Positions 1 to 64,000 of a stretch of DNA of 64,000 bases are shown in pieces. Under the pieces are notes generated by a model. The model ran no database searches. It was not told the DNA's origin and worked only from the letters and a program-made list of their open reading frames with translations. Every line of letters starts with the position of its first letter. Position 1 is the stretch's first letter. Position numbers and translations under genes: made by a program. Source of the DNA: Candidatus Gastranaerophilales bacterium (GTDB taxonomy: Bacteria > Bacillota > Clostridia > Lachnospirales > Lachnospiraceae); NCBI GenBank assembly GCA_023663225.1, contig JAMPHU010000004.1, positions 1-64,000 of the forward strand. The letters run 5' to 3'.

Positions 1-152
1 ATGTGAATTCCTCCAACAAGTAATCCGTTTCCAGTTCAAGACACTCGTCTTGGCTCCAATCTAATCCTCCATGTCAGAGCAGTTTACTGTGATGACACGC
101 ATTTTCTCTGTTCTATACTACCAGTAACATGAGATATTTACAAGTTTAGCGT

Positions 153-183
153 GAGCGTTTTTGACTTTTTTTCAAAAACGCTC
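153..183 (-). terminator. Hairpin downstream of the first lipoprotein gene
   Basis: A perfect 12-bp inverted repeat (GAGCGTTTTTGA / TCAAAAACGCTC) with a 7-nt loop lies about 30 nt past the stop codon of the minus-strand lipoprotein gene. It lacks a strong T-tract on the minus strand, so terminator function is plausible rather than shown. Bases 1-150 hold no convincing gene, only a short minus-strand frame running off the window edge. Confidence 0.45.
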
Positions 184-215
184 ATGTTAAAAAATGGGGA
201 GGACTCCCACTTCCC

Positions 216-1736
216 CTAATTCACACGTTCGCTGACATATACGCTGACACGGTTCTGAATGATATCCGCCACCATTATGACATCTTTGTCACCTTCAAAA
301 TAAGCTCCGGCCTCCTCCATGATGATATCCAGTATGCCCAGATCATTGCCGATGCTGCGGTGCGTGTTCTCAATCAGACTGCGATAAATCTCGGCATCTT
401 CCTCTGTAATACAGGGAAATCCGATTGTCTCCTCACCCTCCATTTCAATCTCCCGCCGGTTCTTTTCCTGCTCGATACCGTCTATTGTCTCATATTCTAC
501 GGTCAAAGCTTCCTGTATCTGTTCCTCGGATACGGAACGCAAAAGCGGAATCCCTTTTACCTCTCTTTGCATATCTGCCGTGAGATAACTCTTAATACAC
601 TCCCACGCCGCTTCCTGATTCCTGCTATTTTGGCATATGGAAAAACATTCGCCAAAGGGCGCTGCCACTCCGCCACCCAACTCCTTCTCGCCATCCGCCA
701 CCGGATTCCCCGGCCAAAACAACGGGTAACTCACTTGGCGAACTGTCCCTATGTTAAATAAATCGGCATCACACAGGTGCCTCTGTTCCGCCACAACCCA
801 AGGACTATACAAGCTGACAGGCATCCAAAAAATCTTCCCGCTGCTCATATATCCGTAAAAAGTAAAATCGTTCGGGAGCGTAAACTGTTCCGGAAAGGTC
901 TTACAAAACTCCAGCAATTCCACAAATGTCGGCGAATCAAAGTAACATTCTCCGTTGCTCCAGTCCACAAACTCCCCCATACAATTCTGACACAGAAAAC
1001 GCAGTTGAAACTCTCTGGTAAAATTGATCGCAAATCTTTCTGCATGAGGACTGTTTTCATATGCTTCTATCATCTCTCCAAGTTCCCAACCCTCTGTGAC
1101 ACCTCTGTCATTTCTCATTTCCCCTTCTTTTACACATCCGGTCTCCACAATAAAAGAAACCGGAAGGATATATAACTCTCCATTCACCTCAAACGCTTGC
1201 AGGATATTCTCATAATAGTCCTCTCTGTGAAAATCCGGATCCGCATCCATAAAGACATACAAATTTTCCATCAAAGTTCCCGATGCAAGAGCCGGCGTAT
1301 ATAAATCGCGATCCCATATCACCAAGTCCGGCCCGTTTCCGGATAAAATTTCGAGCGTAAGCTGCATCTCCAGATCCTCGGCCGCCTCCGCGCCCAAGCC
1401 ACCCCTATACCCCCGCGCTTCAATAAAATAAGACGGATTGCTCTCATTAAAGGCGCGGATCCGATCTAAAGTATCTCGTGTCGCCAGCGTGACCACCGCC
1501 GTCACCACCTGACGTCCCATCGCGCTATAGGCAGGGTTCTCCATAATATTGACCTGTCCGTCTTCACTGTCTGCCAAACTGTCAATAGAATCATTGGCCG
1601 CCTCCTCGCTGCTCGCTATATCGCTGCCGCCTTCTTCCGGCAGGCTGTTGTCCGCTCCACAGCCTACGAGAAAGAGACAGATTAAATTTATAACAATGAA
1701 ATAGCTCAAAACTTTTAATATCGTGTCTTGTTTCAT
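216..1736 (-). CDS. Extracellular solute-binding-like lipoprotein (paralogue 1)
   Basis: This 506-residue lipoprotein resembles ABC-transporter family 1 substrate-binding proteins. I chose the ATG at 1736 because it puts a compact lipoprotein signal at the N-terminus (MKQD, hydrophobic stretch, lipobox LVGC). The upstream in-frame ATGs would add about 14 residues ahead of the signal. The mature part starts with an acidic, Ser-rich linker, and the rest fits a two-lobe binding-protein fold. No permease or ATPase gene is nearby, so transport is unproven. It may be a sensor or ligand-binding accessory. It is a clear paralogue of the next gene, with shared blocks such as NIMENPAYSAMGRQVVTAV, and it has its own promoter and leader hairpin. 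Confidence 0.8.
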   Translation of the reverse strand: MKQDTILKVLSYFIVINLICLFLVGCGADNSLPEEGGSDIASSEEAANDSIDSLADSEDGQVNIMENPAYSAMGRQVVTAVVTLATRDTLDRIRAFNESNPSYFIEARGYRGGLGAEAAEDLEMQLTLEILSGNGPDLVIWDRDLYTPALASGTLMENLYVFMDADPDFHREDYYENILQAFEVNGELYILPVSFIVETGCVKEGEMRNDRGVTEGWELGEMIEAYENSPHAERFAINFTREFQLRFLCQNCMGEFVDWSNGECYFDSPTFVELLEFCKTFPEQFTLPNDFTFYGYMSSGKIFWMPVSLYSPWVVAEQRHLCDADLFNIGTVRQVSYPLFWPGNPVADGEKELGGGVAAPFGECFSICQNSRNQEAAWECIKSYLTADMQREVKGIPLLRSVSEEQIQEALTVEYETIDGIEQEKNRREIEMEGEETIGFPCITEEDAEIYRSLIENTHRSIGNDLGILDIIMEEAGAYFEGDKDVIMVADIIQNRVSVYVSERVN

Positions 1737-1910
1737 TCCCTTTCGTTGTATTCCCATAAACAGTTCGGTTCCTCCCATTCATAAGCTTCCGCGGCTCACC
1801 TTTTATCTGTAAAATGTAGAACAATGTCATAAGAGGGGTTATACCTCATCTGCAAATAGCTTGACAGTCACCGTGAGGACGACAAATAGCCTGGTGGGTG
1901 CTTTGCCACC

Positions 1911-1968
1911 GTAAAAGAAAAGAAGAATCCCTGGACTGTGGTGCAACACGGTTCAGGGATTCGTTCTT
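1911..1968 (-). terminator. Leader hairpin with T-rich tail between the two lipoprotein genes
   Basis: Read on the minus strand, a long imperfect stem (arms at 1947-1968 and 1923-1940, core AATCCCTG/CAGGGATT) is followed by CTTTTCTTTT. It lies between a good promoter at 2008-2036 and the lipoprotein gene starting at 1736. It may therefore terminate the upstream gene, attenuate the downstream one, or both. Confidence 0.55.
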
Positions 1969-2007
1969 TCGTCCAGTCGGACTCGTAATCTCTTTTTGCC
2001 TATTGGC

Positions 2008-2036
2008 ATTATAGCATATGCAAATATAGATTGCAA
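2008..2036 (-). promoter_or_regulatory. Promoter for paralogue 1 lipoprotein
   Basis: On the minus strand TTGCAA (2031-2036) is separated by 17 bp from TATAAT (2008-2013). This would start a roughly 260-nt leader that includes the hairpin at 1911-1968. Confidence 0.5.
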
Positions 2037-2066
2037 TATTCCCATCAACAATTATTTCTGCTTCCC

Positions 2067-3548
2067 CTAATTCACACATTCGCTGACATATACGCTGACC
2101 CTGTTTTGAATCCTATCGGCTGTCGTTATGACATCTTGCTCTCCTGCATAATAAGCTTCGGCCTCCTCTAAAATAATACCCATGATTTGATATCCCCCGC
2201 CGGAACTGCGGCTTGTTTGTTCGATCAGATAACGGTACAGTTCGGCGTCCTCCTCCGTGATACTATAGTATCTTATCGTCTCAGCGCCGTCCCTTATAAC
2301 TTCATGCCGCACCTTTTCCTGCTCTACGCCATTGACGATCTCATACTCTACCGTCATCGCCTCCTGTATCCGCTCCTCCGACACAGAACGCAAAATAGGA
2401 TTATCCTCCGCCTCTCGCTGTGCCTCCTCGGTAAGAAAGCTCTTAATAAATTCCCACGCGCCTTCCTGATTACTGCTATTTTTACATATGGAAAATCCAC
2501 CGCCGCTGCATGATACAATTCCGCCGTTCAAATCTCTTTCTTTGTCCACAACCGGCCAACCCGGCCAACAAAGCGCATCCGTACCAAATTCATACCTGGC
2601 CTGCGCCATCACCATGGGCGTATACAACCCAAAAGGACTCATAAAAATCTTTCCGTTCCGCGAATAATCATAATAAGGAGTGGGAGAACCCTCAAAACCA
2701 TCAGGAAGCGTATTACAAAATTCCAATAACGCTATAAACTCCGGCGTATCAAAACAACATTCTCCGCTGCCCCAATCCACAAAATTCCCCACACAAGCGG
2801 CGCCCACATAATGGAGCGTATATTCTCTGTTATAATATTTCGAAAAAAACTCTGCTTGAGAGCTGTTTTCAAAGGCGTTCAGCATGTCTTCCATCTCCCA
2901 GCTTTCCGCGACGCCTCTGTCCGTATCAAATTCCTCCGCTCTCACACATATGGTACCCACCGAAAAAGAAACGGGAAATACATACAATCCTCCATCTATC
3001 TCAAATGCCTGTAGGATATTCTCATAATAATCTTCCCTGTGGAAATCCGGGTCTGCGTCCATAAAATCATATAAGTTTTCCATAAGCTTCCCCGATGCAA
3101 GGGACGGGGCGTAATTATCATTCCATATCACCAGATCAGGCCCTTCGCCGGATAGAACCTCGAGGGTGAGTTGTGTCTCCAGAATCGTCGTTGTCTCTAG
3201 CAAATCGCCCTCATATCCTCTTGGCTCCACAAAGTAAGTCGAATTGTTCTCATTAAAAGTTCTGATCTGTTCTAAGACATCATCGATCAAAAACGGTCTT
3301 GCGATCACCGCCGTCACCACCTGACGTCCCATAGCGCTATAGGCAGGGTTCTCCATAATATTAATCTGTCCGTCTTCACTGTCTGCCAAACTGTCCGCAG
3401 AATCATTGATCGGTTCCGCGCTGCTCACTATATCACTGCCGTCTTCTTCCGACAGGCTGTTGTCTGCTCCACAGCCTGCCAAAAAGAGACCGATTAAATT
3501 GATGACAAGGAAATAGCTCAATCCTTTTAATACAGCTCTTTTTTTCAT
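2067..3548 (-). CDS. Extracellular solute-binding-like lipoprotein (paralogue 2)
   Basis: This 493-residue protein begins with a classic lipoprotein signal (MKKRAVLKGL, hydrophobic core, lipobox FLAGC), so it should be anchored outside the membrane. The body resembles family 1 solute-binding proteins. It is co-linear with the neighbouring paralogue over its whole length: the signal peptide, acidic linker, central DLVIW block and C-terminal NRVSVYVSE tail all match. It starts 57 nt after the BlaR-like gene, so it is probably transcribed with blaI/blaR and may be the regulon's output. The ligand cannot be read from sequence, and no transporter partner is nearby. Confidence 0.8.
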   Translation of the reverse strand: MKKRAVLKGLSYFLVINLIGLFLAGCGADNSLSEEDGSDIVSSAEPINDSADSLADSEDGQINIMENPAYSAMGRQVVTAVIARPFLIDDVLEQIRTFNENNSTYFVEPRGYEGDLLETTTILETQLTLEVLSGEGPDLVIWNDNYAPSLASGKLMENLYDFMDADPDFHREDYYENILQAFEIDGGLYVFPVSFSVGTICVRAEEFDTDRGVAESWEMEDMLNAFENSSQAEFFSKYYNREYTLHYVGAACVGNFVDWGSGECCFDTPEFIALLEFCNTLPDGFEGSPTPYYDYSRNGKIFMSPFGLYTPMVMAQARYEFGTDALCWPGWPVVDKERDLNGGIVSCSGGGFSICKNSSNQEGAWEFIKSFLTEEAQREAEDNPILRSVSEERIQEAMTVEYEIVNGVEQEKVRHEVIRDGAETIRYYSITEEDAELYRYLIEQTSRSSGGGYQIMGIILEEAEAYYAGEQDVITTADRIQNRVSVYVSECVN

Positions 3549-3605
3549 ACCTTTATGCCTCCGCTCTACTTTCAGACTGTGCTGCCTCTCTTTGAGTATC
3601 TTCGT

Positions 3606-4994
3606 TCAATGAGGGCATACATCATAAAAAGACCTATTGCTCCGCTCTCCCGTTTCTACATCACCACATTCACTACATCTCTTTCCCTCGTATGCAAAAA
3701 GGATACAACCGCCGCTTGTATTAAGCTCATGTTTTTGAACCAATCCCGACTCGTAGACATGGTCGCAGTTTACATGGAGACTGGTCTCCTCTACAGGATA
3801 AATATTGTCATTTTCATCTACAAACTGAATATCATAATAAATTCTTTCCTGTTCCATTACGACTTTCTCCATCAGATCTGTTACTCCGTCCGGCACAAAA
3901 AAGAAATCCGCCTCTATCCAAGCATCATCACTCTTTGTCTCCTGCCACACAGTACTCGTTTCACTTGGCGCCAGCCGACTGATTGACACAAACTGTACAT
4001 CCTCATAGGCAAATACGGTTATGGAATTTAAGACCGCCACAGAGGCGACCAGCATTGCCGCCGCAAACTTCCCCACAGGTTTCTTTTTGTTCATATTCAT
4101 AATATTGTTTATCCTTTCTTCGATCTCACTTTTTCTTCTCTTTCCAGTCCTTTTCCCCGCTTTTTCAGCAAAAGAAAGCACGCCGATCTTCTTATTTTGC
4201 ACCATGGCTCTCCTAACGATCATCTCCATATAGCGCTCCCGCTCTTTTCTGCTTCTGCCTTCCAACACGGCCTCGTCGCAGGAACACTCACAGCTTTTCC
4301 TGATCTGGTTTCTCAAAACCCACACAAAAGGGTTAAACCAAAACAGTGCCAAAACAATCACCATCAGAGACTGCCAAAACACGTCCCACCGCTTCACATG
4401 CATTAATTCATGCCGCAGCAACAATTCCTTCTCCATGGAAGAACATTCCGAATAAACAATAAATGGTCTAAAAAACCCCAAGGTAAAACAGACATTCTGC
4501 AAGGAACAGGGACTCACTCGCAATCTGCGGCGGATATGACTCTCATTCTTCCACTTTTCTATCGTATCTTGATCTTGGGACTGCTCCACAAGAAGCGATC
4601 TCTCCAAATCTTTTTTCTTTTTGAAATAATCTATCAGAAAATATAAGGATATCAATACCGCCACACTGATCCAGATCACCGCGGTCAATACTTGGGAGCG
4701 CAAGACAAAGTTATACTGTGTCACGCCATTCAGCTTTATGACCGCCGCTCCCCTGCGCGAGAGAAACTGAACGATCTCTTTCCCCTCCACCGCCCTCGTC
4801 ATTTCTGCGAGCCGCTGCAGGATCAAACCATAAAATTTCTTGAGAAATGGCAAGGGAATCAAAAAGTACAAGATGCACACCTTCCACAAGGCATAATAGA
4901 CCCGTTCCGGCACTTTCCGCATGAGAGCTTTCAGGATCAGACATAAAAGCGTCATCACGCTTCCCGATAATGTCATCGAAAACAGTAAATTCAT
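3606..4994 (-). CDS. BlaR1/MecR1-type M56 membrane metallopeptidase (sensor)
   Basis: This is a 462-residue M56-family protein. It has several N-terminal hydrophobic segments, then the zinc-protease signature HELMH in the sequence LLRHELMHVKRWD, with a downstream acidic ligand region (CECSCDEAVLEG). One more membrane segment (about residue 300) precedes an extracellular C-terminal part of about 140 residues. That part is not a penicillin-binding domain: it is acidic and Cys/His-containing (CDHVYESG, CSECGD), so the signal is unlikely to be a beta-lactam sensed in the usual way. Its start overlaps the BlaI-like stop by 4 nt (ATGA). By family rule it would cleave or inactivate the BlaI-like repressor when triggered. 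Confidence 0.88.
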   Translation of the reverse strand: MNLLFSMTLSGSVMTLLCLILKALMRKVPERVYYALWKVCILYFLIPLPFLKKFYGLILQRLAEMTRAVEGKEIVQFLSRRGAAVIKLNGVTQYNFVLRSQVLTAVIWISVAVLISLYFLIDYFKKKKDLERSLLVEQSQDQDTIEKWKNESHIRRRLRVSPCSLQNVCFTLGFFRPFIVYSECSSMEKELLLRHELMHVKRWDVFWQSLMVIVLALFWFNPFVWVLRNQIRKSCECSCDEAVLEGRSRKERERYMEMIVRRAMVQNKKIGVLSFAEKAGKRTGKRRKSEIEERINNIMNMNKKKPVGKFAAAMLVASVAVLNSITVFAYEDVQFVSISRLAPSETSTVWQETKSDDAWIEADFFFVPDGVTDLMEKVVMEQERIYYDIQFVDENDNIYPVEETSLHVNCDHVYESGLVQKHELNTSGGCILFAYEGKRCSECGDVETGERSNRSFYDVCPH

Positions 4995-5359
4995 TCTTCC
5001 TCCCGCTCTTTACGCCGAATAATCTGAAGCAGCCGCTCGGCTTCCTCCTCATCGATCTCCTGCCGCCCCGTAAAAGCAAGCACCAGATCGCTCAGTCTGC
5101 CATTGTACACCTTGTCGATCGTCTCCTTAATCTGCATATGATGATAATCTTCCTTGGAATACAAGGGCGTTACAAGCCGTCTCTCCCGTTTCACGATACC
5201 TTTCTCCTCCAGCCTGGACAAGAACGTGTTCAAAGTCTGACGCTTCCACTCTTTCCCTCTCTCGTGAAGCAGCTCCAACAGTTCGGCCTGTCGGATACCC
5301 TCCGCATGCTTCCACACCATCTCCATAACCTCATACTCTGACTCTGTAATATGAAACAT
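4991..5359 (-). CDS. BlaI/MecI/CopY-family winged-helix repressor
   Basis: This 122-residue protein has the family's usual length and layout. An N-terminal winged helix begins ITESEYEVMEMVWK, followed by the recognition region (RQTLNTFLSRLEEKGIV) and a C-terminal dimerisation helix. It is translationally coupled to the M56 peptidase gene. In this family the repressor dimer binds its own promoter and is removed by the partner protease. A strong promoter lies just upstream, and the divergent GyrI-like gene could be in the same regulon. Confidence 0.9.
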   Translation of the reverse strand: MFHITESEYEVMEMVWKHAEGIRQAELLELLHERGKEWKRQTLNTFLSRLEEKGIVKRERRLVTPLYSKEDYHHMQIKETIDKVYNGRLSDLVLAFTGRQEIDEEEAERLLQIIRRKEREEE

Positions 5360-5404
5360 AACCTGATCTCCTCCTGATGACTTATTTTTGTAGTCGTTAT
5401 ATTT

Positions 5405-5432
5405 ATTATACTATCCGCAGGGTATTTGTCAA
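5405..5432 (-). promoter_or_regulatory. Promoter of the BlaI/BlaR-type operon
   Basis: On the minus strand TTGACA (5427-5432), a 16-bp spacer and TATAAT (5405-5410) form a near-consensus promoter. An ACTACA half-site like that of BlaI operators lies just downstream of the -10 box, but I see no clean second half. Confidence 0.65.
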
Positions 5433-5458
5433 GAAAGGATTGGCGGTCTTTCCAAGCC

Positions 5459-5487
5459 TTGAAACACGCCGTAAAATATAGTATAAT
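5459..5487 (+). promoter_or_regulatory. Promoter of the GyrI-like gene
   Basis: TTGAAA (5459-5464), exactly 17 bp, then TATAAT (5482-5487), ending about 70 nt before the GyrI-like start. It is back to back with the BlaI promoter, about 27 bp away. Confidence 0.65.
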
Positions 5488-5555
5488 GTACCCACCTGAT
5501 TCAAGGCATAAAACGGCCGAATGGCCATATATCATTTAGGATCGGAGATATCATT

Positions 5556-6191
5556 ATGGCTTTTGATTTTAAGAAAGAATATAAAGAATTTTACATGCCT
5601 AAGAACCAACCTGGCATTGTGGACGTACCTGAAATGAATTATATCGCAATTAGAGGAACCGGAAATCCGAATGAAGAAAATGGAGATTATCAAAATACAA
5701 TAGGTTTATTATATGGTGTGGCATATACCATCAAAATGAGCTACAAAGGAACGCATAAAATAGATGGCTTTTTTGAATATGTTGTACCGCCGTTAGAAGG
5801 ATTTTGGTGGCAGGATGGCATGAAAGGCACGATTGATTATAATAATAAAGGCGCTATGCACTTTATATCAATTATCAGATTGCCGGATTTTGTGACAAAA
5901 GAAGATTTTGATTGGGCGATCGAAGAGGCCGCTAAAAAGAAAAAACAAGATTTTACGAGAGTTGAATTTCTAACCTGCCATGAGGGAGTTTGTGTTCAAT
6001 GTATGCACATTGGCAGTTATGATAACGAGCCTGCAACCGTTAATTTAATGCACAAATTTGCAAATGAAAATGGGTATGAACCGGATATAACCGAAACAAG
6101 GTTACATCACGAAATATATTTGAGCGACCCAAGAAAATGTAGTCCCGATAAATTAAAGACAGTTATCAGGCATCCCATTAAGAAGATATAA
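5556..6191 (+). CDS. GyrI-like small-molecule-binding domain protein
   Basis: This 211-residue protein is of the stand-alone GyrI-like type. It begins MAFDFKKEYKEFY and continues with the conserved PEMNYIAIRGTGNPN block, the YTIKMSYKG strand and FEYVVPPLEGFWW. The C-terminus has HEGVCVQCMHIGSYDNEP followed by LHHEIYLSDPRK. The fold is known from the ligand-binding halves of AraC- and MerR-type regulators, but no DNA-binding domain is present. It is probably a cytosolic sequestering or binding protein for small hydrophobic or cationic compounds. The ribosome site (CGGAG, 8 nt) is moderate and the gene has its own promoter. Confidence 0.82.
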   Translation: MAFDFKKEYKEFYMPKNQPGIVDVPEMNYIAIRGTGNPNEENGDYQNTIGLLYGVAYTIKMSYKGTHKIDGFFEYVVPPLEGFWWQDGMKGTIDYNNKGAMHFISIIRLPDFVTKEDFDWAIEEAAKKKKQDFTRVEFLTCHEGVCVQCMHIGSYDNEPATVNLMHKFANENGYEPDITETRLHHEIYLSDPRKCSPDKLKTVIRHPIKKI

Positions 6192-6322
6192 TAGGGATGG
6201 ATGACTTAGTAACATAAATTTTCATAAATTAGCATATTATATATTGACAGAAAATACTGCTTCTGTTATTCTAAGAGTAACAAAGCAGATTGCATCTGTT
6301 GGTGCGGTTGACACCTAAAATC

Positions 6323-6428
6323 CGAAATGTATCCAAGACTTGTGGACTTGGCAGTTGGCGGGCAACAGAAAAACTCGAAATGTAGGCTGGATATGTAGGC
6401 CAGTCAGTTGGCGGACAACAGAAAAATC
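6323..6428 (+). repeat. Two tandem 53-bp units upstream of the PBECR4-like gene
   Basis: Units at 6323-6375 and 6376-6428 both start CGAAATGTA and end with CAGTTGGCGGRCAACAGAAAAA (R = G or A). The middle differs, but each unit keeps a small stem: CCAAG/CTTGG in the first, GCTGG/CCAGT in the second. They lie in the 350-nt gap before the PBECR4-like gene. Confidence 0.75.
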
Positions 6429-6435
6429 AATCAGT

Positions 6436-6512
6436 AAAGGAGCTACGCAACACTGCGGTGGTGCGGTGCTCCTTTTAATTAACATAAGGGCAGTTCGCGG
6501 AGCGTGCTGCCC
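6436..6512 (+). terminator. Terminator-like hairpin plus second hairpin in the PBECR4 leader
   Basis: AAAGGAGC (6436-6443) pairs with GCTCCTTT (6468-6475), followed by a short T-run, as in an intrinsic terminator. A second hairpin (GGGCAG 6488-6493 / CTGCCC 6507-6512) sits 30 nt before the start codon. With the tandem units upstream, this leader looks built for attenuation of the next gene. Confidence 0.5.
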
Positions 6513-6541
6513 GTTGTTTATGAAAAGCATGAGGAGGAAAA

Positions 6542-7171
6542 ATGTATACCAAAGAACAAGCAATCAGTATAGTCACAGAAGCTTCCAAGAATTACAAAAA
6601 ATATCTATCGGGCAAAAACTTTTTGTTCGTCTGTATGAATAAAAGCAAAAAAATATCTTATGTAGAAGTACAATTTACTGAATCAAGATTTTTGCATTTG
6701 ACAGGATTAAAGGTGGATAAGGAAAAAATAAGCAGCCATAGATTCTTTAAAATGTGTTATAATGGGTATCTTAGTCCACAGATTTTTGAATTTGCAAAAG
6801 ATGGAACAACGGAATTGAAACTGAAAATATTACCACTTATTATGACATCAAGTATTGGTAATGCAAACATGTTTGGTGATTATAATAACAGAAATCCCAA
6901 GTTATATACAGAAAAAATTGCGGGTGGTGTTAAAGCAGGTATCGGTTTTGTAAAACAGAAAAACCTAAAACCACTCGTTCCAAACACATTGATAAATGCA
7001 GATATCAGAGAATATGTCAAAGATAACACAAGAATTATAGCAACATACAGAAAAGAAATCACCAATAAGTATTATTCTGAAATTGTTTATCAAGCAAAGA
7101 AAATAGATTGGTCTAAGATGGAATATCCTCCGGAAATTAACTATTTGCAAGATCTCCCCACTCTACCGTAA
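6542..7171 (+). CDS. PBECR4-like (barnase/EndoU/ColicinE5-D/RelE-type) domain protein
   Basis: This 209-residue protein has the layout I associate with PBECR4 domains of phage and mobile-element proteins. It has an N-terminal helical part, a strand with FLHLTGL, the block FFKMCYNGYLSPQIFEFAKDG, then MFGDYNNRNPKLYTEKIAGG. A charged C-terminal tail follows. Such domains are predicted RNase folds and usually sit inside large phage polyproteins, whereas here the domain is free-standing. The start is fixed by AGGAGG four bases upstream. No immunity gene is evident next to it. Function (toxin, or remnant of a mobile element) is inference. Confidence 0.6.
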   Translation: MYTKEQAISIVTEASKNYKKYLSGKNFLFVCMNKSKKISYVEVQFTESRFLHLTGLKVDKEKISSHRFFKMCYNGYLSPQIFEFAKDGTTELKLKILPLIMTSSIGNANMFGDYNNRNPKLYTEKIAGGVKAGIGFVKQKNLKPLVPNTLINADIREYVKDNTRIIATYRKEITNKYYSEIVYQAKKIDWSKMEYPPEINYLQDLPTLP

Positions 7172-7203
7172 AAATTTCCTCAGCCGGAAGCGTAAATTTT
7201 TAC
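7168..7203. terminator. Bidirectional hairpin between convergent genes
   Basis: A perfect 10-bp inverted repeat, GTAAAAATTT (7168-7177) and AAATTTTTAC (7194-7203), with T-runs on both strands. It lies between the convergent PBECR4-like and NimA-like genes, and the first arm includes the PBECR4 stop codon. Confidence 0.6.
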
Positions 7204-7229
7204 CAAGCCAATCGACACGAATTTCCCAC

Positions 7230-7700
7230 TCACCTCCTTCTATGTTTTCCACTCATATGCTCCACGACCAACTTAAACACTTTCGTTCGCGGAACCACAG
7301 CCTTGTTATAAACAAAATCTTCCTGATGATAATGTTTCATCAAGACAGTCAGCGCTTCCTCCTTATCGTCCTCTTTTACCATTTCAATATATCCCTGTCC
7401 GATGACACTTTCGTATACCATCGCACAATTCCCCTTTTCCTCATCCATCGCCAGCTCATGTCCGCAGTCTACTTCAAAGCTCGCTCTGTTGTCGGCATCG
7501 ATCAAGGAATATTTTGTCCCCTCCATCGCTCCATGAAAATACAACTCCAGTTTCTTTTCCTCAGTCACTTTCATCCCAAAATTTAATGGAAGAATGTAAG
7601 GATATCCGTCGTCATTTAACGCGATCCTGCAAACGTCGCATTTCTCAATAATGGCTACCATCTCGTCAAATTCTCTAACTTCTCTGTCTGAACGTCTCAT
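7230..7700 (-). CDS. Pyridoxamine 5'-phosphate oxidase-like flavin protein (NimA/NimC type)
   Basis: This 156-residue protein has the split-barrel FMN-binding fold typical of 5-nitroimidazole resistance-type proteins. Visible blocks are RIALNDDGYPYILPLNFGM near the N-terminus, LELYFHGAMEGTKYSLI, and SFEVDC preceding the SVIGQGYIEMV strand. Family members are cytosolic flavin reductases or haem/FMN-binding proteins of about this length. The gene stands alone between the PBECR4-like gene and the GH2 gene. A purine-rich GGAAAGG precedes the ATG. The substrate is not predictable. Confidence 0.85.
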   Translation of the reverse strand: MRRSDREVREFDEMVAIIEKCDVCRIALNDDGYPYILPLNFGMKVTEEKKLELYFHGAMEGTKYSLIDADNRASFEVDCGHELAMDEEKGNCAMVYESVIGQGYIEMVKEDDKEEALTVLMKHYHQEDFVYNKAVVPRTKVFKLVVEHMSGKHRRR

Positions 7701-7760
7701 TTTCTTCTACCTTTCCTTTTTGCTGACCTATTCTATTACACATAAAACCGTACCACGGCT

Positions 7761-10154
7761 TCACCTCCGCAACACCTTAATCTCGCAGACCCCCAACACC
7801 AATCCATCCGCTTTCGCAGTCATCTTGATGTCCTTTTTGTCCGCCTTGACAAGCGCCTGGCACAGACCGTGGAACGCGCGTCTTGCAGGCGCTTTTTCGC
7901 TTGCATGGTCGCCCGGGTTGCCGTTTCCTGTGCCGAGGAATTTTCCGCCCTCGACCTCAAAACAGATTTCCTGATCGGCAGTTGGCACGACCAAACCGTC
8001 TGCGTCAAGAATGACTGCGTTTACGATGGCCGTCTCCTTGTCCGCGATCTCACTTCGATAAGGGATCAGCTCGATCCGGTACGCTTCGCCTGTGGTTGTG
8101 ACGATCTCTTCCATTGCCGATTCCCCGTTTTGATAGCCGACAGCCTTTAACACTCCTTTTTCATATCTCACATCGTCCCACGACAGATACCAATTTTTCT
8201 CCATCGTCTTTCTGCCATAGCTTTTGCCGTTGACAAAGAGTTCAACCTCGTCCAGATTGCTGTAACAATAGACTGTGACTGTCTCCTGTCCTGTGAAATT
8301 CCAGTGCGGGAATAAGTGCAGGATCGGTTTGTCCGTCCACCAGCTCTTGTAATAATATAAATTGTCCTTCGGAAAACCGCAGTAGTCAAAAATGCCAAAC
8401 TGCGAATATACAGCCGGATAGCCAAGCGGCGTCTGTTCGCCGCGATAGTCAAATCCTGTCCACAAAAAGATTCCCGAAAGATACTCTCTCCGGGCAAAAT
8501 AGCGCCACTCGTCCTCCGCCAGATCTTTTTTTACGGCCTTTTGTCTATTTTGGACTTTTTCCGCATTATCCGCATCTAAAATATAATACTGACCACTCTT
8601 TTCGTCGGTACTATAACAGCCGCGCGTACCGCTGTTTGCGCTTGCCTCGGTAATGATCACAGGCTGTTTGGGCATACGCTCGTGATAATCGTCCCAAGCC
8701 TGCTTACAATAATTGAATCCCATGATGTCCAGATTCCCCGTGACGTCCACATAATTTGCGGCGGTGTCAAAGCGTTCTTTGCCGTTCCAGCACACGACGG
8801 CGGCGGTGACGGGGCGCGTCCCATCCAGTTTCCCGATCTCCGCTTTCATGGTGCGCGTTGTGCGCGCAGTCTCGGGTCTGTCCTGGGAAAATACCTCCTC
8901 GTTGCCTATCCCCCACAAAAACACCGACGGATGATTGCGGCCGTGCCGCACCATAGTCCGAAGCGCCTCCAGATCGGACACGGCGCTTGACATCCTGCGC
9001 GTTTCGTCAAACACAAGCATCCCCATCCTGTCGCATAGATCCAGCATTTGGCTTGTCATCATATGATGCGCGCTTCTGTACGCGTTTGCGCCCATCCGCT
9101 TCATCTGCTCCAGCCGGTATTGAAAAATACTTTTGTCCATAGCGATACCGACGCCCGCGTGATCCTGATGACAACACAGGCCCTTGATCTTTCTGTTTTT
9201 GCCGTTTAAATAAAAACCTTTGTCCGCATCAAAATAAATATCGCGTATGCCGAAATCCGTATCCACACTGTCCGCAGGCGCTCCATCCACGATAAGATCG
9301 GTGGTCAGGCGGTACAGATAAGTGTCATCCAAATCCCACAGCCGAACATCGCGCAGTTCCACCTTTTGCACACAGGTCTGCTCCTCCCACGCTTCTACCA
9401 GAATTTCCTCTGCAGTTTTTGCGATCACGTTTCCTTCGGCATCACAGATCATGGACTGCACCGTCACTTTTTGATCCGTAAACAGTTTGTTCCAGACTTC
9501 TGTTTTGATCGCGATATCCGCCGTCCGATCGTTCAGATCGACCCGCGGCGACACAAAGACGCCGTAAGGCGCAACTGCGATCGGCTCTTTGATCTCGATG
9601 TGCACATCGCGGTAAATACCGCCGCCTTCGTACCACCAACCCTCGCGTCCGGATGCGTCCACCCGCACCGCAAGCACATTTTCACCGCCCATATTGACAA
9701 AGTCCGTGACGTCATAATAAAAACTGTCATATCCCCCCGAATGTGTGCCGATCAGATACTCGTTCAGATATACGGTGCTGTTTCGATAAATACCGTCAAA
9801 AAACAGGTGCACGCGCTTTTCTTCGCAATCAGCGGGAATCATAAAACGCTTTCTGTACCAAGCCACGCCGCCCTCCAGACAACCGCCCGCAAAATGACGG
9901 CTGTCAATACTCTCCATCTCAGGGATGTCCTGCATATCCGACTTTTCAGCAGTTTTCCTGGTATACTCGCCCTCCGATACAAAATCATGCGGAAGATCCA
10001 CCTCCCGCCATTTTGTGTCGTCAAACGACTGTGCCGCCACGCCGAAACCAAACCCTTTGGCTTTTGCGCCGCCCCATCCTTCCGTGTCGCTTTGGGGAGC
10101 CAGGTCGCCCAAACAAAACTTCCAATTCTCATTCATATCGATCGTTTTACGCAT
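7761..10154 (-). CDS. Glycoside hydrolase family 2 enzyme (beta-galactosidase-like)
   Basis: About 797 residues. The ATG at 10154 is preferred over the one at 10181 because GGGAGG sits 8 nt before it and MRKTIDMNENWKF matches the family start. It shows the GH2 sugar-binding jelly roll (LPHDF, then DGIYRNSTVYLNEYLIGTH), an Ig-like domain and the TIM barrel. The barrel carries the acid/base motif WGIGNEE and a nucleophile region PVIITEASAN. C-terminal beta domains (DEVELFVNGK, then an invasin/Ig-like stretch) follow. No signal peptide is present, so it should act in the cytosol on imported oligosaccharides. It follows the upstream carbohydrate-active gene by 40 nt. Exact specificity (galactoside, glucuronide, mannoside) is open. 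Confidence 0.9.
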   Translation of the reverse strand: MRKTIDMNENWKFCLGDLAPQSDTEGWGGAKAKGFGFGVAAQSFDDTKWREVDLPHDFVSEGEYTRKTAEKSDMQDIPEMESIDSRHFAGGCLEGGVAWYRKRFMIPADCEEKRVHLFFDGIYRNSTVYLNEYLIGTHSGGYDSFYYDVTDFVNMGGENVLAVRVDASGREGWWYEGGGIYRDVHIEIKEPIAVAPYGVFVSPRVDLNDRTADIAIKTEVWNKLFTDQKVTVQSMICDAEGNVIAKTAEEILVEAWEEQTCVQKVELRDVRLWDLDDTYLYRLTTDLIVDGAPADSVDTDFGIRDIYFDADKGFYLNGKNRKIKGLCCHQDHAGVGIAMDKSIFQYRLEQMKRMGANAYRSAHHMMTSQMLDLCDRMGMLVFDETRRMSSAVSDLEALRTMVRHGRNHPSVFLWGIGNEEVFSQDRPETARTTRTMKAEIGKLDGTRPVTAAVVCWNGKERFDTAANYVDVTGNLDIMGFNYCKQAWDDYHERMPKQPVIITEASANSGTRGCYSTDEKSGQYYILDADNAEKVQNRQKAVKKDLAEDEWRYFARREYLSGIFLWTGFDYRGEQTPLGYPAVYSQFGIFDYCGFPKDNLYYYKSWWTDKPILHLFPHWNFTGQETVTVYCYSNLDEVELFVNGKSYGRKTMEKNWYLSWDDVRYEKGVLKAVGYQNGESAMEEIVTTTGEAYRIELIPYRSEIADKETAIVNAVILDADGLVVPTADQEICFEVEGGKFLGTGNGNPGDHASEKAPARRAFHGLCQALVKADKKDIKMTAKADGLVLGVCEIKVLRR

Positions 10155-10194
10155 GGCAGATTCCTCCCGCAAGCGCTCCATTCACACCCATCTC

Positions 10195-11760
10195 TTAACA
10201 TTTGAGCATATCCTTTTGCATCTGCATATCTCTAATCATAAAGTACAATCCCCAGTCCTGATCGTTCGCATAGCTGTCATAATATCCCGCCCTCTCGCCG
10301 TTTACACTGACCGGATACACATATGCGCAGGAGGCGCTGCCGTCCGGCCGGAACAAACTCAAAACGCTTCTGTGAGCGGCCTTTGCCTTCTTCGCGTATT
10401 TTTCATCTCCCATAAGATACGCATAACGCGCGTACACATTCGCCGTGAGCGCGCTCCAATAGTGAGGGAACGTGTCGCCGTACATTCTGCGCTTGCCGAA
10501 CCAATAACCGTCCCAATGACGGATTGCAGTCTCATACAGATGAAAGTCAGGCTGTAGGCCGTTGAACAGTTCCAATGCCATGATCTGCGCCTTGGCCGCG
10601 TCAAGATATTTCCCGTCGCCCGTGACCTCATACACCTGCAAAAGGATATCGGCGGCGGGGGCAACGATACTCTGCTCATAATTGACCTCTGACGTTGGAT
10701 AGTTCGTTCCGTTTTTCACAAGCTGTTCACAGTGCTTTTCAAAGTATCCGAGCAGGATCTCCTTCTCCTCGCTCATCCCCTCCCCATCAAGACATCTCAT
10801 CATCTCGCACACCGGAATCTCGATCGCGTAAAAACTTTCGCCGCCCTGCTCATAATAGGAGCGAAGCGCAAGATAGGCATATCGCAGCATCTCTTTCTCT
10901 TTTTTGAGTCGATATAATTCTATAAAAAACGTGCTAAACCACGGGTAGTTATAAAGCCTGTTCCACTCGTTATTTCTGCCGCAGTCGTTATATACCTCTC
11001 CCGTTTCAGTGTGAAACAGTTCACGTTCCACATAATCGACATACCTATTCAAGCTCTCCAAAAGCATCTGATCTTCGTGCGATTGTAAATATCTCGCGAG
11101 CAAAAGTCCCATACCGATACGCTCACGCCCGCCGTTATAATCGCTCACATTACTGTAATACATATGCTTTTCCTCATTGTCATAAATGAGATATGCGCCA
11201 TGGAGGCGGCTGTTTGGGCGGTTGTATTGCTGCTTTTGGACGATAAAATGACATCTGCTCTTTGCCAAAATTTCAGGCGGGGGCAATACCAGTATCTTAC
11301 AACTTGTCTTGGTTTCCCCTATTTGGATATCATAGGTATGTTCCCCCACGGGAAGCGTTTCCGTTATGCTGATCTTTTGATCGCTTCTCGCAAAGGAAAG
11401 CAGTCTGCCATTTTCCATGATCACAACATCCTGATCTGCAAACGCAAAATGCGGCCTCACGTCCAGTTTGCACGTTTCCCCTTCAAACACAATATAATTT
11501 TCCGCGCAAACCTCGATATAACGCTTGTTGTACCGCTTTAATTTATCATAAAAATCGTCGATCCCATTGTGCCAGAACAGCGTCCAGGAAATCGTAAAGC
11601 TTTCCTTTGGCGCAAGCGAAACGGGCGAGGGATGTAAAATAAAATCGCCTCTGTCGTTGCTGATTCTCGACAGATCCCGCTGCACACTGTAGCCTCCCAA
11701 AGCGCCTTCTGTGAGCACAAGTCCCAGATGCGGCGCTTCCCCGCCCATGCGAAGCGCCAT
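10195..11760 (-). CDS. Alpha/alpha-barrel carbohydrate-active protein, 5'-truncated
   Basis: The frame encodes about 521 residues from the first ATG, but that ATG lies inside conserved sequence. The frame continues upstream with WCDGNVSYV in phase until a TAA near 11812, so the protein starts mid-domain. The N-terminal half is a beta domain (GLVLTEGALGGYSV, PKESFTISWTLFWH). The C-terminal half has repeating helix pairs like six-hairpin glycosidases or epimerases (NEWNRLYNYPWFSTFF, WDGYWFGKRRMYGDTFPHYW). It is linked to the GH2 gene downstream. Only about 120 nt separate it from the chemotaxis-receptor gene, with no room for the missing N-terminus, so a deletion has probably inactivated it. 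The reaction is not assignable. Confidence 0.6.
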   Translation of the reverse strand: MALRMGGEAPHLGLVLTEGALGGYSVQRDLSRISNDRGDFILHPSPVSLAPKESFTISWTLFWHNGIDDFYDKLKRYNKRYIEVCAENYIVFEGETCKLDVRPHFAFADQDVVIMENGRLLSFARSDQKISITETLPVGEHTYDIQIGETKTSCKILVLPPPEILAKSRCHFIVQKQQYNRPNSRLHGAYLIYDNEEKHMYYSNVSDYNGGRERIGMGLLLARYLQSHEDQMLLESLNRYVDYVERELFHTETGEVYNDCGRNNEWNRLYNYPWFSTFFIELYRLKKEKEMLRYAYLALRSYYEQGGESFYAIEIPVCEMMRCLDGEGMSEEKEILLGYFEKHCEQLVKNGTNYPTSEVNYEQSIVAPAADILLQVYEVTGDGKYLDAAKAQIMALELFNGLQPDFHLYETAIRHWDGYWFGKRRMYGDTFPHYWSALTANVYARYAYLMGDEKYAKKAKAAHRSVLSLFRPDGSASCAYVYPVSVNGERAGYYDSYANDQDWGLYFMIRDMQMQKDMLKC

Positions 11761-11844
11761 GACATAGGAGACATTGCCGTCACACCAACCTTTTCCATTG
11801 TTTCTCCATTTTTACAAAAGACTGCCGCAGATAGCTAAGACCAC

Positions 11845-11885
11845 ATTCCATACACCGTCTCGGAATCAATATGGCGTATGGAATA
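11845..11885. terminator. Hairpin downstream of the chemotaxis receptor gene
   Basis: ATTCCATAC and GTATGGAAT form a perfect 9-bp stem around an AT-rich loop, between the receptor gene stop at 11932 and the truncated carbohydrate gene. A terminator for the receptor gene is likely, though the T-tract is weak. Confidence 0.45.
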
Positions 11886-11931
11886 GCAGAAATTGCTATC
11901 ATGCGACAGTCCTTTATTCTGTGGCTATATA

Positions 11932-13974
11932 TCAGCCTACATCAAATTTCTGAACCATATCATTCAGATTGTTGGCCTGAGAAGCCAGCTCGTCCGAAGT
12001 CGCAAAGGTCTCCTGAGAGGTTGCCGAGTTATCCTGCACCGCCTGAGAGATCTCCTCGATGCCTAAGTGTATCTGTTTCATGCTCTCAGCCTGTACCGCC
12101 GCATTCTCGGAAGTCCTCTTGATCATACCATTTACATGATCTACCGCCTTCACGGCATCTTCCAGAGACGACATCACATCGTTGGCAATATCATTGCCCT
12201 TCTTGATCTCATCCATGGAAACGCCGATCAAATCTCTCGTCATGCCGGCCGCCTTGGAACTCTCTAAGGCAAGCTTCCCGATCTCGTCAGCCACCACTGC
12301 AAATCCTTTGCCGGCTTCCCCTGCTCTGGCCGCCTCAATAGAAGCGTTCAGGGACAAAAGATTGGTCTGGGAAGCGATCTCTTCTATGGTCTGGATAATG
12401 CCTACCACCTTCTGGGAGGTCTCGCGTATCTCGTTCATAGCATTCATCATCAGATCCATCTTCTCCTGGTTCTGTCCCATCAGGGCAGTCACTTCCTCCG
12501 TAGCCTTGGCCGCCTGCTCCGCATCCTTGCGGTTCTCCTGCACCTGGTCAGCAACCGATGTCGCCGTAGCCACCAGCTCCTCCACGGAAGCCGCCTGCTC
12601 CTGCGCACCGTCCGCAAGCATCTGCGATGCGCTTGCCAGCTCTGTCGCGCCTACGGAGACTCGCTCCGAGGTCTCGCTGATCCCCTCCATAACGTCGATC
12701 ATAGACGAAGAAATATTGAGCAAGGCTTCCTTGATCTTTTGAAATTCTCCCACATAATCGTTCTTCAACGTGATATGCAGCTTGCCGCTTGCAATCTGCG
12801 CCAGCACTTCCGCCGTCTCGTCTATGTACACGATATACTCTTTCAGACGGGCGATGGTCCTCTTGATGGAATCTCCCAATTCTCCGATCTCATCCTCCGC
12901 CGTGATATGAAGCTCCACATCCAGATCGCCGTCCGCGAGCAACTGCGCCGTATTGTTCAGCTCCAGGATGGGCTTTGTCAGATTGGCCGCGCTCCTCTTG
13001 ATACTGAGCACGATCATCACCAACCCCACCAAAAACACTACGACCAACAAGACTACCATAATAATCAACTGCGAATAATACTCGATAAACGGCATATTGC
13101 TGACGACCACGTAACCCGTATCTCCCGCCTGTTCCGCCACGCCATACTTGCTCACGCCGCCGACCTTATATTTCAGGAAAGCGGAGTCTTCCGACGGTGA
13201 AAGCACCGCGTTAACAAGGTTCTGGGACACATTGGCCTCCGCGATATTTTTCTCAATCATGTCCGACTGCGGATGGTAACTGATCGTCCCGTTGGCAGTC
13301 AGCAGGATGATATAACCGCTCGTGCCGACCTTATAAGTACTCATAACCTGGATCAAATGATCCAGGGAGACATCCACGCCTGCGACGCCCAGCACGTTCT
13401 GGCCTGCCTCGTCATAGACCGGCGTCACCGCGCTCAGAATGGTACTCCCTGTGCTGGGGTCCACATAGGGTTCAGTCAGCACCGTCTCCCCCGTCTCCAC
13501 ACAGCTATACCACACACGCTCTGTAAAGTTCCAGCTCGCATCGGAAGTATAGCCGTCCGACTGTGTCAGCACACTGGCATCCCTGTCCGCGATCCACACC
13601 GCCATGATATTATCGGAATCCATCAGCGCTACATTCTGCATGTTCTCATAAACGGTATCCATTTTATCCGCCTGTAAAATATCACCGCCGGGCCCCGTCT
13701 GCTCCAACACTTCCCGTACCTCAGGGTTGACCGCCATCTGCTCTACGACCCTCACATAAGAGTTCAAAAAACCTGTCAGCTCGCTGGCCGCCGACTCCGA
13801 TTCCAGTGTCAGCTCCGTCCGCTTAGACGATGCGATCGACCGCCACATCATAAACACGGCAACCACAGCTACGATCACAAAAACCACCAACACACTCTTG
13901 CCTATCTGTCGTAAAATCTCATCTGCAATCCTTTTCTTGGGGCGCGGTTCTGCACCCCCTGTCTGATTGTCCAT
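11932..13974 (-). CDS. Methyl-accepting chemotaxis protein with Cache sensor
   Basis: About 680 residues. The ATG at 13974 is chosen because GGAAGGAG lies 6 nt before it. Order: a cytosolic N-tail, TM1 (about 25-45), a periplasm-facing double Cache domain (about 50-300; [37 protein letters not shown]), TM2, HAMP (about 330-385), then a long signalling coiled coil. Its hairpin tip is [19 protein letters not shown] near residue 555. The Cache domain type typically binds small organic ligands. The gene has its own promoter but lies directly after two kinase genes and a binding protein on the same strand, so the four may share a stimulus. No che or fla genes are visible. Confidence 0.93.
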
Positions 13975-14016
13975 CTTGTACTCCTTCCTATGATACAAAC
14001 AACTGTTACTGAGACC

Positions 14017-14045
14017 ATTATACCAGATATACTGGAGAAGTTAAA
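14017..14045 (-). promoter_or_regulatory. Promoter of the chemotaxis receptor gene
   Basis: On the minus strand a TATAAT (14017-14022) lies 17 bp downstream of TTTAAC (14040-14045), about 40 nt before the receptor start. The -35 match is weak. Confidence 0.4.
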
Positions 14046-14098
14046 TAATTATTTTATGACTTTTCAGATTTTTTTGTTGATTTTGCCGAAAAGCCCCC

Positions 14099-17000
14099 TC
14101 ACTCAAGAAATTTCTTCAACACAGAGATAAAGATATCCATGTCGAGCGGTTTGGCAATATGGGCGTTCATACCGTTCTTGAGCGCGGCCTCCTTATCCTC
14201 CTCCAACGCGTTGGCCGTCATGGCGATGATGGGGAGATTCTGCACATCCTTCCTGGGCAGCCTGCGGATGGTCCTGGTCGCTTCATAACCGTCCATAATC
14301 GGCATCTGCACATCCATCAGAATCGCGTCATAATAATTTTCTTCCACTTTCTCCATGATCGCCACCGCATCCGTTCCATCCGGCGCCGAGTCCACGACAA
14401 AACCGGCCTCCTCCAAGATCACCTGTGCAATCTCGCGGTTTAACTCGATATCTTCCACCAAAAGGATACGCTTTCCCTTAAAGTCGGCCAAAGTCCACTC
14501 GGGCGCTTCCTCCTGCTTTTCCGACAGATTGTGCGTTGCCAACAGCACCGTTTTCAGGTCGGACATAAACATGGGTTTCGCGCAGAAAGCCGTGACGCCC
14601 GCGGCTCTCGCCTCCTCCTCGATGTCGGTCCAATCGTAGGCCGTCAGGATGATAATGGGCGCCTCCTCGCCAACTGCCTCCCTGATCTTTCTGGCGGTCT
14701 CCACACCGCTGAGTCCCGGCATCTGCCAGTCGATGATGAAAGTATGGTAGGAATCTCCTTCCTCATGCGCGCTCCCCGCGCGGAACACGGCTTCTCTGCC
14801 GGATGTGGTCCACTCGGAACGCAGACCGATCTTCTTCAACATCCGATCCACGCTGTCGCAGACGTTAAAGTCGTCATCCACGACCAAAACCCGCAGCCCT
14901 TCCAGCTCCTTGATCTGCTCCGCCGTTTTTTCCACGTCCTGCAGCTTTAACCCAATTTCCACCGTGAAAGTACTGCCCTTGCCCATCTCGCTCTCCACGC
15001 TGATGGCGCCGTTCATCATCTCCACAATATTTTTGGTGATGGCCATGCCCAGTCCCGTTCCCTGAATACCGCTCTGTGTCACGGTGGACTCCCTCTCAAA
15101 GGGTTCAAAAATGTGCTCCACAAAACTGGGAGACATGCCGATACCATTGTCCTTGACGACAAATATGTAGTCGCCGTATCCGTGCCGGAATGTGGTTTTT
15201 TGCATGATCCGAAATGAGACCGTACCACCCGCCGGCGTGTATTTTACCGCATTGCTCAACAGATTGATAAACACCTGATTGAGTTTTAAAGGATCGGCTA
15301 TCACATCTTCGTTGGCAACCTCCAAAGTGTCGATATACAATTCCAACTGTTTTGCCTTGAGCTGGGGTTGAATGATATCTACCAGACTGTGCATCAGCTC
15401 GGAGAGATTACACTCCTGCTCTTTGATCTGCACCTTGCCGCTCTCGATCCTGCTCATGTCAAGGACATCGTTGATCAGACTGAGCAGATGATTGCTGGAG
15501 GAAAGCACCTTCTGCAGACAATCCAATACCTGATCCTTATTGTCAATATGACTGACCGCAATGGTGGAAAATCCTATGATCGCATTCATGGGGGTGCGGA
15601 TGTCGTGGGACATATTGGACAGGAAGGTGGTCTTGGCCTTGTTCGCGTGCTGCGCCTGCATCAAGGCATCCTGAAGCGCCTGCGTCTGCTCTCTCTGCTT
15701 TCTGACCTGCTCCGTGATATCTTTCACCAGCGACATGACCATAATGTCATGCGTATCCACGTCTTTTGTCATAACGAAAGACTGACGCACACACATCTGA
15801 CTCTGGTCGAACACGCTTCCCCAGTACTCGACCACGACCTCCCGCTCGCCCCGCTCATAACACTGGATCAGATTCTCTCTGTTGACGACCGCGGCATACG
15901 CCTCCAAGGATTCTTCCAAGACAAACTGCTTCCACCTGTCAAAGCACTCCGAGACCTTGCACGGCGCCGAAAGTCCCACTCGTCCTAAGAGCGATACATC
16001 CTGTCCGTCTATGACTCTGACGATATCCTGTTCGATGAAATCCTTCGTCAGGTCAAACTCAAAACTGCAAAAAGAATTGGACTTGATCGCGATCTGGTAC
16101 TGCCTTTCCTTGCGGTTGGCAAGCGTGCGCTCTCTCTGCACACGCAGCTCTCTCTCTTTTATCTCCGTGATATTCTGGCGGATAAACAAAACCTTGGAAA
16201 CCTTGCCATCCTTTCTTTCCAGGCAGACCACATTCATGTGTTCCCATTCCTCATGTCCATCCTTGATCACGCAGCGCTCATACCGCAAGTCGTTGTGTTT
16301 CGACATCGCGGCAATGATCGCATTTTTGTCTATAAAATCCATAAAGTCCTGCCTACAGTCCTCTTTCATGGAGGCGCTCAGATAGGAGACGATATCCGAA
16401 TATGCCCCATATTCCGCGATCTTTCCGTCCTCAGGCTTCGTCCCCGCCAAATACTGATAGGTATCCTCCTCAAAATCGATCACGGCAAACCGGGAAAACA
16501 GTGTGTTGACACCGCTTATGATATACCCCATCTCCCTGTTTTCCTTCTCCAGTTTTTTGCGTCTGCGTCTGGCACGTACCAAAATGAGGACAATATAGAT
16601 GACAAACAGCACGATCAACAGGATCTCCAACTGAATCCCCACCATGTTCTCCTCTGCAACCATGCGCTGCGTCACGTTTTGCGGAAACGTCTGCACCAAC
16701 ACGTAATTGTTCTGCGGCAGATAGGTGACACAGATATTGTCCGTTTTGCTGTAGACATCACACGCAAATGTCCCCGACCCGCCCTGTTCAAAGATCTGCC
16801 GTACTTGGTCGGCGGCGTCCTGATCGATCATATCCGTCTGTGTCAGCGTGTCAAGAAGGTAGCCATCGTACGTCTTGCCGTCAGAGCTGGCGATCGCCCT
16901 GCCTTTCGACGAACACAAAAACACTTGCGCCTCCTCCCCGAAATACGTGGTGGTGAGCATATCTTTCAAATATTCCTCGGCCAGATAAGCGCCCCGCAGC

Positions 17001-17485
17001 ACGCCGAGGAGTTCTCCCTCATAGTAGACGGGCGCATAAAAACACACCATCGTCTCAGCATAATAATACGGGTCAAATATAGCCTCAATGCCATGGTTGC
17101 CACGGATACCATCCGTATAAAAACGCCGGTCTGTCGCATCGATCGTCCGACCGTCAGAGGCATGATCCACACCGGACAGATCCGTGAACATCATGGCGTC
17201 AAACCGAGAATTTTCTTCCATTCTTGTAAGCATCTGCGCCGTAATCACCGGCTGTTTCAAGCTTTCCCCCACAAAATATGCATAAGTGGTTATCTGGTTC
17301 AAAGCATTGTTGAGTTCTTCGTCGATCTGCGCGGCCTTCATCTCTGCGGAATCCGCCGCATAATTCCTGTTCTGCTCCTGCGTCCGTAAGTTGTTCTGCT
17401 CCGTGAACCAAATAAACAAAAGGAGCATGGCCACAATCAGAAAAACGCCATAAATGATTTCGTGTAAAGATTTTTTCCCTTTCAT
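14099..17485 (-). CDS. Hybrid sensor histidine kinase with two receiver domains
   Basis: 1128 residues. TM1 (about 10-28), a Cache-like extracellular domain (about 35-280; TDLSGVDHASDGRT, FYAPVYYEGELLGVLRGAY) and TM2 (about 285-308) come first. A long PAS/PAC-like region follows, then HisKA with the phospho-acceptor in SNMSHDIRTPMNAI near residue 625. HATPase motifs are NQVFINLLSNAVKYT and GTGLGMAI. Two receivers end the protein: REC1 (FIIDWQMPG) and REC2 (ILMDVQMPIMDG), both keeping the acceptor Asp. No DNA-binding output is present, so phosphate must pass to a separate regulator or the output is phosphorelay control. It follows the solute-binding gene by 27 nt. Confidence 0.93.
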   Translation of the reverse strand: MKGKKSLHEIIYGVFLIVAMLLLFIWFTEQNNLRTQEQNRNYAADSAEMKAAQIDEELNNALNQITTYAYFVGESLKQPVITAQMLTRMEENSRFDAMMFTDLSGVDHASDGRTIDATDRRFYTDGIRGNHGIEAIFDPYYYAETMVCFYAPVYYEGELLGVLRGAYLAEEYLKDMLTTTYFGEEAQVFLCSSKGRAIASSDGKTYDGYLLDTLTQTDMIDQDAADQVRQIFEQGGSGTFACDVYSKTDNICVTYLPQNNYVLVQTFPQNVTQRMVAEENMVGIQLEILLIVLFVIYIVLILVRARRRRKKLEKENREMGYIISGVNTLFSRFAVIDFEEDTYQYLAGTKPEDGKIAEYGAYSDIVSYLSASMKEDCRQDFMDFIDKNAIIAAMSKHNDLRYERCVIKDGHEEWEHMNVVCLERKDGKVSKVLFIRQNITEIKERELRVQRERTLANRKERQYQIAIKSNSFCSFEFDLTKDFIEQDIVRVIDGQDVSLLGRVGLSAPCKVSECFDRWKQFVLEESLEAYAAVVNRENLIQCYERGEREVVVEYWGSVFDQSQMCVRQSFVMTKDVDTHDIMVMSLVKDITEQVRKQREQTQALQDALMQAQHANKAKTTFLSNMSHDIRTPMNAIIGFSTIAVSHIDNKDQVLDCLQKVLSSSNHLLSLINDVLDMSRIESGKVQIKEQECNLSELMHSLVDIIQPQLKAKQLELYIDTLEVANEDVIADPLKLNQVFINLLSNAVKYTPAGGTVSFRIMQKTTFRHGYGDYIFVVKDNGIGMSPSFVEHIFEPFERESTVTQSGIQGTGLGMAITKNIVEMMNGAISVESEMGKGSTFTVEIGLKLQDVEKTAEQIKELEGLRVLVVDDDFNVCDSVDRMLKKIGLRSEWTTSGREAVFRAGSAHEEGDSYHTFIIDWQMPGLSGVETARKIREAVGEEAPIIILTAYDWTDIEEEARAAGVTAFCAKPMFMSDLKTVLLATHNLSEKQEEAPEWTLADFKGKRILLVEDIELNREIAQVILEEAGFVVDSAPDGTDAVAIMEKVEENYYDAILMDVQMPIMDGYEATRTIRRLPRKDVQNLPIIAMTANALEEDKEAALKNGMNAHIAKPLDMDIFISVLKKFLE

Positions 17486-17512
17486 AAGTAGTACCTCTTT
17501 TTTAAAACTGAT

Positions 17513-18835
17513 TTATTCGTGCAGCACGCTGTTCTCCCACCCCGCATCCAGCGCGGCATTACAGGTTTCATTCAACCCCTTGGCACATTCTAAGGGGGTG
17601 ATGCTCTGCGACAACAGTTCATGGATATTGGGCCAGAACACGCTGCGGACGGAAGTCTCATTTCCCTGCCAGTTGGGACTGTTGTTCATAAAGTCCACCA
17701 CATTCACCGCGTTTTGCGTAAATTGGCTCAGCATCGTGATCTGATCCTGATACTTTTCCGACACTCTTGCGCTCACGGGAATATTTCCGGCGGACACCTC
17801 CAGCCATTCGTCATTCTCGTAAATAAATCGGATAAAGTCCTTCGCCGCCTGCACCTTTTTTGCATCGCCATTATCAAACACTTCAAAACCGGTCACAAAG
17901 GAGGTCGCCACATTGCCGGGGAAATTCACATATCCATAATCCTCCATATTGTCATAGAGCGTAAAATTCGCGTTGTTAAACACATAGATTGCAAGCTGCC
18001 CATTGCTGAACAACTCACCGCAGTCTGAAACCTCCAGATTTTCAGCGTGGGGCGGATACCATCCCTTATCCACACCCGACTGTATCCATTCCAGCGCTTT
18101 GAGCGCCTCCTCGCTCTCAAAGTCAAAATGTCCGTCCGGCCCAAAGATTGTACTTCCGTAAGCTCTGATATAGGACATAATGTGGGTGTCGCCCTGATTG
18201 TTCTTGCCGTACATCATCATCGGGTACACCTGGTCGGGAAGTCCTGCGGCGAGCGCATCCAGAATATCCGTCCACTCCTCCAACGTCCAATTCTGTATCA
18301 CGGCATCCTCCGCAAGATAGTTCTCAAGACCGCAATCCCGAAAGAGCGCTTTGTTATAGATCAAAATATTCTGCATACTCAAAAAAGGCATCATGTAAGT
18401 TTTCCCGTTCACCATGCTCATCGCCCAGGACGCATCATCAATATCCGCCCGCAGCTCGTCCGAAATGATATCGTCTAACGGCGCCACTCTGCCGGTATGC
18501 AGATAGGACGCCATGTTAAAATATCCCTCATAGAGAATATCCGCCGCGTCTTCCGAGTCAAAGCGGTCTGTGATCGCCGCCACTTCATCCACATAATCAA
18601 AGGTTTCCACTCTGATTGTGACATCGGCCTCCTCATACTGTGCCGCAAACGCCGCTCCCGCCTGTTGCAAAAATGTGTTTGAGTCCACGATCTCGGGATT
18701 GCTGACAGAATTCATCACCAGACTGGGCACCTTCACAACCAGCGTCACCGCCTCCTTTTTCCCGCTGCCGCAGCCTGTCAAAAGACCGCAACACAATGCG
18801 AATGTCAGCACGGCGGCAATTCCTCTTTTCCTCAT
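17513..18835 (-). CDS. Extracellular solute-binding lipoprotein (ABC family 1)
   Basis: 440 residues with a lipoprotein signal (MRKRGIAAVLTFALCCG, lipobox LLTGC). It has the usual sugar-binding protein layout: VTLVVKVPSL strand, AAFAAQYEEADVTIRV, DILYEGYFNMASYLHTGRV, and a C-terminal lobe with KAAKDF-like helices. It is sandwiched between two hybrid kinase genes (25 and 27 nt), with no permease genes. A role as ligand-presenting partner for the Cache sensors, rather than for import, is therefore attractive but inferred. It belongs to the same broad family as the two lipoproteins at the left end but is not close to them. Confidence 0.88.
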   Translation of the reverse strand: MRKRGIAAVLTFALCCGLLTGCGSGKKEAVTLVVKVPSLVMNSVSNPEIVDSNTFLQQAGAAFAAQYEEADVTIRVETFDYVDEVAAITDRFDSEDAADILYEGYFNMASYLHTGRVAPLDDIISDELRADIDDASWAMSMVNGKTYMMPFLSMQNILIYNKALFRDCGLENYLAEDAVIQNWTLEEWTDILDALAAGLPDQVYPMMMYGKNNQGDTHIMSYIRAYGSTIFGPDGHFDFESEEALKALEWIQSGVDKGWYPPHAENLEVSDCGELFSNGQLAIYVFNNANFTLYDNMEDYGYVNFPGNVATSFVTGFEVFDNGDAKKVQAAKDFIRFIYENDEWLEVSAGNIPVSARVSEKYQDQITMLSQFTQNAVNVVDFMNNSPNWQGNETSVRSVFWPNIHELLSQSITPLECAKGLNETCNAALDAGWENSVLHE

Positions 18836-18860
18836 AACTTCCTCTCCTTTTTCCTATCAT

Positions 18861-21041
18861 TTATTTATCATTTTTCCTCAGTTTTTTCAGCAGGACATTC
18901 ACATCGATTGGCTTCGTCAAAAAGTCGTTCATTCCGCTGGCAAGCGCCTGCTCTCTGTCCTCCTGGAACATGTTGGCGGTGCAGGCGTAGATCGTAACGG
19001 TTTTCGCGTCTTCCCGATCAAGCCGCCTGATATTCATCGACGCGCTGCACCCGTCCATAACCGGCATCTGCATGTCCATCAGGATGATATCAAACTCCCC
19101 GAGCTTAGACTGCGCAAACAGATCAAGCGCCTCCTGCCCGTTCTGGACGAGCGCGGTCTCAAAACCTTCCATTTTGAGGATTTCCAACAGAATCTCCGCG
19201 TTGAGTTCCACATCCTCCGCCACCAGAATTTTGAGCGGTCTGCCATCCGCCCTGCACGCCGGCCGGCCCATATCTTCGTCCCCTGCCGTCGCTTCCGACG
19301 CTATCAGTTCCGCCGGAATCTCCTGCACAATCTTGGAGGGAATAGTGACCGTAAAGACACTCCCCTCGTTGAGTTTGCTCTCCACCTTGATATCCCCGCC
19401 CATGGCGTTTGCGAGAAGTTTGCTGATGGCCATGCCAAGTCCGGTTCCCTTGATGCCTTTCGTGTTCCTGTTTCGTTCCTGACTGAAAGAGTCAAAAATC
19501 TTGTCAATGTACTCCTCGGATATTCCGATTCCTTTATCCTCACAGCGGTAAGTCGTGATCACATGCGTCGAGTCGGTTGTCTCCTGGGTGACGGACAATC
19601 GGATCCATTTGCCCTCCGGCGTAAACTTCGCCGCATTGCCCACAATATTCATCAAAATCTGCTTTACGCGAACCACATCCCCCTCGACACAGGGCGTCGT
19701 GATGTCTTTTTCCACGATAAATTCCACACCCCGATTTTTAATGTTGTCGGCCTGCATCGCCGCGATCTCGTCGATCATCGCGGAAATCAACATTGGCTCC
19801 TTTATGATATCCACTTTTCCGGCCTGAAGCTTTGACATATCCAAGACATCGTTCACCAACGACAACAGATAGTTCGCCGTGCTGTGGGTCTTTTCCAGCC
19901 ATTCCTTGATCTGCGGCTTCTGACTCTCATCGTCGATATTGACCATGATCAGATGATTCATACCGATCAGACCATTTAACGGCGTTCGGATCTCATGGCT
20001 CATATTGGAGAGAAATTCCTTTTGCGATTTCGCCGCCTCCGTCGTCCGAATGGTCTTCACCTGCAACCTCATAATAATGAGCAGCATCGCGATCACAGTG
20101 CTCACAGAGATAATCGCCATAATCATACTGAGGGATACAAACGTCCTTCTCTGTTCCAAAAAGACTTCCTCATTGACGGACATAATAAAATACAGATCAA
20201 AACTGTCGTCCAGGGGAATGAAATAAAAAAGTTCCTGCCCTTTCTCCCCCTCGTGCGAGTGATAAAAACCAAAGGTTTCCCTGTTGTGAAGCTGCTCCTG
20301 CACCTCCTCGTTTGTCAGATCGGAAGTCCTGGCAGTCAACAAATGATCATAGAGATTGTTCTGCCTGCCCAGATAAATTTCCTTGTTGACATTGACAATA
20401 TAGTTTCCGTTCATGTCAATCAGGGCGCTGTGGCCGCGGACTTGACCGTCCTTCACAAAACTGTCGATCACCATATTGTCCTGAATGGACGATATGTCGC
20501 TGATGCCGATCAACGCAAACATATTGATGCCTTCCACACAGTAATCATGCAGCCGGATCCCATACAGGATGCTTTCTTTCGCCAGCCATCCGCCCTCCAC
20601 CTTGTCGTCAAACCGAATGACGATTTTCTCATCATCTTCCCTAAAATAGGGCAGAAAGTCCAGATTTCTGTTCACGGTATCATTGCCCGGCGTATAGACG
20701 ACATATTTGTCCGTAAAGACCGTACCGTCCTCGGCAACCAGATAAATATGGTTAAATCCGCTGGCAGCACACTCCAGATTCATTCTTGTCTCAATATCCT
20801 GGATCGTCTTACACTCAAAGCTGTCAAACCGTTCCTTGATCTGCGCAAGATCCCTCCAGTAAATTTCAATGTAAGTCTGGATCGTCGTCTTATCATGCTC
20901 TGCGATCTCGCTGATCGAATTGATAATATTTTCTGAAATTGCCTTATTCATCTGTCTGACATAAAAAAGCACCGCAAGACAGATAATCAAGAAGGCGGAA
21001 ATAATGATCGGCAGATAAAATAATTTATGGTTCTTTTTCAC
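18861..21041 (-). CDS. Hybrid sensor histidine kinase with one receiver domain
   Basis: 726 residues. TM1 (about 8-28), an extracellular Cache-type sensor (about 35-290; IYLVAEDGTVFTDKYVVYT, SALIDMNGNYIVNVNKEIY), TM2 (about 300-325), then HisKA with SNMSHEIRTPLNGLIG (His near 347). HATPase motifs are KQILMNIVGNAAKFTPEG and GTGLGMAIS. A C-terminal receiver (about 605-725) has LVAEDVELNAEIL and IILMDMQMPVMDG. It is probably first in a transcription unit with the binding protein and the second kinase. No output regulator is encoded nearby. Confidence 0.93.
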   Translation of the reverse strand: MKKNHKLFYLPIIISAFLIICLAVLFYVRQMNKAISENIINSISEIAEHDKTTIQTYIEIYWRDLAQIKERFDSFECKTIQDIETRMNLECAASGFNHIYLVAEDGTVFTDKYVVYTPGNDTVNRNLDFLPYFREDDEKIVIRFDDKVEGGWLAKESILYGIRLHDYCVEGINMFALIGISDISSIQDNMVIDSFVKDGQVRGHSALIDMNGNYIVNVNKEIYLGRQNNLYDHLLTARTSDLTNEEVQEQLHNRETFGFYHSHEGEKGQELFYFIPLDDSFDLYFIMSVNEEVFLEQRRTFVSLSMIMAIISVSTVIAMLLIIMRLQVKTIRTTEAAKSQKEFLSNMSHEIRTPLNGLIGMNHLIMVNIDDESQKPQIKEWLEKTHSTANYLLSLVNDVLDMSKLQAGKVDIIKEPMLISAMIDEIAAMQADNIKNRGVEFIVEKDITTPCVEGDVVRVKQILMNIVGNAAKFTPEGKWIRLSVTQETTDSTHVITTYRCEDKGIGISEEYIDKIFDSFSQERNRNTKGIKGTGLGMAISKLLANAMGGDIKVESKLNEGSVFTVTIPSKIVQEIPAELIASEATAGDEDMGRPACRADGRPLKILVAEDVELNAEILLEILKMEGFETALVQNGQEALDLFAQSKLGEFDIILMDMQMPVMDGCSASMNIRRLDREDAKTVTIYACTANMFQEDREQALASGMNDFLTKPIDVNVLLKKLRKNDK

Positions 21042-21141
21042 TTCCCTTACCTCATATAAGATTTCTCTGTGGTTTGTTACCTATATTATAAAACAGTTTA
21101 CCAAAAAAAGCCACCCCTGAAGTGTTGCGATTGATATTTTT

Positions 21142-21397
21142 CGAAACAGTTCAGCCGTAAAATAGTTGCTTTTTAGCCAAGGTCGTAGCAAGTGTCATTG
21201 TGTGGATGGTATATTCCAACGCAGACACGCTTTCGCTGCACCTCGCTCGTAACGGTACATAAGCTGCTAAAAGACAGCAGCTATAGTCAACAACGTTTAC
21301 TATTAGTACCGACGGCTCGCTAGCGTCTGCTTATGGAGTATACCATCCACACAATTCGGATTACGACATTCGGGCAACCTGAAAAGGTTGAACTGTT
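21142..21397 (-). repeat. Palindromic repeat family A, copy A1
   Basis: The outer ends carry AACAGTTCAGCC and its inverse GGTTGAACTGTT. Inside are ATTGTGTGGATGGTATA and its inverse, then a structured core. Read on the minus strand the core has a hairpin AGCTGCT-GTCTTTT-AGCAGCT and a GC-GAAA-GC tetraloop segment. It fills much of the 580-nt gap between the kinase and antitoxin genes. Confidence 0.75.
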
Positions 21398-21451
21398 ATT
21401 ATTTTTCGAAACTACTCAACCATAAAGGGATTGTGGTTTCGACTTAGAAAT

Positions 21452-21493
21452 GGAGCATAGGTTATAGAGAATACTTTCTGTAACCTATGCTCC
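21452..21493. repeat. Palindromic repeat family C, short copy C2
   Basis: A 13-bp perfect stem, GGAGCATAGGTTA (21452-21464) / TAACCTATGCTCC (21481-21493), closes a loop with GAGAATACTTTCTG. Stem ends and loop match the arm of the longer family C copy near 35.7 kb, so it looks like an internally deleted version. A lone right end of family A (ATACCATCCACACAATTC) follows at about 21515. Confidence 0.6.
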
Positions 21494-21621
21494 TGTATTC
21501 CGCAATTCCTAAAAGTATACCATCCACACAATTCAGATTACAACATCCGGCAAGACCGCTCGACATTGCCGCCTGGACTCTAAAAAATTTACCCCAAATA
21601 CGAAAAATAGCAACCTTATAT

Positions 21622-21885
21622 TTATCCAAAATGTTTTTTCTCTAATTCCGCAAAGACTGTTTCCGCATCAACTGCTTCTGCTCCATTTGCAATCTCTTGC
21701 TCAGATTCATAGATAGCTTGGTCGATGCGGTTTATTCTTGCAAATTTATCATATAATTCACTACTCATCACAACCAAGTCGCTATATCCGTTTTTTGTAA
21801 TAAAAATAGGCTCCTGCTCCTTGTGTGCGATATTGGAAATTTCTGTCGTATTGCGTAACTCCTTAATAGGTATAATAAGTGGCAT
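21622..21885 (-). CDS. Phd/YefM-family antitoxin, no toxin gene adjacent
   Basis: 87 residues from the ATG at 21885, which has AAGGAG 8 nt upstream; the ATG at 21903 overlaps that site and is unlikely. MPLIIPIKELRNTTEISNIA followed by EPIFITKNGYSDLVVMSSE is typical of the Phd/YefM DNA-binding fold. The C-terminal tail (AVDAETVFAELEKKHFG) would bind a toxin. No RelE/ParE/Doc-like frame is seen within the flanks, which are filled by repeat copies A1, C2 and A3. It could be an orphan antitoxin left after loss of the toxin, or act in trans. Confidence 0.85.
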   Translation of the reverse strand: MPLIIPIKELRNTTEISNIAHKEQEPIFITKNGYSDLVVMSSELYDKFARINRIDQAIYESEQEIANGAEAVDAETVFAELEKKHFG

Positions 21886-21960
21886 GGTATTCACTCCTTT
21901 CATCGAGCATAATTATGCTTAATTAGCAATGAGAATATACAATCTGTTGTTAAAAAATGT

Positions 21961-22145
21961 AACAGTTCTGCCTTTGACATTGTTGTGATCCGAATTGTGT
22001 GGATGGTATAATCCAAAAGCAGACGCTAGCGAGCCGTCGGTACTTAGATGCCGTACTTTGGCATCTTATGTACCGTTACGAGCGAGATGCAGCGAAAGCG
22101 TGTCTGCGTTGGAATATACCATTCGCACAATGACACTTGCTACAT
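21961..22145 (+). repeat. Palindromic repeat family A, copy A3
   Basis: It starts AACAGTTCTGCC and carries ATTGTGTGGATGGTATA at the left and the inverse at the right. The core hairpin is GATGCC-GTACTTT-GGCATC flanked by GGTACTTA/TTATGTACC, followed by a GC-GAAA-GC segment. It lies just past the trpA stop codon and is inverted relative to A1. Confidence 0.75.
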
Positions 22146-22151
22146 TCTTAT

Positions 22152-22937
22152 TCACACCTCCTGGACGGCCTCCTTCATCCCTTTCACATAGTCATAAATA
22201 TACGACCCGGCCTCCCTGCCATGCTCAGCGATGATCCGCACGATGGCGCTGCCCACGATGGCCCCGTCGGAGATGCCGGCCATCCGCGCTGCCTGCTCGG
22301 GGGTGCTGATCCCAAAACCCACCGCGCAAGGGACATCCGTCACCTGGCGGATATTCTCCACAATGGCGTTTAAGTCTGTCTTGATCTCGCTGCGGACGCC
22401 GGTGACACCCATGGAGCTCACCACATAGATAAAACCCTTCGCCTCGGATGCAATCCTTTTGATACGGCTCTCGGAAGTCGGAGCGATCATGGAGATCACC
22501 GCCACATTGTGCGCATTGGCGATCGCTTCCAGCTCCTCCTTCTCCTCAAAGGGAACGTCGGGAATGATAATCCCCGCCACATCCAGTTCCTCACATCCGG
22601 CAAAAAATCTCTCATAACCATAATGGAACACAGGATTTACATACGTCATAAACACCAGGGGCACCTGAGAAGTCGCTCTCACCTGTCTCACAATGTCAAA
22701 GACACCGTCCGTGGTCATACCGCCGCGCAGCGCCCTGACGCTGGCCTCCTGGATGACCACGCCCTCCGCCACGGGATCAGAGAAAGGAATACCGATCTCG
22801 ATTAGGTCAGCTCCCGCTCGTTCCATTTCCAAGATATACTTGACCGTGCTCTCCCCATCGGGATCTCCCGCGGTCAAAAATGCGATAAATGCCTTTTTAT
22901 TCGGTGTGTCAAATACTTTTTTCAATTTATCAATCAT
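22152..22937 (-). CDS. trpA: Tryptophan synthase alpha chain
   Basis: 261 residues, the usual TrpA length. It cleaves indole-3-glycerol phosphate to indole and glyceraldehyde 3-phosphate and passes indole to TrpB. Signatures: [13 protein letters not shown], the catalytic Glu in [15 protein letters not shown], catalytic Asp in [13 protein letters not shown], and the phosphate-binding [11 protein letters not shown]. Its start overlaps the trpB stop by 8 nt, so translation is coupled. It is the last gene of the operon and is followed immediately by repeat copy A3. Confidence 0.97.
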
Positions 22938-24114
22938 GGATATCTACCCCCCTGTATCTTGCGATCGCCGCCACATCCTTGTCTCCTCGTCCGGATATGC
23001 AGATGATAATGCTTTGATCCGGACTGTAGTTCTTTGCAATCTTCCTCACCTGGGCCACCGCGTGGGCGCTCTCTATGGCGGGGATGATGCCCTCCACTCT
23101 GGACAGATACTCAAAGGCCTCCACCGCCTCCTCGTCCGTGACAGGCACATACTTTGCCCTGCCGATATCATGTAGATAAGCGTGCTCCGGCCCGATCCCC
23201 GGGTAATCCAGTCCCGCGGAGATCGAGTACACCGGCGCGATCTGGCCGTACTCATTCTGGCAGAAATAAGATTTCATCCCGTGGAAGATACCGATACTCC
23301 CTCTGGCTATGGTGGCCGCGTGCTGTTTGGTGTCAATGCCTTTTCCAGCCGCCTCGCAGCCGATCAGCTCCACTTCTTTCTCTTCAATAAAATGATAAAA
23401 CATGCCGATGGAATTACTGCCGCCGCCCACACAGGCCACCACAGCCGCCGGAAGTTTCCCCTCCGCCTCCAAAATCTGCCGCTTTGCCTCTTTACTGATC
23501 ACACTCTGGAAATCCCGCACAATCATAGGGAAGGGATGCGGCCCCATGACGGAACCCAGACAGTAATGAGTGTCCTCCACCCTGCTGCTCCACTCCCGCA
23601 TAGCGTCGTTGACCGCATCCTTTAAGGTCATAGTGCCGGTAGTCACCGCGTGCACCTTAGCTCCCAAAAGCTCCATGCGGTACACATTTAATGCCTGCCT
23701 CTCGGTATCCTCCTTCCCCATAAAGACCTCGCACTCCATGCCAAGCAACGCCGCTGCGGTGGCGGTGGCAACGCCGTGCTGACCTGCCCCTGTCTCCGCG
23801 ATCAGGCGCGTCTTTCCCATCTTCTTCGCCAAAAGCGCCTGCCCCAGCACATTGTTGATCTTGTGGGAACCGGTGTGATTTAAGTCCTCCCGCTTTAAAT
23901 AGATTTTTGCGCCGCCCAGATCTTTGCTCATCTTCTCCGCATAATACAAAAGAGAAGGTCTGCCCGCATATTCGTTAAAAAGTCTAGTCAGCTCGCTGTT
24001 AAAGTCCTCGTCTTTCCTGTAGTGATCGTAAGCTTCTTCCAGCCGGATCAGCTCGCTCATCAAGGTCTCGGAGATATATTGGCCTCCGTGTTGTCCATAT
24101 CGTCCTTTACTCAT
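22930..24114 (-). CDS. trpB: Tryptophan synthase beta chain
   Basis: 394 residues. A PLP enzyme joining indole and serine. Visible: [13 protein letters not shown] at the N-terminus, the PLP lysine in [28 protein letters not shown], the phosphate-binding [12 protein letters not shown], and [13 protein letters not shown]. The length and motif set are those of the standard TrpB1 type that works with TrpA, which is encoded directly downstream with overlapping ends. Confidence 0.98.
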
Positions 24115-24139
24115 GGTCTTGTAATCCTTTCTCGTTGTT

Positions 24140-24195
24140 TTTATGTGTTATTGTGCAAATGCTATCCTCCACACAATTCAGTTTGCACTATTTCG
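24140..24195. repeat. Degenerate mini-copy of family A ends
   Basis: In the 90-nt trpF-trpB gap, TTATTGTGCAAATGCTATCC is followed at once by TCCACACAATTCAGTTTGCAC. These resemble the left and right ends of family A with the whole core deleted, and they form a small hairpin (TGCAAA/TTTGCA). Confidence 0.4.
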
Positions 24196-24204
24196 GTTTA
24201 ACAA

Positions 24205-24825
24205 TCACCTGACTGCCTCCACCGCCCGCCGCATTTTTTCCAAATCTTTTTTCCCATCGGTCTCCACGCCGGAGCTTAAGTCTATACAGAAGGGATGTAA
24301 TCGCCTCACCGCCTCCGGAATATTTTCCGGCTTCAGTCCCCCCGCCAGAAAGTAGGGCCTGTCTATGCCTTGCAACAGGTTCCAGTCAAATAACTCGCCG
24401 GAACCGGCACCGCTGTCAAACAGCAGATAATCCGCACGGGATTTTAAACTTCCTTCCACATCTTCTCTGCTGCGGACTTTCACCGCCTTGATAACAGGTT
24501 TTCCCGTCCGACGAACCTCGGCAAGATATCCCTCCGACTCATCGCCGTGAAGCTGCGCGATATCGATAACTCCCTCCGCAAGCAACTCGACCACCTGTGA
24601 GACAGGCGCATTTACAAACACACCCACCGCCTGAATCCTCGAATCCAACGCGGCCCTGTAGACCGCCGCCTGGGCAGCGCTCACCTGCCTGCGGCTCCTT
24701 GCAAACACCATACCGATATAATCCGGAAACACCAAATTGGCATAATCCACATCCTCCCTACGACACAATCCACATATCTTAATCTTACTTCCGATTGTCC
24801 CTGCCTGCTTTTTCATTTCCGACAT
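24205..24825 (-). CDS. trpF: Phosphoribosylanthranilate isomerase
   Basis: 206 residues, normal for TrpF. It isomerises N-(5'-phosphoribosyl)anthranilate in the third pathway step. Signatures: KIKICGLCRREDV with the catalytic Cys, PDYIGMVFARSRRQVS, IAQLHGDESEGYL, and phosphate-binding PYFLAGGLKPENIPEAV. The start at 24825 has a GGGGGC purine run 8 nt upstream; an ATG three codons later is possible. It is separated from trpC by about 520 nt holding a purine-rich tract and repeat copy B1, which is unusual inside this operon. Confidence 0.95.
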   Translation of the reverse strand: MSEMKKQAGTIGSKIKICGLCRREDVDYANLVFPDYIGMVFARSRRQVSAAQAAVYRAALDSRIQAVGVFVNAPVSQVVELLAEGVIDIAQLHGDESEGYLAEVRRTGKPVIKAVKVRSREDVEGSLKSRADYLLFDSGAGSGELFDWNLLQGIDRPYFLAGGLKPENIPEAVRRLHPFCIDLSSGVETDGKKDLEKMRRAVEAVR

Positions 24826-24844
24826 GCTCCCCTGCCCCCTTCCT

Positions 24845-24995
24845 GTGCTCTTCTTTTCTACTTTTTCTATCCTCTTTTTTCCGTTTTTTCTTTTCGATTT
24901 CCTTCTTTTCAGTTTTCTTCTTTTCTGCTTTTTTCTTTTCTGTTTCCTTCTTTTCTGCTTTTTTCTTTTTTGCTTTCTTCTTTTCTATACCCTTC
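24845..24995 (-). repeat. Purine-rich low-complexity tract upstream of trpF
   Basis: About 150 nt that is almost pure A/G on the minus strand (pyrimidine on plus), built from degenerate AAAAGAAGAAAGCAG-like units. In the trpF frame it would encode only Lys/Arg/Gln without a start codon before an upstream TAG, so it is not an N-terminal extension. Confidence 0.6.
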
Positions 24996-25097
24996 TCCCC
25001 TATGATCTTCCTTTTTACTTACTTCCCCTTCCACTTACTCCTCCTCCCCTTCGCCTACTTCTCGTCTACATACTCCCCTTCCACTTGCCAGCGTCCA

Positions 25098-25325
25098 GTG
25101 TCCGCGAGACGAAACGACTTGAAACAGCCTTGTGCAGATTGGAGCGTTTTCTTACAGCGCGGTTACGGCGACCAAGGGGAAACGCACACGGATGTGCGTT
25201 TCAGGTTTCATCGGGCACGGATGCCCGTTGAAACCGACCTGGAAACAGCAATACCCCCATTCCGCGCTGTTAGAAAACGCCCAATCGAAACACGACTGTT
25301 CCAAGTCATTTCGCCTCGCGGACAC
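25098..25325 (+). repeat. Palindromic repeat family B, copy B1 (twin GGA-loop hairpins)
   Basis: 228 bp closed by 30-bp imperfect inverted ends (25098-25127 and 25296-25325, starting GTGTCCGCGAG). Then comes a second long stem (TTGGAGCGTTTTCTTACAGC pairing with its inverse). Inside are two hairpins with the same six-base loop ACGGAT: GCGCAC-type stem and CGGGC/GCCCG stem. It sits between trpC and trpF, beginning about 20 nt after the trpC stop. Confidence 0.75.
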
Positions 25326-25346
25326 GTGCCCTAGCTGACACGTGCC

Positions 25347-26129
25347 CTAGCAACACCCCCGCAGCTCACGCAACATCCCCCTCTTATCCTGACTGCGCAT
25401 AAAAGTTTCCCCGATCAGCACAGCGTCCGTCCCGTTTTCTTCCAGCCTTGCGATATCCGCCCTGGTCTTCATGCCGCTCTCGGACACAAAGAGGATATCC
25501 CTCGGCACCAGTCTGCGCAAGCGCACGGAATTGTCGATATCCACGGTAAAATCCTGCAAGTTGCGGTTGTTGACACCAATCACACGCGCCCCCGCACGCT
25601 TTGCCATCTCAATCTCGCGCTCATCGTGAGCCTCCACCAAGGCGGACAATCCAAGCTCTCTTGCGATCCCCGCGTACTCCTCCAACTGCCCTTGGGACAG
25701 GATGGCGCAGATCAGTAAAACAGCATCCGCACCGATCACTTTTGCCTCGTAGATCATATACTCATGCACCGTGAAATCTTTCCGCAGAAGGGGGATCTTC
25801 ACTTTCTCTCTGATCTCTGACAGGTATTCGCTTTTTCCCTGGAAAAATGTAGGCTCCGTCAGGACGGAGACCGCGTCCGCCCCCGCCTGTTCGTACTCTC
25901 CTGCAATCTCCGTATAAGGAAAGTGCTCCGCAATCACGCCCTTGGAGGGAGACGCCTTTTTTACTTCACAGATAAAACGGATCCCTTCCCCAGCCAACGC
26001 TTTTTCAAAAGGATAGCCTGTATGAAGTTCTCTGTCTCTGGCTGCAGCTTTCACTTCCAAAAGAGGTTTTTCCGCCATCTGCGCCTCCACGCGCTCTTTT
26101 GTCTTTGCCGCAATCTTATCTAAAATCAT
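25347..26129 (-). CDS. trpC: Indole-3-glycerol phosphate synthase
   Basis: 260 residues from the ATG at 26129, which has AAGGAG upstream and gives the family start MILDKIAAKTKERVE. It performs the decarboxylating ring closure to indole-3-glycerol phosphate. Signatures: IRFICEVKKASPSKGVI with the catalytic Lys, LSVLTEPTFFQG-like strand, PLLRKDFTVHEYMIYEA, VIGVNNRNLQDFTVD and LFVSESGMKTRADI. Standard length. It is the third gene of the operon. Confidence 0.96.
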   Translation of the reverse strand: MILDKIAAKTKERVEAQMAEKPLLEVKAAARDRELHTGYPFEKALAGEGIRFICEVKKASPSKGVIAEHFPYTEIAGEYEQAGADAVSVLTEPTFFQGKSEYLSEIREKVKIPLLRKDFTVHEYMIYEAKVIGADAVLLICAILSQGQLEEYAGIARELGLSALVEAHDEREIEMAKRAGARVIGVNNRNLQDFTVDIDNSVRLRRLVPRDILFVSESGMKTRADIARLEENGTDAVLIGETFMRSQDKRGMLRELRGCC

Positions 26130-26268
26130 AGCCTTTTGTCTCCTTATCCTTGTCTCTTTGATCCCTGCCGCTTGCATCTCTGCATCTTACATCTCTATTT
26201 CTTACATCTATGTCTCTTGTATTTCCGGCCTTGTCTGCCCTATTGTTATCTTTCTTATCCCTACTCTG

Positions 26269-27873
26269 TCACCGATTGGAAGCCGCCGCAAATTTTTCAA
26301 GCTGCTCCTTGGCCTTTCCACTGTCCAAAATCTCTTCCGCCAGCTTCACGCCCTCCTGCATATCTCCTGCCTTGCCGCCCACATAGAGCGCGGCGGCCGC
26401 ATTTAACACCGCGGCGTTTCTCTTGGGCCCCTTTTCGCCTGCCAGTATGGCTCTGGTGATATCGGCATTTTCCTGAGGCGTGCCTCCTGTCAGCTCCGCC
26501 TTGCTGCAACGCTCCATTCCAAACTGCTCAGGGGAGATTGTATACACTTTAAATTTGCCGCAGTCGATCTCGCACACGCTGGTGGGGGCGCTGGCGGAAA
26601 TCTCGTCCAGACCGTCCTGTCCGTACACCACCATGCCACGCTTCACGCCCAAATTGGACAGTACATGGGCCATGGACTCCAAAATACTCTCATCGAACAC
26701 GCCCATCACCTGATAGGTCGGCCCCGCCGGATTGGCCAGCGGCCCAAGGATATTAAAGATCGTGCGAATACCCAACTCCTTGCGGATCGGCCCCACATAC
26801 TTCATAGCTGTGTGGTACTTCTGTGCAAAGAAAAAGCAAATTCCCGCCTCCTCCAGCACACGCTTATTCTGCTCCGGCGTCAGATCGATATTGACGCCCA
26901 AAGCTTCCAGACAGTCCGCCGCGCCGGATCTGGAACTTGCGGCGCGATTGCCGTGCTTTGCCACGGGAATCCCTGCTGCGGCAATGATCAGAGCTGCCGT
27001 GGTGGAAATATTAAAGGAGTTGGAGCCGTCGCCGCCGGTCCCCACGATCTCCAGCACATCCAGATCCGTGTCCAGCTTCAGGCCGTGACTGCGCATCTCC
27101 TCCGCCGAGCCGGTGATCTCCTCTATGGTCTCACCTTTCATGGAAAGCGCCGTCAAGTAGGCGCTCTTTTGGACATCGCTGGCCTTGCCGCTCATAATCT
27201 CATCCATGACCGCCTTTGCCATATCATAGCCGATGTTCTCATGCTTTGTCAATTTTACGATTGCTTCACTGATCATTTTCTTTTCCTCCGTTCCCTGATT
27301 CTTTTTTGTCTTTTTGATAAAATTTTCTATAATCTGTCTTCCCTCCGGGGTGAGCACGGACTCCGGATGAAACTGGACGCCGTACACCGGAAATCTCACA
27401 TGCTCCACCGCCATGACTTCCCCGTCTTTCGTCCGCGCCGTGACTTTAAGCTCAGCCGGAATACTGTCCGGATCCGCCGCCAGAGAATGATATCTCGCCA
27501 CGGTGATCTTATTCTCCATCCCCTCAAAGAGAACGCTCCCTGTATCCAGAACGGCCTCTGATTGTTTTCCATGCATCAATTCCTTCGCATAAGTGACCAC
27601 AGCGCCGAACACTTCACAGATCGCCTGATGTCCCAGACAAATGCCCAATATAGGAATCCGCCCCGCAAAATGCCGGATGACTTCCTCGCAGACCCCGGCG
27701 TCCGCGGGCCTTCCGGGGCCCGGCGACAAGATAATGTGCGAGGGCGCAAGCGCCTCGATCTCCTCCACCGTCAGCTCATCGTTGCGGATCACTTTGATAT
27801 CCGGCTCCACCGATCCCACCAACTGATAGACATTATAAGAAAAACTGTCATAATTATCGATCAATACTATCAT
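26269..27873 (-). CDS. trpGD: Fused anthranilate synthase glutaminase and anthranilate phosphoribosyltransferase
   Basis: 534 residues. The ATG at 27873 overlaps the trpE stop (ATGA) and starts [14 protein letters not shown]. Residues 1 to about 190 are the class I glutaminase: nucleophile Cys in [14 protein letters not shown], then [12 protein letters not shown] with the His-Glu pair. A Lys/Glu linker precedes the phosphoribosyltransferase domain (about 210-534), with [37 protein letters not shown] and [18 protein letters not shown]. The fusion supplies ammonia to TrpE and carries out the next step. This fusion is known in several bacterial lineages. Confidence 0.96.
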
Positions 27874-29345
27874 TCCAATCCCTCCTGTGCGATCCTGACT
27901 GCGTTTTTGACTGCCGCCGCTTTCTGCATGCACTCTCTGTACTCCTTCTCCGGCACGCTGTCCGCCACGATCCCCGCGCCGGAACGAATGAACACTTTGC
28001 CGTTTTTGGAAAAGGCCAGCCGGATGGCGATACAGGTATCCAGATCTCCGGTAAAGGAGAGATATCCGATCGCTCCCCCGTAAATGCCGCGCTTATTGTT
28101 TTCCAGCTCATTGATGATCTCACAGGCGCGCAGCTTCGGCGCCCCCGACAACGTCCCCGCGGGAAGAATCGCATCCACCGCATCCAGCGCGTCCCGATCC
28201 TCTCTGATACGGCCGCTCACAGTGGAACCGATATGCATCACATGAGAGTACCTTTCGATGGACATGTATTTTTCCACCTGCACCGTGCCGATGCGGCTGA
28301 TCTTGCCGATGTCATTCCGTCCCAGATCCACCAGCATGTTGTGTTCCGCGCGCTCCTTCTCATCCGCGAGAAGCTCCTTCTCCAAGGCCAAATCTTCCTC
28401 CTCTGTGACGCCCCTGGGCCTCGTGCCCGCCAGCGGGAACGTGTAAAGTTTCTCGCCCTCTAGCTTTACCAAGGTCTCGGGACTGGCTCCGGCGATCTCC
28501 CCGTCGCTTCCCGAAAAATAGAACATATAGGGGGACGGGTTGGTGGTGCGCAACGCCCTGTAGGCGTCCAGCAGGCTTCCCTCCATGGGCGCCTCCAGGC
28601 GGTTGGACAACACCACTTGAAAAATATCGCCCTCTCTGATATACGCCTTCGCGCGATTCACCATCTCGCAATATTCCGCCTCCTGAAACAGCGGAGTGAA
28701 CTCTCCTTTTATGGCAAGGGGCGACAGAGGAGCTTTCTCCCCGCCCCGCAGAAGCTGTTTCATGCTTTCCAGCTCCAGAAGAGCCTTGTTGTAATTTTTC
28801 TCCAAATCATCTGTCTTGATATTGGTGATCAGAAGAATCTTTTGCTTGTAATGGTCAAAGGCGATCACTCGATGGAACAACATCAAATTCACATCCTGAA
28901 ACCCTTCCTCATCCTTGGCATCCAGTTTTAACGTCGGCTCACTGTATTTGATATAGTCGTAGGAAAAATATCCGACCAGTCCGCCTGTAAAAGTGGGAAG
29001 TCCCGCAAGCTTCGGACTTTTGTTCTCCTCGATCACGCTGCGGATGACGCCCCGCACATCCTCCTTCACGGTTCTGGCGCTCATAGGCGACTTCACTGTG
29101 GTCTCCCCATTGTAACAGGTGATCTCCATCACGGGATCATATCCCAAAAAAGAGTATCTCCCCCAGCGTTTATCCGCCTCCGCGCTTTCCAACAAATACA
29201 CATGGCCGCTGACCTTCTGCAAAATGCGCAGCACCTCGATGGGTGTGGTGGTGTCCGCGTAAATCTCCGTGCTGACGGGGATCACGCCGTAAGCTCCCGA
29301 CGCGGCAATTTTGTTACATTCCTCCAATGTGGGTTGTATCCTCAA
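27870..29345 (-). CDS. trpE: Anthranilate synthase component I
   Basis: 491 residues from a TTG at 29345. AAGGAGGAGG lies about 6 nt before it, and the next residues [13 protein letters not shown] match TrpE N-termini. An ATG-led frame starting at 29462 would run into the T-box and is rejected. It makes anthranilate from chorismate. Visible: a regulatory domain with the [18 protein letters not shown] element tied to tryptophan feedback, [31 protein letters not shown], and [15 protein letters not shown] with the [10 protein letters not shown] block. First gene of the operon and translationally coupled to trpGD. Confidence 0.96.
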
Positions 29346-29395
29346 CTTTATCCTCCTCCTTTTTGATAATCGCTTCCTCTGCACGGGCCTGGCAC

Positions 29396-29670
29396 ACAAA
29401 AAAACCGCCCTCGACAGATTTACTTCTGTCAAGGACGGGATGTAATCATCTCGCGGTGCCACCTTGCTTCACGCTCGCGCGCGCTCTTACAGGATACTAT
29501 CATATCCCAGACAACTGACGTATGCCCTCACGTCGCAGAATACTCGAATACTCTTTCCCTGCGCCCTCCGTGGTCCATTTGACAATCTGCTCTCCGACCT
29601 TTCTCAGCCTCCGGTCTCTCTGTAGGCGCATATACTGCCGTTATCTCCACATCTACGGTTTGCGTATTTG
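29396..29670 (-). promoter_or_regulatory. Tryptophan T-box riboswitch (leader of trpE)
   Basis: Read on the minus strand, the leader has a stem I region with GAGAGACCGG...GCTGAGA elements and a likely UGG specifier followed by ACC (about 29570). The conserved T-box AAGGTGGCACCGCGA is at 29452-29466. An intrinsic terminator follows (CCGTCCTTGACAG stem ending in GGGCGG and a T7 run, about 29398-29440). Uncharged tRNA-Trp would stabilise the antiterminator and switch on the whole trp operon. The exact specifier position is my reading, not a folded model. Confidence 0.9.
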
Positions 29671-29679
29671 ATTTTTTTA

Positions 29680-29708
29680 ATAATAACGCTGTGGAGCAAA
29701 GATGTCAA
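29680..29708 (-). promoter_or_regulatory. Promoter of the trp operon
   Basis: On the minus strand TTGACA (29703-29708), 17 bp, then TATTAT (29680-29685), a few bases before the T-box leader begins. Confidence 0.75.
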
Positions 29709-29744
29709 GTATCTTTTTGCAAAATTCTCAGCTTTGATAACCGT

Positions 29745-29930
29745 TCATCCATGGGATAATATGAACGCTGCTTTTTCTTTTTCCGTTAGTTCTATAACTT
29801 TTACGCCTTTTTCCTTTGCATACTGCATCAACCCTCTTAAGTCCAAGCAGACTTTGGGGCATTGGCTTAACAGTACCGGCTCTGACATATTCGCCAGACT
29901 TTCCCTATATCTCTTCATCTGTCCATTCAT
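29745..29930 (-). CDS. Small conserved-looking protein downstream of the GNAT gene
   Basis: 61 residues from the ATG at 29930, which has GGAGG 9 nt upstream; an ATG four codons later is the alternative. The sequence KVCLDLRGLMQYAKEKGVKV followed by ELTEKEKAAFI looks like a folded small protein and not chance coding. Its start lies inside the last codons of the GNAT-like gene, so the two were translationally coupled. Function unknown. I recall similar small proteins beside this acetyltransferase type but cannot verify that here. Confidence 0.55.
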   Translation of the reverse strand: MNGQMKRYRESLANMSEPVLLSQCPKVCLDLRGLMQYAKEKGVKVIELTEKEKAAFILSHG

Positions 29931-30335
29931 AATCATACACCTCCATAATTTCCTTTGCTGCCTGTTCGTCGATGGCAAACTGGTATGGGTGCAGGATGGC
30001 AATTACTTCCCCATGAAATGTATTGACATAATGCTCCAACAGTTTCTTGTCTGCAGCAAACCCGTACATATAACCGTCATAACCGTAGCTGACCGATTTC
30101 TGGGCAGCAATTGCAAACAGATGACCTCCTATACCGAGATATTTTACGGTATCTGTGAGCTGCTTATTGTTATCAGGACTGGCACACATCCAACTGATGT
30201 ATAGCGCCTGCATATCATCATTGCGGGTTACGGCGACCAATCCCTGAATATCCACAGTTCCTTCTACAACCAATGCATATCAGTCCGTGCATCCTTGAGA
30301 CAGGAGGTAAATTCATCAATTATAACATTTATCAT
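29905..30335 (-). pseudogene. GNAT-like acetyltransferase gene, internally deleted and frameshifted
   Basis: A good start (AAGAGG before ATG at 30335) opens MINVIIDEFTSCLKDARTD and then meets a TAG after about 23 codons. A different frame carries on from about 30280 with VEGTVDIQGLVAVTRNDD and the GNAT-like core (LYISWMCASPDNNKQLT, KYLGIGGHLFAIAAQKS, and the end YDYEWTDEEI). The joined product would lack about 45 residues expected between the two parts, so a deletion has shifted the frame. The C-terminal 122 residues alone are unlikely to be active. Confidence 0.65.
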
Positions 30336-30532
30336 GCAAACACCTCTTTTTATTTTCTATTTTATCACATAATCCCGTACTTATCTATGCAAATATCACA
30401 AAATTTTTATGCCAAAAATTTAATGGAGTTACGATCGTGTTTGTGGTAAGATAAGAACATTGAGAAGGGGCCTCTTAATATTTATCCTAAGAAAATGATA
30501 TTTAGTGATGAAGCATTTGTGGGGAGGTTTAT

Positions 30533-30982
30533 GTGTTGAAAAATTATAGATTACGTTTTGACCCTTGGAGTTTATTATTGTTTCTACTTATTATGATTCC
30601 TACCTTTATTTGGTTTGCCATTCCTGCGCCAAATGATATTTTAAGAGCAGATTCCGTTACGGAAACGCTGGATACCGCAGCTTCCATATGTCAAGTATTG
30701 ATGATTCTGATTCTATGTTTCTTTAGAAACTTAGAATGTAAAAAAATCGGTATTTCGCCCTTTACGATCGCTACAATCATTTGCTGTCTGCTGTATTTTG
30801 CAAGTTGGGCTGTTTATTATATTGGGACTGTAAATACAGTTGTTATATTGGGATTGACCATTCCGCCGTGTCTGGCATTTTTATTTTTTGCCATCGATAG
30901 AAAAAATAAAATGGCGATCATTCCCATTTTCATTTTTACCATTTGCCATACGATATATGGAATCGTCAATTACATTATTTGA
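30533..30982 (+). CDS. Four-helix membrane protein, function unknown
   Basis: 149 residues with about five hydrophobic segments: LLLFLLIMIPTFIWFAIPAP, ICQVLMILILCFF, a Cys-containing TIICCLLYFASWAVYYIG, VVILGLTIPPCLAFLFFAI and IIPIFIFTICHTIYGIV. Both loops and tail are short and basic. The start is GTG at 30533 or TTG at 30536, both behind GGGGAGG. I recognise no family with confidence. It is monocistronic, with a strong hairpin downstream. Confidence 0.7.
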   Translation: MLKNYRLRFDPWSLLLFLLIMIPTFIWFAIPAPNDILRADSVTETLDTAASICQVLMILILCFFRNLECKKIGISPFTIATIICCLLYFASWAVYYIGTVNTVVILGLTIPPCLAFLFFAIDRKNKMAIIPIFIFTICHTIYGIVNYII

Positions 30983-31013
30983 CCATTTTTATTCCCGCGA
31001 GGGGCAATACCCC

Positions 31014-31066
31014 GCTGCAAGCAACGCGTTTTAAATTCCATACCCCGTTGCTTGCAGCAGGATTAT
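31014..31066. terminator. Bidirectional hairpin between convergent genes
   Basis: GCTGCAAGCAACG and CGTTGCTTGCAGC form a perfect 13-bp stem between the membrane-protein gene and the MerR-type gene, which converge here. Confidence 0.55.
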
Positions 31067-31077
31067 TGACTGCCTAT

Positions 31078-31929
31078 CTAACTCAAATATGAAACGCCAT
31101 AATACTTTTTAATCGCATACGCAACATATTCCGAGCAGCCATTTCCAAATTGAGCATCTGTCGCTTCCGCCAATTTCGGAAATTCCAGATATTCTTTTGC
31201 CAAATCCAAAAGTATATTTCTTGCATTGTCAAGGCAGAACATTTTCTTATAATTCTCGGCAAGACGTTCAACTGCTTCTCTTCCTGCATTTTCATCTCCC
31301 GATTCTTTTGCTGCCATAAACTGCTTATAAATTTCAGAATTTTCATCCTGCTCCTGTTTCAGCTCCTCCTTATTTCCTGTTGACTGCATGATGGCTTCCA
31401 TTGCTTTTTCCTTCCCGCCATACCATTTAAATACATCTGCAAATGCCTGTTTGTTTGAAAACCCGGTTGCTAAATGCTCTCGATAATTTTCTATACTTCC
31501 ATATTTTTGCACCTGTTCTTCCAGTGATTCTTTTGTCATACATTCCATTGTATGGTCTACAATTTTCTTTACTTCCTCATCGTTAAATGCTTCAAAACTC
31601 ACTGTATTAACTCCTTTCATCACATCGGATATCAACTCAATAATCCCATTTAATCTGTTTCGCTTTTGCTCCAACAGATTCTTTTGCGTTAATAAGGTCT
31701 GTTCTCTGTCATAATTAGGATTATCCATGATTTTTTTAATATCTTCCAATGGAATCTCTAATTCTTTAAAGAACATAATTTCTTGTAACCACTCTAATGC
31801 TTTGTTGTCGTATAGGCGATAACCTGCGGCTGTTAATTCTGTCGGTTTTAACAAACCAATTTCATCATAATACCTTAACGCCCTGACGCTTATCCCAGTG
31901 ATCTTCGACACTTCTTTTACTGTCTTCAT
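31078..31929 (-). CDS. MerR-family regulator with TipAS antibiotic-recognition domain
   Basis: 283 residues. N-terminal MerR winged helix (MKTVKEVSKITGISVRALRYYDEIGLLKPTE, residues 1-70), a dimer coiled coil (about 75-115), then a C-terminal TipAS-type helical domain (about 140-280; KYGSIENYREHLATGFSNKQAF, FCLDNARNILLDLAKEYLEF). TipAS domains bind thiopeptides or other bulky hydrophobic compounds and switch on promoters with a long spacer. Just such a promoter lies upstream of this gene, which points to autoregulation. AAGGAGG precedes the ATG. No exporter gene is adjacent. Confidence 0.92.
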   Translation of the reverse strand: MKTVKEVSKITGISVRALRYYDEIGLLKPTELTAAGYRLYDNKALEWLQEIMFFKELEIPLEDIKKIMDNPNYDREQTLLTQKNLLEQKRNRLNGIIELISDVMKGVNTVSFEAFNDEEVKKIVDHTMECMTKESLEEQVQKYGSIENYREHLATGFSNKQAFADVFKWYGGKEKAMEAIMQSTGNKEELKQEQDENSEIYKQFMAAKESGDENAGREAVERLAENYKKMFCLDNARNILLDLAKEYLEFPKLAEATDAQFGNGCSEYVAYAIKKYYGVSYLS

Positions 31930-31950
31930 CGCTTCCTCCTTTCAAATTTT

Positions 31951-31981
31951 ATTCTAAACCGTTACGTTACGAGAGAGTCAA
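31951..31981 (-). promoter_or_regulatory. 19-bp-spacer promoter of the MerR-type gene
   Basis: On the minus strand TTGACT (31976-31981) and TAGAAT (31951-31956) are separated by 19 bp, the stretched spacing recognised by MerR-family activators. The spacer holds repeated CGTAA units. Confidence 0.6.
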
Positions 31982-31990
31982 TAGGTAATT

Positions 31991-32023
31991 CAAAAAAGCG
32001 GCAAAGATTTCTCCCTGCCGCTT
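31991..32023 (-). terminator. Intrinsic terminator of the His/Cys-repeat gene
   Basis: AAGCGGCA (32016-32023 on the minus strand) pairs with TGCCGCTT (31996-32003), followed by a T6 run on the minus strand. It sits about 35 nt after the stop codon of the secreted-protein gene. Confidence 0.75.
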
Positions 32024-32057
32024 CTACATCTGTTGATTGGAAATGCATTTATGCTTA

Positions 32058-32411
32058 CTAATGATGGCCGCCATGACCAGACCCATGATGACTCCCGCCG
32101 CTTTCTGCATGATGGCTGTGCTCGCCCGTCTGTGTACAGCCGGATACGCCGCAGGAATTGTGCGTATGGCTCCCCGTTTCTGTACATCCCGCTACGCTGC
32201 ATACCTCGTGGCTGTGCTCGCCGATCTGTTTACAGCCGTCAATTTCACAGAAATCCTGCTGATATACTGTCGTCTGCGGTGCGCTCTTAGCTTCCGCCAC
32301 CATGCTTTTATTCATTTGATATGCAGAAACTATGCTGCCTGATAACATGGCAATCACCACAAACGCAACAGCTAATATTGCTTTTTTCAATAGCGCTTTT
32401 TTCTTTTTCAT
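32058..32411 (-). CDS. Secreted or membrane-tethered His/Cys-repeat protein
   Basis: 117 residues from the ATG at 32411 (AAGGAGG, 6 nt). A basic Lys-rich start and a hydrophobic helix (ILAVAFVVIAMLSGSIVSA) form a signal peptide or anchor. The mature part has three tandem units of the pattern C-x3-GC-x3-G-x-H-x-H (EIDGCKQIGEHSHE, SVAGCTETGSHTHN, GVSGCTQTGEHSHH). It ends in a Gly/His-rich tail (HHGSGHGGHH). Metal binding (zinc, copper or nickel) outside the membrane is likely from residue content. No transporter is next to it. I do not recognise a named family. Confidence 0.75.
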   Translation of the reverse strand: MKKKKALLKKAILAVAFVVIAMLSGSIVSAYQMNKSMVAEAKSAPQTTVYQQDFCEIDGCKQIGEHSHEVCSVAGCTETGSHTHNSCGVSGCTQTGEHSHHAESGGSHHGSGHGGHH

Positions 32412-32489
32412 GTGCAACCTCCTTCTAAATAATGGTCTCACTTCCTAAAAAGTGTTTTCACTGTTATTTTCCAAAATTTCCATAAATAA

Positions 32490-32627
32490 TCATACATTTC
32501 CTGATATTCTGTACAACTCTACAAAAAAGTTATAAAATTGAATGTTCAAAATTTTGACTTTATAATCCTGATAAACTGTCATAAGTTCTAACCATGCTTT
32601 GCTATGCTCCTTGCTAAATTCAATCAT
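32490..32627 (-). CDS. Possible 45-residue small protein or gene remnant
   Basis: In the 700-nt gap upstream of the His/Cys-repeat gene, a short minus-strand frame opens with ATG at 32627, with GGAG 8 nt upstream. It encodes MIEFSKEHSKAWLELMTVYQ and ends at 32490. Just upstream, frames reading AIYHCRVAYKTIIQMSSE and similar are broken by stops. I think this is decayed coding DNA, and the rest of the gap (32628-33114) holds nothing I can support. Confidence 0.25.
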   Translation of the reverse strand: MIEFSKEHSKAWLELMTVYQDYKVKILNIQFYNFFVELYRISGNV

Positions 32628-33114
32628 TGTTTCGTCTCCGTTAAAAATTCCTTTTTATTCACTGCTCATCTGAATGATTGTTTTATATGCAACTCTACAA
32701 TGATAAATTGCCTCATTTCTGTTTGCCACGGACTCGACGTTCTGTAAAGTATGCCCTGCAATTTCAAAGGTATCGCCCAAATGATTCCTTCAGACCACAG
32801 ACACAGATAGATTCCCATTCATTTCACCTCTGAAATACAGATTCCTGTAGGAAATGGTACAAAGAAAAATAATTGCCAGACACCCTACCCCATGCTATGT
32901 TCTGCTGCTTTTTGTTCCATCCTGCCACCCCATCTACCCATACCATGCAGGCCACGCACACCAAAGGCAACACCCCGATCAAATGATAGCAGTATTGTGC
33001 TGCATCTCTGAAACAGGCAACTGTCGTATCCGTCGGCCACATTCACATTATAATGCATAATAGTACATTTCAAAACAACATGCAAGATATTTTCACTTCC
33101 CATCACCCTATAAG

Positions 33115-35274
33115 TCAGATTTTATGAAGCGGCGTCTTAAAACTTATATTTCTTGTGGTGGCTAATTTTTCAAATTGGATCACATAACTGGAAATATCCT
33201 CTCTGATTTCCACTATTTCACCTTTGCCAAATACGCTATGTTGAACCGTATCCCCCGCTTCTAACGTCGAGGAGGACGACATAAATCTTTTTTCATCATT
33301 TTGGATATAGTTATTACTGTCATGGACTAATTTCTCTTCCAATTCAACAATATAATTTAAATAGGCCTTTTCTGTGTTAAAAATAAATCTGGAAGGGTAT
33401 CGAAAAGAACCGTCATAGTTTATGCCTTCCGCATCGCTTAAAAACAAGGCGTTCTCAGCTCTCGTGTAAGCGACGTAAGCCAGCCTCCGTTCTTCTTCCA
33501 GTTTATCCTGCGTGTCAGCATGTTTTGTCGGGAAAATGCCTTCATTGAGTCCACACACAAAGACATACGGAAATTCCAGTCCTTTCGCCGTATGTATCGT
33601 CATCATTTTGACGGAATCCCGCTTTTCATCTTTGTCAGAATTTGTAAACAGCGCGATGCTCTGAATATATTCTTCGAGGGTATTTTCTTCGCCGGAAGTA
33701 GTTTCAAATTCAAAAATGGACTGCTTCAGCTCAGAGAGATTATCCAGCCGCTCCTGTTCCCCGCCTTGCCTTAACATGGCTTCATATCCGCTGTCATTCA
33801 AAATACCCGTTATCATACCGGAGACACGCATTTCCTTATAGTTTCCACGGTATTTTTCAACAACGCTTATGAAATTTTCCGCACCGGTGGCAGCAAATAA
33901 TTTATCTTCCAAATTCTCTTTTAAAGCATGATAAAGAGAACAATGATGCGCTTCCGCGTATTCTTTTAAGAATGAGATTCTTCTTTTCCCTATATTTCTT
34001 TTGGGTTCATTGACGACTCTCTGGAACGATAAATCGTCGGCATACAATATCATTCTCAAATAGGATATGGCATCTTTAATTTCTTTTCGCTTATAAAATT
34101 CTATCCCGCTATACAACACATATGGGATTTTCTCTTTTATAAACATTTCCTCAATGCTGCGCGATACAAAATGCGCCCTGTAAAGTATGGAAATGTCATT
34201 GTATCGATTCCCGCCGGAGATTAAAGTCTTTATTTGCGATACGAGCCATTCCGCCTCCGCTCTGGTGGTTTTAGCATGATTGAAAACGGTTGGAACATTT
34301 TTTCCTTTGACAGCGATCAAATCTTTATCCATACGCTTTTGATTCTTTTTGATCAGCGAATTGGCCGCATTGAGTATTTCCGGTGAGGAACGGTAATTTT
34401 TGTTCAGTAGGATCGTTTTGGTATCTTGATGGGTTTTATCAAAATCCAATATATACTCTACCTTTGCGCCTCTCCATGAATAAATTGTCTGGTCGGGATC
34501 TCCGACAATAAATAAATTTTTATGATATGCGCTCAAAACATCAGCCAGTTGATAATTTAACGCGCTGACATCCTGAAATTCGTCCACCATGATATACATC
34601 ATTCGCTCCTGCCATTTTTTTCGGATGTCCTCATTGGTTTCAAGTATATGAAGCGCAACCGTGATCAAATCGTCAAAGTCTAAACCGTAGCATTTCTTTT
34701 GCTCATACAGATATCCCAGATACACCTTTTTCTTAACATCTTCCTCATTTTCATAGGCTTTCTTCAATTTTTCCGTATCCAGATCGATCAGATGCGGTAA
34801 ATGATGGAAAATATTTTGTTTGTCCCTTGTAGTTTTCCTTTTTCTTATGTCTTCTCTTGCCATATTGAAAGTATAAGTTCTCGACTGAATACCGGAAGAT
34901 TCATATACCGTTTTTAAAATGGACTCCGCATCTTCCGAATCCAATACCATAAAATTCTGCGGATAATTGACCGCATGGATATCCTCTCTCAATAGTTGAA
35001 CGCAGAAACCGTGAAAAGTACAGACAAATCCGGTATCATTATCGCCGATCATGGAGCGGATTCTCTTTTTCATTTCATTCGCCGCTTTATTAGTAAAAGT
35101 GACACACAGGATATTTGCCGTTGACATACCCAGCTCATTTACCAAATATGCATATCGATGCGTCAATGCCTTCGTTTTTCCGGAACCGGCTCCGGCTATC
35201 ACTCTGACATAACCTTCTGTGGTGGTGACAGCGTCTAATTGCTCCTCATTCAGGTTTGATAAAATTTCATCCAT
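33115..35274 (-). CDS. UvrD/PcrA-like superfamily 1 DNA helicase
   Basis: 719 residues, close to PcrA length. Q-motif LNEEQLDAVTTTEG, Walker A AGAGSGKT (about 28-35), motif Ia VTFTNKAANEMKKRI, motif II (VDEFQDVSALNYQL) and motif III (VGDPDQTIYSWRGAKVEYI). Next come motif IV LNKNYRSSPEIL, motif V MTIHTAKGLEFPYVFVCG and motif VI RRLAYVAYTRAENALFLSD. The C-terminal tail (LEAGDTVQHSVFGKGEIVEI) is the small RNA-polymerase-interacting fold seen in PcrA. 3'-5' unwinding in repair is expected. It is somewhat divergent, so it may be a second copy and not the housekeeping pcrA. Monocistronic. Confidence 0.92.
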   Translation of the reverse strand: MDEILSNLNEEQLDAVTTTEGYVRVIAGAGSGKTKALTHRYAYLVNELGMSTANILCVTFTNKAANEMKKRIRSMIGDNDTGFVCTFHGFCVQLLREDIHAVNYPQNFMVLDSEDAESILKTVYESSGIQSRTYTFNMAREDIRKRKTTRDKQNIFHHLPHLIDLDTEKLKKAYENEEDVKKKVYLGYLYEQKKCYGLDFDDLITVALHILETNEDIRKKWQERMMYIMVDEFQDVSALNYQLADVLSAYHKNLFIVGDPDQTIYSWRGAKVEYILDFDKTHQDTKTILLNKNYRSSPEILNAANSLIKKNQKRMDKDLIAVKGKNVPTVFNHAKTTRAEAEWLVSQIKTLISGGNRYNDISILYRAHFVSRSIEEMFIKEKIPYVLYSGIEFYKRKEIKDAISYLRMILYADDLSFQRVVNEPKRNIGKRRISFLKEYAEAHHCSLYHALKENLEDKLFAATGAENFISVVEKYRGNYKEMRVSGMITGILNDSGYEAMLRQGGEQERLDNLSELKQSIFEFETTSGEENTLEEYIQSIALFTNSDKDEKRDSVKMMTIHTAKGLEFPYVFVCGLNEGIFPTKHADTQDKLEEERRLAYVAYTRAENALFLSDAEGINYDGSFRYPSRFIFNTEKAYLNYIVELEEKLVHDSNNYIQNDEKRFMSSSSTLEAGDTVQHSVFGKGEIVEIREDISSYVIQFEKLATTRNISFKTPLHKI

Positions 35275-35369
35275 ATTGATTCTCCAATCCTCACAGTTAT
35301 CTATTTTCTGTATCCTACACTATTAATCTCTTTATTGCAAGTAAACCCTCAGTTTAAATCATATTTTTT

Positions 35370-35580
35370 CGTAACAGCTCAGCCTTTTTAGGTCGTTGCA
35401 AGTGTCATTGTGCGGATGATATATTCCAACGCAGACACGCTTTCGCTGCACCTCGCTCGTAGCGGTACATAAGATGCCAAAGTACGGCATCCATAGTCAA
35501 CGTAGTTGACTATTAGTACCGACGGCTCGCTAGCGTCTGCTTTGGAATATATCATCCGCACAATTCGGACTACAACAATC
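35370..35580 (-). repeat. Palindromic repeat family A, copy A2
   Basis: Left end CGTAACAGCTCAGCC, then ATTGTGCGGATGATATA and the inverse at the right end. On the minus strand the core reads GATGCC-GTACTTT-GGCATC, with an additional ATAGTCAAC/GTTGACTAT hairpin (also present in changed form in A1) and the GC-GAAA-GC element. It lies in the 744-nt gap upstream of the first DUF4062 gene. Confidence 0.75.
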
Positions 35581-35685
35581 GCTAAAAACTATCTGACATG
35601 CCAGTTACTTACCCTGCTGGAGATCAGCAACCGACAATGTCGAATGGTTTTACCAGATGTTGAAATCCGAATTGTACAGAAGGGA

Positions 35686-35893
35686 TACTTTTGGGACTTG
35701 CGGGATACAGGAGCAAAAGGTGACAGAGAATACTTTCTGTGACGTGAGTCGGATGTGGAGATGAGACTCCGGCGATGCCCGTCCAATGGCGGGCATTGCC
35801 GTGCATGAGGCTCATCGGAACGCCTATCCGGCCGTCACAGAAAGTATTCTCGGTCACCTTTTGCTCCGTCCCTAAGTGTCCCTAAGTATCCCC
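35686..35893. repeat. Palindromic repeat family C, long copy C1
   Basis: About 208 bp. Outermost arms GGGATACTT.../...AAGTATCCC, then near-perfect 35-bp arms at 35710-35744 and 35833-35867 (GGAGCAAAAGGTGACAGAGA start). Two nested inner hairpins follow (GATGAG/CTCATC and ATGCCCG/CGGGCAT). Shares the GAGAATACTTTCTG block with the short copy at 21.45 kb. Confidence 0.7.
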
Positions 35894-35917
35894 ACATCTT
35901 CCCCATACTCAAATCAC

Positions 35918-35946
35918 TTGAACCTTACGTCCGCATATATTATAAT
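35918..35946 (+). promoter_or_regulatory. Promoter of the first DUF4062-STAND gene
   Basis: TTGAAC (35918-35923), exactly 17 bp, TATAAT (35941-35946). The box, spacing and the downstream 60 nt are almost the same as upstream of the second DUF4062 gene (41409-41437). Confidence 0.75.
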
Positions 35947-36018
35947 ACAAATGTAAATACAGATGCAAATACAAAACCGAATCAAACGAAAAAAGGGTAA
36001 CAATAAGGAGACATATCC

Positions 36019-39000
36019 ATGAGAACCATCTTTGTGTCAAGCACTTTTGAGGACATGCGCTATGAACGCGACGCCATACGGAATATTACCGCGCCATCCC
36101 TGAATGAAGAGGCCAGAAAATATAGTGATGCGCTGGACTTCTGCGACCTGCGCTGGGGGATCAACACAGGCAATCTTGACACGGAGGAAGGCTTCGGAAA
36201 AACGCCCGACGTCCGTCTCAATGAAATAGAAATAGACCGCAGCCAGCCGCCTCTGGTAGTACTCCTGGGTTATCGCTGCGGCCGGATACCTGATGATGGC
36301 AGTCTTATCACAACGGCAGCAGACTGGAAACATCTGGAACTGGAAGATCTGGAAAGAAGCGTGACCGCGCTTGAGATCGAGTACGGCGTTCTCTGCGGCG
36401 AAAGGAAGCTTCAAAATACACTCTTCTATCTTCGTGAGATAGCAGGAGACGCCCCTTATGATTCCCTTACCTGGGACAGGGAATATGAAGAAAAGGTCTC
36501 CGCGCTCAAAAACAGGATCAAAAGCATCACCCGCGGGAGAGTCAAAGAGTATACCCTGACATGGAACGGCAGCGGTTTTGACGGCGTTGACGCCTTTGCA
36601 AAGATGCTTACAAAAGACATCAAATCCATGCTCCTGCCCAGATGGCGGGAAACGGAAAACCTCACCGCTTTCCAGCGGGAACGAGAAATCCACGCTGCCT
36701 ATATTCGTGAAAAGAACGCTATGTTTCGGGCAAGGCAGGCGGAAGCCGAAAAACTGATACAAGACGCCCTGTCACAACCCGTCACCGTCATCAGAGGGGA
36801 AACGGGCAGCGGCAAGAGCACGATCTTTTCCCATATGGCCACAGAACTTGAAAAGTTCGGATGGGTCATCCTCCCCTTTATTTCGAGGCTTACCGCGGGA
36901 AGCAATTCCGAAAGGGACATTATTGAGAACATCGTTTATTTTATAGAAGAAGAACTGCACCTTACCCATTACATAGACGAGACGGACGCCCAGAGTGGCG
37001 AAAAGAACACACACACTCCCGACGAGTGGGGCCAGAAGCTTGCCGAGCTGTGTTCCGCATACACAAAAACGGGGGCAAGACTGCTCGTCATGATAGACGC
37101 CGCAGACCGACTCGCCCCAAGCGGGGAATGGGGTATGCTGCATTTGATACCCGAGTCAGAAGAGATCCATCTTGTCATAACCCGCACGGTGGATCCCGAT
37201 GCTCCCGCCCACGAGGGACACTATACGCTCCGGCAGTTGGACAACGGGGACAAACTGGATGTCCTCGGCGGAATCCTCGCGGGAAACGGCGGGGAGATAG
37301 CGGAGTCTGTCATAAATGAGATATTGAAGCTGAAAACCTCCCACAATCCCCTGTACCTGTCACTGCTCGTCCGGAGGCTTCTCATGGTGAACAGGGAAGA
37401 TTTCGAGGATATCAGGAGCAAGGGCGGCCATGCGGCGGCCATAGAGCAGTACCATCTGGCGCTGATCAGAAATAAATGCCCTGATAACCTTGCCGAGATG
37501 AGCGCTGCCCTTTTAAGCGAGGCCGGAAAGCAGATCAATGAGAAGCTCGTATCCAAAGCGGCGCAATACCTTACCGTATCCAGAAAGGGGCTGCGCAGAA
37601 AGGATCTGGCCGCATTGCTGGGCGAAGAATGGTCGGATATCGACTTCTCCCACTTTGTCAACTATATGCATGACTGCTTCCTGTTCAGGGCTGACGGCCG
37701 CTATGATTTTACGCACAAGTGCATCCGCACGGGTTTCCGTGGCCAATGCGAGGATTGGGACAGGATGAACAGGGAGATTCTTGCCTGTTTCCACTCCCTG
37801 AAGACAGACGATCCTGTCAGAACGAGAGAGATCGCCTATCATGCCATCGCGGCGGACGATAAGAAACTTTTTATCGATCATATCATAAATCACTGCTATC
37901 ACTCCTACAGGCGAAGCCATACGGTTCGAGAGGTATCTGCACAGTGCCTTGCCGACAACGGCCAGTGGATCATCGACGTTCTGGAAGAAGCCAAAAAGTA
38001 TGACTCCGATGAAAAACTGTGTCGATTGGCTGATTTCTGCAATGATGAATTGAATAACGCTTTGTGGACTCTTGAAGACCGGAAAAAGCAGGAGATCAAA
38101 CTGCGCATCCTGACCGCCAATATGGAGTTTTCGGAGCATCTGTATCACAAATTGAAATCCTGCAAAGGCAAAAGAACGCTTTCCCGCAGTTATGAAACGG
38201 CTGCCGAACTCTATGAGGAACTTGGCGGCAGCGATCATTTGCGGCATGCGCTAACGCTGTATGGGAAAGGTCTGACGATCTATGAGCAGTTGGCGGAAGA
38301 ACTGGACAGTTCGGATAAAGAGAAGCTTTCCTTCCGTTATGATCAGGTTGCCCGAATTTATGAGGCGCTTGGCGAAAACGATCATTTGCGGCACGCACTG
38401 GAATTGTATGAGAAGGCTATCGCGATCAGGGAACAGTTGACAGAGAATACACTGTACGCCACCAAACAAAAAATGGAACTTGTCTCCAATTACAATAAGG
38501 CTGCCAGGATTTATGCGACACTTGGCGGCAACGATAGCCTGCGCCATATACTAAAGCTTTATGAAAAGGCTGTGATGGTGGGAGAACAACTGGCAAAAGA
38601 AATTGGCACCGCAAAAAGCAAAGGGGAACTCTCCTGCAGTTATCATAAGGTTGCCGGAATTTACGCGGTGCTTGGCAAAAACGGCAATCTGCGCCGCGCG
38701 CTGGAACTGTATGAAAAAGACCTGACGCTCAGAGAGCAGCTTGCAAAAGAGTTCGACACCGCAGAAAACAAGCGGGAGCTTTCCCTCAGTTATCACAGGG
38801 TTGCCGGAATCTATGAAAAGCTTGGGGGCAGCGACAATCTGCAGCTGGCTCTGTCGCTGTACGAAAAAAGCATGCCGATCAGGGAGCAGTTGGCGGCAGA
38901 GTTGGGCACCCCTCAGAGCAAAAAAGATCTGACCATCAGTTATCATAAGGTTACCGAGATCCGCACGGCGCTTGACTCACTGCTACAATCGCCACAATGA
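36019..39000 (+). CDS. DUF4062-STAND NTPase-TPR receptor-like protein (shorter paralogue)
   Basis: 993 residues. An N-terminal DUF4062 domain (about 1-200) opens with the conserved TIFVSSTFEDMRYERD and DFCDLRWGI. A P-loop NTPase follows, with Walker A GETGSGKST at about 260-268 and Walker B LLVMIDAAD at about 355. A winged-helix-like region ends near 580, then a helical linker. About six TPR-like units of 50 residues (about 720-985; pattern YxKVAxIYxxLGGNDNLxHALxLYEKxL) finish the protein. This domain order (sensor-like DUF4062, STAND ATPase, superstructure repeats) is shared with eukaryotic nephrocystin and NWD-type proteins. It is probably a cytosolic switch that oligomerises on ligand binding. 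Its last 18 nt overlap the convergent Sel1 gene. Confidence 0.82.
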   Translation: MRTIFVSSTFEDMRYERDAIRNITAPSLNEEARKYSDALDFCDLRWGINTGNLDTEEGFGKTPDVRLNEIEIDRSQPPLVVLLGYRCGRIPDDGSLITTAADWKHLELEDLERSVTALEIEYGVLCGERKLQNTLFYLREIAGDAPYDSLTWDREYEEKVSALKNRIKSITRGRVKEYTLTWNGSGFDGVDAFAKMLTKDIKSMLLPRWRETENLTAFQREREIHAAYIREKNAMFRARQAEAEKLIQDALSQPVTVIRGETGSGKSTIFSHMATELEKFGWVILPFISRLTAGSNSERDIIENIVYFIEEELHLTHYIDETDAQSGEKNTHTPDEWGQKLAELCSAYTKTGARLLVMIDAADRLAPSGEWGMLHLIPESEEIHLVITRTVDPDAPAHEGHYTLRQLDNGDKLDVLGGILAGNGGEIAESVINEILKLKTSHNPLYLSLLVRRLLMVNREDFEDIRSKGGHAAAIEQYHLALIRNKCPDNLAEMSAALLSEAGKQINEKLVSKAAQYLTVSRKGLRRKDLAALLGEEWSDIDFSHFVNYMHDCFLFRADGRYDFTHKCIRTGFRGQCEDWDRMNREILACFHSLKTDDPVRTREIAYHAIAADDKKLFIDHIINHCYHSYRRSHTVREVSAQCLADNGQWIIDVLEEAKKYDSDEKLCRLADFCNDELNNALWTLEDRKKQEIKLRILTANMEFSEHLYHKLKSCKGKRTLSRSYETAAELYEELGGSDHLRHALTLYGKGLTIYEQLAEELDSSDKEKLSFRYDQVARIYEALGENDHLRHALELYEKAIAIREQLTENTLYATKQKMELVSNYNKAARIYATLGGNDSLRHILKLYEKAVMVGEQLAKEIGTAKSKGELSCSYHKVAGIYAVLGKNGNLRRALELYEKDLTLREQLAKEFDTAENKRELSLSYHRVAGIYEKLGGSDNLQLALSLYEKSMPIREQLAAELGTPQSKKDLTISYHKVTEIRTALDSLLQSPQ

Positions 39001-39549
39001 AAACATGGGATCCTCCCTGCTGTGCTTTCTCGCCTTTTGTTCCCACTCTTCCGCCTTGAAACGATCCCTGGCCACTCCGCAACCGAATTTATACATATCC
39101 GCCAGAAGGGATTCCGCAACCGCATGTCCCTGCTTGGCCGCCTTTAAATACCACTCGACCGCCTTTGCATCATCCGAATCCACTCCGTAACCCATTTGAT
39201 AACAGACGCCCAGCCTGCATTGCGCGCCTGCATGACCCTGCTCGGCCGCCTTCCAGTACCACTTGACCGCCTCTTTGTCCACTCCTTCGACGCCCTCATA
39301 CAGTTCTCCCAGACGATTCTGCGCCTCCGCATTGCCCTGCTCGGCCGCCTTTTGGTACCACTCTCTGGCCCTGACCGCATCCTTCTCCACACGGCTGCCT
39401 TCCTCGTACAGCTTTCCCATTTGAAACATTGCCGGAGCATACGCACTCTCGGCAAGGCTTCGCATCGTTTCCACACCCTCCTCATAATCGGGCGTTTTCA
39501 TCAGGGCAGACGCTTCCTCATATAATTCCTCTTCCGTTTTCTCCCGCAT
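38983..39549 (-). CDS. Sel1-repeat protein
   Basis: 188 residues from the ATG at 39549, chosen because GGAGG lies 8 nt upstream; the ATG at 39564 lacks a ribosome site. It is almost all Sel1 repeats of about 36 residues (APAMFQMGKLYEEGSRVEKD, AEAQNRLGELYEGVEGVDKE, AGAQCRLGVCYQMGYGVDSDD), which make alpha-solenoid scaffolds for protein contacts. No signal peptide. It is 46 nt downstream of the RyR gene and overlaps the end of the convergent STAND gene. A third short Sel1 gene of this type lies at 49.9 kb, and a longer one at 55.1 kb. Confidence 0.85.
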   Translation of the reverse strand: MREKTEEELYEEASALMKTPDYEEGVETMRSLAESAYAPAMFQMGKLYEEGSRVEKDAVRAREWYQKAAEQGNAEAQNRLGELYEGVEGVDKEAVKWYWKAAEQGHAGAQCRLGVCYQMGYGVDSDDAKAVEWYLKAAKQGHAVAESLLADMYKFGCGVARDRFKAEEWEQKARKHSREDPMFSLWRL

Positions 39550-39594
39550 CCGCAAAGCCTCCATATCCGTTTTTCCTTATCCGTTTTCACTGTT

Positions 39595-41373
39595 TCATTC
39601 ATGTGCCAATGTCAAAGCATCCCTTACATTATCCATATCGTAGTCTTTCAGCTTGCCCGGCTCTTTCTGGGGCAGAGCGTCAAGCTCATCCCAAGGCACA
39701 AGACAGGCATGCCGCTTTTCCTTCGGGTGTTTGAGATTGCAGCCGGCCCTCTCCTCGTCAGTCAGGTCGCTTACAGGCATGCTCCTCCAGCCGTGCGCAT
39801 AATGAAAGGCGCTCCATCGCGAATGTTCGTATTGCGCGAGGAAATCCATTTTGTCTTTCTCCTCCCCCCTGCACAATTCAAATAGCGCCTTTTTATTATA
39901 GGCATCAAGATTTGCGGCGCGGTTGGACGCCTGAGTGAATGTTCCGAGTTCTTCCCATTTTGTCGTTTTATGGTTTGCTTTGCAATACTGTTCATGGGTC
40001 GCTCTGGCCTTGGCATCTATACTGCGCGCAATCAACGTCTCATAGTTTATGATCCTGTCGTTTACATCCAGAATCTTTATCTCCGGATATTGTTCCAGCA
40101 AATGTTCGATTCCCGGGCAAGGTTCATTCAATATGATGAGAATCTCAGGCCGGCGATCATATCGGCCGATTCTGTTGAAATAACGCCGGAGCTTTATCGC
40201 CGCCTCAATATTAAGCTGCGTGTCGCGGGTGGCAATGATGATCTGCTTGAAGCTGTCAATGCGCGCGCCTATGGTCTTAAAATATTCCGGCGTATGGATC
40301 CCTGTGTCCGCGAAATCGATTTGCCCGCTGCCCGCAAAATACGGGACATCGGTCAAAAATTTCTCCTTTTTAACCGACATTTCCTCGTCAAAGACCAACG
40401 CCCTGAAACTCTCCTTGCCATCCCTTGTCAGAAACGCGGCATTTTCAAAAGCGCTGAGCAAAAACTCCTGCCCTATACTGTCAAATCCGATCATGCAGAT
40501 ATCAAAAGGTTCCGTAAGATAAGGCAGATCACCGCTTTCGCTGAAAGAATGTGTCCTTTTCAACATATTGACAGGCATATACATGCACTCATTGACATTG
40601 AAATATCTCTGAACCGCGAGCTGTTCTTTTGATACCAGATATGCATCGATATGATCCATGCACATATCTTCAAAACGAATCACATCATTGTCAAGAAAAG
40701 CTGTTACAGAAATCTTCTCACTGTCCTCCCAATCATTTTGGAGCTGATAAAGGATACCCAAATTATCATATCCGGCATCGGGCAAAAGGACGATCTTATA
40801 TTTTTTATTTTTATTCAAATGTCCGAGCAGCTCTTTTTTCTCTATTCTGCAAAAATCATATAAGGAATCCGTGTCCGCAAGCGGCTGCGTCGGTATGTAT
40901 ATGATATACGGGTTTTTCACCCTGCGCCGTATGTCCGCGACAAGCAGTCCCGCGTCATCGGCTTTTCCCCGGATCACATACTGCTCTTTCTCAAAACAGC
41001 CTGTTACCCTGAGTTTCAGTTGGTTAAGCCTCCTGTTGAACAATAAAACGGCAACGAACTTTGCTGTGAGGAGCGCAGCAATAAAAGTGATGACCCAAAG
41101 CTGCGCCTGAAAGCTTACCGACATTTGATTCGCCCAGTTGATGTCGCCGCCGAAGGTGAGATATTGTACCGACATAAACATGCTTTTTCCCAATATTTTA
41201 GCTATTTCGGAAAAATTGATCACCTCTGACGAGACGGCGGTGATGACCGTCTGTGTGACCAGCACAAAAAGATAATTATACACCAGCCGAATCGTCCTTT
41301 TGAGAGATTCTGACAGCTTACGGGTCGCTAACAATAAGAGCAAGACCAATACTAAATATAACAGCAACAGCAT
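39595..41373 (-). CDS. Membrane protein with Rossmann (TrkA-N-like) and RyR domains
   Basis: 592 residues; GGAGG precedes the ATG by 7 nt. Three N-terminal hydrophobic segments (about 1-17, 30-50, 88-112), then a cytosolic part with two nucleotide-binding-like regions. The second has FDICMIGFDSIGQEFLLSA, as in TrkA-N folds. The C-terminal domain (about 505-570) has YEHSRWSAFHYAHGWR and a short loop leading to PWDELDALPQ, the signature of RyR repeats found in ryanodine receptors and in bacteria. A nucleotide-derived signal receptor at the membrane is the likely role. Divergent from the second DUF4062 gene, with which it appears to share a promoter region. Confidence 0.75.
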   Translation of the reverse strand: MLLLLYLVLVLLLLLATRKLSESLKRTIRLVYNYLFVLVTQTVITAVSSEVINFSEIAKILGKSMFMSVQYLTFGGDINWANQMSVSFQAQLWVITFIAALLTAKFVAVLLFNRRLNQLKLRVTGCFEKEQYVIRGKADDAGLLVADIRRRVKNPYIIYIPTQPLADTDSLYDFCRIEKKELLGHLNKNKKYKIVLLPDAGYDNLGILYQLQNDWEDSEKISVTAFLDNDVIRFEDMCMDHIDAYLVSKEQLAVQRYFNVNECMYMPVNMLKRTHSFSESGDLPYLTEPFDICMIGFDSIGQEFLLSAFENAAFLTRDGKESFRALVFDEEMSVKKEKFLTDVPYFAGSGQIDFADTGIHTPEYFKTIGARIDSFKQIIIATRDTQLNIEAAIKLRRYFNRIGRYDRRPEILIILNEPCPGIEHLLEQYPEIKILDVNDRIINYETLIARSIDAKARATHEQYCKANHKTTKWEELGTFTQASNRAANLDAYNKKALFELCRGEEKDKMDFLAQYEHSRWSAFHYAHGWRSMPVSDLTDEERAGCNLKHPKEKRHACLVPWDELDALPQKEPGKLKDYDMDNVRDALTLAHE

Positions 41374-41408
41374 AAAACAACCTCCACTCTCGGTATTTCA
41401 ATAATAAC

Positions 41409-41459
41409 TTGAACCCCACCACCACATATATTATAATACAAATGTAATTACAAATGCAA
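41409..41459. promoter_or_regulatory. Overlapping divergent promoters (second DUF4062 gene and RyR gene)
   Basis: Plus strand: TTGAAC (41409-41414), 17 bp, TATAAT (41432-41437). Minus strand: TTGCAT (41454-41459), 18 bp, TATAAT (41430-41435). The two -10 boxes overlap in the palindrome TATTATAATA, so the polymerase may serve only one direction at a time. Confidence 0.65.
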
Positions 41460-41497
41460 TTACAAAACTAAATCAAGCGAAAAAGGGAGACCTATCC

Positions 41498-44400
41498 ATG
41501 AAAACCATCTTTGTATCAAGCACTTTTAAGGACATGCACTATGAACGCGACGCCATAAGAGATATTACCGCACCTTCCCTGAACGAGGAAGCAAAAAAAC
41601 ACGGGGACGAGGTGGACTTCTGCGACCTGCGCTGGGGAATCAACACAGGCGACCTTGACACAGAGGAAGGCTCCAGAAAGGTGCTCGACGTCTGTCTCGA
41701 TGAGATAGACCGCAGCCAGCCGCCCATGGTGGTGCTCCTAGGGTACCGCTACGGCTGGATACCCGATGGCGACCTTATCAAAACGGCCGCAGAGAGGAAA
41801 CATCTGGAACTGGAAGACTTGGAAAAGAGCGTGACCGCGCTTGAGATCGAGTACGGCGCCCTCTGCGACAAGGAAAAGCTTGAAAATACACTCTTCTATT
41901 TCCGTGAGATAGAGGGAGACGCCCCTTCTGATTACCGGACTGAGGACAAGGCGCATGAAGAAAAAGTCTCCGCGCTCAAAAACAGGATAAAAACCATCAC
42001 CGGCGGGAATTTCAAAACATATACCCTCACATGGAACGGCAGCGACTTTGACGGCGTTGACGCCTTTGCCGATATGCTTGCGCAAGACATCAGAGAGATG
42101 CTCCTGCCCCAATGGCGGGAAACGGAGATGCTCACCGATTTCCAGCGGGAAAGGCGAACCCACGCCTCGTTTATCAGGGAAAAGAACATGATGTTCCGGG
42201 CAAGGCAGGCGGAAGCCGAAAAACTGATACAAGACGCCCTGTCGCAACCCGTCACCATCATCAAGGGCGAAGTGGGCAGCGGCAAAAGCACGCTCTTTTC
42301 CCACATGGCCACAGAGTTGGAAAAGTCCGAATGGATCATCCTCCCCTTTATTTCGGGACTCACCACGGAGAGCAACTCCGCGAGGGATATCATTGAAAAC
42401 ACGGTCTACTTTATAGAGGAAGAACTGCACCTTGAACATTACAGAGACGAGACGGATCCCCAGACCGGCAAAAAGAAAACCCACACTCCCGACGAGTGGA
42501 AGGAAAAACTCGCCGAACTGTGCTCCGCATACGCAGAGACGGGGGCAAAGCTGCTCATCATGGTGGACGCCGCAGACCAGCTCACCCAGAGCGAGGAGAG
42601 GGACAGACTTGATTTTGTCCCCTTGTCCGTGTCGGAAAAGATTCATTTTGTCATGACCTGCACAACGGATTTCAAGACTCCCGTCTGGAGGGACGTCTAT
42701 ACGCTTCAACATCTGAACAATGAGGATAAACGGGATGTCATAGACGGGATCCTGGCAAGGAACGGCAGGGAACTCTCGCAGCCTGTCATAAATAAGATGT
42801 TGGAACTGGAGGCCTCCCACAACCCGCTGTATCTGTCCCTGCTCGTCCAGAGACTTCTCATGATGAACAGGGAAGATTTCGCAGCCATCAGGAGCCAGGG
42901 CGACGGTATGGCGGCCATAGAGCAGCACCAACTGGAGCTGATCAAAAATAAATGCCCTGACGGCCTTGACGAGATGAGCGCCGCCCTTTTGAGCGAGGCG
43001 GGGAAACGGATCAATGAGAAACTCATATCCAAAGCGGCACAATACCTTGCCGCATCCAGGAGCGGCCTGCGCAGAAAGGATCTGGCCGCATTGTTGGGCG
43101 GGGAATGGTCGGAGATCGACTTCTCCCATTTTGTAAATTATATGTATGACTGCTTCCTGCTGCGGGATGACGGCCGCTATGATTTTACGCACAAGAGCAT
43201 ACGGGCGGGTTTCCGCAGCCGTTGCGAGGATCTGGATGGGGTAAACAGGGAGATCCTCGAATACTTCAAGTCCCTTAAGGCGGATGACCCTGTCAGAGTG
43301 AGCGAGATCATCTATCATGTCATTGCGGCGGATGATAAGAAGTTTTTTGTCGATTATAGCGTAAAGCATTTATACAGACCCTATACCAAGAGTTGTGCGG
43401 CCCGCGATGTATACGCACAGTGCATGGCCGACAACGGCCAATGGATCATTGCTGTCTTTGAGGAAGCCAAAAAGTATGAAGCTGATGAAGAACTACTAGG
43501 TAATTTGACTCTTTTCTGCAATAGTGAACTGTATAATGCCTTTGGGGGGAGTCAGAAGGAGCTGGAAACCAGCCTGTCCATCCTGACTGCTAATCTTGAT
43601 CTTTCGGAATACCTATACCGCAAATTGAAATCCAATACAAGCATGTGGTATTCTTTCATCAGCTATAATATGGTTGCAGGAATCTATGAGACACTTGGCG
43701 GTAACAACAACCTAAAACTGGCACTGGAGCTGTGTGAAAAAGGCCAGACGATCGCTGAACTACTGGTGAATGAGTCCGGCACCACCGCCACCGTGGGCAA
43801 AGAGAATCTTTCCATCAGTTATGCCCAAGCTGCAAGAATCTATGAGGCACTTGACGGCAGCGACAACCTGATGCACGCTCTGGAGCTTTATAGGAAAGCT
43901 CTGGCGATCAGTGAACAACTGGCTGAAGACCCGAACTCCACCCAGAACAAGAGCGATGTTTCCTGCAGATATGATGGGGTCGCAGGAATCTATGAGAAAC
44001 TTGGCGGTAACGACAACCTAAAACTGGCCTTGGAGTTGTATGAAAAGAGTCAGACGATCGATGAACAACTGGTGAATGAGCTCGGCACCACCCAAAGCAA
44101 AAGGAATCTTTCCAGCGACTATAGTAAAGTTGCAAGAATCTATAGAAAACTTGGCAGCATTGACGACCTGATGCACGCGCTGGAACTGTGTAGAAAGGCT
44201 CTTGCGATCAATGAACAACTGGCTGAGAAACTGAACGCCACCCAGAGCAAACGCACGCTTTCCATCAATTATAGCGATATTGCAGGAATCTATGAGACAC
44301 TTGGCGGTAACGACAACCTGATGCGCGCTCTGGCGCTGTATGAAAAGAGCCTGACGATTGATGAACAACTGGCGAAAGAACTAGGCACCAACCGGAGCAA

Positions 44401-46141
44401 AAGTGAGCTTTCCCACAGTTATATTCATGTTGCAGCGATCCATGAGAAATTTGGCAACAGTGACAATCTGGTACGCGCGTTGAAATTGTATGAGAAAGCT
44501 CTGGCAATCAATGAACAACTGGCAGAAGAACTGAACACCACACAGAGTAAAAGGGAGCTTTCAATCAGTTATCATAGAGTTGCAGGAATCTATGAAGCAC
44601 TTGGCGGCAATGACAACCTGATGCGCGCTCTGAATCTGTGTGAAAAGGGTCAGATGATCGCTGAACAACTGGCGAAAGAATCAGGCACCACCCAGAACAT
44701 ACGAGATCTTTCCATCAGTTATTATAGTACTGCAGGAATCTATAAGAAACTTGGCGGTAGCGACAATCTGATGCACGCTCTGACGCTGTATGAAAAGAAC
44801 TTGACGATCAATGAACAACTGGCAAAAGAACTAGGCACCACCCAGAGCAAAAGCGAGCTTTCTGTATATTATAATAGGGTTGCAGGAATCTATGCGGCAC
44901 TTGGCGGCAGCGACAACCTGATGCACGCTCTGACGCTGTATGAAAAGAACCTGACGATCAATGAACAACTGGCAAAAGAACTAGGCACCACCCAGAGCAA
45001 AAGATCACTATCTGTCAATTATTATATGGTTGCAAAAATCTATGAGACACTTGGCGGCAGCGACAACCTGATGCACGCTCTGGAAATGCATAAAAAGGGC
45101 CTGACGATCAGTGAACATCTGGCGAAAGAACTAGGCACCACTCAGAGCAAAGAGGAGCTTTCCATCGGTTACGCTAGCGCTGCTGGAATCTATGAGGCAC
45201 TTGGCAGCAGCGACAACCTACGCTATGCTTCCATATGCTATGATCATGCTGCCGGAATCTATGCGGCACTTAGCGGCAATGACAACCTGCTATATGCTCT
45301 GGAACTGTATGGGAAAGCTCTGACAATCGACGAACATCTGGCGAAGGAACTCGGCACCGATCAGAGCAAAAAGGAGCTTTCCATCAGTTATGACAAAGTT
45401 GCTGAAATCTATAAGGCACTTGGCGGCAGCGACAATCTGATGCACGCTCTGGTTCTGTACGGGAAGGCTCTGGCAATCGACGAACAGCGGATGGAGGAAC
45501 TTGACACCGCAGAAAACAAAACGAATCTTTCCATCAGTTATTATAAAGTTGCAGCTATCTATGAAAAGCTTGGCGGTAACGACAACCTGATGCGTGCTCT
45601 GGAAATGTGTGAGAAGTCTTTGTCGATCAGTGAACAACTGGCGGAGGAACTTGGCACTCCAGAAAGCAAAAGGGATCTTTCCATCCGTTATTATAAGGTC
45701 GCAGGAATTTATGAAAAGCTTGGCGGTAACAATAACCTGATATACGCGCTAAAGCTGTATGAAAAGGATCGGACGATCAGTGAACAACTGGCGAAAGAAC
45801 TAGGCACCCCCCAAAGCCAAAAGGATCTTTCCATCAGTTATATAAAAGTTGCCGGGATATTAGAAAAGGTGGGCGGCAGTGAGAATCTTGTACAAACGCT
45901 GTATCATCGGGCACTTGCAATAAAAAAATCACTTGCAGATACACTGCATACTCTGGGCGCCTATGACGATTTGGCCGCATGTATATTGGAGACGACCCAG
46001 CACCCGTCCATTTCACTATCCGATAAAAAAGAGCTTCTTACCTACTGCTTGGGACTGTCAAAAGAATTATATGAAAAGACCAACTTAGAGAAATACAGAT
46101 CATACATTGAGAAATGTGAGGAACTGCTCAGCTCCTGCTGA
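41498..46141 (+). CDS. DUF4062-STAND NTPase-TPR receptor-like protein (longer paralogue)
   Basis: 1547 residues, co-linear with the 993-residue paralogue: DUF4062 start TIFVSSTFKDMHYERD, Walker A GEVGSGKST (about 256-264), Walker B LLIMVDAAD (about 350), then helical linker. The difference is the C-terminal array: about 16 units of 50 residues (150 bp at near-perfect spacing from about 43.68 to 45.9 kb) against about 6 in the paralogue. Units near 44.74-45.06 kb are almost identical at the DNA level, and one unit at about 45.2 kb is shortened. A sequence such as LGGSDNLMHALTLYEKNLTI recurs. The repeats form a likely ligand-binding solenoid. Ends in an acidic 80-residue tail without repeats. 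Confidence 0.82.
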   Translation: MKTIFVSSTFKDMHYERDAIRDITAPSLNEEAKKHGDEVDFCDLRWGINTGDLDTEEGSRKVLDVCLDEIDRSQPPMVVLLGYRYGWIPDGDLIKTAAERKHLELEDLEKSVTALEIEYGALCDKEKLENTLFYFREIEGDAPSDYRTEDKAHEEKVSALKNRIKTITGGNFKTYTLTWNGSDFDGVDAFADMLAQDIREMLLPQWRETEMLTDFQRERRTHASFIREKNMMFRARQAEAEKLIQDALSQPVTIIKGEVGSGKSTLFSHMATELEKSEWIILPFISGLTTESNSARDIIENTVYFIEEELHLEHYRDETDPQTGKKKTHTPDEWKEKLAELCSAYAETGAKLLIMVDAADQLTQSEERDRLDFVPLSVSEKIHFVMTCTTDFKTPVWRDVYTLQHLNNEDKRDVIDGILARNGRELSQPVINKMLELEASHNPLYLSLLVQRLLMMNREDFAAIRSQGDGMAAIEQHQLELIKNKCPDGLDEMSAALLSEAGKRINEKLISKAAQYLAASRSGLRRKDLAALLGGEWSEIDFSHFVNYMYDCFLLRDDGRYDFTHKSIRAGFRSRCEDLDGVNREILEYFKSLKADDPVRVSEIIYHVIAADDKKFFVDYSVKHLYRPYTKSCAARDVYAQCMADNGQWIIAVFEEAKKYEADEELLGNLTLFCNSELYNAFGGSQKELETSLSILTANLDLSEYLYRKLKSNTSMWYSFISYNMVAGIYETLGGNNNLKLALELCEKGQTIAELLVNESGTTATVGKENLSISYAQAARIYEALDGSDNLMHALELYRKALAISEQLAEDPNSTQNKSDVSCRYDGVAGIYEKLGGNDNLKLALELYEKSQTIDEQLVNELGTTQSKRNLSSDYSKVARIYRKLGSIDDLMHALELCRKALAINEQLAEKLNATQSKRTLSINYSDIAGIYETLGGNDNLMRALALYEKSLTIDEQLAKELGTNRSKSELSHSYIHVAAIHEKFGNSDNLVRALKLYEKALAINEQLAEELNTTQSKRELSISYHRVAGIYEALGGNDNLMRALNLCEKGQMIAEQLAKESGTTQNIRDLSISYYSTAGIYKKLGGSDNLMHALTLYEKNLTINEQLAKELGTTQSKSELSVYYNRVAGIYAALGGSDNLMHALTLYEKNLTINEQLAKELGTTQSKRSLSVNYYMVAKIYETLGGSDNLMHALEMHKKGLTISEHLAKELGTTQSKEELSIGYASAAGIYEALGSSDNLRYASICYDHAAGIYAALSGNDNLLYALELYGKALTIDEHLAKELGTDQSKKELSISYDKVAEIYKALGGSDNLMHALVLYGKALAIDEQRMEELDTAENKTNLSISYYKVAAIYEKLGGNDNLMRALEMCEKSLSISEQLAEELGTPESKRDLSIRYYKVAGIYEKLGGNNNLIYALKLYEKDRTISEQLAKELGTPQSQKDLSISYIKVAGILEKVGGSENLVQTLYHRALAIKKSLADTLHTLGAYDDLAACILETTQHPSISLSDKKELLTYCLGLSKELYEKTNLEKYRSYIEKCEELLSSC
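43680..45900 (+). repeat. Tandem 150-bp in-frame repeat array (about 16 units)
   Basis: Unit starts (tATCTATGAgncacTTGG) recur near 43837, 43987, 44137, 44287, 44437, 44587, 44737, 44887, 45037, 45187, then a short step, and again near 45406, 45556 and 45706. The exact 150-bp phase and the near-identical neighbours around 44.8-45.0 kb point to recent duplication or gene conversion. Confidence 0.85.
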
Positions 46142-46232
46142 GCAAGTTTCCACTCATCACAAATGTCGTGGTGCAGAGACGCAAAAAACAATATAACGTC
46201 TACAAATCAAAAGAAAAAGGGGAACAAAAAAG

Positions 46233-46751
46233 ATGATTGAAAACAGGAATGTAAATATCATAACCGATGCCGACGGTAAAAAGCTGGTCTTGATCAACGA
46301 TATCCGTTTCAAGGGGAAACGGCAAATTGACTGGAATGATGTAAAGCAATATCTTGAAGGATATGTCGGAGACTATTACGAAATCGCTGAAAATACAGAG
46401 CGTATTTTTATTGGAAGTGAACTGCCTGAAGAATACACAGAATCAGAGAGCCGAAAAAACCTCATGGGCGCAAATGCAAAAGCTAAGGCAAATGCTGCTA
46501 CTGCAATACCAGAACTAATCCAGATAGCATCTAATCCGACTTTTGAAGAAAACCGTAAGGAAAAACATATTAAAAGTGCCAAATACGGCTGGTATAGGTA
46601 CAATGTCCGTTTTGCCCTTCCGGTCTATGAAGAAAATGTACTTGTCAGGTACAACATTTTTCATGCCCGACTTCTGATCAACCATGCCGAAAATAATAGG
46701 AAATACCTATACGACATTCTGGCAATAAAAAAAGAAACGAGCAAGCCGTAA
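46233..46751 (+). CDS. PBECR3-like domain protein (tentative)
   Basis: 172 residues. N-terminus INDIRFKGKRQIDWNDVKQY is followed by an Ala/Lys-rich segment. The C-terminal domain has AKYGWYRYNVRFALPVYEE, RYNIFHARLLINHA and YLYDILAIKKETSKP. This ending resembles the RelE/barnase-like PBECR domains of phage polyvalent proteins; I name PBECR3 from recollection and cannot check. It lies 91 nt after the long STAND gene on the same strand and could be co-transcribed as its effector. Whether the domain is catalytically intact is unclear. Confidence 0.5.
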   Translation: MIENRNVNIITDADGKKLVLINDIRFKGKRQIDWNDVKQYLEGYVGDYYEIAENTERIFIGSELPEEYTESESRKNLMGANAKAKANAATAIPELIQIASNPTFEENRKEKHIKSAKYGWYRYNVRFALPVYEENVLVRYNIFHARLLINHAENNRKYLYDILAIKKETSKP

Positions 46752-46829
46752 CAAGATGTACGGTGAAAACCCATTTCTTTCTTACTGTTAATAATAAACT
46801 ATTTCCTCCGTCCTGTCAATCCCTGATTT

Positions 46830-46861
46830 TGATTTTTTGACTCAGTGATTTTTTGACTCAG
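46830..46861 (+). repeat. Perfect 16-bp direct repeat upstream of the CHAT gene
   Basis: TGATTTTTTGACTCAG at 46830-46845 is repeated at once at 46846-46861, with a partial third TGATTT at 46824. Each copy holds a TTGACT like a -35 box. It may be an operator or a promoter element about 85 nt before the CHAT gene. Confidence 0.7.
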
Positions 46862-46943
46862 GAAATTTTGAGTTTGCTTTTCACGCCCATGCAGTACACC
46901 AGTATCCCCACCGTTACCAACGATTCCGCAAAGGAGAACGCTT

Positions 46944-49499
46944 ATGGATCACCGGATCTCATCTCTCATCGACGCCGCCTCGCTTTCCTACGCCGCAGGT
47001 CATCTGGAACAAGCCAGACGGCAGGCGTCAGAAGCGCTTGTGCTGCTGACATTGCAACATCCTTCCCACAATATTTCCGAATCGGCAGATCCTTCTCTGA
47101 GCTTAACTGATCTCAATATCCTGACGCTGCTGCAATCCATCGCTGCCAGGCAGCATGATCTGGATGCCTATGAAAGCCATGAAGCCTCCATCAGAGAACT
47201 CACGCTGCAAATATTCGGCGCGGATTCCCGCTCCTATTACGCCGTGCATCTGCTCGATGCCTGTGAATGTTATCTGAGTGCCGGAAATATCGTTTCGGCG
47301 CAATGGTTTCTGGAAGATGCGATACGGATTCTGGAAGAGGAAAACGGCGCATGCGCATTGACCGATTTTCTTTATACTCTCCATCTCGCCAAACTGCATT
47401 TCCATATGGAGCAGTATTATGAATGTATCGACGAAGGTCTGCGCGCCAATTCCTTATGCCTTGCCGAACCCTTCATCCCGCCGGATGCGTCCGGCTTTCT
47501 GCGGCGCTACGCGGCGGATACCGTGCTGCTGGACAAGTATATCTACGCTAACCTGACGCTGATTGCCTGCGCTTACGGCAAGATCAATAACAGTGAAGAA
47601 GGCATTGCGATCCTCACCGAACTGCGAAAAACACCGCCGCAGGACTACTATCTGCGCGCCTCCATGGATCTGATTCTGGCGGAACTCTACACCAGAGAGG
47701 GAAGATATGGGGACGCCCGCTCCCTCTGTCAGAAGTATCTCACGCAGGATTTAAAGGACTCACCTGATATGCTCACCGCATTGGCGTCGCTCTCCTATGC
47801 GCTCTCACCCTCCTTTGACGCTCTCAGTCATTCCTTTTTTACCGCCGGAAATGACGGGGAGCTTCCGGCGTCCCTCTGCTACAGTCGGGATGCGCTTCCA
47901 ATCCTGGTGTATGACCACGGTCTGACTTTGATCGAAAAGGGGCAGTTTGACGAGGCGTTAAAGCTCTATGATAAGCTGGGAGACAAGGGACTTTCCTTAA
48001 GACTGCTCCTCCTCGCCCAAACCGGCAATTATAAATCCATCTCAGAATGTAAGAAAACCGCGGATCGTTACTATTACAGACAGATCGACATGCTTTTTCT
48101 CTATTACAATGAAAAATATGTGTACAACCATCTTTCCATGCTGGAGTATCATTTTTCCTTCTGCATGGACGCTTATCTGTCCTGCCACGAAGCGCTTGGC
48201 AGGGAAGCCATGACGCCGGAGAGCATCTATGATTTTCTGCTGAACACCAAATATATCTCCCTGGAAGCCTCTTACTTAAGCCGGAATTTCCTGACGCTGG
48301 ATGCGCTGAAAAACCGCGAAACCGTCACCGCAAAAGACATCATGCGGCTCATGCCGCCGGATACCGCGCTTCTGGAATTTTGCGTCGTCAGAACCTTCTC
48401 CACACAGGATTACTGCGCCTTTTTGGTAACAGGCAGGGAGGTTTCCTGCGTCCGTATTGCAGATTATCATTTAATAAATGAATGGATCGATGAATGGCGC
48501 AGACTCCTCACCGCTTCCGCCCATGCCATAAACGCCGATCTGGAGCAGGCAGCGGAGCTGGAAAGCAGGCAGCGCGCACTGGATACGAAGCTGCGCCGGG
48601 GCCTCTATCGCCCCATCAGGGAACTGCTCGCCGCTCTGCCGGAAGATTTGCACAGAAAGCGCCTGATCATTGCCCCCGCCGGAGCGTTGATACAATTCCC
48701 CTTTGACAGACTGTCCGTATCCGCCAAGGGGTATCTGGGAGATGATTATGAGATCACCTACATCAATACAGGCAAAGAGCTTCTGATGCAATCCGCCGAA
48801 AACCTGAGCGCGCCCCTTGCCCCATCATCGGGTGTGCCTTCTGTGAGTGATGAGACTGTTTTTAGGAACCCCCTTATCATAGGGAACCCTTCCACGACCG
48901 CCTATCCATCTCTGCCCTATGCCGAAAAGGAAGCTCATATGGTTGCAGAATACCTTAACACCGTGTGTTATACCGGAGAAAGCGCCGACATTTCCCTGTT
49001 TGACTTCCAGCCCCGCCATGCGCCCTCCCTGCTCCATATCGCGGTACACGGCGTCTTTTATCAGGAAGAAAATACGCTGTCCGATCTCCCTGACTGGAAC
49101 AACGCTTTCTCTGTCATGGAAAAGAGCGGTCTGGTGCTTGCCAATGACACGCTGCTCTCCTGCAGCCAAATATCCGCTATGAATCTTACGTCCGTCAAAC
49201 TGGCAGTTCTTTCCGCCTGTCAGAGCGGGCAGGGGCGTTTCCACGCGTCGGAGGGCGTTTACGGCTTAAGGCGCGCGCTGAAGCTGGCAGGCTGCCAGTC
49301 CATCATCGCTTCCCTCTGGCAGATCGATGACCGCTCCGGATATTATTTTATGCGGTTTTTATACGAGAATCTGGTGAAAACGCCCGAGAATCCAAGACTT
49401 GCCTTTTCTCTGGCCGTGGAAGCGCTGCGCAGTTATGAGGAAAATAATACCCGCCCGTTTGCAGAGCCTTATTTCTGGGCGGGGTATATTTTTATTTAA
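46944..49499 (+). CDS. TPR-CHAT protease (caspase/separase-like)
   Basis: 851 residues; AAGGAG 8 nt before the ATG. The N-terminal about 500 residues form TPR-like helix pairs (SLIDAASLSYAAGHLEQARR, AEPFIPPDASGFLRRYAAD, and others). The C-terminal CHAT domain (about 560-851) shows HIAVHG with the catalytic His at residue 702 and VLSACQSGQG with the catalytic Cys at 759, so the dyad is intact. AEPYFWAGYIFI closes it as in other CHAT proteins. Such proteases are activated by upstream NTPases and cleave a partner. Here two STAND genes precede it on the same strand, and the small 63-residue gene converges on its end. Confidence 0.9.
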   Translation: MDHRISSLIDAASLSYAAGHLEQARRQASEALVLLTLQHPSHNISESADPSLSLTDLNILTLLQSIAARQHDLDAYESHEASIRELTLQIFGADSRSYYAVHLLDACECYLSAGNIVSAQWFLEDAIRILEEENGACALTDFLYTLHLAKLHFHMEQYYECIDEGLRANSLCLAEPFIPPDASGFLRRYAADTVLLDKYIYANLTLIACAYGKINNSEEGIAILTELRKTPPQDYYLRASMDLILAELYTREGRYGDARSLCQKYLTQDLKDSPDMLTALASLSYALSPSFDALSHSFFTAGNDGELPASLCYSRDALPILVYDHGLTLIEKGQFDEALKLYDKLGDKGLSLRLLLLAQTGNYKSISECKKTADRYYYRQIDMLFLYYNEKYVYNHLSMLEYHFSFCMDAYLSCHEALGREAMTPESIYDFLLNTKYISLEASYLSRNFLTLDALKNRETVTAKDIMRLMPPDTALLEFCVVRTFSTQDYCAFLVTGREVSCVRIADYHLINEWIDEWRRLLTASAHAINADLEQAAELESRQRALDTKLRRGLYRPIRELLAALPEDLHRKRLIIAPAGALIQFPFDRLSVSAKGYLGDDYEITYINTGKELLMQSAENLSAPLAPSSGVPSVSDETVFRNPLIIGNPSTTAYPSLPYAEKEAHMVAEYLNTVCYTGESADISLFDFQPRHAPSLLHIAVHGVFYQEENTLSDLPDWNNAFSVMEKSGLVLANDTLLSCSQISAMNLTSVKLAVLSACQSGQGRFHASEGVYGLRRALKLAGCQSIIASLWQIDDRSGYYFMRFLYENLVKTPENPRLAFSLAVEALRSYEENNTRPFAEPYFWAGYIFI

Positions 49500-49511
49500 G
49501 TTGGCCTTTGC

Positions 49512-49703
49512 TTAATCTGCTGATGTCAGAAGCTCCTCAAATTCCTCCCCATACGAAGCAATCAAGGCTTTATTCTTTTCGATTCCAGCTTTAATCGCTT
49601 CCTCATCTGGAACATAATCACTTGTATCAACCACACCGTCAAATGCCGGCGGCATACTCTCGCTATCCAAAATCGCCCAAAATCTTTCTGTTGTTGCAGC
49701 CAT
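49512..49703 (-). CDS. Small acidic protein beside the CHAT gene
   Basis: 63 residues from the ATG at 49703, which has AGGAGG 7 nt upstream; an earlier ATG at 49733 would overlap poorly and lacks a site. MAATTERFWAILDSESMPPA is followed by an acidic helical C-terminus (EAIKAGIEKNKALIASYGEE). No signal peptide. No family recognised. It ends 12 nt from the convergent CHAT gene and has a likely -10 TATAAT (49814-49819) and a leader hairpin (AGAGACA/TGTCTCT), so it is separately expressed. A CHAT substrate or inhibitor is a possible reading, not a supported one. Confidence 0.6.
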   Translation of the reverse strand: MAATTERFWAILDSESMPPAFDGVVDTSDYVPDEEAIKAGIEKNKALIASYGEEFEELLTSAD

Positions 49704-49891
49704 AACAATACCTCCTATCTGTAAAAAAGACATACTTCCTCACATCTCTTTAAGAATATCAGAGACATTTGATAGACACTGGTTCCCTGTCTCTTTCCTT
49801 CACTCCTGATTCTATTATACATCATTCCCGCTTTTTTGCCTGTCCAAGCTGTTTTTCATCACTCATTATCTTTCTACCCCTTTCTCCGCAC

Positions 49892-50530
49892 CTAACGCTC
49901 CAACGCACGTTGGGCTGACGCATGTCCCTGCTCCGCCGCTTTTCGGTACCACTCCGCCGCCTTGGCTTGATCCCGCTCTACTCCTTCGCCATTTTCATAC
50001 TTAACTCCCAGATTGTATTGCGCTTTCGCATATCCCTGCTCCGCAGCCTTTCGATACCACTCCGCCGCCTTGACTTTATCCTGCTCTACGCCTTTGCCAT
50101 TGCTATACCTCGCTCCCAGATTACACTGTGCCACCGCATATCCCTGCTCCGCAGACTTTCGGCACCACTCCACCGCAATGACTGCATCCTGCTCTACCCC
50201 TCCCTCGCCAAGGGCATACATAACTCCCAGATTGTTTTGCGCTTTCGCATCTCCCAGCACCGCAGCCTTCCGCCACCACTCCGCCGCGATGACCGTATTC
50301 TTCTCCACACGATTCCCTTCATAGTAAATCGTTCCCATCTGAGACACTGCCGGCGCATACACCTCCTCGGCAAATTCCTGCATCAGCCGCACACCCCTCT
50401 CATAATCGGGGGTTGCCAGAGCGCCATATGCCTCCTGATATAATTTCTCCGCTCGCGTCCACAAAAAGGTCTCGAATGTCGCCTCAATCCGCTTCAACTC
50501 CTCCTGCTGTTTCTTTGCTAACTTATCCAC
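49892..50530 (-). CDS. Sel1-repeat protein with GTG start
   Basis: About 212 residues from the GTG at 50530 (AGGAG 7 nt upstream; VDKLAKKQQEELKRIEATFE). The ATG at 50572 would overlap the previous gene and lacks a ribosome site. Five Sel1 units follow (AKAQNNLGVMYALGEGGVEQD, AVAQCNLGARYSNGKGVEQD, AKAQYNLGVKYENGEGVERD). Two of them are nearly identical, suggesting recent duplication. Alpha-solenoid scaffold, cytosolic. It is the last gene of the operon that starts with the coiled-coil protein, 32 nt after the lectin-domain gene. Confidence 0.85.
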   Translation of the reverse strand: MDKLAKKQQEELKRIEATFETFLWTRAEKLYQEAYGALATPDYERGVRLMQEFAEEVYAPAVSQMGTIYYEGNRVEKNTVIAAEWWRKAAVLGDAKAQNNLGVMYALGEGGVEQDAVIAVEWCRKSAEQGYAVAQCNLGARYSNGKGVEQDKVKAAEWYRKAAEQGYAKAQYNLGVKYENGEGVERDQAKAAEWYRKAAEQGHASAQRALER

Positions 50531-50562
50531 GCCACACTCTCCTTTACAGTCAAATAATGTCT

Positions 50563-53500
50563 TTAATCCCACTCACAGATAACCATGTCTCCGGCTTTAA
50601 AAGGCCCGTCATTCCATGTTGCATACGCATATCCGGAATAGAACATAATATAATTTTCGCCCGCCGAATCCTGGTCTCTATTATTATTGGGTTCCCCACG
50701 ATTCCAGTTTGTATAGGACATACTGCTCCCGTCTACCCATCTCCACTTTCCTTCCTCGGCGGCGTCCGACGCACCGAAGAAGGCCTCAGAATATCCCTGT
50801 TCTCTCAGATAGGAATATACGGCCATATTCTCCTCATAGGAATCGATGATCGCCAAATGTCCGCCGACCGATTCGCAATAGCTTTCCGCCTCTTCCCATG
50901 TCTCAAAATCATTGTAGAGATAGTAACTGCTGCCATTCCATCGAAACGCATCATCAGGAATATTTCTTACCAATAATTCCTCTTTTACATTTCCGGAAGC
51001 ATCATAGATGCTCCATTGATCGGGATCTGCTGCCATTCCCATCGTATTATCCGGTTCTGTTTTGGCTATTCTGGTAGTATACTTATCCTCACCGTCCCAT
51101 ATCAGGTCATAACTGTCATTCACATACGCTTCATCGGTTTGATAATAATAAGGCGCCCTGCTATCCCTTTCCGCCTCTTCTAACCAGTCCTTCCTTTCTA
51201 TCCTGCAGTAACCTGACTCCGGATCATAAGTTAAGACGTCGAAGCTGGTGCAGGGTTTAAAATAGTAGTATCCTCCCATCTGTCTATAATCACTGACCAT
51301 GGCTAAAATATTTTCTCCCATCGGCAAAATATATCGTCTGGTGTCCATCCAATTCCAATATACTTCACCCCCTGTCCAATCGCGAATCGTATAATAATAC
51401 TGCCCCTGCCATACGCCTGCAAATGGCGTAATATCCTCCGGCGCCGTGTCGGATACGTCGGAACCCGTTTTATAATAGATCTCACCATTTATGATATGAA
51501 TACCATCCCGGTCATCATTTAACTGCACTGGCCGGATATCAAAGTTTCCGTCCTCTCCCACGCTGATCAGATGACCGCTGCTTTCCGTTGCGATATCCAG
51601 GACGAGCAACTGCTTTACTCCATCCATCGTTACGGAGTAACACTTTTCATATTGCTTGTCGATCGTCAGCACCGATCTTTTGCCGTCCTCCGATGAACAG
51701 GTATACGTGCCGAGCAGCTCTCTGTCCGCGGCTCTATACATATGGTTTAACTCCGGTACAAAGGCGTTCTCTTCTGACAGTTCTACCCTTTCCAACAAAG
51801 TGATCTCGCCGAGCGGTCTGTCGCTCGTAAGTTTCAGCAAAAGACTATACTCTGACTCGCTTTCTTCTACCAGTTCGGCTTCCTGAATGATTATTTCCTC
51901 TCTATTTAACTTCACATCAAGACCATTGATCGGAACCGCCTGCCCGTCTAACATCTCCCATATGCCATTCTCGTCGCCTGCCCGCAGTTGCTGCAGCAGT
52001 TCACTGATATCAATATCGGTACAGTGCAGTTCCACTTCGATGTGACCTCCCGCCTGGCCGCTTGCCCTGCCTGCAAATGTATACAGGACGCCTCTGTGCT
52101 TCATCTCAAAAGAAAAATCGACGCTGCGAACGTCTCCGTTTGTTTTTTCCGCGCCAAACGATGCGTCTGTCAGGATATCGCACACCGGATCAAACCTTTC
52201 GGCGACCTCCTCCCCATAGGGTATCTCACGCCGGTCAAGCAGATTCTTAAGCTGAACCTCGTTTTCCAGAAGCGGCACTCCCTCGATCGCGAAGTTATAT
52301 AAATCGTCAAACACTTCACTCATATCCAGATTACAGCAATTCGATACCTTGCCCTGGATCAGCGTTTCAAGATCCACAATATTTCCTTCATTCCTGATCT
52401 CCTTTAAAGAACCGCAGTTTGCAAATAAATTGTTGCCCAAAGAAAGTGTGCTGCCGCGCAGTTCTACGACTTCCAGAGAAGTACAACCCGAAAAGGCAGA
52501 CTGCCCGATCTCGGTGACGCTTTCCGGTATCGCGATCTCCTTTAAAGAAGTACAGCCTGCAAAAGCGGACTGCCCGATCTCGGCGACGCCTTCCGACATC
52601 GTGACTTCCTCCAAAGAAGCGCAGCCCGAAAAGGCGAACCACCCGATCTCGGTGACGCTTTCCGGTATCTCAATGTGTGTCATTCCGGCTACACCCTCGA
52701 ATGTTCTGGGATAGATCGTTTTTACGAAACCTGCAATCTTATATTCCGAATAGTTCATCCTGCTGCCCAGATAATACTTTGTGCCATAATAGACAGGCGA
52801 CGCATACCTGATGTAAAATAGCAGCAGAACAACGACTACTGACGACAGTATGATAACTATTATGGAACGTTTTTTGGATCGTCTTCTGAAACGTCTTTTC
52901 TTTTCAAAATAGGACCGGACTTTTTCGAAAAGGAACCGGATGCCCTTGAAAAGGAGTGAGACTAACAGGAACGGCGACAGGAAGATATTCGCCAAAATTT
53001 CCGCTCTTCTCAACGTCTTTCGCTCTTTTTCCCTCTTTTCTTTTTCTTCCTCCTTTTTGCGCCGTTTCTCCGCTTCCTCATATTCCTTGTCGATCTCATG
53101 CATCCTGCTCTCTATCCGTTCCATCAGCGGATCTTTGCCCTCATAGCTTTTGAGCGTATCTTCCGCCTCCTTGAGGGCCCGCGCCAGGCGTTTACACGCT
53201 TCTATGACCCCGCCCAACTTCCCGCAGCTACAGTCGGCCTCCCGAATGGCGGACAGTTCCCGTCCCAGCTTCTCTGCCCGCTGTCTGTACTCTGACAGAT
53301 AATCCGACGTGACAGGACACTGTTGATCTCTGATGATGGAAACTACCTCAAAATATTTATCTCCGGCGGAAGGCGCCGCGCACTTGATCACAACCTTTTT
53401 CTCACCGTCATAGGATATGCCTTCAAAGCATCCGCTCTTTTTCACAATATTGATGACGGACGCTTCCTCCTTCTGATATTTTTCGCTAAATGCAGACAGC

Positions 53501-55068
53501 GCCCGCTCTAACGGTTCGAGCGAGTCGGCTCTGACGATTTCACAGGTTTTATTCCACTCCTCCTCAAGCCTCGTCCCTACGCACAATCCCGATACACGGT
53601 CGATCAATTCCAAACACTGTTCATAAGCGGACTCTCCTTTTGCAGATGTTCTGTCCCAGCCTCCGGAAAGTCCTTTCCTCAGAACAGAAAGCAGCACCAT
53701 TGATGCTTCTGCGAGAACGGAGACATCTTTTTGATTCTTTTGCCACTCTTTATCGACCTCCTCAAATAAAGCTTTCGCCTGATCCGGCTCCCCTGCGGGC
53801 AACAGATGCCAACCCAATGCAAGGAATATGATTTTCCCCTCTTTGTCCTCCTCATTCCATCCGGACGCCAGCCGTTTTTTGGCAAAACATGCCCGCGCAC
53901 GCTCCAGTCTGCCCATATAAGCCTGCTCATTTTTCAAATGCTGCCGAAAACATTCTATCCGATCTCCCACGGTCTTTAAAGACGATATCTGCTCCATATC
54001 CTCCTTCCGCATAAATCCGACGTCAACAGCGGCCATGGCCACTGACTTTAAAGCCGTTTCACACGTCAGCTCTTTTTGATTGATCGATATCTTACGCGCG
54101 ATCGCCGCAACGTTCTTTTCCAGAAAGGACTTTACTTCCTCCTCTTCCATGGGAAACCGCTCTAACAGACTGCCGTATGTCGTATCCACTGTCTCCGTCC
54201 CGGCAGATTCTCTATGAGGCAGCGCGGCGCTCAACTCCTGCCATCCCTCTTTCATCTCTGCGAATTTTTCCCGATATCTGCCCCCATCGACCTTTGCGCT
54301 CCAACTCTCAAAAGCGGCGCTGTATTCATCAGAGTCAAACAGCTCCCGAAAAAGCTGCTCATCCACGCCTTTGCACAGCTTCTCTCTCATCACCGGAGCC
54401 AATTCTTCCATGCTGGTATAGAAAACGTTATGATACCAAAAGCTCTCTTTTCCCTGAAGACTTAACGCCAGTTCCCCCAGGAATCTGCTTTTGGAATCGT
54501 CATCCGCCCGATAGAACTTCGCTTCCGCCTCTTGTATCTCCGGCACATAAGTAGAAAACACCCTGCATCTTGCCATATCCTCCACAAGCCTGCGGTTCCA
54601 ATGATCCGCATCGAATGGATCGGTGTTCCCTGCTACCTCCCATTTGCCGTCGGCAGACAGAGCCAAAAGCCATTTCCCAAACGCTTCAAAGGAATACAGC
54701 TTTGCCTCGTCATCCTCCGCGCGAACAAAGGGAATCCCGTTGAGCGCAGGCTCGATGTGGTGCAGGACCAACTGAAATACGGGATCGTCCTCACCATATT
54801 TTATCCTGTCAGGATCCCACAATCGCGCGTATGCTTCGCGGAAAAAATCAGCGGCGGCCGATAAGTCGGGCGATTGCCCATCCGCATCCTGCACATATTC
54901 TTCCCAGAATCCCTCCATGCCGCCCCTACGGAAAACAGACGCCGCAATATCCCAGTGATCGATAAAGGCATCGGCAAGACTCCTGCTGTCGGTATACTCT
55001 TTGCCCATGAAACGAAAAGGCTTTTTGTACTGATAGGTGCTCTGGTCTATTTGCTTGCTGTCTTTCAT
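50563..55068 (-). CDS. Membrane protein with BspA-type LRRs and C-terminal C-type lectin domain
   Basis: 1501 residues. The first about 600 residues are a soluble helical region of unknown type. A coiled coil (about 640-700; KEYEEAEKRRKKEEEKEKRE) and one or two hydrophobic helices (about 712-735; IIVIILSSVVVVLLLFYIRY near 760-780) follow. Four BspA-type leucine-rich repeats come next (about 810-920; IEIPESVTEIGWFAFSGC). A beta-rich middle precedes a C-type lectin-like domain (about 1370-1501; EEAESYCESVGGHLAIID, then WVDGSSMSYTNWNRGEPNNN). The N-part would be cytosolic and the LRR/lectin part outside. The EPN motif suggests mannose-type sugar binding. Starts 13 nt after the Sel1 gene. Confidence 0.8.
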   Translation of the reverse strand: MKDSKQIDQSTYQYKKPFRFMGKEYTDSRSLADAFIDHWDIAASVFRRGGMEGFWEEYVQDADGQSPDLSAAADFFREAYARLWDPDRIKYGEDDPVFQLVLHHIEPALNGIPFVRAEDDEAKLYSFEAFGKWLLALSADGKWEVAGNTDPFDADHWNRRLVEDMARCRVFSTYVPEIQEAEAKFYRADDDSKSRFLGELALSLQGKESFWYHNVFYTSMEELAPVMREKLCKGVDEQLFRELFDSDEYSAAFESWSAKVDGGRYREKFAEMKEGWQELSAALPHRESAGTETVDTTYGSLLERFPMEEEEVKSFLEKNVAAIARKISINQKELTCETALKSVAMAAVDVGFMRKEDMEQISSLKTVGDRIECFRQHLKNEQAYMGRLERARACFAKKRLASGWNEEDKEGKIIFLALGWHLLPAGEPDQAKALFEEVDKEWQKNQKDVSVLAEASMVLLSVLRKGLSGGWDRTSAKGESAYEQCLELIDRVSGLCVGTRLEEEWNKTCEIVRADSLEPLERALSAFSEKYQKEEASVINIVKKSGCFEGISYDGEKKVVIKCAAPSAGDKYFEVVSIIRDQQCPVTSDYLSEYRQRAEKLGRELSAIREADCSCGKLGGVIEACKRLARALKEAEDTLKSYEGKDPLMERIESRMHEIDKEYEEAEKRRKKEEEKEKREKERKTLRRAEILANIFLSPFLLVSLLFKGIRFLFEKVRSYFEKKRRFRRRSKKRSIIVIILSSVVVVLLLFYIRYASPVYYGTKYYLGSRMNYSEYKIAGFVKTIYPRTFEGVAGMTHIEIPESVTEIGWFAFSGCASLEEVTMSEGVAEIGQSAFAGCTSLKEIAIPESVTEIGQSAFSGCTSLEVVELRGSTLSLGNNLFANCGSLKEIRNEGNIVDLETLIQGKVSNCCNLDMSEVFDDLYNFAIEGVPLLENEVQLKNLLDRREIPYGEEVAERFDPVCDILTDASFGAEKTNGDVRSVDFSFEMKHRGVLYTFAGRASGQAGGHIEVELHCTDIDISELLQQLRAGDENGIWEMLDGQAVPINGLDVKLNREEIIIQEAELVEESESEYSLLLKLTSDRPLGEITLLERVELSEENAFVPELNHMYRAADRELLGTYTCSSEDGKRSVLTIDKQYEKCYSVTMDGVKQLLVLDIATESSGHLISVGEDGNFDIRPVQLNDDRDGIHIINGEIYYKTGSDVSDTAPEDITPFAGVWQGQYYYTIRDWTGGEVYWNWMDTRRYILPMGENILAMVSDYRQMGGYYYFKPCTSFDVLTYDPESGYCRIERKDWLEEAERDSRAPYYYQTDEAYVNDSYDLIWDGEDKYTTRIAKTEPDNTMGMAADPDQWSIYDASGNVKEELLVRNIPDDAFRWNGSSYYLYNDFETWEEAESYCESVGGHLAIIDSYEENMAVYSYLREQGYSEAFFGASDAAEEGKWRWVDGSSMSYTNWNRGEPNNNRDQDSAGENYIMFYSGYAYATWNDGPFKAGDMVICEWD

Positions 55069-55081
55069 TTTCTGTATTCTC

Positions 55082-56710
55082 CTATTCGGGTTTATGCTCC
55101 TTCAGATATGCTGCCGCCGCAGGATATCCATCCTCCGCCAACTGTTCGATCATATCCAACCCCTCTTTTTTTCTCTCCTGAACCGCAGAGGCAATACATT
55201 CTAGGGCCCTATTGTACCTGTTTTCCTGTCTCAACAGATTTTTCATCTCATCCGCCAGTTTTTCGCAGGTATCCTTCATGGTTCCTTTCGCGCCGTAGCG
55301 ATAATATTCCATCGCCTTTTCGTAGTCATGTGTGTTGCCGCGCCGGTCAACGGCGTATAAGTCTCCCAAATATTTATAGGCATCCATATTGCCCGCGTCA
55401 GCAGACTCCTTAAAAAATTCACTCGCATCGATGAAATTGCCTTCCCTATATTTTTTGAGGAGTCTGTCTCTTCCGAGTTTACTCCCCAGACCTGCCGCCT
55501 GACAATAATAGCCAAATGCTTCCACATCGTCCTTTCCCCGGTCTCCTTTCCATTTCAGGATCATGCATTTTATGTCCTCGTCCTGACCGGCATCATTGAT
55601 CTTTTCGTTTAGAAGCCTGTCGAGAGCCTCCCCGTCTCCGGCATTGGAAATGTCATCGTATCGTTCCAGGATTCTTTTGACGCCCGCATAATCTCCGGCT
55701 TCCAGCCAATAGCTTACCGCCTCCCGAAACCGCTTTTCCTCGCACAACACATCCCCGATCCAGTTTCTCGCCAGGCTTGCATGAGAACCTCCGGCCTCCA
55801 ACAGCGGCGCCAGTAACTCTTTGAGATAATCTACACTCTTGAACTTTTCTTCCCCAATCACAATGCCGCAGGCCGCATAACCGGTCAAACACCGCAAATA
55901 CTTGTCACCGCCCGGCCCCGCCTTCTCCATATAACATTGATAATATTCCATCGCTTTGCGCGAGTCTTCCGGCAGTTCACTCCTCCACTCCTCGGGATTT
56001 TCGCCTGACGCATAGGCCTGCGCCATTTCCCACATCGCTTTCACAGAACCAAGTTCGGCCGCCTTTTCCAGATATGCGAGCGCCTTTTCAACATCCCGCT
56101 CCACAAAATATCCGTTTTCTAACAGGATCGCCATATCATAATAGGTTCCGCCGGCTCCCTGTGCCATTGCCTTGCGGAGCAGACGGCGTTTTTTTAATGT
56201 GCCGGTTCGGTCACGCCAGCTTGAAATAACTGCCAGACGATAAAGGGCGTCCGCATTTCCCTTTTCCGCCTCTATACTCGCCTCCGCAAACAGTTTCTTC
56301 ACGGCTTCTATGCCGCCTTCCTCCTCCGCCCGGCTGCATGTATCAAAAAAAAACCAATCCTCCGGATTCACGCTCAGGCTGCGCTGCTCCGGTACATCCT
56401 CCCCGCGATACGCGTGCTCCGGTACATCCTCCTCGTGATATGCGTGCTCCCGCTCATCCTCCTCGCGATAGGCGCTCAGGCCGCTCATTTCCCTGCTTTT
56501 GATTTCCTCTACTCGGGTTTCCACCAATACGATCGCTTCCTGAACCTGTTGACGCTCCGTCTCAAGCTCCGCCTTCAATTTCTCGTCTCTTGCCATCGTG
56601 ATCTTGGTGCGCAGCTCGTCATCCTTCTCTTCCAGCGTCTCCTGCATTTCTTCCAGTTCCTCTGATGTCATCTCCGCAGAATCACGCAGTCTTTCCAATA
56701 ATTCTTCCAT
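55082..56710 (-). CDS. Coiled-coil and Sel1-repeat protein
   Basis: 542 residues. The N-terminal about 90 residues are a charged coiled coil (SEELEEMQETLEEKDDELRT). A linker with three acidic AYREEDE-type units (about 90-115) follows, then Sel1/TPR-like repeats from about 140 to the end (ADALYRLAVISSWRD, GTYYDMAILLENGYFVERD, SVKAMWEMAQAYASG, MDAYKYLGDLYAVD). No membrane segment. It lies 23 nt after the Hsp70-AAA gene and 13 nt before the lectin-domain gene, so it is probably a scaffold in the same complex. Function unknown. Confidence 0.8.
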   Translation of the reverse strand: MEELLERLRDSAEMTSEELEEMQETLEEKDDELRTKITMARDEKLKAELETERQQVQEAIVLVETRVEEIKSREMSGLSAYREEDEREHAYHEEDVPEHAYRGEDVPEQRSLSVNPEDWFFFDTCSRAEEEGGIEAVKKLFAEASIEAEKGNADALYRLAVISSWRDRTGTLKKRRLLRKAMAQGAGGTYYDMAILLENGYFVERDVEKALAYLEKAAELGSVKAMWEMAQAYASGENPEEWRSELPEDSRKAMEYYQCYMEKAGPGGDKYLRCLTGYAACGIVIGEEKFKSVDYLKELLAPLLEAGGSHASLARNWIGDVLCEEKRFREAVSYWLEAGDYAGVKRILERYDDISNAGDGEALDRLLNEKINDAGQDEDIKCMILKWKGDRGKDDVEAFGYYCQAAGLGSKLGRDRLLKKYREGNFIDASEFFKESADAGNMDAYKYLGDLYAVDRRGNTHDYEKAMEYYRYGAKGTMKDTCEKLADEMKNLLRQENRYNRALECIASAVQERKKEGLDMIEQLAEDGYPAAAAYLKEHKPE

Positions 56711-56733
56711 TTTCCATATCCCTTCTCGGTCTT

Positions 56734-59700
56734 CTATTCTTCGCCCGCAATATCCGCTTTGCTGATCGTATAAAACTCTTCATCCGAAAGCGTCTCCAAG
56801 TCCTTTCCCTCAGACACTCTCAGGTTATGTCTGCTTATGACATCTTCAACACAGTTGCGGACGCCCCTCGCATTGCCGAAATCTCCGCCGTCTTCCCGGG
56901 CCTTATCCCTTTCCCTGCAGATATATTCCCTGACGACAGTCTCCAATCCGGTTTCCAGCCGATATTTTCTTTTCTCCACCATGCCGCAGAAAATCTGATA
57001 CATTTCATCGAGCGTATAATCTTCAAAGTACACCACTGTCCGCATCCGGCTCCTCAGTCCCGCGTTCCTGCTCATCAATTCTTCCATTTGGTCCGGATAA
57101 CCCGCCATAATGACCATCAGGTCATCCCTGTTATTCTCAATCGGCGCGATCAGCGTATCCAACGCCTCTTTGCCAAAGGAATCCTGTTCCCCCGCAACCA
57201 GCGCATATGCCTCGTCGATAAACAGCACGCCGCCCATCGCCTGCTCGACCAGCTCCGCCGTCTTGATCGCGGTCTGCCCCTGATAACCCGCCACCAGTTT
57301 GTTCCTGTTGACTTCCACAAACACATCGCCGTTTGGCAGGACGCCTTCCAGAGCCAAAATCTTGCCGATCAGCCTCGCCACTGTGGTTTTGCCCGTGCCC
57401 GCATTTCCCTCAAAGATCATATGTAAGCTGCCTGCAGAAACGGCTTCTCCTCTGTCTTTACTCATCTTCCTGGCGACCCGAAAATTCACCAGCATTTCTT
57501 TTACCTTTTTCTTGACGCTGCCAAGGCCGACCATGGCGTCCAATTCCGCCAGATAGTCCTCGACGGTTTTCTCCTGTTTCGCATCCGTGTTGTCAGTCAG
57601 ACTTTCCACATCCGTGCGGGTGATCTGCTGCAGCTCTCTGATATCCGCCTTTCTCTCCATAGCCGCGATACGTTCTGAGGCCGCGACATACAGTTTCTCG
57701 TAAAGGTTGCGCATTTCTCTGGCATTGCCGAAATCCCTTCCCCGCATTTTCCTCCTGATCAGCTCCATCACGGCGTCCTTCGCATCCTCATCCAGAAAAA
57801 ACTGATTCTTTTTCAGGATATACAAAAAAATCCGGTACAACTCTTCCTCGGTGTAATCCTCAAACAGCAGTTGATTCGGAAAACGCCCGTCCAGACCGCT
57901 GTCGTACTTCTTCAATTCTCGGATCCCGTCTTCGTAACCCGCCATAATGACCATCAGGTTATCTCTGTGATTTTCGATCAACGGGATCAGGGTGGCAAGC
58001 GCCGCTTTGCCATACTCGTCCTGCTCCCCTGTCACCAGCTTGTGCGCCTCGTCGATGAAGAGGACGCCTCCCATGGCACGGTCTACAGCGTCTTCCATAT
58101 TTTTTTCGGTTCCGCCCACAATGGTTGACACCAGATCCGATCTCTTGACTTCTATGAAAAGATTGCCGTCGGCAAGCAGATCCATCTTGCCGTATATTTT
58201 CCCGAGAAGCCTTGCAACCGTCGTCTTGCCGGTGCCCGGCGCTCCCAAAAACATGGTGTGGAGCGTAATAGCGCCCCCTTTGTCAATTCCTTCCTCTCTC
58301 CTTCTCTTTTGGAGTTTCAAAAAGTTGATTTTTTCTTCGACGGCTTTCTTTACTCCCTGTAATCCCGTCAAAGCGTTCAATTCATCCAGATAATCCTCAA
58401 GGGTCTTGTCCTGATCCGCCGAATTATCCATATAACGGTCAATATCTTCCCGCTTGATTGTACGCATCTTGTCTTTTTCATACGCTTCCGCTTCCACAAT
58501 CCGGAACGCCACCGCCTGTTTCAGTCCCTCATAGGTATTCCGGACGCCCCCCGCATTTTCATAGCCTTTCAAGCTGCGCCTCCGCCTGATCAACTGTTTC
58601 ACAGGCTCTACCGCATCCTCATCCAAAGCATATCCGCCCTCTTTTATCATATAGAGAAAGATTTCATACAACTCATCATCGCTGTAATCCTCGAAATGCA
58701 GCCTGTTATCCCTCGGAAAGCGTCGATCCATGCCCTGATTCACATTTATGAACTCATTCATTTCCTTCTCATATCCTGTCATGATGATCATGAAGCGATC
58801 CCGATAATCCCACGCGTACTTCATAAGCGTCGTCAACGCTTCCTCCCCAAAGGAATCGTTTCCCCCGTTTTGGGAATGAACCAGATCATATGCCTCATCC
58901 AAAAACAAGACGCCCCCGAGAGCCTCCTTCACCGCCTTCTCCACTTTGGGCGCTGTCTGCCCCGCATATTCAGCCACCAGATCCGCCCTTGTCACTTCGT
59001 GGAAGATATCGCTCCGAGGCAGGATACCCAGACTTCCGTATATCTTCCCGATCAGACGCGCCACCGTCGTTTTGCCGGTTCCGGGCGGCCCAAGCAGCAA
59101 GGTGTGTAAGGTGATCTCGTCATCCGGCGTCTCGCCTTCCCTGCGCAGCTTTTCACAGTACTGAAAATACGTTACTTTTCTCGCGACTTCCTCCTTCACC
59201 TTCCGCAGACCCGGGAGCCTTTGCAGCTTATCCAACAGTTCTTCCACGGTCTCTTCCTCGCTGTCCGTCAAAATGAAATCCTCTTCCCGCAATACCCGTT
59301 CCATGCCCGGGTTCTGACTGTATCGCGCCACTACATTCATATAGATATCCTTCCAAATATTTTGCAGAGAATGTATATTGGCAAAATTGCCCCTGACAGA
59401 TTCATTCTTGATCAGGCGAAAAAGTTTCATCTCCGCTTCAGGAGCCACGCGGTATCCATCTTTTTCTATGATGCCTTTCCCGATTTGAAACAATTCGTCC
59501 ATGGTATAGGTGGGTATTTCCAGATACGTCATATATTCAGCCGTGAGCTGCGGATACTTCTCCCGAATGGTTTCCATGGCGTCTTTTTCGCCCGTAAAGA
59601 TGTAAAACACATTCCTGCTGCGCACCGCGTCGTCCAGATAGGCGTCAATAAGAGTCCATATATTGTCGTTATCCCGTTTATTTTCCTGCTCCGAAGAATT

Positions 59701-61611
59701 TATCAGCTTTTCCGTATCTTGGATCAGCATGGTACATTTTTTCCCATCCTCATTCAGAAGCAGATTCAGATTATCCGGATCGCCCAGAAGCTGAACAGCG
59801 CTTATTTCAATGGGTTCCCTCTTGTCCGTATAGTGAAGGTCGTACAGAATCTCAGCCAGGATCCCCGCCAGCATCTTTTTCCCGCTCCCCTTCTCTCCGC
59901 CGATCAGGAAATTCCATTGGAAAACTTTCCCGCCGATCCCCTTTTTCCCCATCTCGTGACTCGTGTATAGGATGCTGATATCCTCTTTGATTTTTTTCAT
60001 GCCGACCACGCCGCGGAAATAATCGTTGACCGATTCTTTCACGATTCGGTCTGCACGCTTCGTCTTTTTCAGCTTATCAAAGAAGCCTATCTTACTTTTT
60101 TCGGGTTTTGCCGCCCCAAAGAGCAGTTCCGCGTCCGCCACGCGTTCTGACAGATCATGCACTTCCTCTTCCGACAGATTTGATAAACGCTTTAAGTGAT
60201 ATTCCTCTTTGATATTTGCGTCGGGAATATCCACATACACATGCAGCATTTGTTTTTCATCCAGCGCGATACCGATATTGACCAGAGTCCCTGCCGGAAA
60301 TCTGCCGGGGAGTTTAATATCGATCACACTCAACGGATTGACATACGCAAGTTCCCTGCTTTCCCCCTGCGTCACCGTGAGGGATATGCGGGACTGACCC
60401 TGGAACCGCGTCTGGCAGCGGTATTCCACTGTGGCAGGAATCTTGGAATTTGGCTCGATCAATACCTCATTATACTGCTCGTCGCCCTCATACAACAGAA
60501 CGCCGACGCCATGGGAGCAGACATCCTGAAAAGAAAGTTCCCGCGCTCCGACAGTCTGCGTACAAAGCCTGCCATACAGCGCTGCCCCGAGCGCTACCGC
60601 ATTATCCGTATCTTCGTCATAAAACAATTCTCTTTTAAATAATCTTTCCAACTGCTTTTTCACATAAGGAATCCGGCTCGAACCGCCTGTGATGAATACC
60701 CTGTCTATTTTTTCCGGTTTAAAACCCTTTCGCCTCATCATCATTTTGATGGTGCTCTCCGTCCCCTTATAGACCGGTTGGATCAGTCTCTCAAACTCCT
60801 CCCTTGTAATTACCACTTCCTTCCGTTCACCGTCAAGATTCACATAAATATATGCCTGCTCACATTCGCTCAGGGTTTTCTTGCAGTCCTCCGCCTCCAG
60901 AGCAATCTCGTTCCTCACACTGTCGTACTGTTTTTCTTCCAGATCCACCTGATACCTATCTCGGAATTTCTCGATTACATACTTAACGATCTCATCGTCA
61001 AAATAGACGCCGCCGACCGTATTGTCGCCCACCGTTGCCAGTACCTCGATTTCATTGCCGTTTACAGTCATCAATGTGGCGTCAAAGGTTCCTCCCCCCA
61101 GATCGTAAATCAGTATCGTTCCCCTGTCGATATGGGTTTTATGGCAAAAGTACAGCGCGGCGGCAGTCGGCTCGTTGATCATCCCCACTTCTGTCAGTCC
61201 GGCGGCACAGATGGCATCCTGCGTCGCCTTCCGCTGATTGTCCTGAAAATTTGCCGGAAAGGTCACTACGACTCCCGTGATCTGTTCCTGCAGCTTCTGT
61301 CCGGCATCCTGCGTCAGCTTTTTGAGAATATATGCGGAAAGCTCTTCGGGCCTGTATTCGGTATCCGTTTCCCGACTCCGAAAGAAACCCTTGATTCCCA
61401 TCTGCATTTTCATTCGGGAAAACACTTTCCCAAACCATTGAAATGCCCTCTTTTTAGCCGCTTCCCCGACAACCACTTTATTCTTGTCGATCATGACGAC
61501 TGACGGCGTCGCTTTGTGCCCTTCGGCGTTTGTCACGATCTGCGGCTCGCCATTTTCATCAAGATATGCCGCAGCCGAATAGGTCGTTCCCAGATCAATT
61601 CCCAATACCAT
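56734..61611 (-). CDS. Hsp70 fused to four AAA+ modules
   Basis: 1625 residues. Residues 1 to about 345 are an Hsp70 nucleotide-binding domain: MVLGIDLGTTYS, INEPTAAALYF, LIYDLGGGTFDATL, VFITGGSSRIPYV. A shortened substrate-binding beta region (about 350-480) follows. Four CbxX/SpoVK-type AAA+ modules come after it. The first (about 530-720) is degenerate (GEKGSGKK in place of GKT; FLIGGEKGSG). The second (about 790-1010), third (about 1075-1290) and fourth (about 1350-1570) have intact Walker A (GPPGTGKTT, GAPGTGKTT, GNAGTGKTT) and Walker B (LFLDEA, LFIDEA, LFIDEA). A chaperone-unfoldase in one chain is implied, probably cytosolic. Operon neighbours are the coiled-coil gene (13 nt) and a Sel1 gene (23 nt). 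I know no standard protein with this order. Confidence 0.88.
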   Translation of the reverse strand: MVLGIDLGTTYSAAAYLDENGEPQIVTNAEGHKATPSVVMIDKNKVVVGEAAKKRAFQWFGKVFSRMKMQMGIKGFFRSRETDTEYRPEELSAYILKKLTQDAGQKLQEQITGVVVTFPANFQDNQRKATQDAICAAGLTEVGMINEPTAAALYFCHKTHIDRGTILIYDLGGGTFDATLMTVNGNEIEVLATVGDNTVGGVYFDDEIVKYVIEKFRDRYQVDLEEKQYDSVRNEIALEAEDCKKTLSECEQAYIYVNLDGERKEVVITREEFERLIQPVYKGTESTIKMMMRRKGFKPEKIDRVFITGGSSRIPYVKKQLERLFKRELFYDEDTDNAVALGAALYGRLCTQTVGARELSFQDVCSHGVGVLLYEGDEQYNEVLIEPNSKIPATVEYRCQTRFQGQSRISLTVTQGESRELAYVNPLSVIDIKLPGRFPAGTLVNIGIALDEKQMLHVYVDIPDANIKEEYHLKRLSNLSEEEVHDLSERVADAELLFGAAKPEKSKIGFFDKLKKTKRADRIVKESVNDYFRGVVGMKKIKEDISILYTSHEMGKKGIGGKVFQWNFLIGGEKGSGKKMLAGILAEILYDLHYTDKREPIEISAVQLLGDPDNLNLLLNEDGKKCTMLIQDTEKLINSSEQENKRDNDNIWTLIDAYLDDAVRSRNVFYIFTGEKDAMETIREKYPQLTAEYMTYLEIPTYTMDELFQIGKGIIEKDGYRVAPEAEMKLFRLIKNESVRGNFANIHSLQNIWKDIYMNVVARYSQNPGMERVLREEDFILTDSEEETVEELLDKLQRLPGLRKVKEEVARKVTYFQYCEKLRREGETPDDEITLHTLLLGPPGTGKTTVARLIGKIYGSLGILPRSDIFHEVTRADLVAEYAGQTAPKVEKAVKEALGGVLFLDEAYDLVHSQNGGNDSFGEEALTTLMKYAWDYRDRFMIIMTGYEKEMNEFINVNQGMDRRFPRDNRLHFEDYSDDELYEIFLYMIKEGGYALDEDAVEPVKQLIRRRRSLKGYENAGGVRNTYEGLKQAVAFRIVEAEAYEKDKMRTIKREDIDRYMDNSADQDKTLEDYLDELNALTGLQGVKKAVEEKINFLKLQKRRREEGIDKGGAITLHTMFLGAPGTGKTTVARLLGKIYGKMDLLADGNLFIEVKRSDLVSTIVGGTEKNMEDAVDRAMGGVLFIDEAHKLVTGEQDEYGKAALATLIPLIENHRDNLMVIMAGYEDGIRELKKYDSGLDGRFPNQLLFEDYTEEELYRIFLYILKKNQFFLDEDAKDAVMELIRRKMRGRDFGNAREMRNLYEKLYVAASERIAAMERKADIRELQQITRTDVESLTDNTDAKQEKTVEDYLAELDAMVGLGSVKKKVKEMLVNFRVARKMSKDRGEAVSAGSLHMIFEGNAGTGKTTVARLIGKILALEGVLPNGDVFVEVNRNKLVAGYQGQTAIKTAELVEQAMGGVLFIDEAYALVAGEQDSFGKEALDTLIAPIENNRDDLMVIMAGYPDQMEELMSRNAGLRSRMRTVVYFEDYTLDEMYQIFCGMVEKRKYRLETGLETVVREYICRERDKAREDGGDFGNARGVRNCVEDVISRHNLRVSEGKDLETLSDEEFYTISKADIAGEE

Positions 61612-61624
61612 ATCTTTTTGCCTC

Positions 61625-62551
61625 TCAATCGCTGTAACATTTTACGCTTCCGTCGTCCCAGACCACACATACCGCCGTCAGATAGACTTCGACAACCAGC
61701 AAAGATTTACTCCAATTCTCACGATATACCTGATTACCTGTGGCCCACTGTTTCTTTTCCTGTTCTGTCTGGGACTGCACCAGATCAAGTAAGTCGGCCA
61801 ATGAGAAAAACGGCGTCCCCGGGCCAGAGATCACCCCTTGATTGATCAACGCCTCCTCCTTAAGAAAGGAATAGATAAATCCCAGACTCCTGCTGTACAT
61901 CGGCATTTCCTCGTCCAATGCCCTGTTCAGTTCTTCAAGCTCCTGCCGAATCTGCTCCATCTCTCTGTTGATTTCTTCTTCGATACGGGAAGTCTCAAGT
62001 GTCTGCTCCTGTTTCGCGGACGCCTCTTCCCTGACGTCCCACCAACCCGTCTCAGTTTCCTGCTCCGGTTCTGTCCGTTTTTCTTCCCTGACTTCCCACC
62101 AGGCTTTCCCAGCTTCCTCCTCCGGTTTTGTCGGGGGTACTGCCTCGGTTTTCCGCTCAGGTTTTGTCGGCGCTTTCCGCTCCTGTTTTACTGACGCTTC
62201 TTCCCTGACATTCCACCAAGCCTTCCCAGCTTCCTCTTCCGGCTCTGTCGGAGTTTCTTCCCTGACGTTACACAAGGCCTTCTCAGCTTCCTGCTCCGAT
62301 TTCGCGGACAGTTCTCTCCTGCGTGCCTCCAGTTCGCCTAACCTTTGGGTCATCTGTATACTTTTCTTAACCAGCTCTATATATTTCTTACTTCTTGGCT
62401 TTGACAACATCCGGAAAATTTCCTCTTCCTCTTTCGCCTGCTGCTGCCTCTGATGCAGCCGACTCATAGCCTTTGCGATATTGTCATCCTGCTTTTGGGC
62501 ATAAAGCGACTTTTGTTCACTGGCACGATAAGACTTTCTCTGTTGTTCCAT
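61625..62551 (-). CDS. Coiled-coil protein with WWxVREE repeats
   Basis: 308 residues from the ATG at 62551 (GGAAGG 8 nt upstream). N-terminal coiled coil (about 10-95, Gln/Glu/Lys-rich), then four imperfect units containing EEEAGKAWWNVREE or close variants (about 95-190) joined by Lys/Pro/Glu linkers. A second coiled coil (about 195-225) precedes a C-terminal folded part (YSRSLGFIYSFLKEEALINQ ... VYLTAVCVVWDDGSVKCY). No membrane helix. First gene of the minus-strand operon and 13 nt upstream of the Hsp70-AAA gene, so it may be its substrate or adaptor. No family recognised. Confidence 0.7.
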   Translation of the reverse strand: MEQQRKSYRASEQKSLYAQKQDDNIAKAMSRLHQRQQQAKEEEEIFRMLSKPRSKKYIELVKKSIQMTQRLGELEARRRELSAKSEQEAEKALCNVREETPTEPEEEAGKAWWNVREEASVKQERKAPTKPERKTEAVPPTKPEEEAGKAWWEVREEKRTEPEQETETGWWDVREEASAKQEQTLETSRIEEEINREMEQIRQELEELNRALDEEMPMYSRSLGFIYSFLKEEALINQGVISGPGTPFFSLADLLDLVQSQTEQEKKQWATGNQVYRENWSKSLLVVEVYLTAVCVVWDDGSVKCYSD

Positions 62552-62589
62552 CAACGTTTCCTTCCTTTACACGGTTCCACAATGTAACC

Positions 62590-62618
62590 ATGATATCATA
62601 GCAAAAATATATTTTCAA
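62590..62618 (-). promoter_or_regulatory. Promoter of the Hsp70-AAA operon
   Basis: On the minus strand TTGAAA (62613-62618), 17 bp, TATCAT (62590-62595), about 40 nt before the coiled-coil gene. The match is fair, not perfect, and it lies close to repeat copy B2. Confidence 0.5.
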
Positions 62619-62678
62619 TATGCTATTGACTTCGTATTCGTTTTTAAGTGACAGTTCAGCCATATGCTTTCCGGCAAG

Positions 62679-62915
62679 GTGCGTACCCGCGGGATAAGAT
62701 GACTTGGAACAGCCGAGTTTCGATTGGGCGTTTTCTAACAGCGCGGAGCAAAATATTGCAACTTGCGGGTCGGTTTCAACGGGCATCCGTGCCCGGTGAA
62801 ACCTGAAAATGCACATCCATGTGCATTTTCCCCTGGGTGCCGTAATCGCGCTGTAAGAAAACGCTCCAATCTGCACAAGGCTGTTCCAAGTTATCTCATC
62901 CCGCGGGCACTCATG
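62679..62915 (-). repeat. Palindromic repeat family B, copy B2 (twin GGA-loop hairpins)
   Basis: About 237 bp, inverted relative to B1. Outer arms GTGCGTACCCGCGGGAT / inverse, the shared long stem, and two hairpins. Read on the minus strand these are ATGCAC-ATGGAT-GTGCAT and CGGGC-ACGGAT-GCCCG. The first stem differs from B1 (CGCAC/GTGCG) by compensatory changes. Confidence 0.75.
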
Positions 62916-63016
62916 CTCCGACAAAAATATAGAAAACTCATGGCTAAATCAGTTATCTCAAGTGTCATTGTGCGGATCACAAGCTTAAAAAAGCCTGCAA
63001 CATTGCCGGATGCTGA

Positions 63017-63156
63017 GCTCCAGTGGGGTAATTGTTCCCATGAGGAACCGTTGAAACACGTCGGCACTTAGCTGACGTATTTTGTCAGCTTATGTGCCGC
63101 TACGTGTTTCATCGAGCGAGAGCGTGTCCGAATGGGAATGATTGCCCCGCTGGAGC
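63017..63156 (+). repeat. Palindromic repeat family A, divergent copy A4
   Basis: Outer arms GCTCCAGTGGGG/CCCCGCTGGAGC (63017 to 63156). Core GGCACTTA, hairpin AGCTGAC-GTATTTT-GTCAGCT, TTATGTGCC and a GC-GAGA-GC tetraloop segment. Family A's left end (AAGTGTCATTGTGCGGAT) stands about 60 nt upstream at 62960. It lies in the 685-nt gap between the operon start and the zf-HC2-like gene, which otherwise holds only B2. Confidence 0.7.
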
Positions 63157-63236
63157 GTAACTTGTCGTAACTTTCCGTAACTTTCTGTAACATCCTGTCA
63201 CCATAATACAATATTGATTTTGTACTCCTTTCTAAA

Positions 63237-63878
63237 TCACAACCACAGATATACCTCCAGCATCTCTCCCCTCACATCCCCATCCACTACAGCCACATAC
63301 TGTCCGCTCGTCTCGTCCCAGAGCGCTTCTTTCACAATCGGCTCCCCATCTTCCATGCGCAAAATCACCGTGATCTTACTGCATACCTCCGCCGTTCCTG
63401 TCCTATTTTCCTTCCCCATCTCACCCGAAATCCTAAGCAGCAGCTTATCCTCTGATTTTTCAAGCGTCACCTGCTGCCCACACTGTGGAGCCGCCCCCCT
63501 GACCGCGCCTGCACTCCTTCGCAGATCCGCCATAGAAAACGCAAAACGCTCTATATAACCGTCCCGAATCTGCCCGATCAACTCCGCCATCTTTTCCTGC
63601 TCCCGCATACGACTCAAATGCGCGATCAGAATATTCTTTCGGATTGCCTCTTCATACTCCAGCAGCTTCAGTCCTGCCGCCAACCCTTCTTCCTCACAGA
63701 CGCTCTCCGCAATCATCGCTCTATGCAGCCTCTCCTGACATACATCGCATGCCTGAATATGCTCCGCCGCCTCTTCCATCCAGAGCAGATAGTCTTCGGA
63801 CAGATCCGATGCATCTATATATTTCATGATTTCCTTCGCGGTCAGATGTTTGTCCCTCATATCACCCATATCCCTCAT
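63237..63878 (-). CDS. zf-HC2-like zinc-finger protein (anti-sigma-like), no membrane helix
   Basis: About 213 residues. The start is uncertain: ATGs lie at 63878, 63869 and 63860, with an AAGGA upstream. An N-terminal zinc-binding motif H-x3-C-x2-C (EHIQACDVCQERL) is typical of anti-sigma factors. A helical segment and a beta-rich C-terminal part (KLLLRISGEMG, GQYVAVVDGDVRGEMLEV) follow. There is no transmembrane segment, unlike most ECF anti-sigma factors, so it would be cytosolic. It overlaps closely with the upstream partial gene. A regulator of the neighbouring cluster is possible, but this is inference. Confidence 0.6.
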   Translation of the reverse strand: MRDMGDMRDKHLTAKEIMKYIDASDLSEDYLLWMEEAAEHIQACDVCQERLHRAMIAESVCEEEGLAAGLKLLEYEEAIRKNILIAHLSRMREQEKMAELIGQIRDGYIERFAFSMADLRRSAGAVRGAAPQCGQQVTLEKSEDKLLLRISGEMGKENRTGTAEVCSKITVILRMEDGEPIVKEALWDETSGQYVAVVDGDVRGEMLEVYLWL

Positions 63879-63883
63879 ATCCT

Positions 63884-64000
63884 TCACAGCGCCTCGCACA
63901 CTTCTTCCAACAGCTCTTCCCGCATCTTTTGGCGCAGCCTGAGGCTCCAGTTCTCAAAGTCCTTCACTTTAAAATGTTCGCCAAAAATCATATCGCTGAC
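63884..64000 (-). CDS. C-terminal end of an unidentified gene (runs off the window)
   Basis: A minus-strand frame entering from the right edge reads VSDMIFGEHFKVKDFENWSL, continues with LRQKMREELLEEVCEAL, and stops at 63884. It ends a few bases before the start of the zf-HC2-like gene, so the two are probably co-transcribed. The 38 visible residues are not enough to identify it; a sigma factor partner would fit the neighbour. Confidence 0.6.
   Translation of the reverse strand, partial: VSDMIFGEHFKVKDFENWSLRLRQKMREELLEEVCEAL

Follow-up and report, generated by a model that had tools for sequence, protein, structure and literature searches.

The window analysed here, a 64,000-nucleotide stretch of bacterial DNA, encodes a single chain of 1625 residues in which a lidless Hsp70 (residues 1-490) is followed by four AAA+ modules of the SpoVK/CbbX/EccA type. 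I give about even chances to the reading that this natural in-frame fusion is the core pair of a recurring chaperone gene set and would act as a dedicated remodelling chaperone in a stress or conflict response, a function deduced, for the fusion and the gene set alike, from sequence. No description of the recurring set of lidless Hsp70 and tandem SpoVK/CbbX AAA+ genes was found in the open-access literature.

Results

The fused gene (56734..61611, minus strand) begins with ATG and has no internal stops. The original prediction of an Hsp70 nucleotide-binding domain and four CbxX/SpoVK-type AAA+ units in one chain was borne out by the frame, by the Pfam HSP70 match (PF00012, residues 2-490, 5e-93, 312.8 bits against a cut-off of 20.6) and by the SpoVK model TIGR02881, which matches four stretches of the fusion (5.5e-205). 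By motif and Pfam comparison, the nucleotide-binding domain occupies residues ~1-358 (60538..61611, minus strand) and is followed by the substrate-binding beta domain (residues ~359-490; 60142..60537, minus strand); with the nucleotide-binding motifs and the beta domain both present, the protein belongs to the Hsp70 superfamily. The helical lid is absent, and at its expected start there is a stub and then a linker with GFFDK at 509-513 (together 60022..60141, minus strand). K68, E147, D170 and T175, taken to be the Hsp70 catalytic residues, are conserved with respect to L002, the DnaK-like Hsp70 that the genome also encodes. The DnaK equivalog model scores 288.4 bits on the fusion, under its cut-off of 822.55.

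The three intact AAA+ modules and the degenerate first one that had been predicted are likewise there, Walker B reading DEA in modules 2-4 and QD in module 1. AAA1 (59242..60021; all four modules on the minus strand) has lost the Walker B DE and the P-loop Ser/Thr, keeps the P-loop Lys (GEKGSGKK at 572) and has GE at sensor 1. AAA2 (58414..59241; GPPGTGKT at 841), AAA3 (57577..58413; GAPGTGKT at 1123) and AAA4 (56737..57576; GNAGTGKT at 1402) each have Walker A and B, GY at sensor 1, an Arg finger and a second Arg finger, sensor 2 (NAGGVRN, NAREMRN and NARGVRN, respectively). AAA2 and AAA4 carry the pore Tyr and an Asn just before the first Arg finger (NQGMDRR and NAGLRSR); at the presumed pore position AAA3 has Ile where they have Tyr, and it lacks the Asn (DSGLDGR). 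An Asn at this place and a second Arg finger are features of the SpoVK/CbbX/EccA clade, as are a helical hairpin ahead of Walker A and assembly into hexamers.

In the available text of PMC10659427, GY in sensor 1 is a criterion of the SpoVK/CbbX/EccA clade. The EccA model (TIGR03922, 4e-176) and the CbbX model (TIGR02880, 1e-174) also match the fusion, AAA1 by itself matches CbbX (4.5e-16) and SpoVK (3.7e-14), and among solved sequences only EccA1 and CbbX match AAA2-4 at E<=1e-8. The whole fusion passes the SpoVK and CbbX equivalog cut-offs only because the scores of its four modules add up, and with four modules and an Hsp70 per chain it lies outside the single-module SpoVK/CbbX equivalog proper.

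Across 14 multi-AAA proteins, 33 modules have both Walker motifs, and 31 of them keep an aromatic residue or His at the presumed pore-loop position, which makes threading by modules 2-4 plausible. Ten of these proteins have a degenerate first AAA+, with DE in none of the ten and an intact P-loop in seven. Eight of the ten are unfused, so the degeneracy was not caused by the fusion: the degenerate first module that had been predicted as part of the fusion is real, but it is not specific to it. The N-termini of G108, G109, G800 and G831 showed no hidden P-loop-less first module (<=2.3 bits against an AAA1 profile built from five AAA1 modules, which finds the held-out G273, G361, G156 and G622 at 138-254 bits).

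The possibility, raised with the original prediction, that an assembly or sequencing error merged two genes is highly improbable. The source is one MAG contig (MAG 94.5% complete, 4.07% contaminated) and the genes are separate at 13 other loci, as an artefact would have it, but the frame is open, neither GC nor GC3 changes in a clear step across the Hsp70/AAA+ junction (GC3 of 0.57, 0.66 and 0.54 over residues 401-500, 501-600 and 601-700), and of the stretch encoding residues 480-600 no word longer than 14 bases recurs in the window. Nor is the junction a simple stop loss, because the 176-324 residues that precede the first P-loop in 12 separate AAA proteins are replaced by 72 residues, counted from residue 500. 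A second fusion, of 1655 residues, is also encoded in another species of the same genus (G410).

The architecture is therefore no one-off, and besides the G410 fusion the same Hsp70 and multi-AAA protein recur as neighbouring separate genes, in a gene set of Clostridia type. At the 13 loci with separate genes, the two are directly adjacent in 11 (G380, G381, G350, G211, G273, G156, G108, G109, G622, G400 and G361) and are separated by a single J-like TPR gene in G800 and G831; the fused form occurs in two genomes (G000, that of the window, and G410), and the G007 locus is truncated by its contig end. Carriers make up 7 of 138 genomes of the genus (E<=1e-122) and 7 of 299 genomes of a family sample (E<=1e-125). 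When the full-length protein was used to search for relatives, most of the matches were other Hsp70 and AAA genes. Pattern scans, which find close relatives only, yielded three loci in public genome contigs, none of them fused, and no fusion in viral contigs; partial matches occurred in 526 of 72,556 plasmid records, none with 80% coverage in one place. Fusion of neighbouring genes suggests physical partnership as a general principle, and the two nearby genes of the relatives, taken with the fused protein, suggest that both parts belong to one machine.

The fusion probably arose twice, since in the Hsp70 tree a single fused clade is rejected (AU test, p 0.001). A single origin, though rejected by that test, is favoured by what the two junctions share, namely a GFFxK motif in both linkers (at 509 in the window and 522 in G410) that none of the 12 separate AAA proteins has, and a short stretch ahead of the first P-loop. 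Because these shared features argue against two origins, two origins are likely but not proven.

The gene for a coiled-coil-like protein, CC309 (61625..62554, minus strand), lies 13 nt upstream of the fusion gene. Its homologues (23-25%) adjoin the Hsp70 in G007, G380 and G381, and its C-terminal part weakly matches small genes in G350 and G211 (35-36 bits) and in G273 (30 bits, 18 residues). Downstream, after 23 nt, comes the gene for the Sel1/TPR-type partner Sel542 (55082..56710, minus strand), and then that for a 1501-residue protein (50563..55068, minus strand) with a hydrophobic stretch, judged by eye, ahead of a BspA-type LRR region that begins at 783, and with a C-type lectin domain; residues 5-113 of this protein recur at the G380 locus (39%). 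The gene for the Sel1-repeat protein Sel226 (49892..50572, minus strand) overlaps the end of the 1501-aa gene by 10 nt. HPD occurs in the first 60 residues of none of these four operon proteins. A degenerate J-domain in the Sel1 partner was considered and rejected (ten Sel1/TPR N-termini, the window's included, gave an hhalign probability of 1.5% against DnaJ); the partners in G800 and G468 lack HPD and attain the DnaJ Pfam cut-off, which the one in G831 misses (24.5 against 27.8 bits).

On the strand opposite to the operon lies a gene for a TPR-CHAT caspase-like protease (46944..49499, plus strand; CHAT domain PF12770, 8.5e-50), which has the His and Cys motifs (HIAVHG at 698; Cys in SACQSG) and compares with the CHAT protein of the G380 locus at 36% over 857 aligned positions. 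An anti-sigma-like protein (63237..63899, minus strand), assigned by position and an HxxxCxxC stretch and with no Pfam match, compares with its G380 counterpart at 28%. The window ends within a sigma-70-region-2-like gene (63884..64000, minus strand; 63884-64696 on the contig), whose PF04542 score of 22.0 bits lies below the cut-off of 24. Beyond the window the contig continues with a 118-aa gene (65178-65534), a VirD4/TraG-like ATPase gene (65570-67402) and a 267-aa gene of no assigned family (67371-68174); the 267-aa protein was tried as a dead AAA+ module and rejected (hhalign probability 3%, no NCBIfam match).

The orphan VirD4-like ATPase is found in the operon of 4 genomes. Its P-loop is GSKKT, a form shared with the G007 protein, whereas GSGKT is usual, and its Pfam match begins at residue 25, so that there is little space for a membrane anchor at the N-terminus. 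In G081 a VirD4-like relative lies close to one TIR-Sel1 gene and to another gene that is weakly sigma-like (22%, 45 bits).

The operon stands beside the TPR-CHAT gene and the sigma/anti-sigma-like pair in the window and in G380. Of the 62 genus genomes searched, two have the CHAT and sigma families; both are carriers, and both have them at the locus. Neither was found in the five other genus carriers, G381 and G007 (77% and 59% complete, with contigs that end early) and G410, G400 and G361 (77%, 86% and 99% complete), and the link between the operon and CHAT/sigma rests on two genomes. No VirD4-, CHAT- or sigma-like gene lies in the fetched stretches of the nine remaining loci, six at family and three at class level; thus, the target may differ between lineages.

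Discussion

CbbX, EccA and SpoVK are narrow-target chaperones among the studied members of the clade, as the accessible portion of PMC10659427 describes them, and the kinship of AAA2-4 with them therefore favours a dedicated remodelling chaperone and makes a general disaggregase less likely. The Hsp70 nucleotide-binding and beta domains would bind a segment exposed on a single dedicated target, presumably weakly because the lid is missing, and the Sel1/TPR and coiled-coil partners would select that target. AAA1, which is predicted not to hydrolyse ATP, could serve as a fixed adaptor or a nucleotide-sensing platform between Hsp70 and motor, while AAA2-4 would hydrolyse ATP and pull the segment via the pore loops of AAA2 and AAA4. 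The pulling would leave the target remodelled, activated or taken apart. The linked module probably contains the target in the window and in G380, whether this is the CHAT protease, one of the sigma/anti-sigma-like pair, the membrane protein or the VirD4-like ATPase. The two-genome basis of the CHAT/sigma link, the loci that have none of these linked families, the lack of HPD in the four operon proteins and the missing pore Tyr of AAA3 count against the dedicated-chaperone reading.

The CHAT, DUF4062-STAND and sigma/anti-sigma-like genes beside or in the operon, and the CHAT/sigma co-occurrence in 2 of 62 genomes, also point to a conflict switch for immunity or regulated cell death, in which a TPR-CHAT or anti-sigma complex would be held inactive and released once Hsp70, LRR or Sel1 sensors capture an invader or damage signal. 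The TPR-CHAT protein Csx29 cleaves a sigma-factor inhibitor (PMC10028731, in the text available), Hsp70 is present in other predicted NTPase conflict systems (PMC7159879, in the sections available) and the G081 neighbourhood is consistent with such a role. Nevertheless I regard the idea as unlikely. CHAT, TIR and DUF4062 were found in none of 9 flanking proteins scanned outside G380 (these include a chemotaxis receptor, Hsp90, an ABC transporter and a transposase), and the scan of viral contigs gave no match. PADLOC has no match for the 542-aa, 1501-aa, CC309, 267-aa and sigma-like proteins, gives the fusion only partial matches to AAA models (best IetA, 75.5 bits, 1.2e-21) and matches the VirD4-like protein to mad8 at 1e-7; with only partial AAA matches and one weak VirD4-type match among the operon proteins, a known defence system was rejected. 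It is unlikely, too, that the Hsp70-AAA+ chain is a molecular switch of a new kind that directly remodels the CHAT protease or its anti-sigma-like partner, capture of abnormal protein turning on proteolysis and the sigma regulon; there the tandem AAA+ (2 or 3 active, both divisors of six) might form one side-by-side ring and not stacked rings.

That Hsp70 and pore-loop-bearing AAA+ modules share one chain would suit a general covalent disaggregase in which Hsp70 loads aggregates directly into the threading motor, replacing DnaK-ClpB, the more so as direct Hsp70 contact recruits and activates ClpB (PMC4436881, as excerpted). I consider this quite unlikely, given an AAA+ clade that is CbbX/SpoVK/EccA and not Hsp100, a scarcity of carriers in genus and family sample unlike that of a housekeeping disaggregase, the genome's existing DnaK-like Hsp70 and the linkage to sigma, CHAT and VirD4-like genes. 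The VirD4-like ATPase in four operons, the EccA-like modules and the hydrophobic stretch of the LRR/lectin protein bring to mind a chaperone for secretion or surface assembly, where the AAA+ with Hsp70 would feed export via the orphan ATPase, ending in surface LRR/lectin proteins. The odd P-loop and scant anchor room of that ATPase speak against this, as do Pfam scans of the operon genes, which found no other T4SS or WXG100 family, and the fetched family- and class-level loci, which have no VirD4-like gene; this route is distinctly unlikely.

If the fusion is a dedicated remodelling chaperone, targeting through an Hsp70, combined with an internal degenerate module, would be a novel means of directing such a motor, because the studied clade members each serve one target or context. 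Hsp70 and AAA+ motors usually meet only transiently, as in DnaK-ClpB, and the fusion fixes their stoichiometry at 1:1. With two natural fusions, the second from a related species, the hand-over from Hsp70 to AAA+ becomes testable in one purified chain, for which the separate-gene relatives are a ready control pair, and the linkage to a CHAT protease and sigma-like factor gives a concrete place to seek the target.

How does this chain compare with known systems? It resembles DnaK-type Hsp70s in its nucleotide-binding and beta domains and retained catalytic residues, and differs in having AAA+ motors in place of the lid and in falling below the DnaK cut-off. All four modules match the SpoVK/CbbX/EccA clade, AAA2-4 with GY at sensor 1 and the sensor-2 Arg, whereas the fusion strings four modules in tandem, one of them degenerate, behind an N-terminal Hsp70; to my knowledge, known members carry one such module. 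In EccA, TPRs precede the AAA+ module (PMC10659427, available text). The prediction's link to AAA+ disaggregases did not hold, since the modules are not of the Hsp100 type: the best AAA+ profiles and solved sequences are SpoVK, EccA and CbbX, the hallmarks of a Clp-type protein with an M-domain are lacking, and no Clp family is among the 25 of 32 Pfam matches listed. DnaK-ClpB likewise has an Hsp70 working with an AAA+ pulling motor, but as separate proteins and with an M-domain-bearing Hsp100-type AAA+ of another clade (PMC4436881, in its available part). As in the Csx29 system, a sigma-like factor and a candidate inhibitor accompany the TPR-CHAT protease (PMC10028731, same limited text); here, however, Pfam scans of the island genes show no CRISPR family and the link is one of gene neighbourhood only.

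The closest precedent concerns McrB. McrB is an AAA+-type NTPase, and the premise that known systems keep Hsp70 and AAA+ apart fails on fusions already in print: in CoCoNuT type IV restriction systems, Hsp70 nucleotide- and substrate-binding domains are fused to McrB GTPases or a McrC homologue, and CnuD/CnuCD-type Hsp70 also occurs as a separate gene (PMC11090510, to the extent of its available text). Pfam scans of the operon proteins found neither McrB/McrC nor any GTPase, such as the GAP1-N2 or DO type that accompanies HSP70 in GTPase-centred conflict systems (PMC7159879, in part). The predicted undescribed machine thus stands in part: joining Hsp70 to an AAA+-type NTPase is published, while for a fusion of Hsp70 with tandem SpoVK/CbbX AAA+ I found no description in the open-access literature. 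One CoCoNuT extension does contain SpoVK-family ATPases in tandem, of which a single domain is active, but the CoCoNuT Hsp70 has a degenerate Walker A-like motif and a McrB GTPase or McrC homologue as its partner (PMC11090510, available sections), where the chain described here keeps the Hsp70 catalytic residues and joins them to a tandem SpoVK/CbbX motor.

Results

The minus-strand gene at 56734-61611 is an intact frame of 1625 residues with an ATG start. The original prediction of an Hsp70 domain followed by four AAA+ units, three intact and one degenerate, is borne out: residues 2-490 match Hsp70 (PF00012, 5e-93), and TIGR02881 matches the remainder in four stretches (5.5e-205), which correspond to four SpoVK/CbbX/EccA-type modules with P-loops at 572, 841, 1123 and 1402. 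Modules 2-4 carry GxxGTGKT and DEA and module 1 carries GEKGSGKK and QD; module 1 in isolation matches CbbX (4.5e-16). Aligned to the DnaK-like Hsp70 of its own genome, the Hsp70 part is 34% identical, keeps the catalytic residues and ends at the expected lid start.

The source is one MAG (94.5% complete, 4.07% contaminated), and an assembly error could in principle create such a join, but this explanation finds little in its favour. I identified no clear composition step at the Hsp70/AAA junction, the longest word repeated there is 14 bases, and the spacers flanking the gene in its compact operon are 13 and 23 nt. Above all, I take the join as real because the fusion is not unique, a second one being present in the relative G410.

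The Hsp70 part was aligned with four relatives (alignment A1), and genomes were searched in overlapping samples (138 genus, 299 family, 391 class and 249 phylum) with differing E-value limits, some candidates being scored per genome. Carriers of this Hsp70 number at least seven of 138 in the genus (E<=1e-122) and at least seven of 299 in the family sample (E<=1e-125), the window genome included in both. Among the matches listed, the class sample adds three that stand out, at 626, 483 and 476 bits where the next match scores 425, and the phylum sample two genomes, G1054 and G888, that pass 1e-128.

Fifteen loci contain both the Hsp70 and a multi-AAA gene with a readable junction (G007, cut by a contig end, is not counted). 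The parts are joined in two of these loci, the window and G410 (L188, a 1655-residue frame), and the architecture thus does recur in another genome. The genes are directly adjacent in 11 (G380, G381, G350, G211, G273, G156, G108, G109, G622, G361 and G400), where the separate Hsp70, of about 500 residues, likewise leaves no space for a lid; the two genes are separated, in G800 and G831, by a TPR gene bearing a J-like domain. As adjacency is the rule in most loci, the fusion unites parts already kept together. G774, G468, G1054 and G888 have a related Hsp70, the multi-AAA gene being absent from the fetched stretch; in G1054 two lidless Hsp70 genes lie close to each other (L191 6685-10498(+)). 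The G400 multi-AAA gene (L189 2953-5936(+)) is read as two overlapping frames, a frameshift in either the gene or the assembly. J-like domains without HPD occur in TPR proteins in or near lidless Hsp70 loci (L166 9873-11150, L165 8539-9714, L168 11486-12469).

Did the fusion arise once or twice? In the Hsp70 tree the window groups with G380/G381 (support 99/98) and G410 falls in a separate supported group (96/93), placements unchanged when the partial G007 row is included, and a tree constrained to unite the fused rows is 28 log-likelihood units worse (AU p 0.001). Against this, both linkers share a GFFxK motif absent from 12 separate AAA proteins, and both are short, with 72 and about 124 residues before the first P-loop versus 176-324 in separate AAA proteins. 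Weighing tree against linkers, two origins are likely, though not proven.

Among 14 multi-AAA proteins (the split G400 and cut G007 genes were left out), 10 have a degenerate first module; by module profile none was found in G108, G109, G800 or G831. The P-loop of this module is intact in seven of the 10 (G381, G380, G211, G273, G156, G622 and G361), reads GK-K in the window and G350, and has lost its Lys in G410, whereas the Walker B DE is absent from all 10 (DD in G410, DN in G622). The module may therefore still bind ATP but has probably lost hydrolysis. Each chain has two or three modules with both Walker motifs. By motif pattern, the P-loop is intact in 35 modules; 33 of them also have the Walker B DEA, and 31 of these 33 show an aromatic residue or His where the pore loop is presumed to lie, at the position of the CbbX pore Tyr; window module 3 and one G156 module have Ile.

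Past the end of the window the contig encodes, on the operon strand, a sigma-70-region-2-like gene (22.0 bits; Pfam cut-off 24), a 118-aa gene, a VirD4/TraG-like ATPase (PF02534, 8e-38; P-loop GSKKT) and a 267-aa gene with no assigned family. The order 267-aa-type gene, VirD4-like, coiled coil, Hsp70 is common to G007, G381 and G380. G007 and G381 have a small additional frame ahead of the coiled-coil gene, and in the window genome the 118-aa gene and a sigma/anti-sigma-like pair sit between the VirD4-like and coiled-coil genes. The 118-aa gene weakly resembles the C-terminal stretch of the G007/G381 VirD4-like proteins (33-35 bits). At the G380 locus a TPR-CHAT protease adjoins sigma and anti-sigma-like genes; all three are also in the window (identity 36% over 857 positions for CHAT, 43% for sigma, 28% for anti-sigma-like).

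Across 62 genus genomes (seven carriers, 55 others), the CHAT (E<=1e-20) and sigma (E<=1e-8) families were each found in two, the window genome and G380. Neither was found in G410, G400 and G361, nor in the VirD4-type carriers G381 and G007, which are 77% and 59% complete with contigs that end early. The fetched family- and class-level loci contained no VirD4-, CHAT- or sigma-like genes, and none of nine flanking proteins scanned outside G380 matched CHAT, TIR or DUF4062. CHAT, sigma and VirD4 are thus markers of a genus-level variant, not of the core gene set.

In the stretches fetched for L122-L130, VirD4-like relatives of about 40% identity have no Hsp70-AAA genes beside them. In L125 (11775-12725(-), 13649-15286(-), 18563-19798(-)) the orphan VirD4-like subfamily also lies near a TIR-Sel1 and a weakly sigma-like gene, and in L123 (12506-14470(-), 16957-18078(-)) it lies near a gene with, by eye, a DUF4062-like start, so conflict loci linked to VirD4-like genes may form a broader family. 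Near the operon end, window 36019-39000(+) and 41498-46141(+) are NLR-like conflict genes with DUF4062-like, STAND-type NTPase and TPR matches (DUF4062 in the former protein scores 22.3 bits, under the cut-off of 24.7). A dispersed repeat has two matches at <=3 mismatches, with 0 expected (25120-25145(+) and 62863-62888(-), the latter within a 682-nt spacer inside the operon). A stretch similar to it in translation (L038 18911-19207) lies near a contig end; L038 also encodes an N6-adenine methylase with a TaqI-like specificity domain (9506-11293(-)) which, with its neighbouring small P-loop genes and genes without family, is possibly a restriction-like module.

Discussion

According to PMC10659427, studied members of the CbbX/EccA/SpoVK clade each have one dedicated target or context (CbbX-Rubisco, EccA-type VII substrates, SpoVK-MurG), and substrate recruitment may fall to diverse N-terminal domains. 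Beyond such facts and the motifs, I infer the following. The N-terminal part, an Hsp70 with a peptide-binding domain and no lid, would bind and release quickly and then hand over; the degenerate module, placed between capture and motor, would be a natural adaptor; and modules 2-4, which possess the motifs needed, would hydrolyse ATP and pull on the target. For TPR-CHAT cutting of a sigma inhibitor there is precedent in Csx29 (PMC10028731). As candidate targets in this genus, the CHAT, sigma/anti-sigma-like, VirD4-like and membrane proteins linked to the gene come first.

The original prediction also saw in this gene the strongest candidate in the window for an undescribed machine, and this stands in part. 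McrB is an AAA+-type NTPase. Hsp70 joined to McrB GTPases is already published, as is a CoCoNuT extension with tandem SpoVK-family ATPases and a single active domain (both in PMC11090510), and Hsp70 occurs in conflict loci (PMC7159879). What does stand is the particular combination, a lidless Hsp70 joined to a tandem SpoVK/CbbX motor, of which no description appeared among the matches listed in searches of the open-access literature. Hsp70-McrB resembles the window protein in joining Hsp70 to an AAA+-type NTPase, but the partner in the window is a tandem SpoVK/CbbX motor; the CoCoNuT extension resembles it in having tandem SpoVK-family ATPases.
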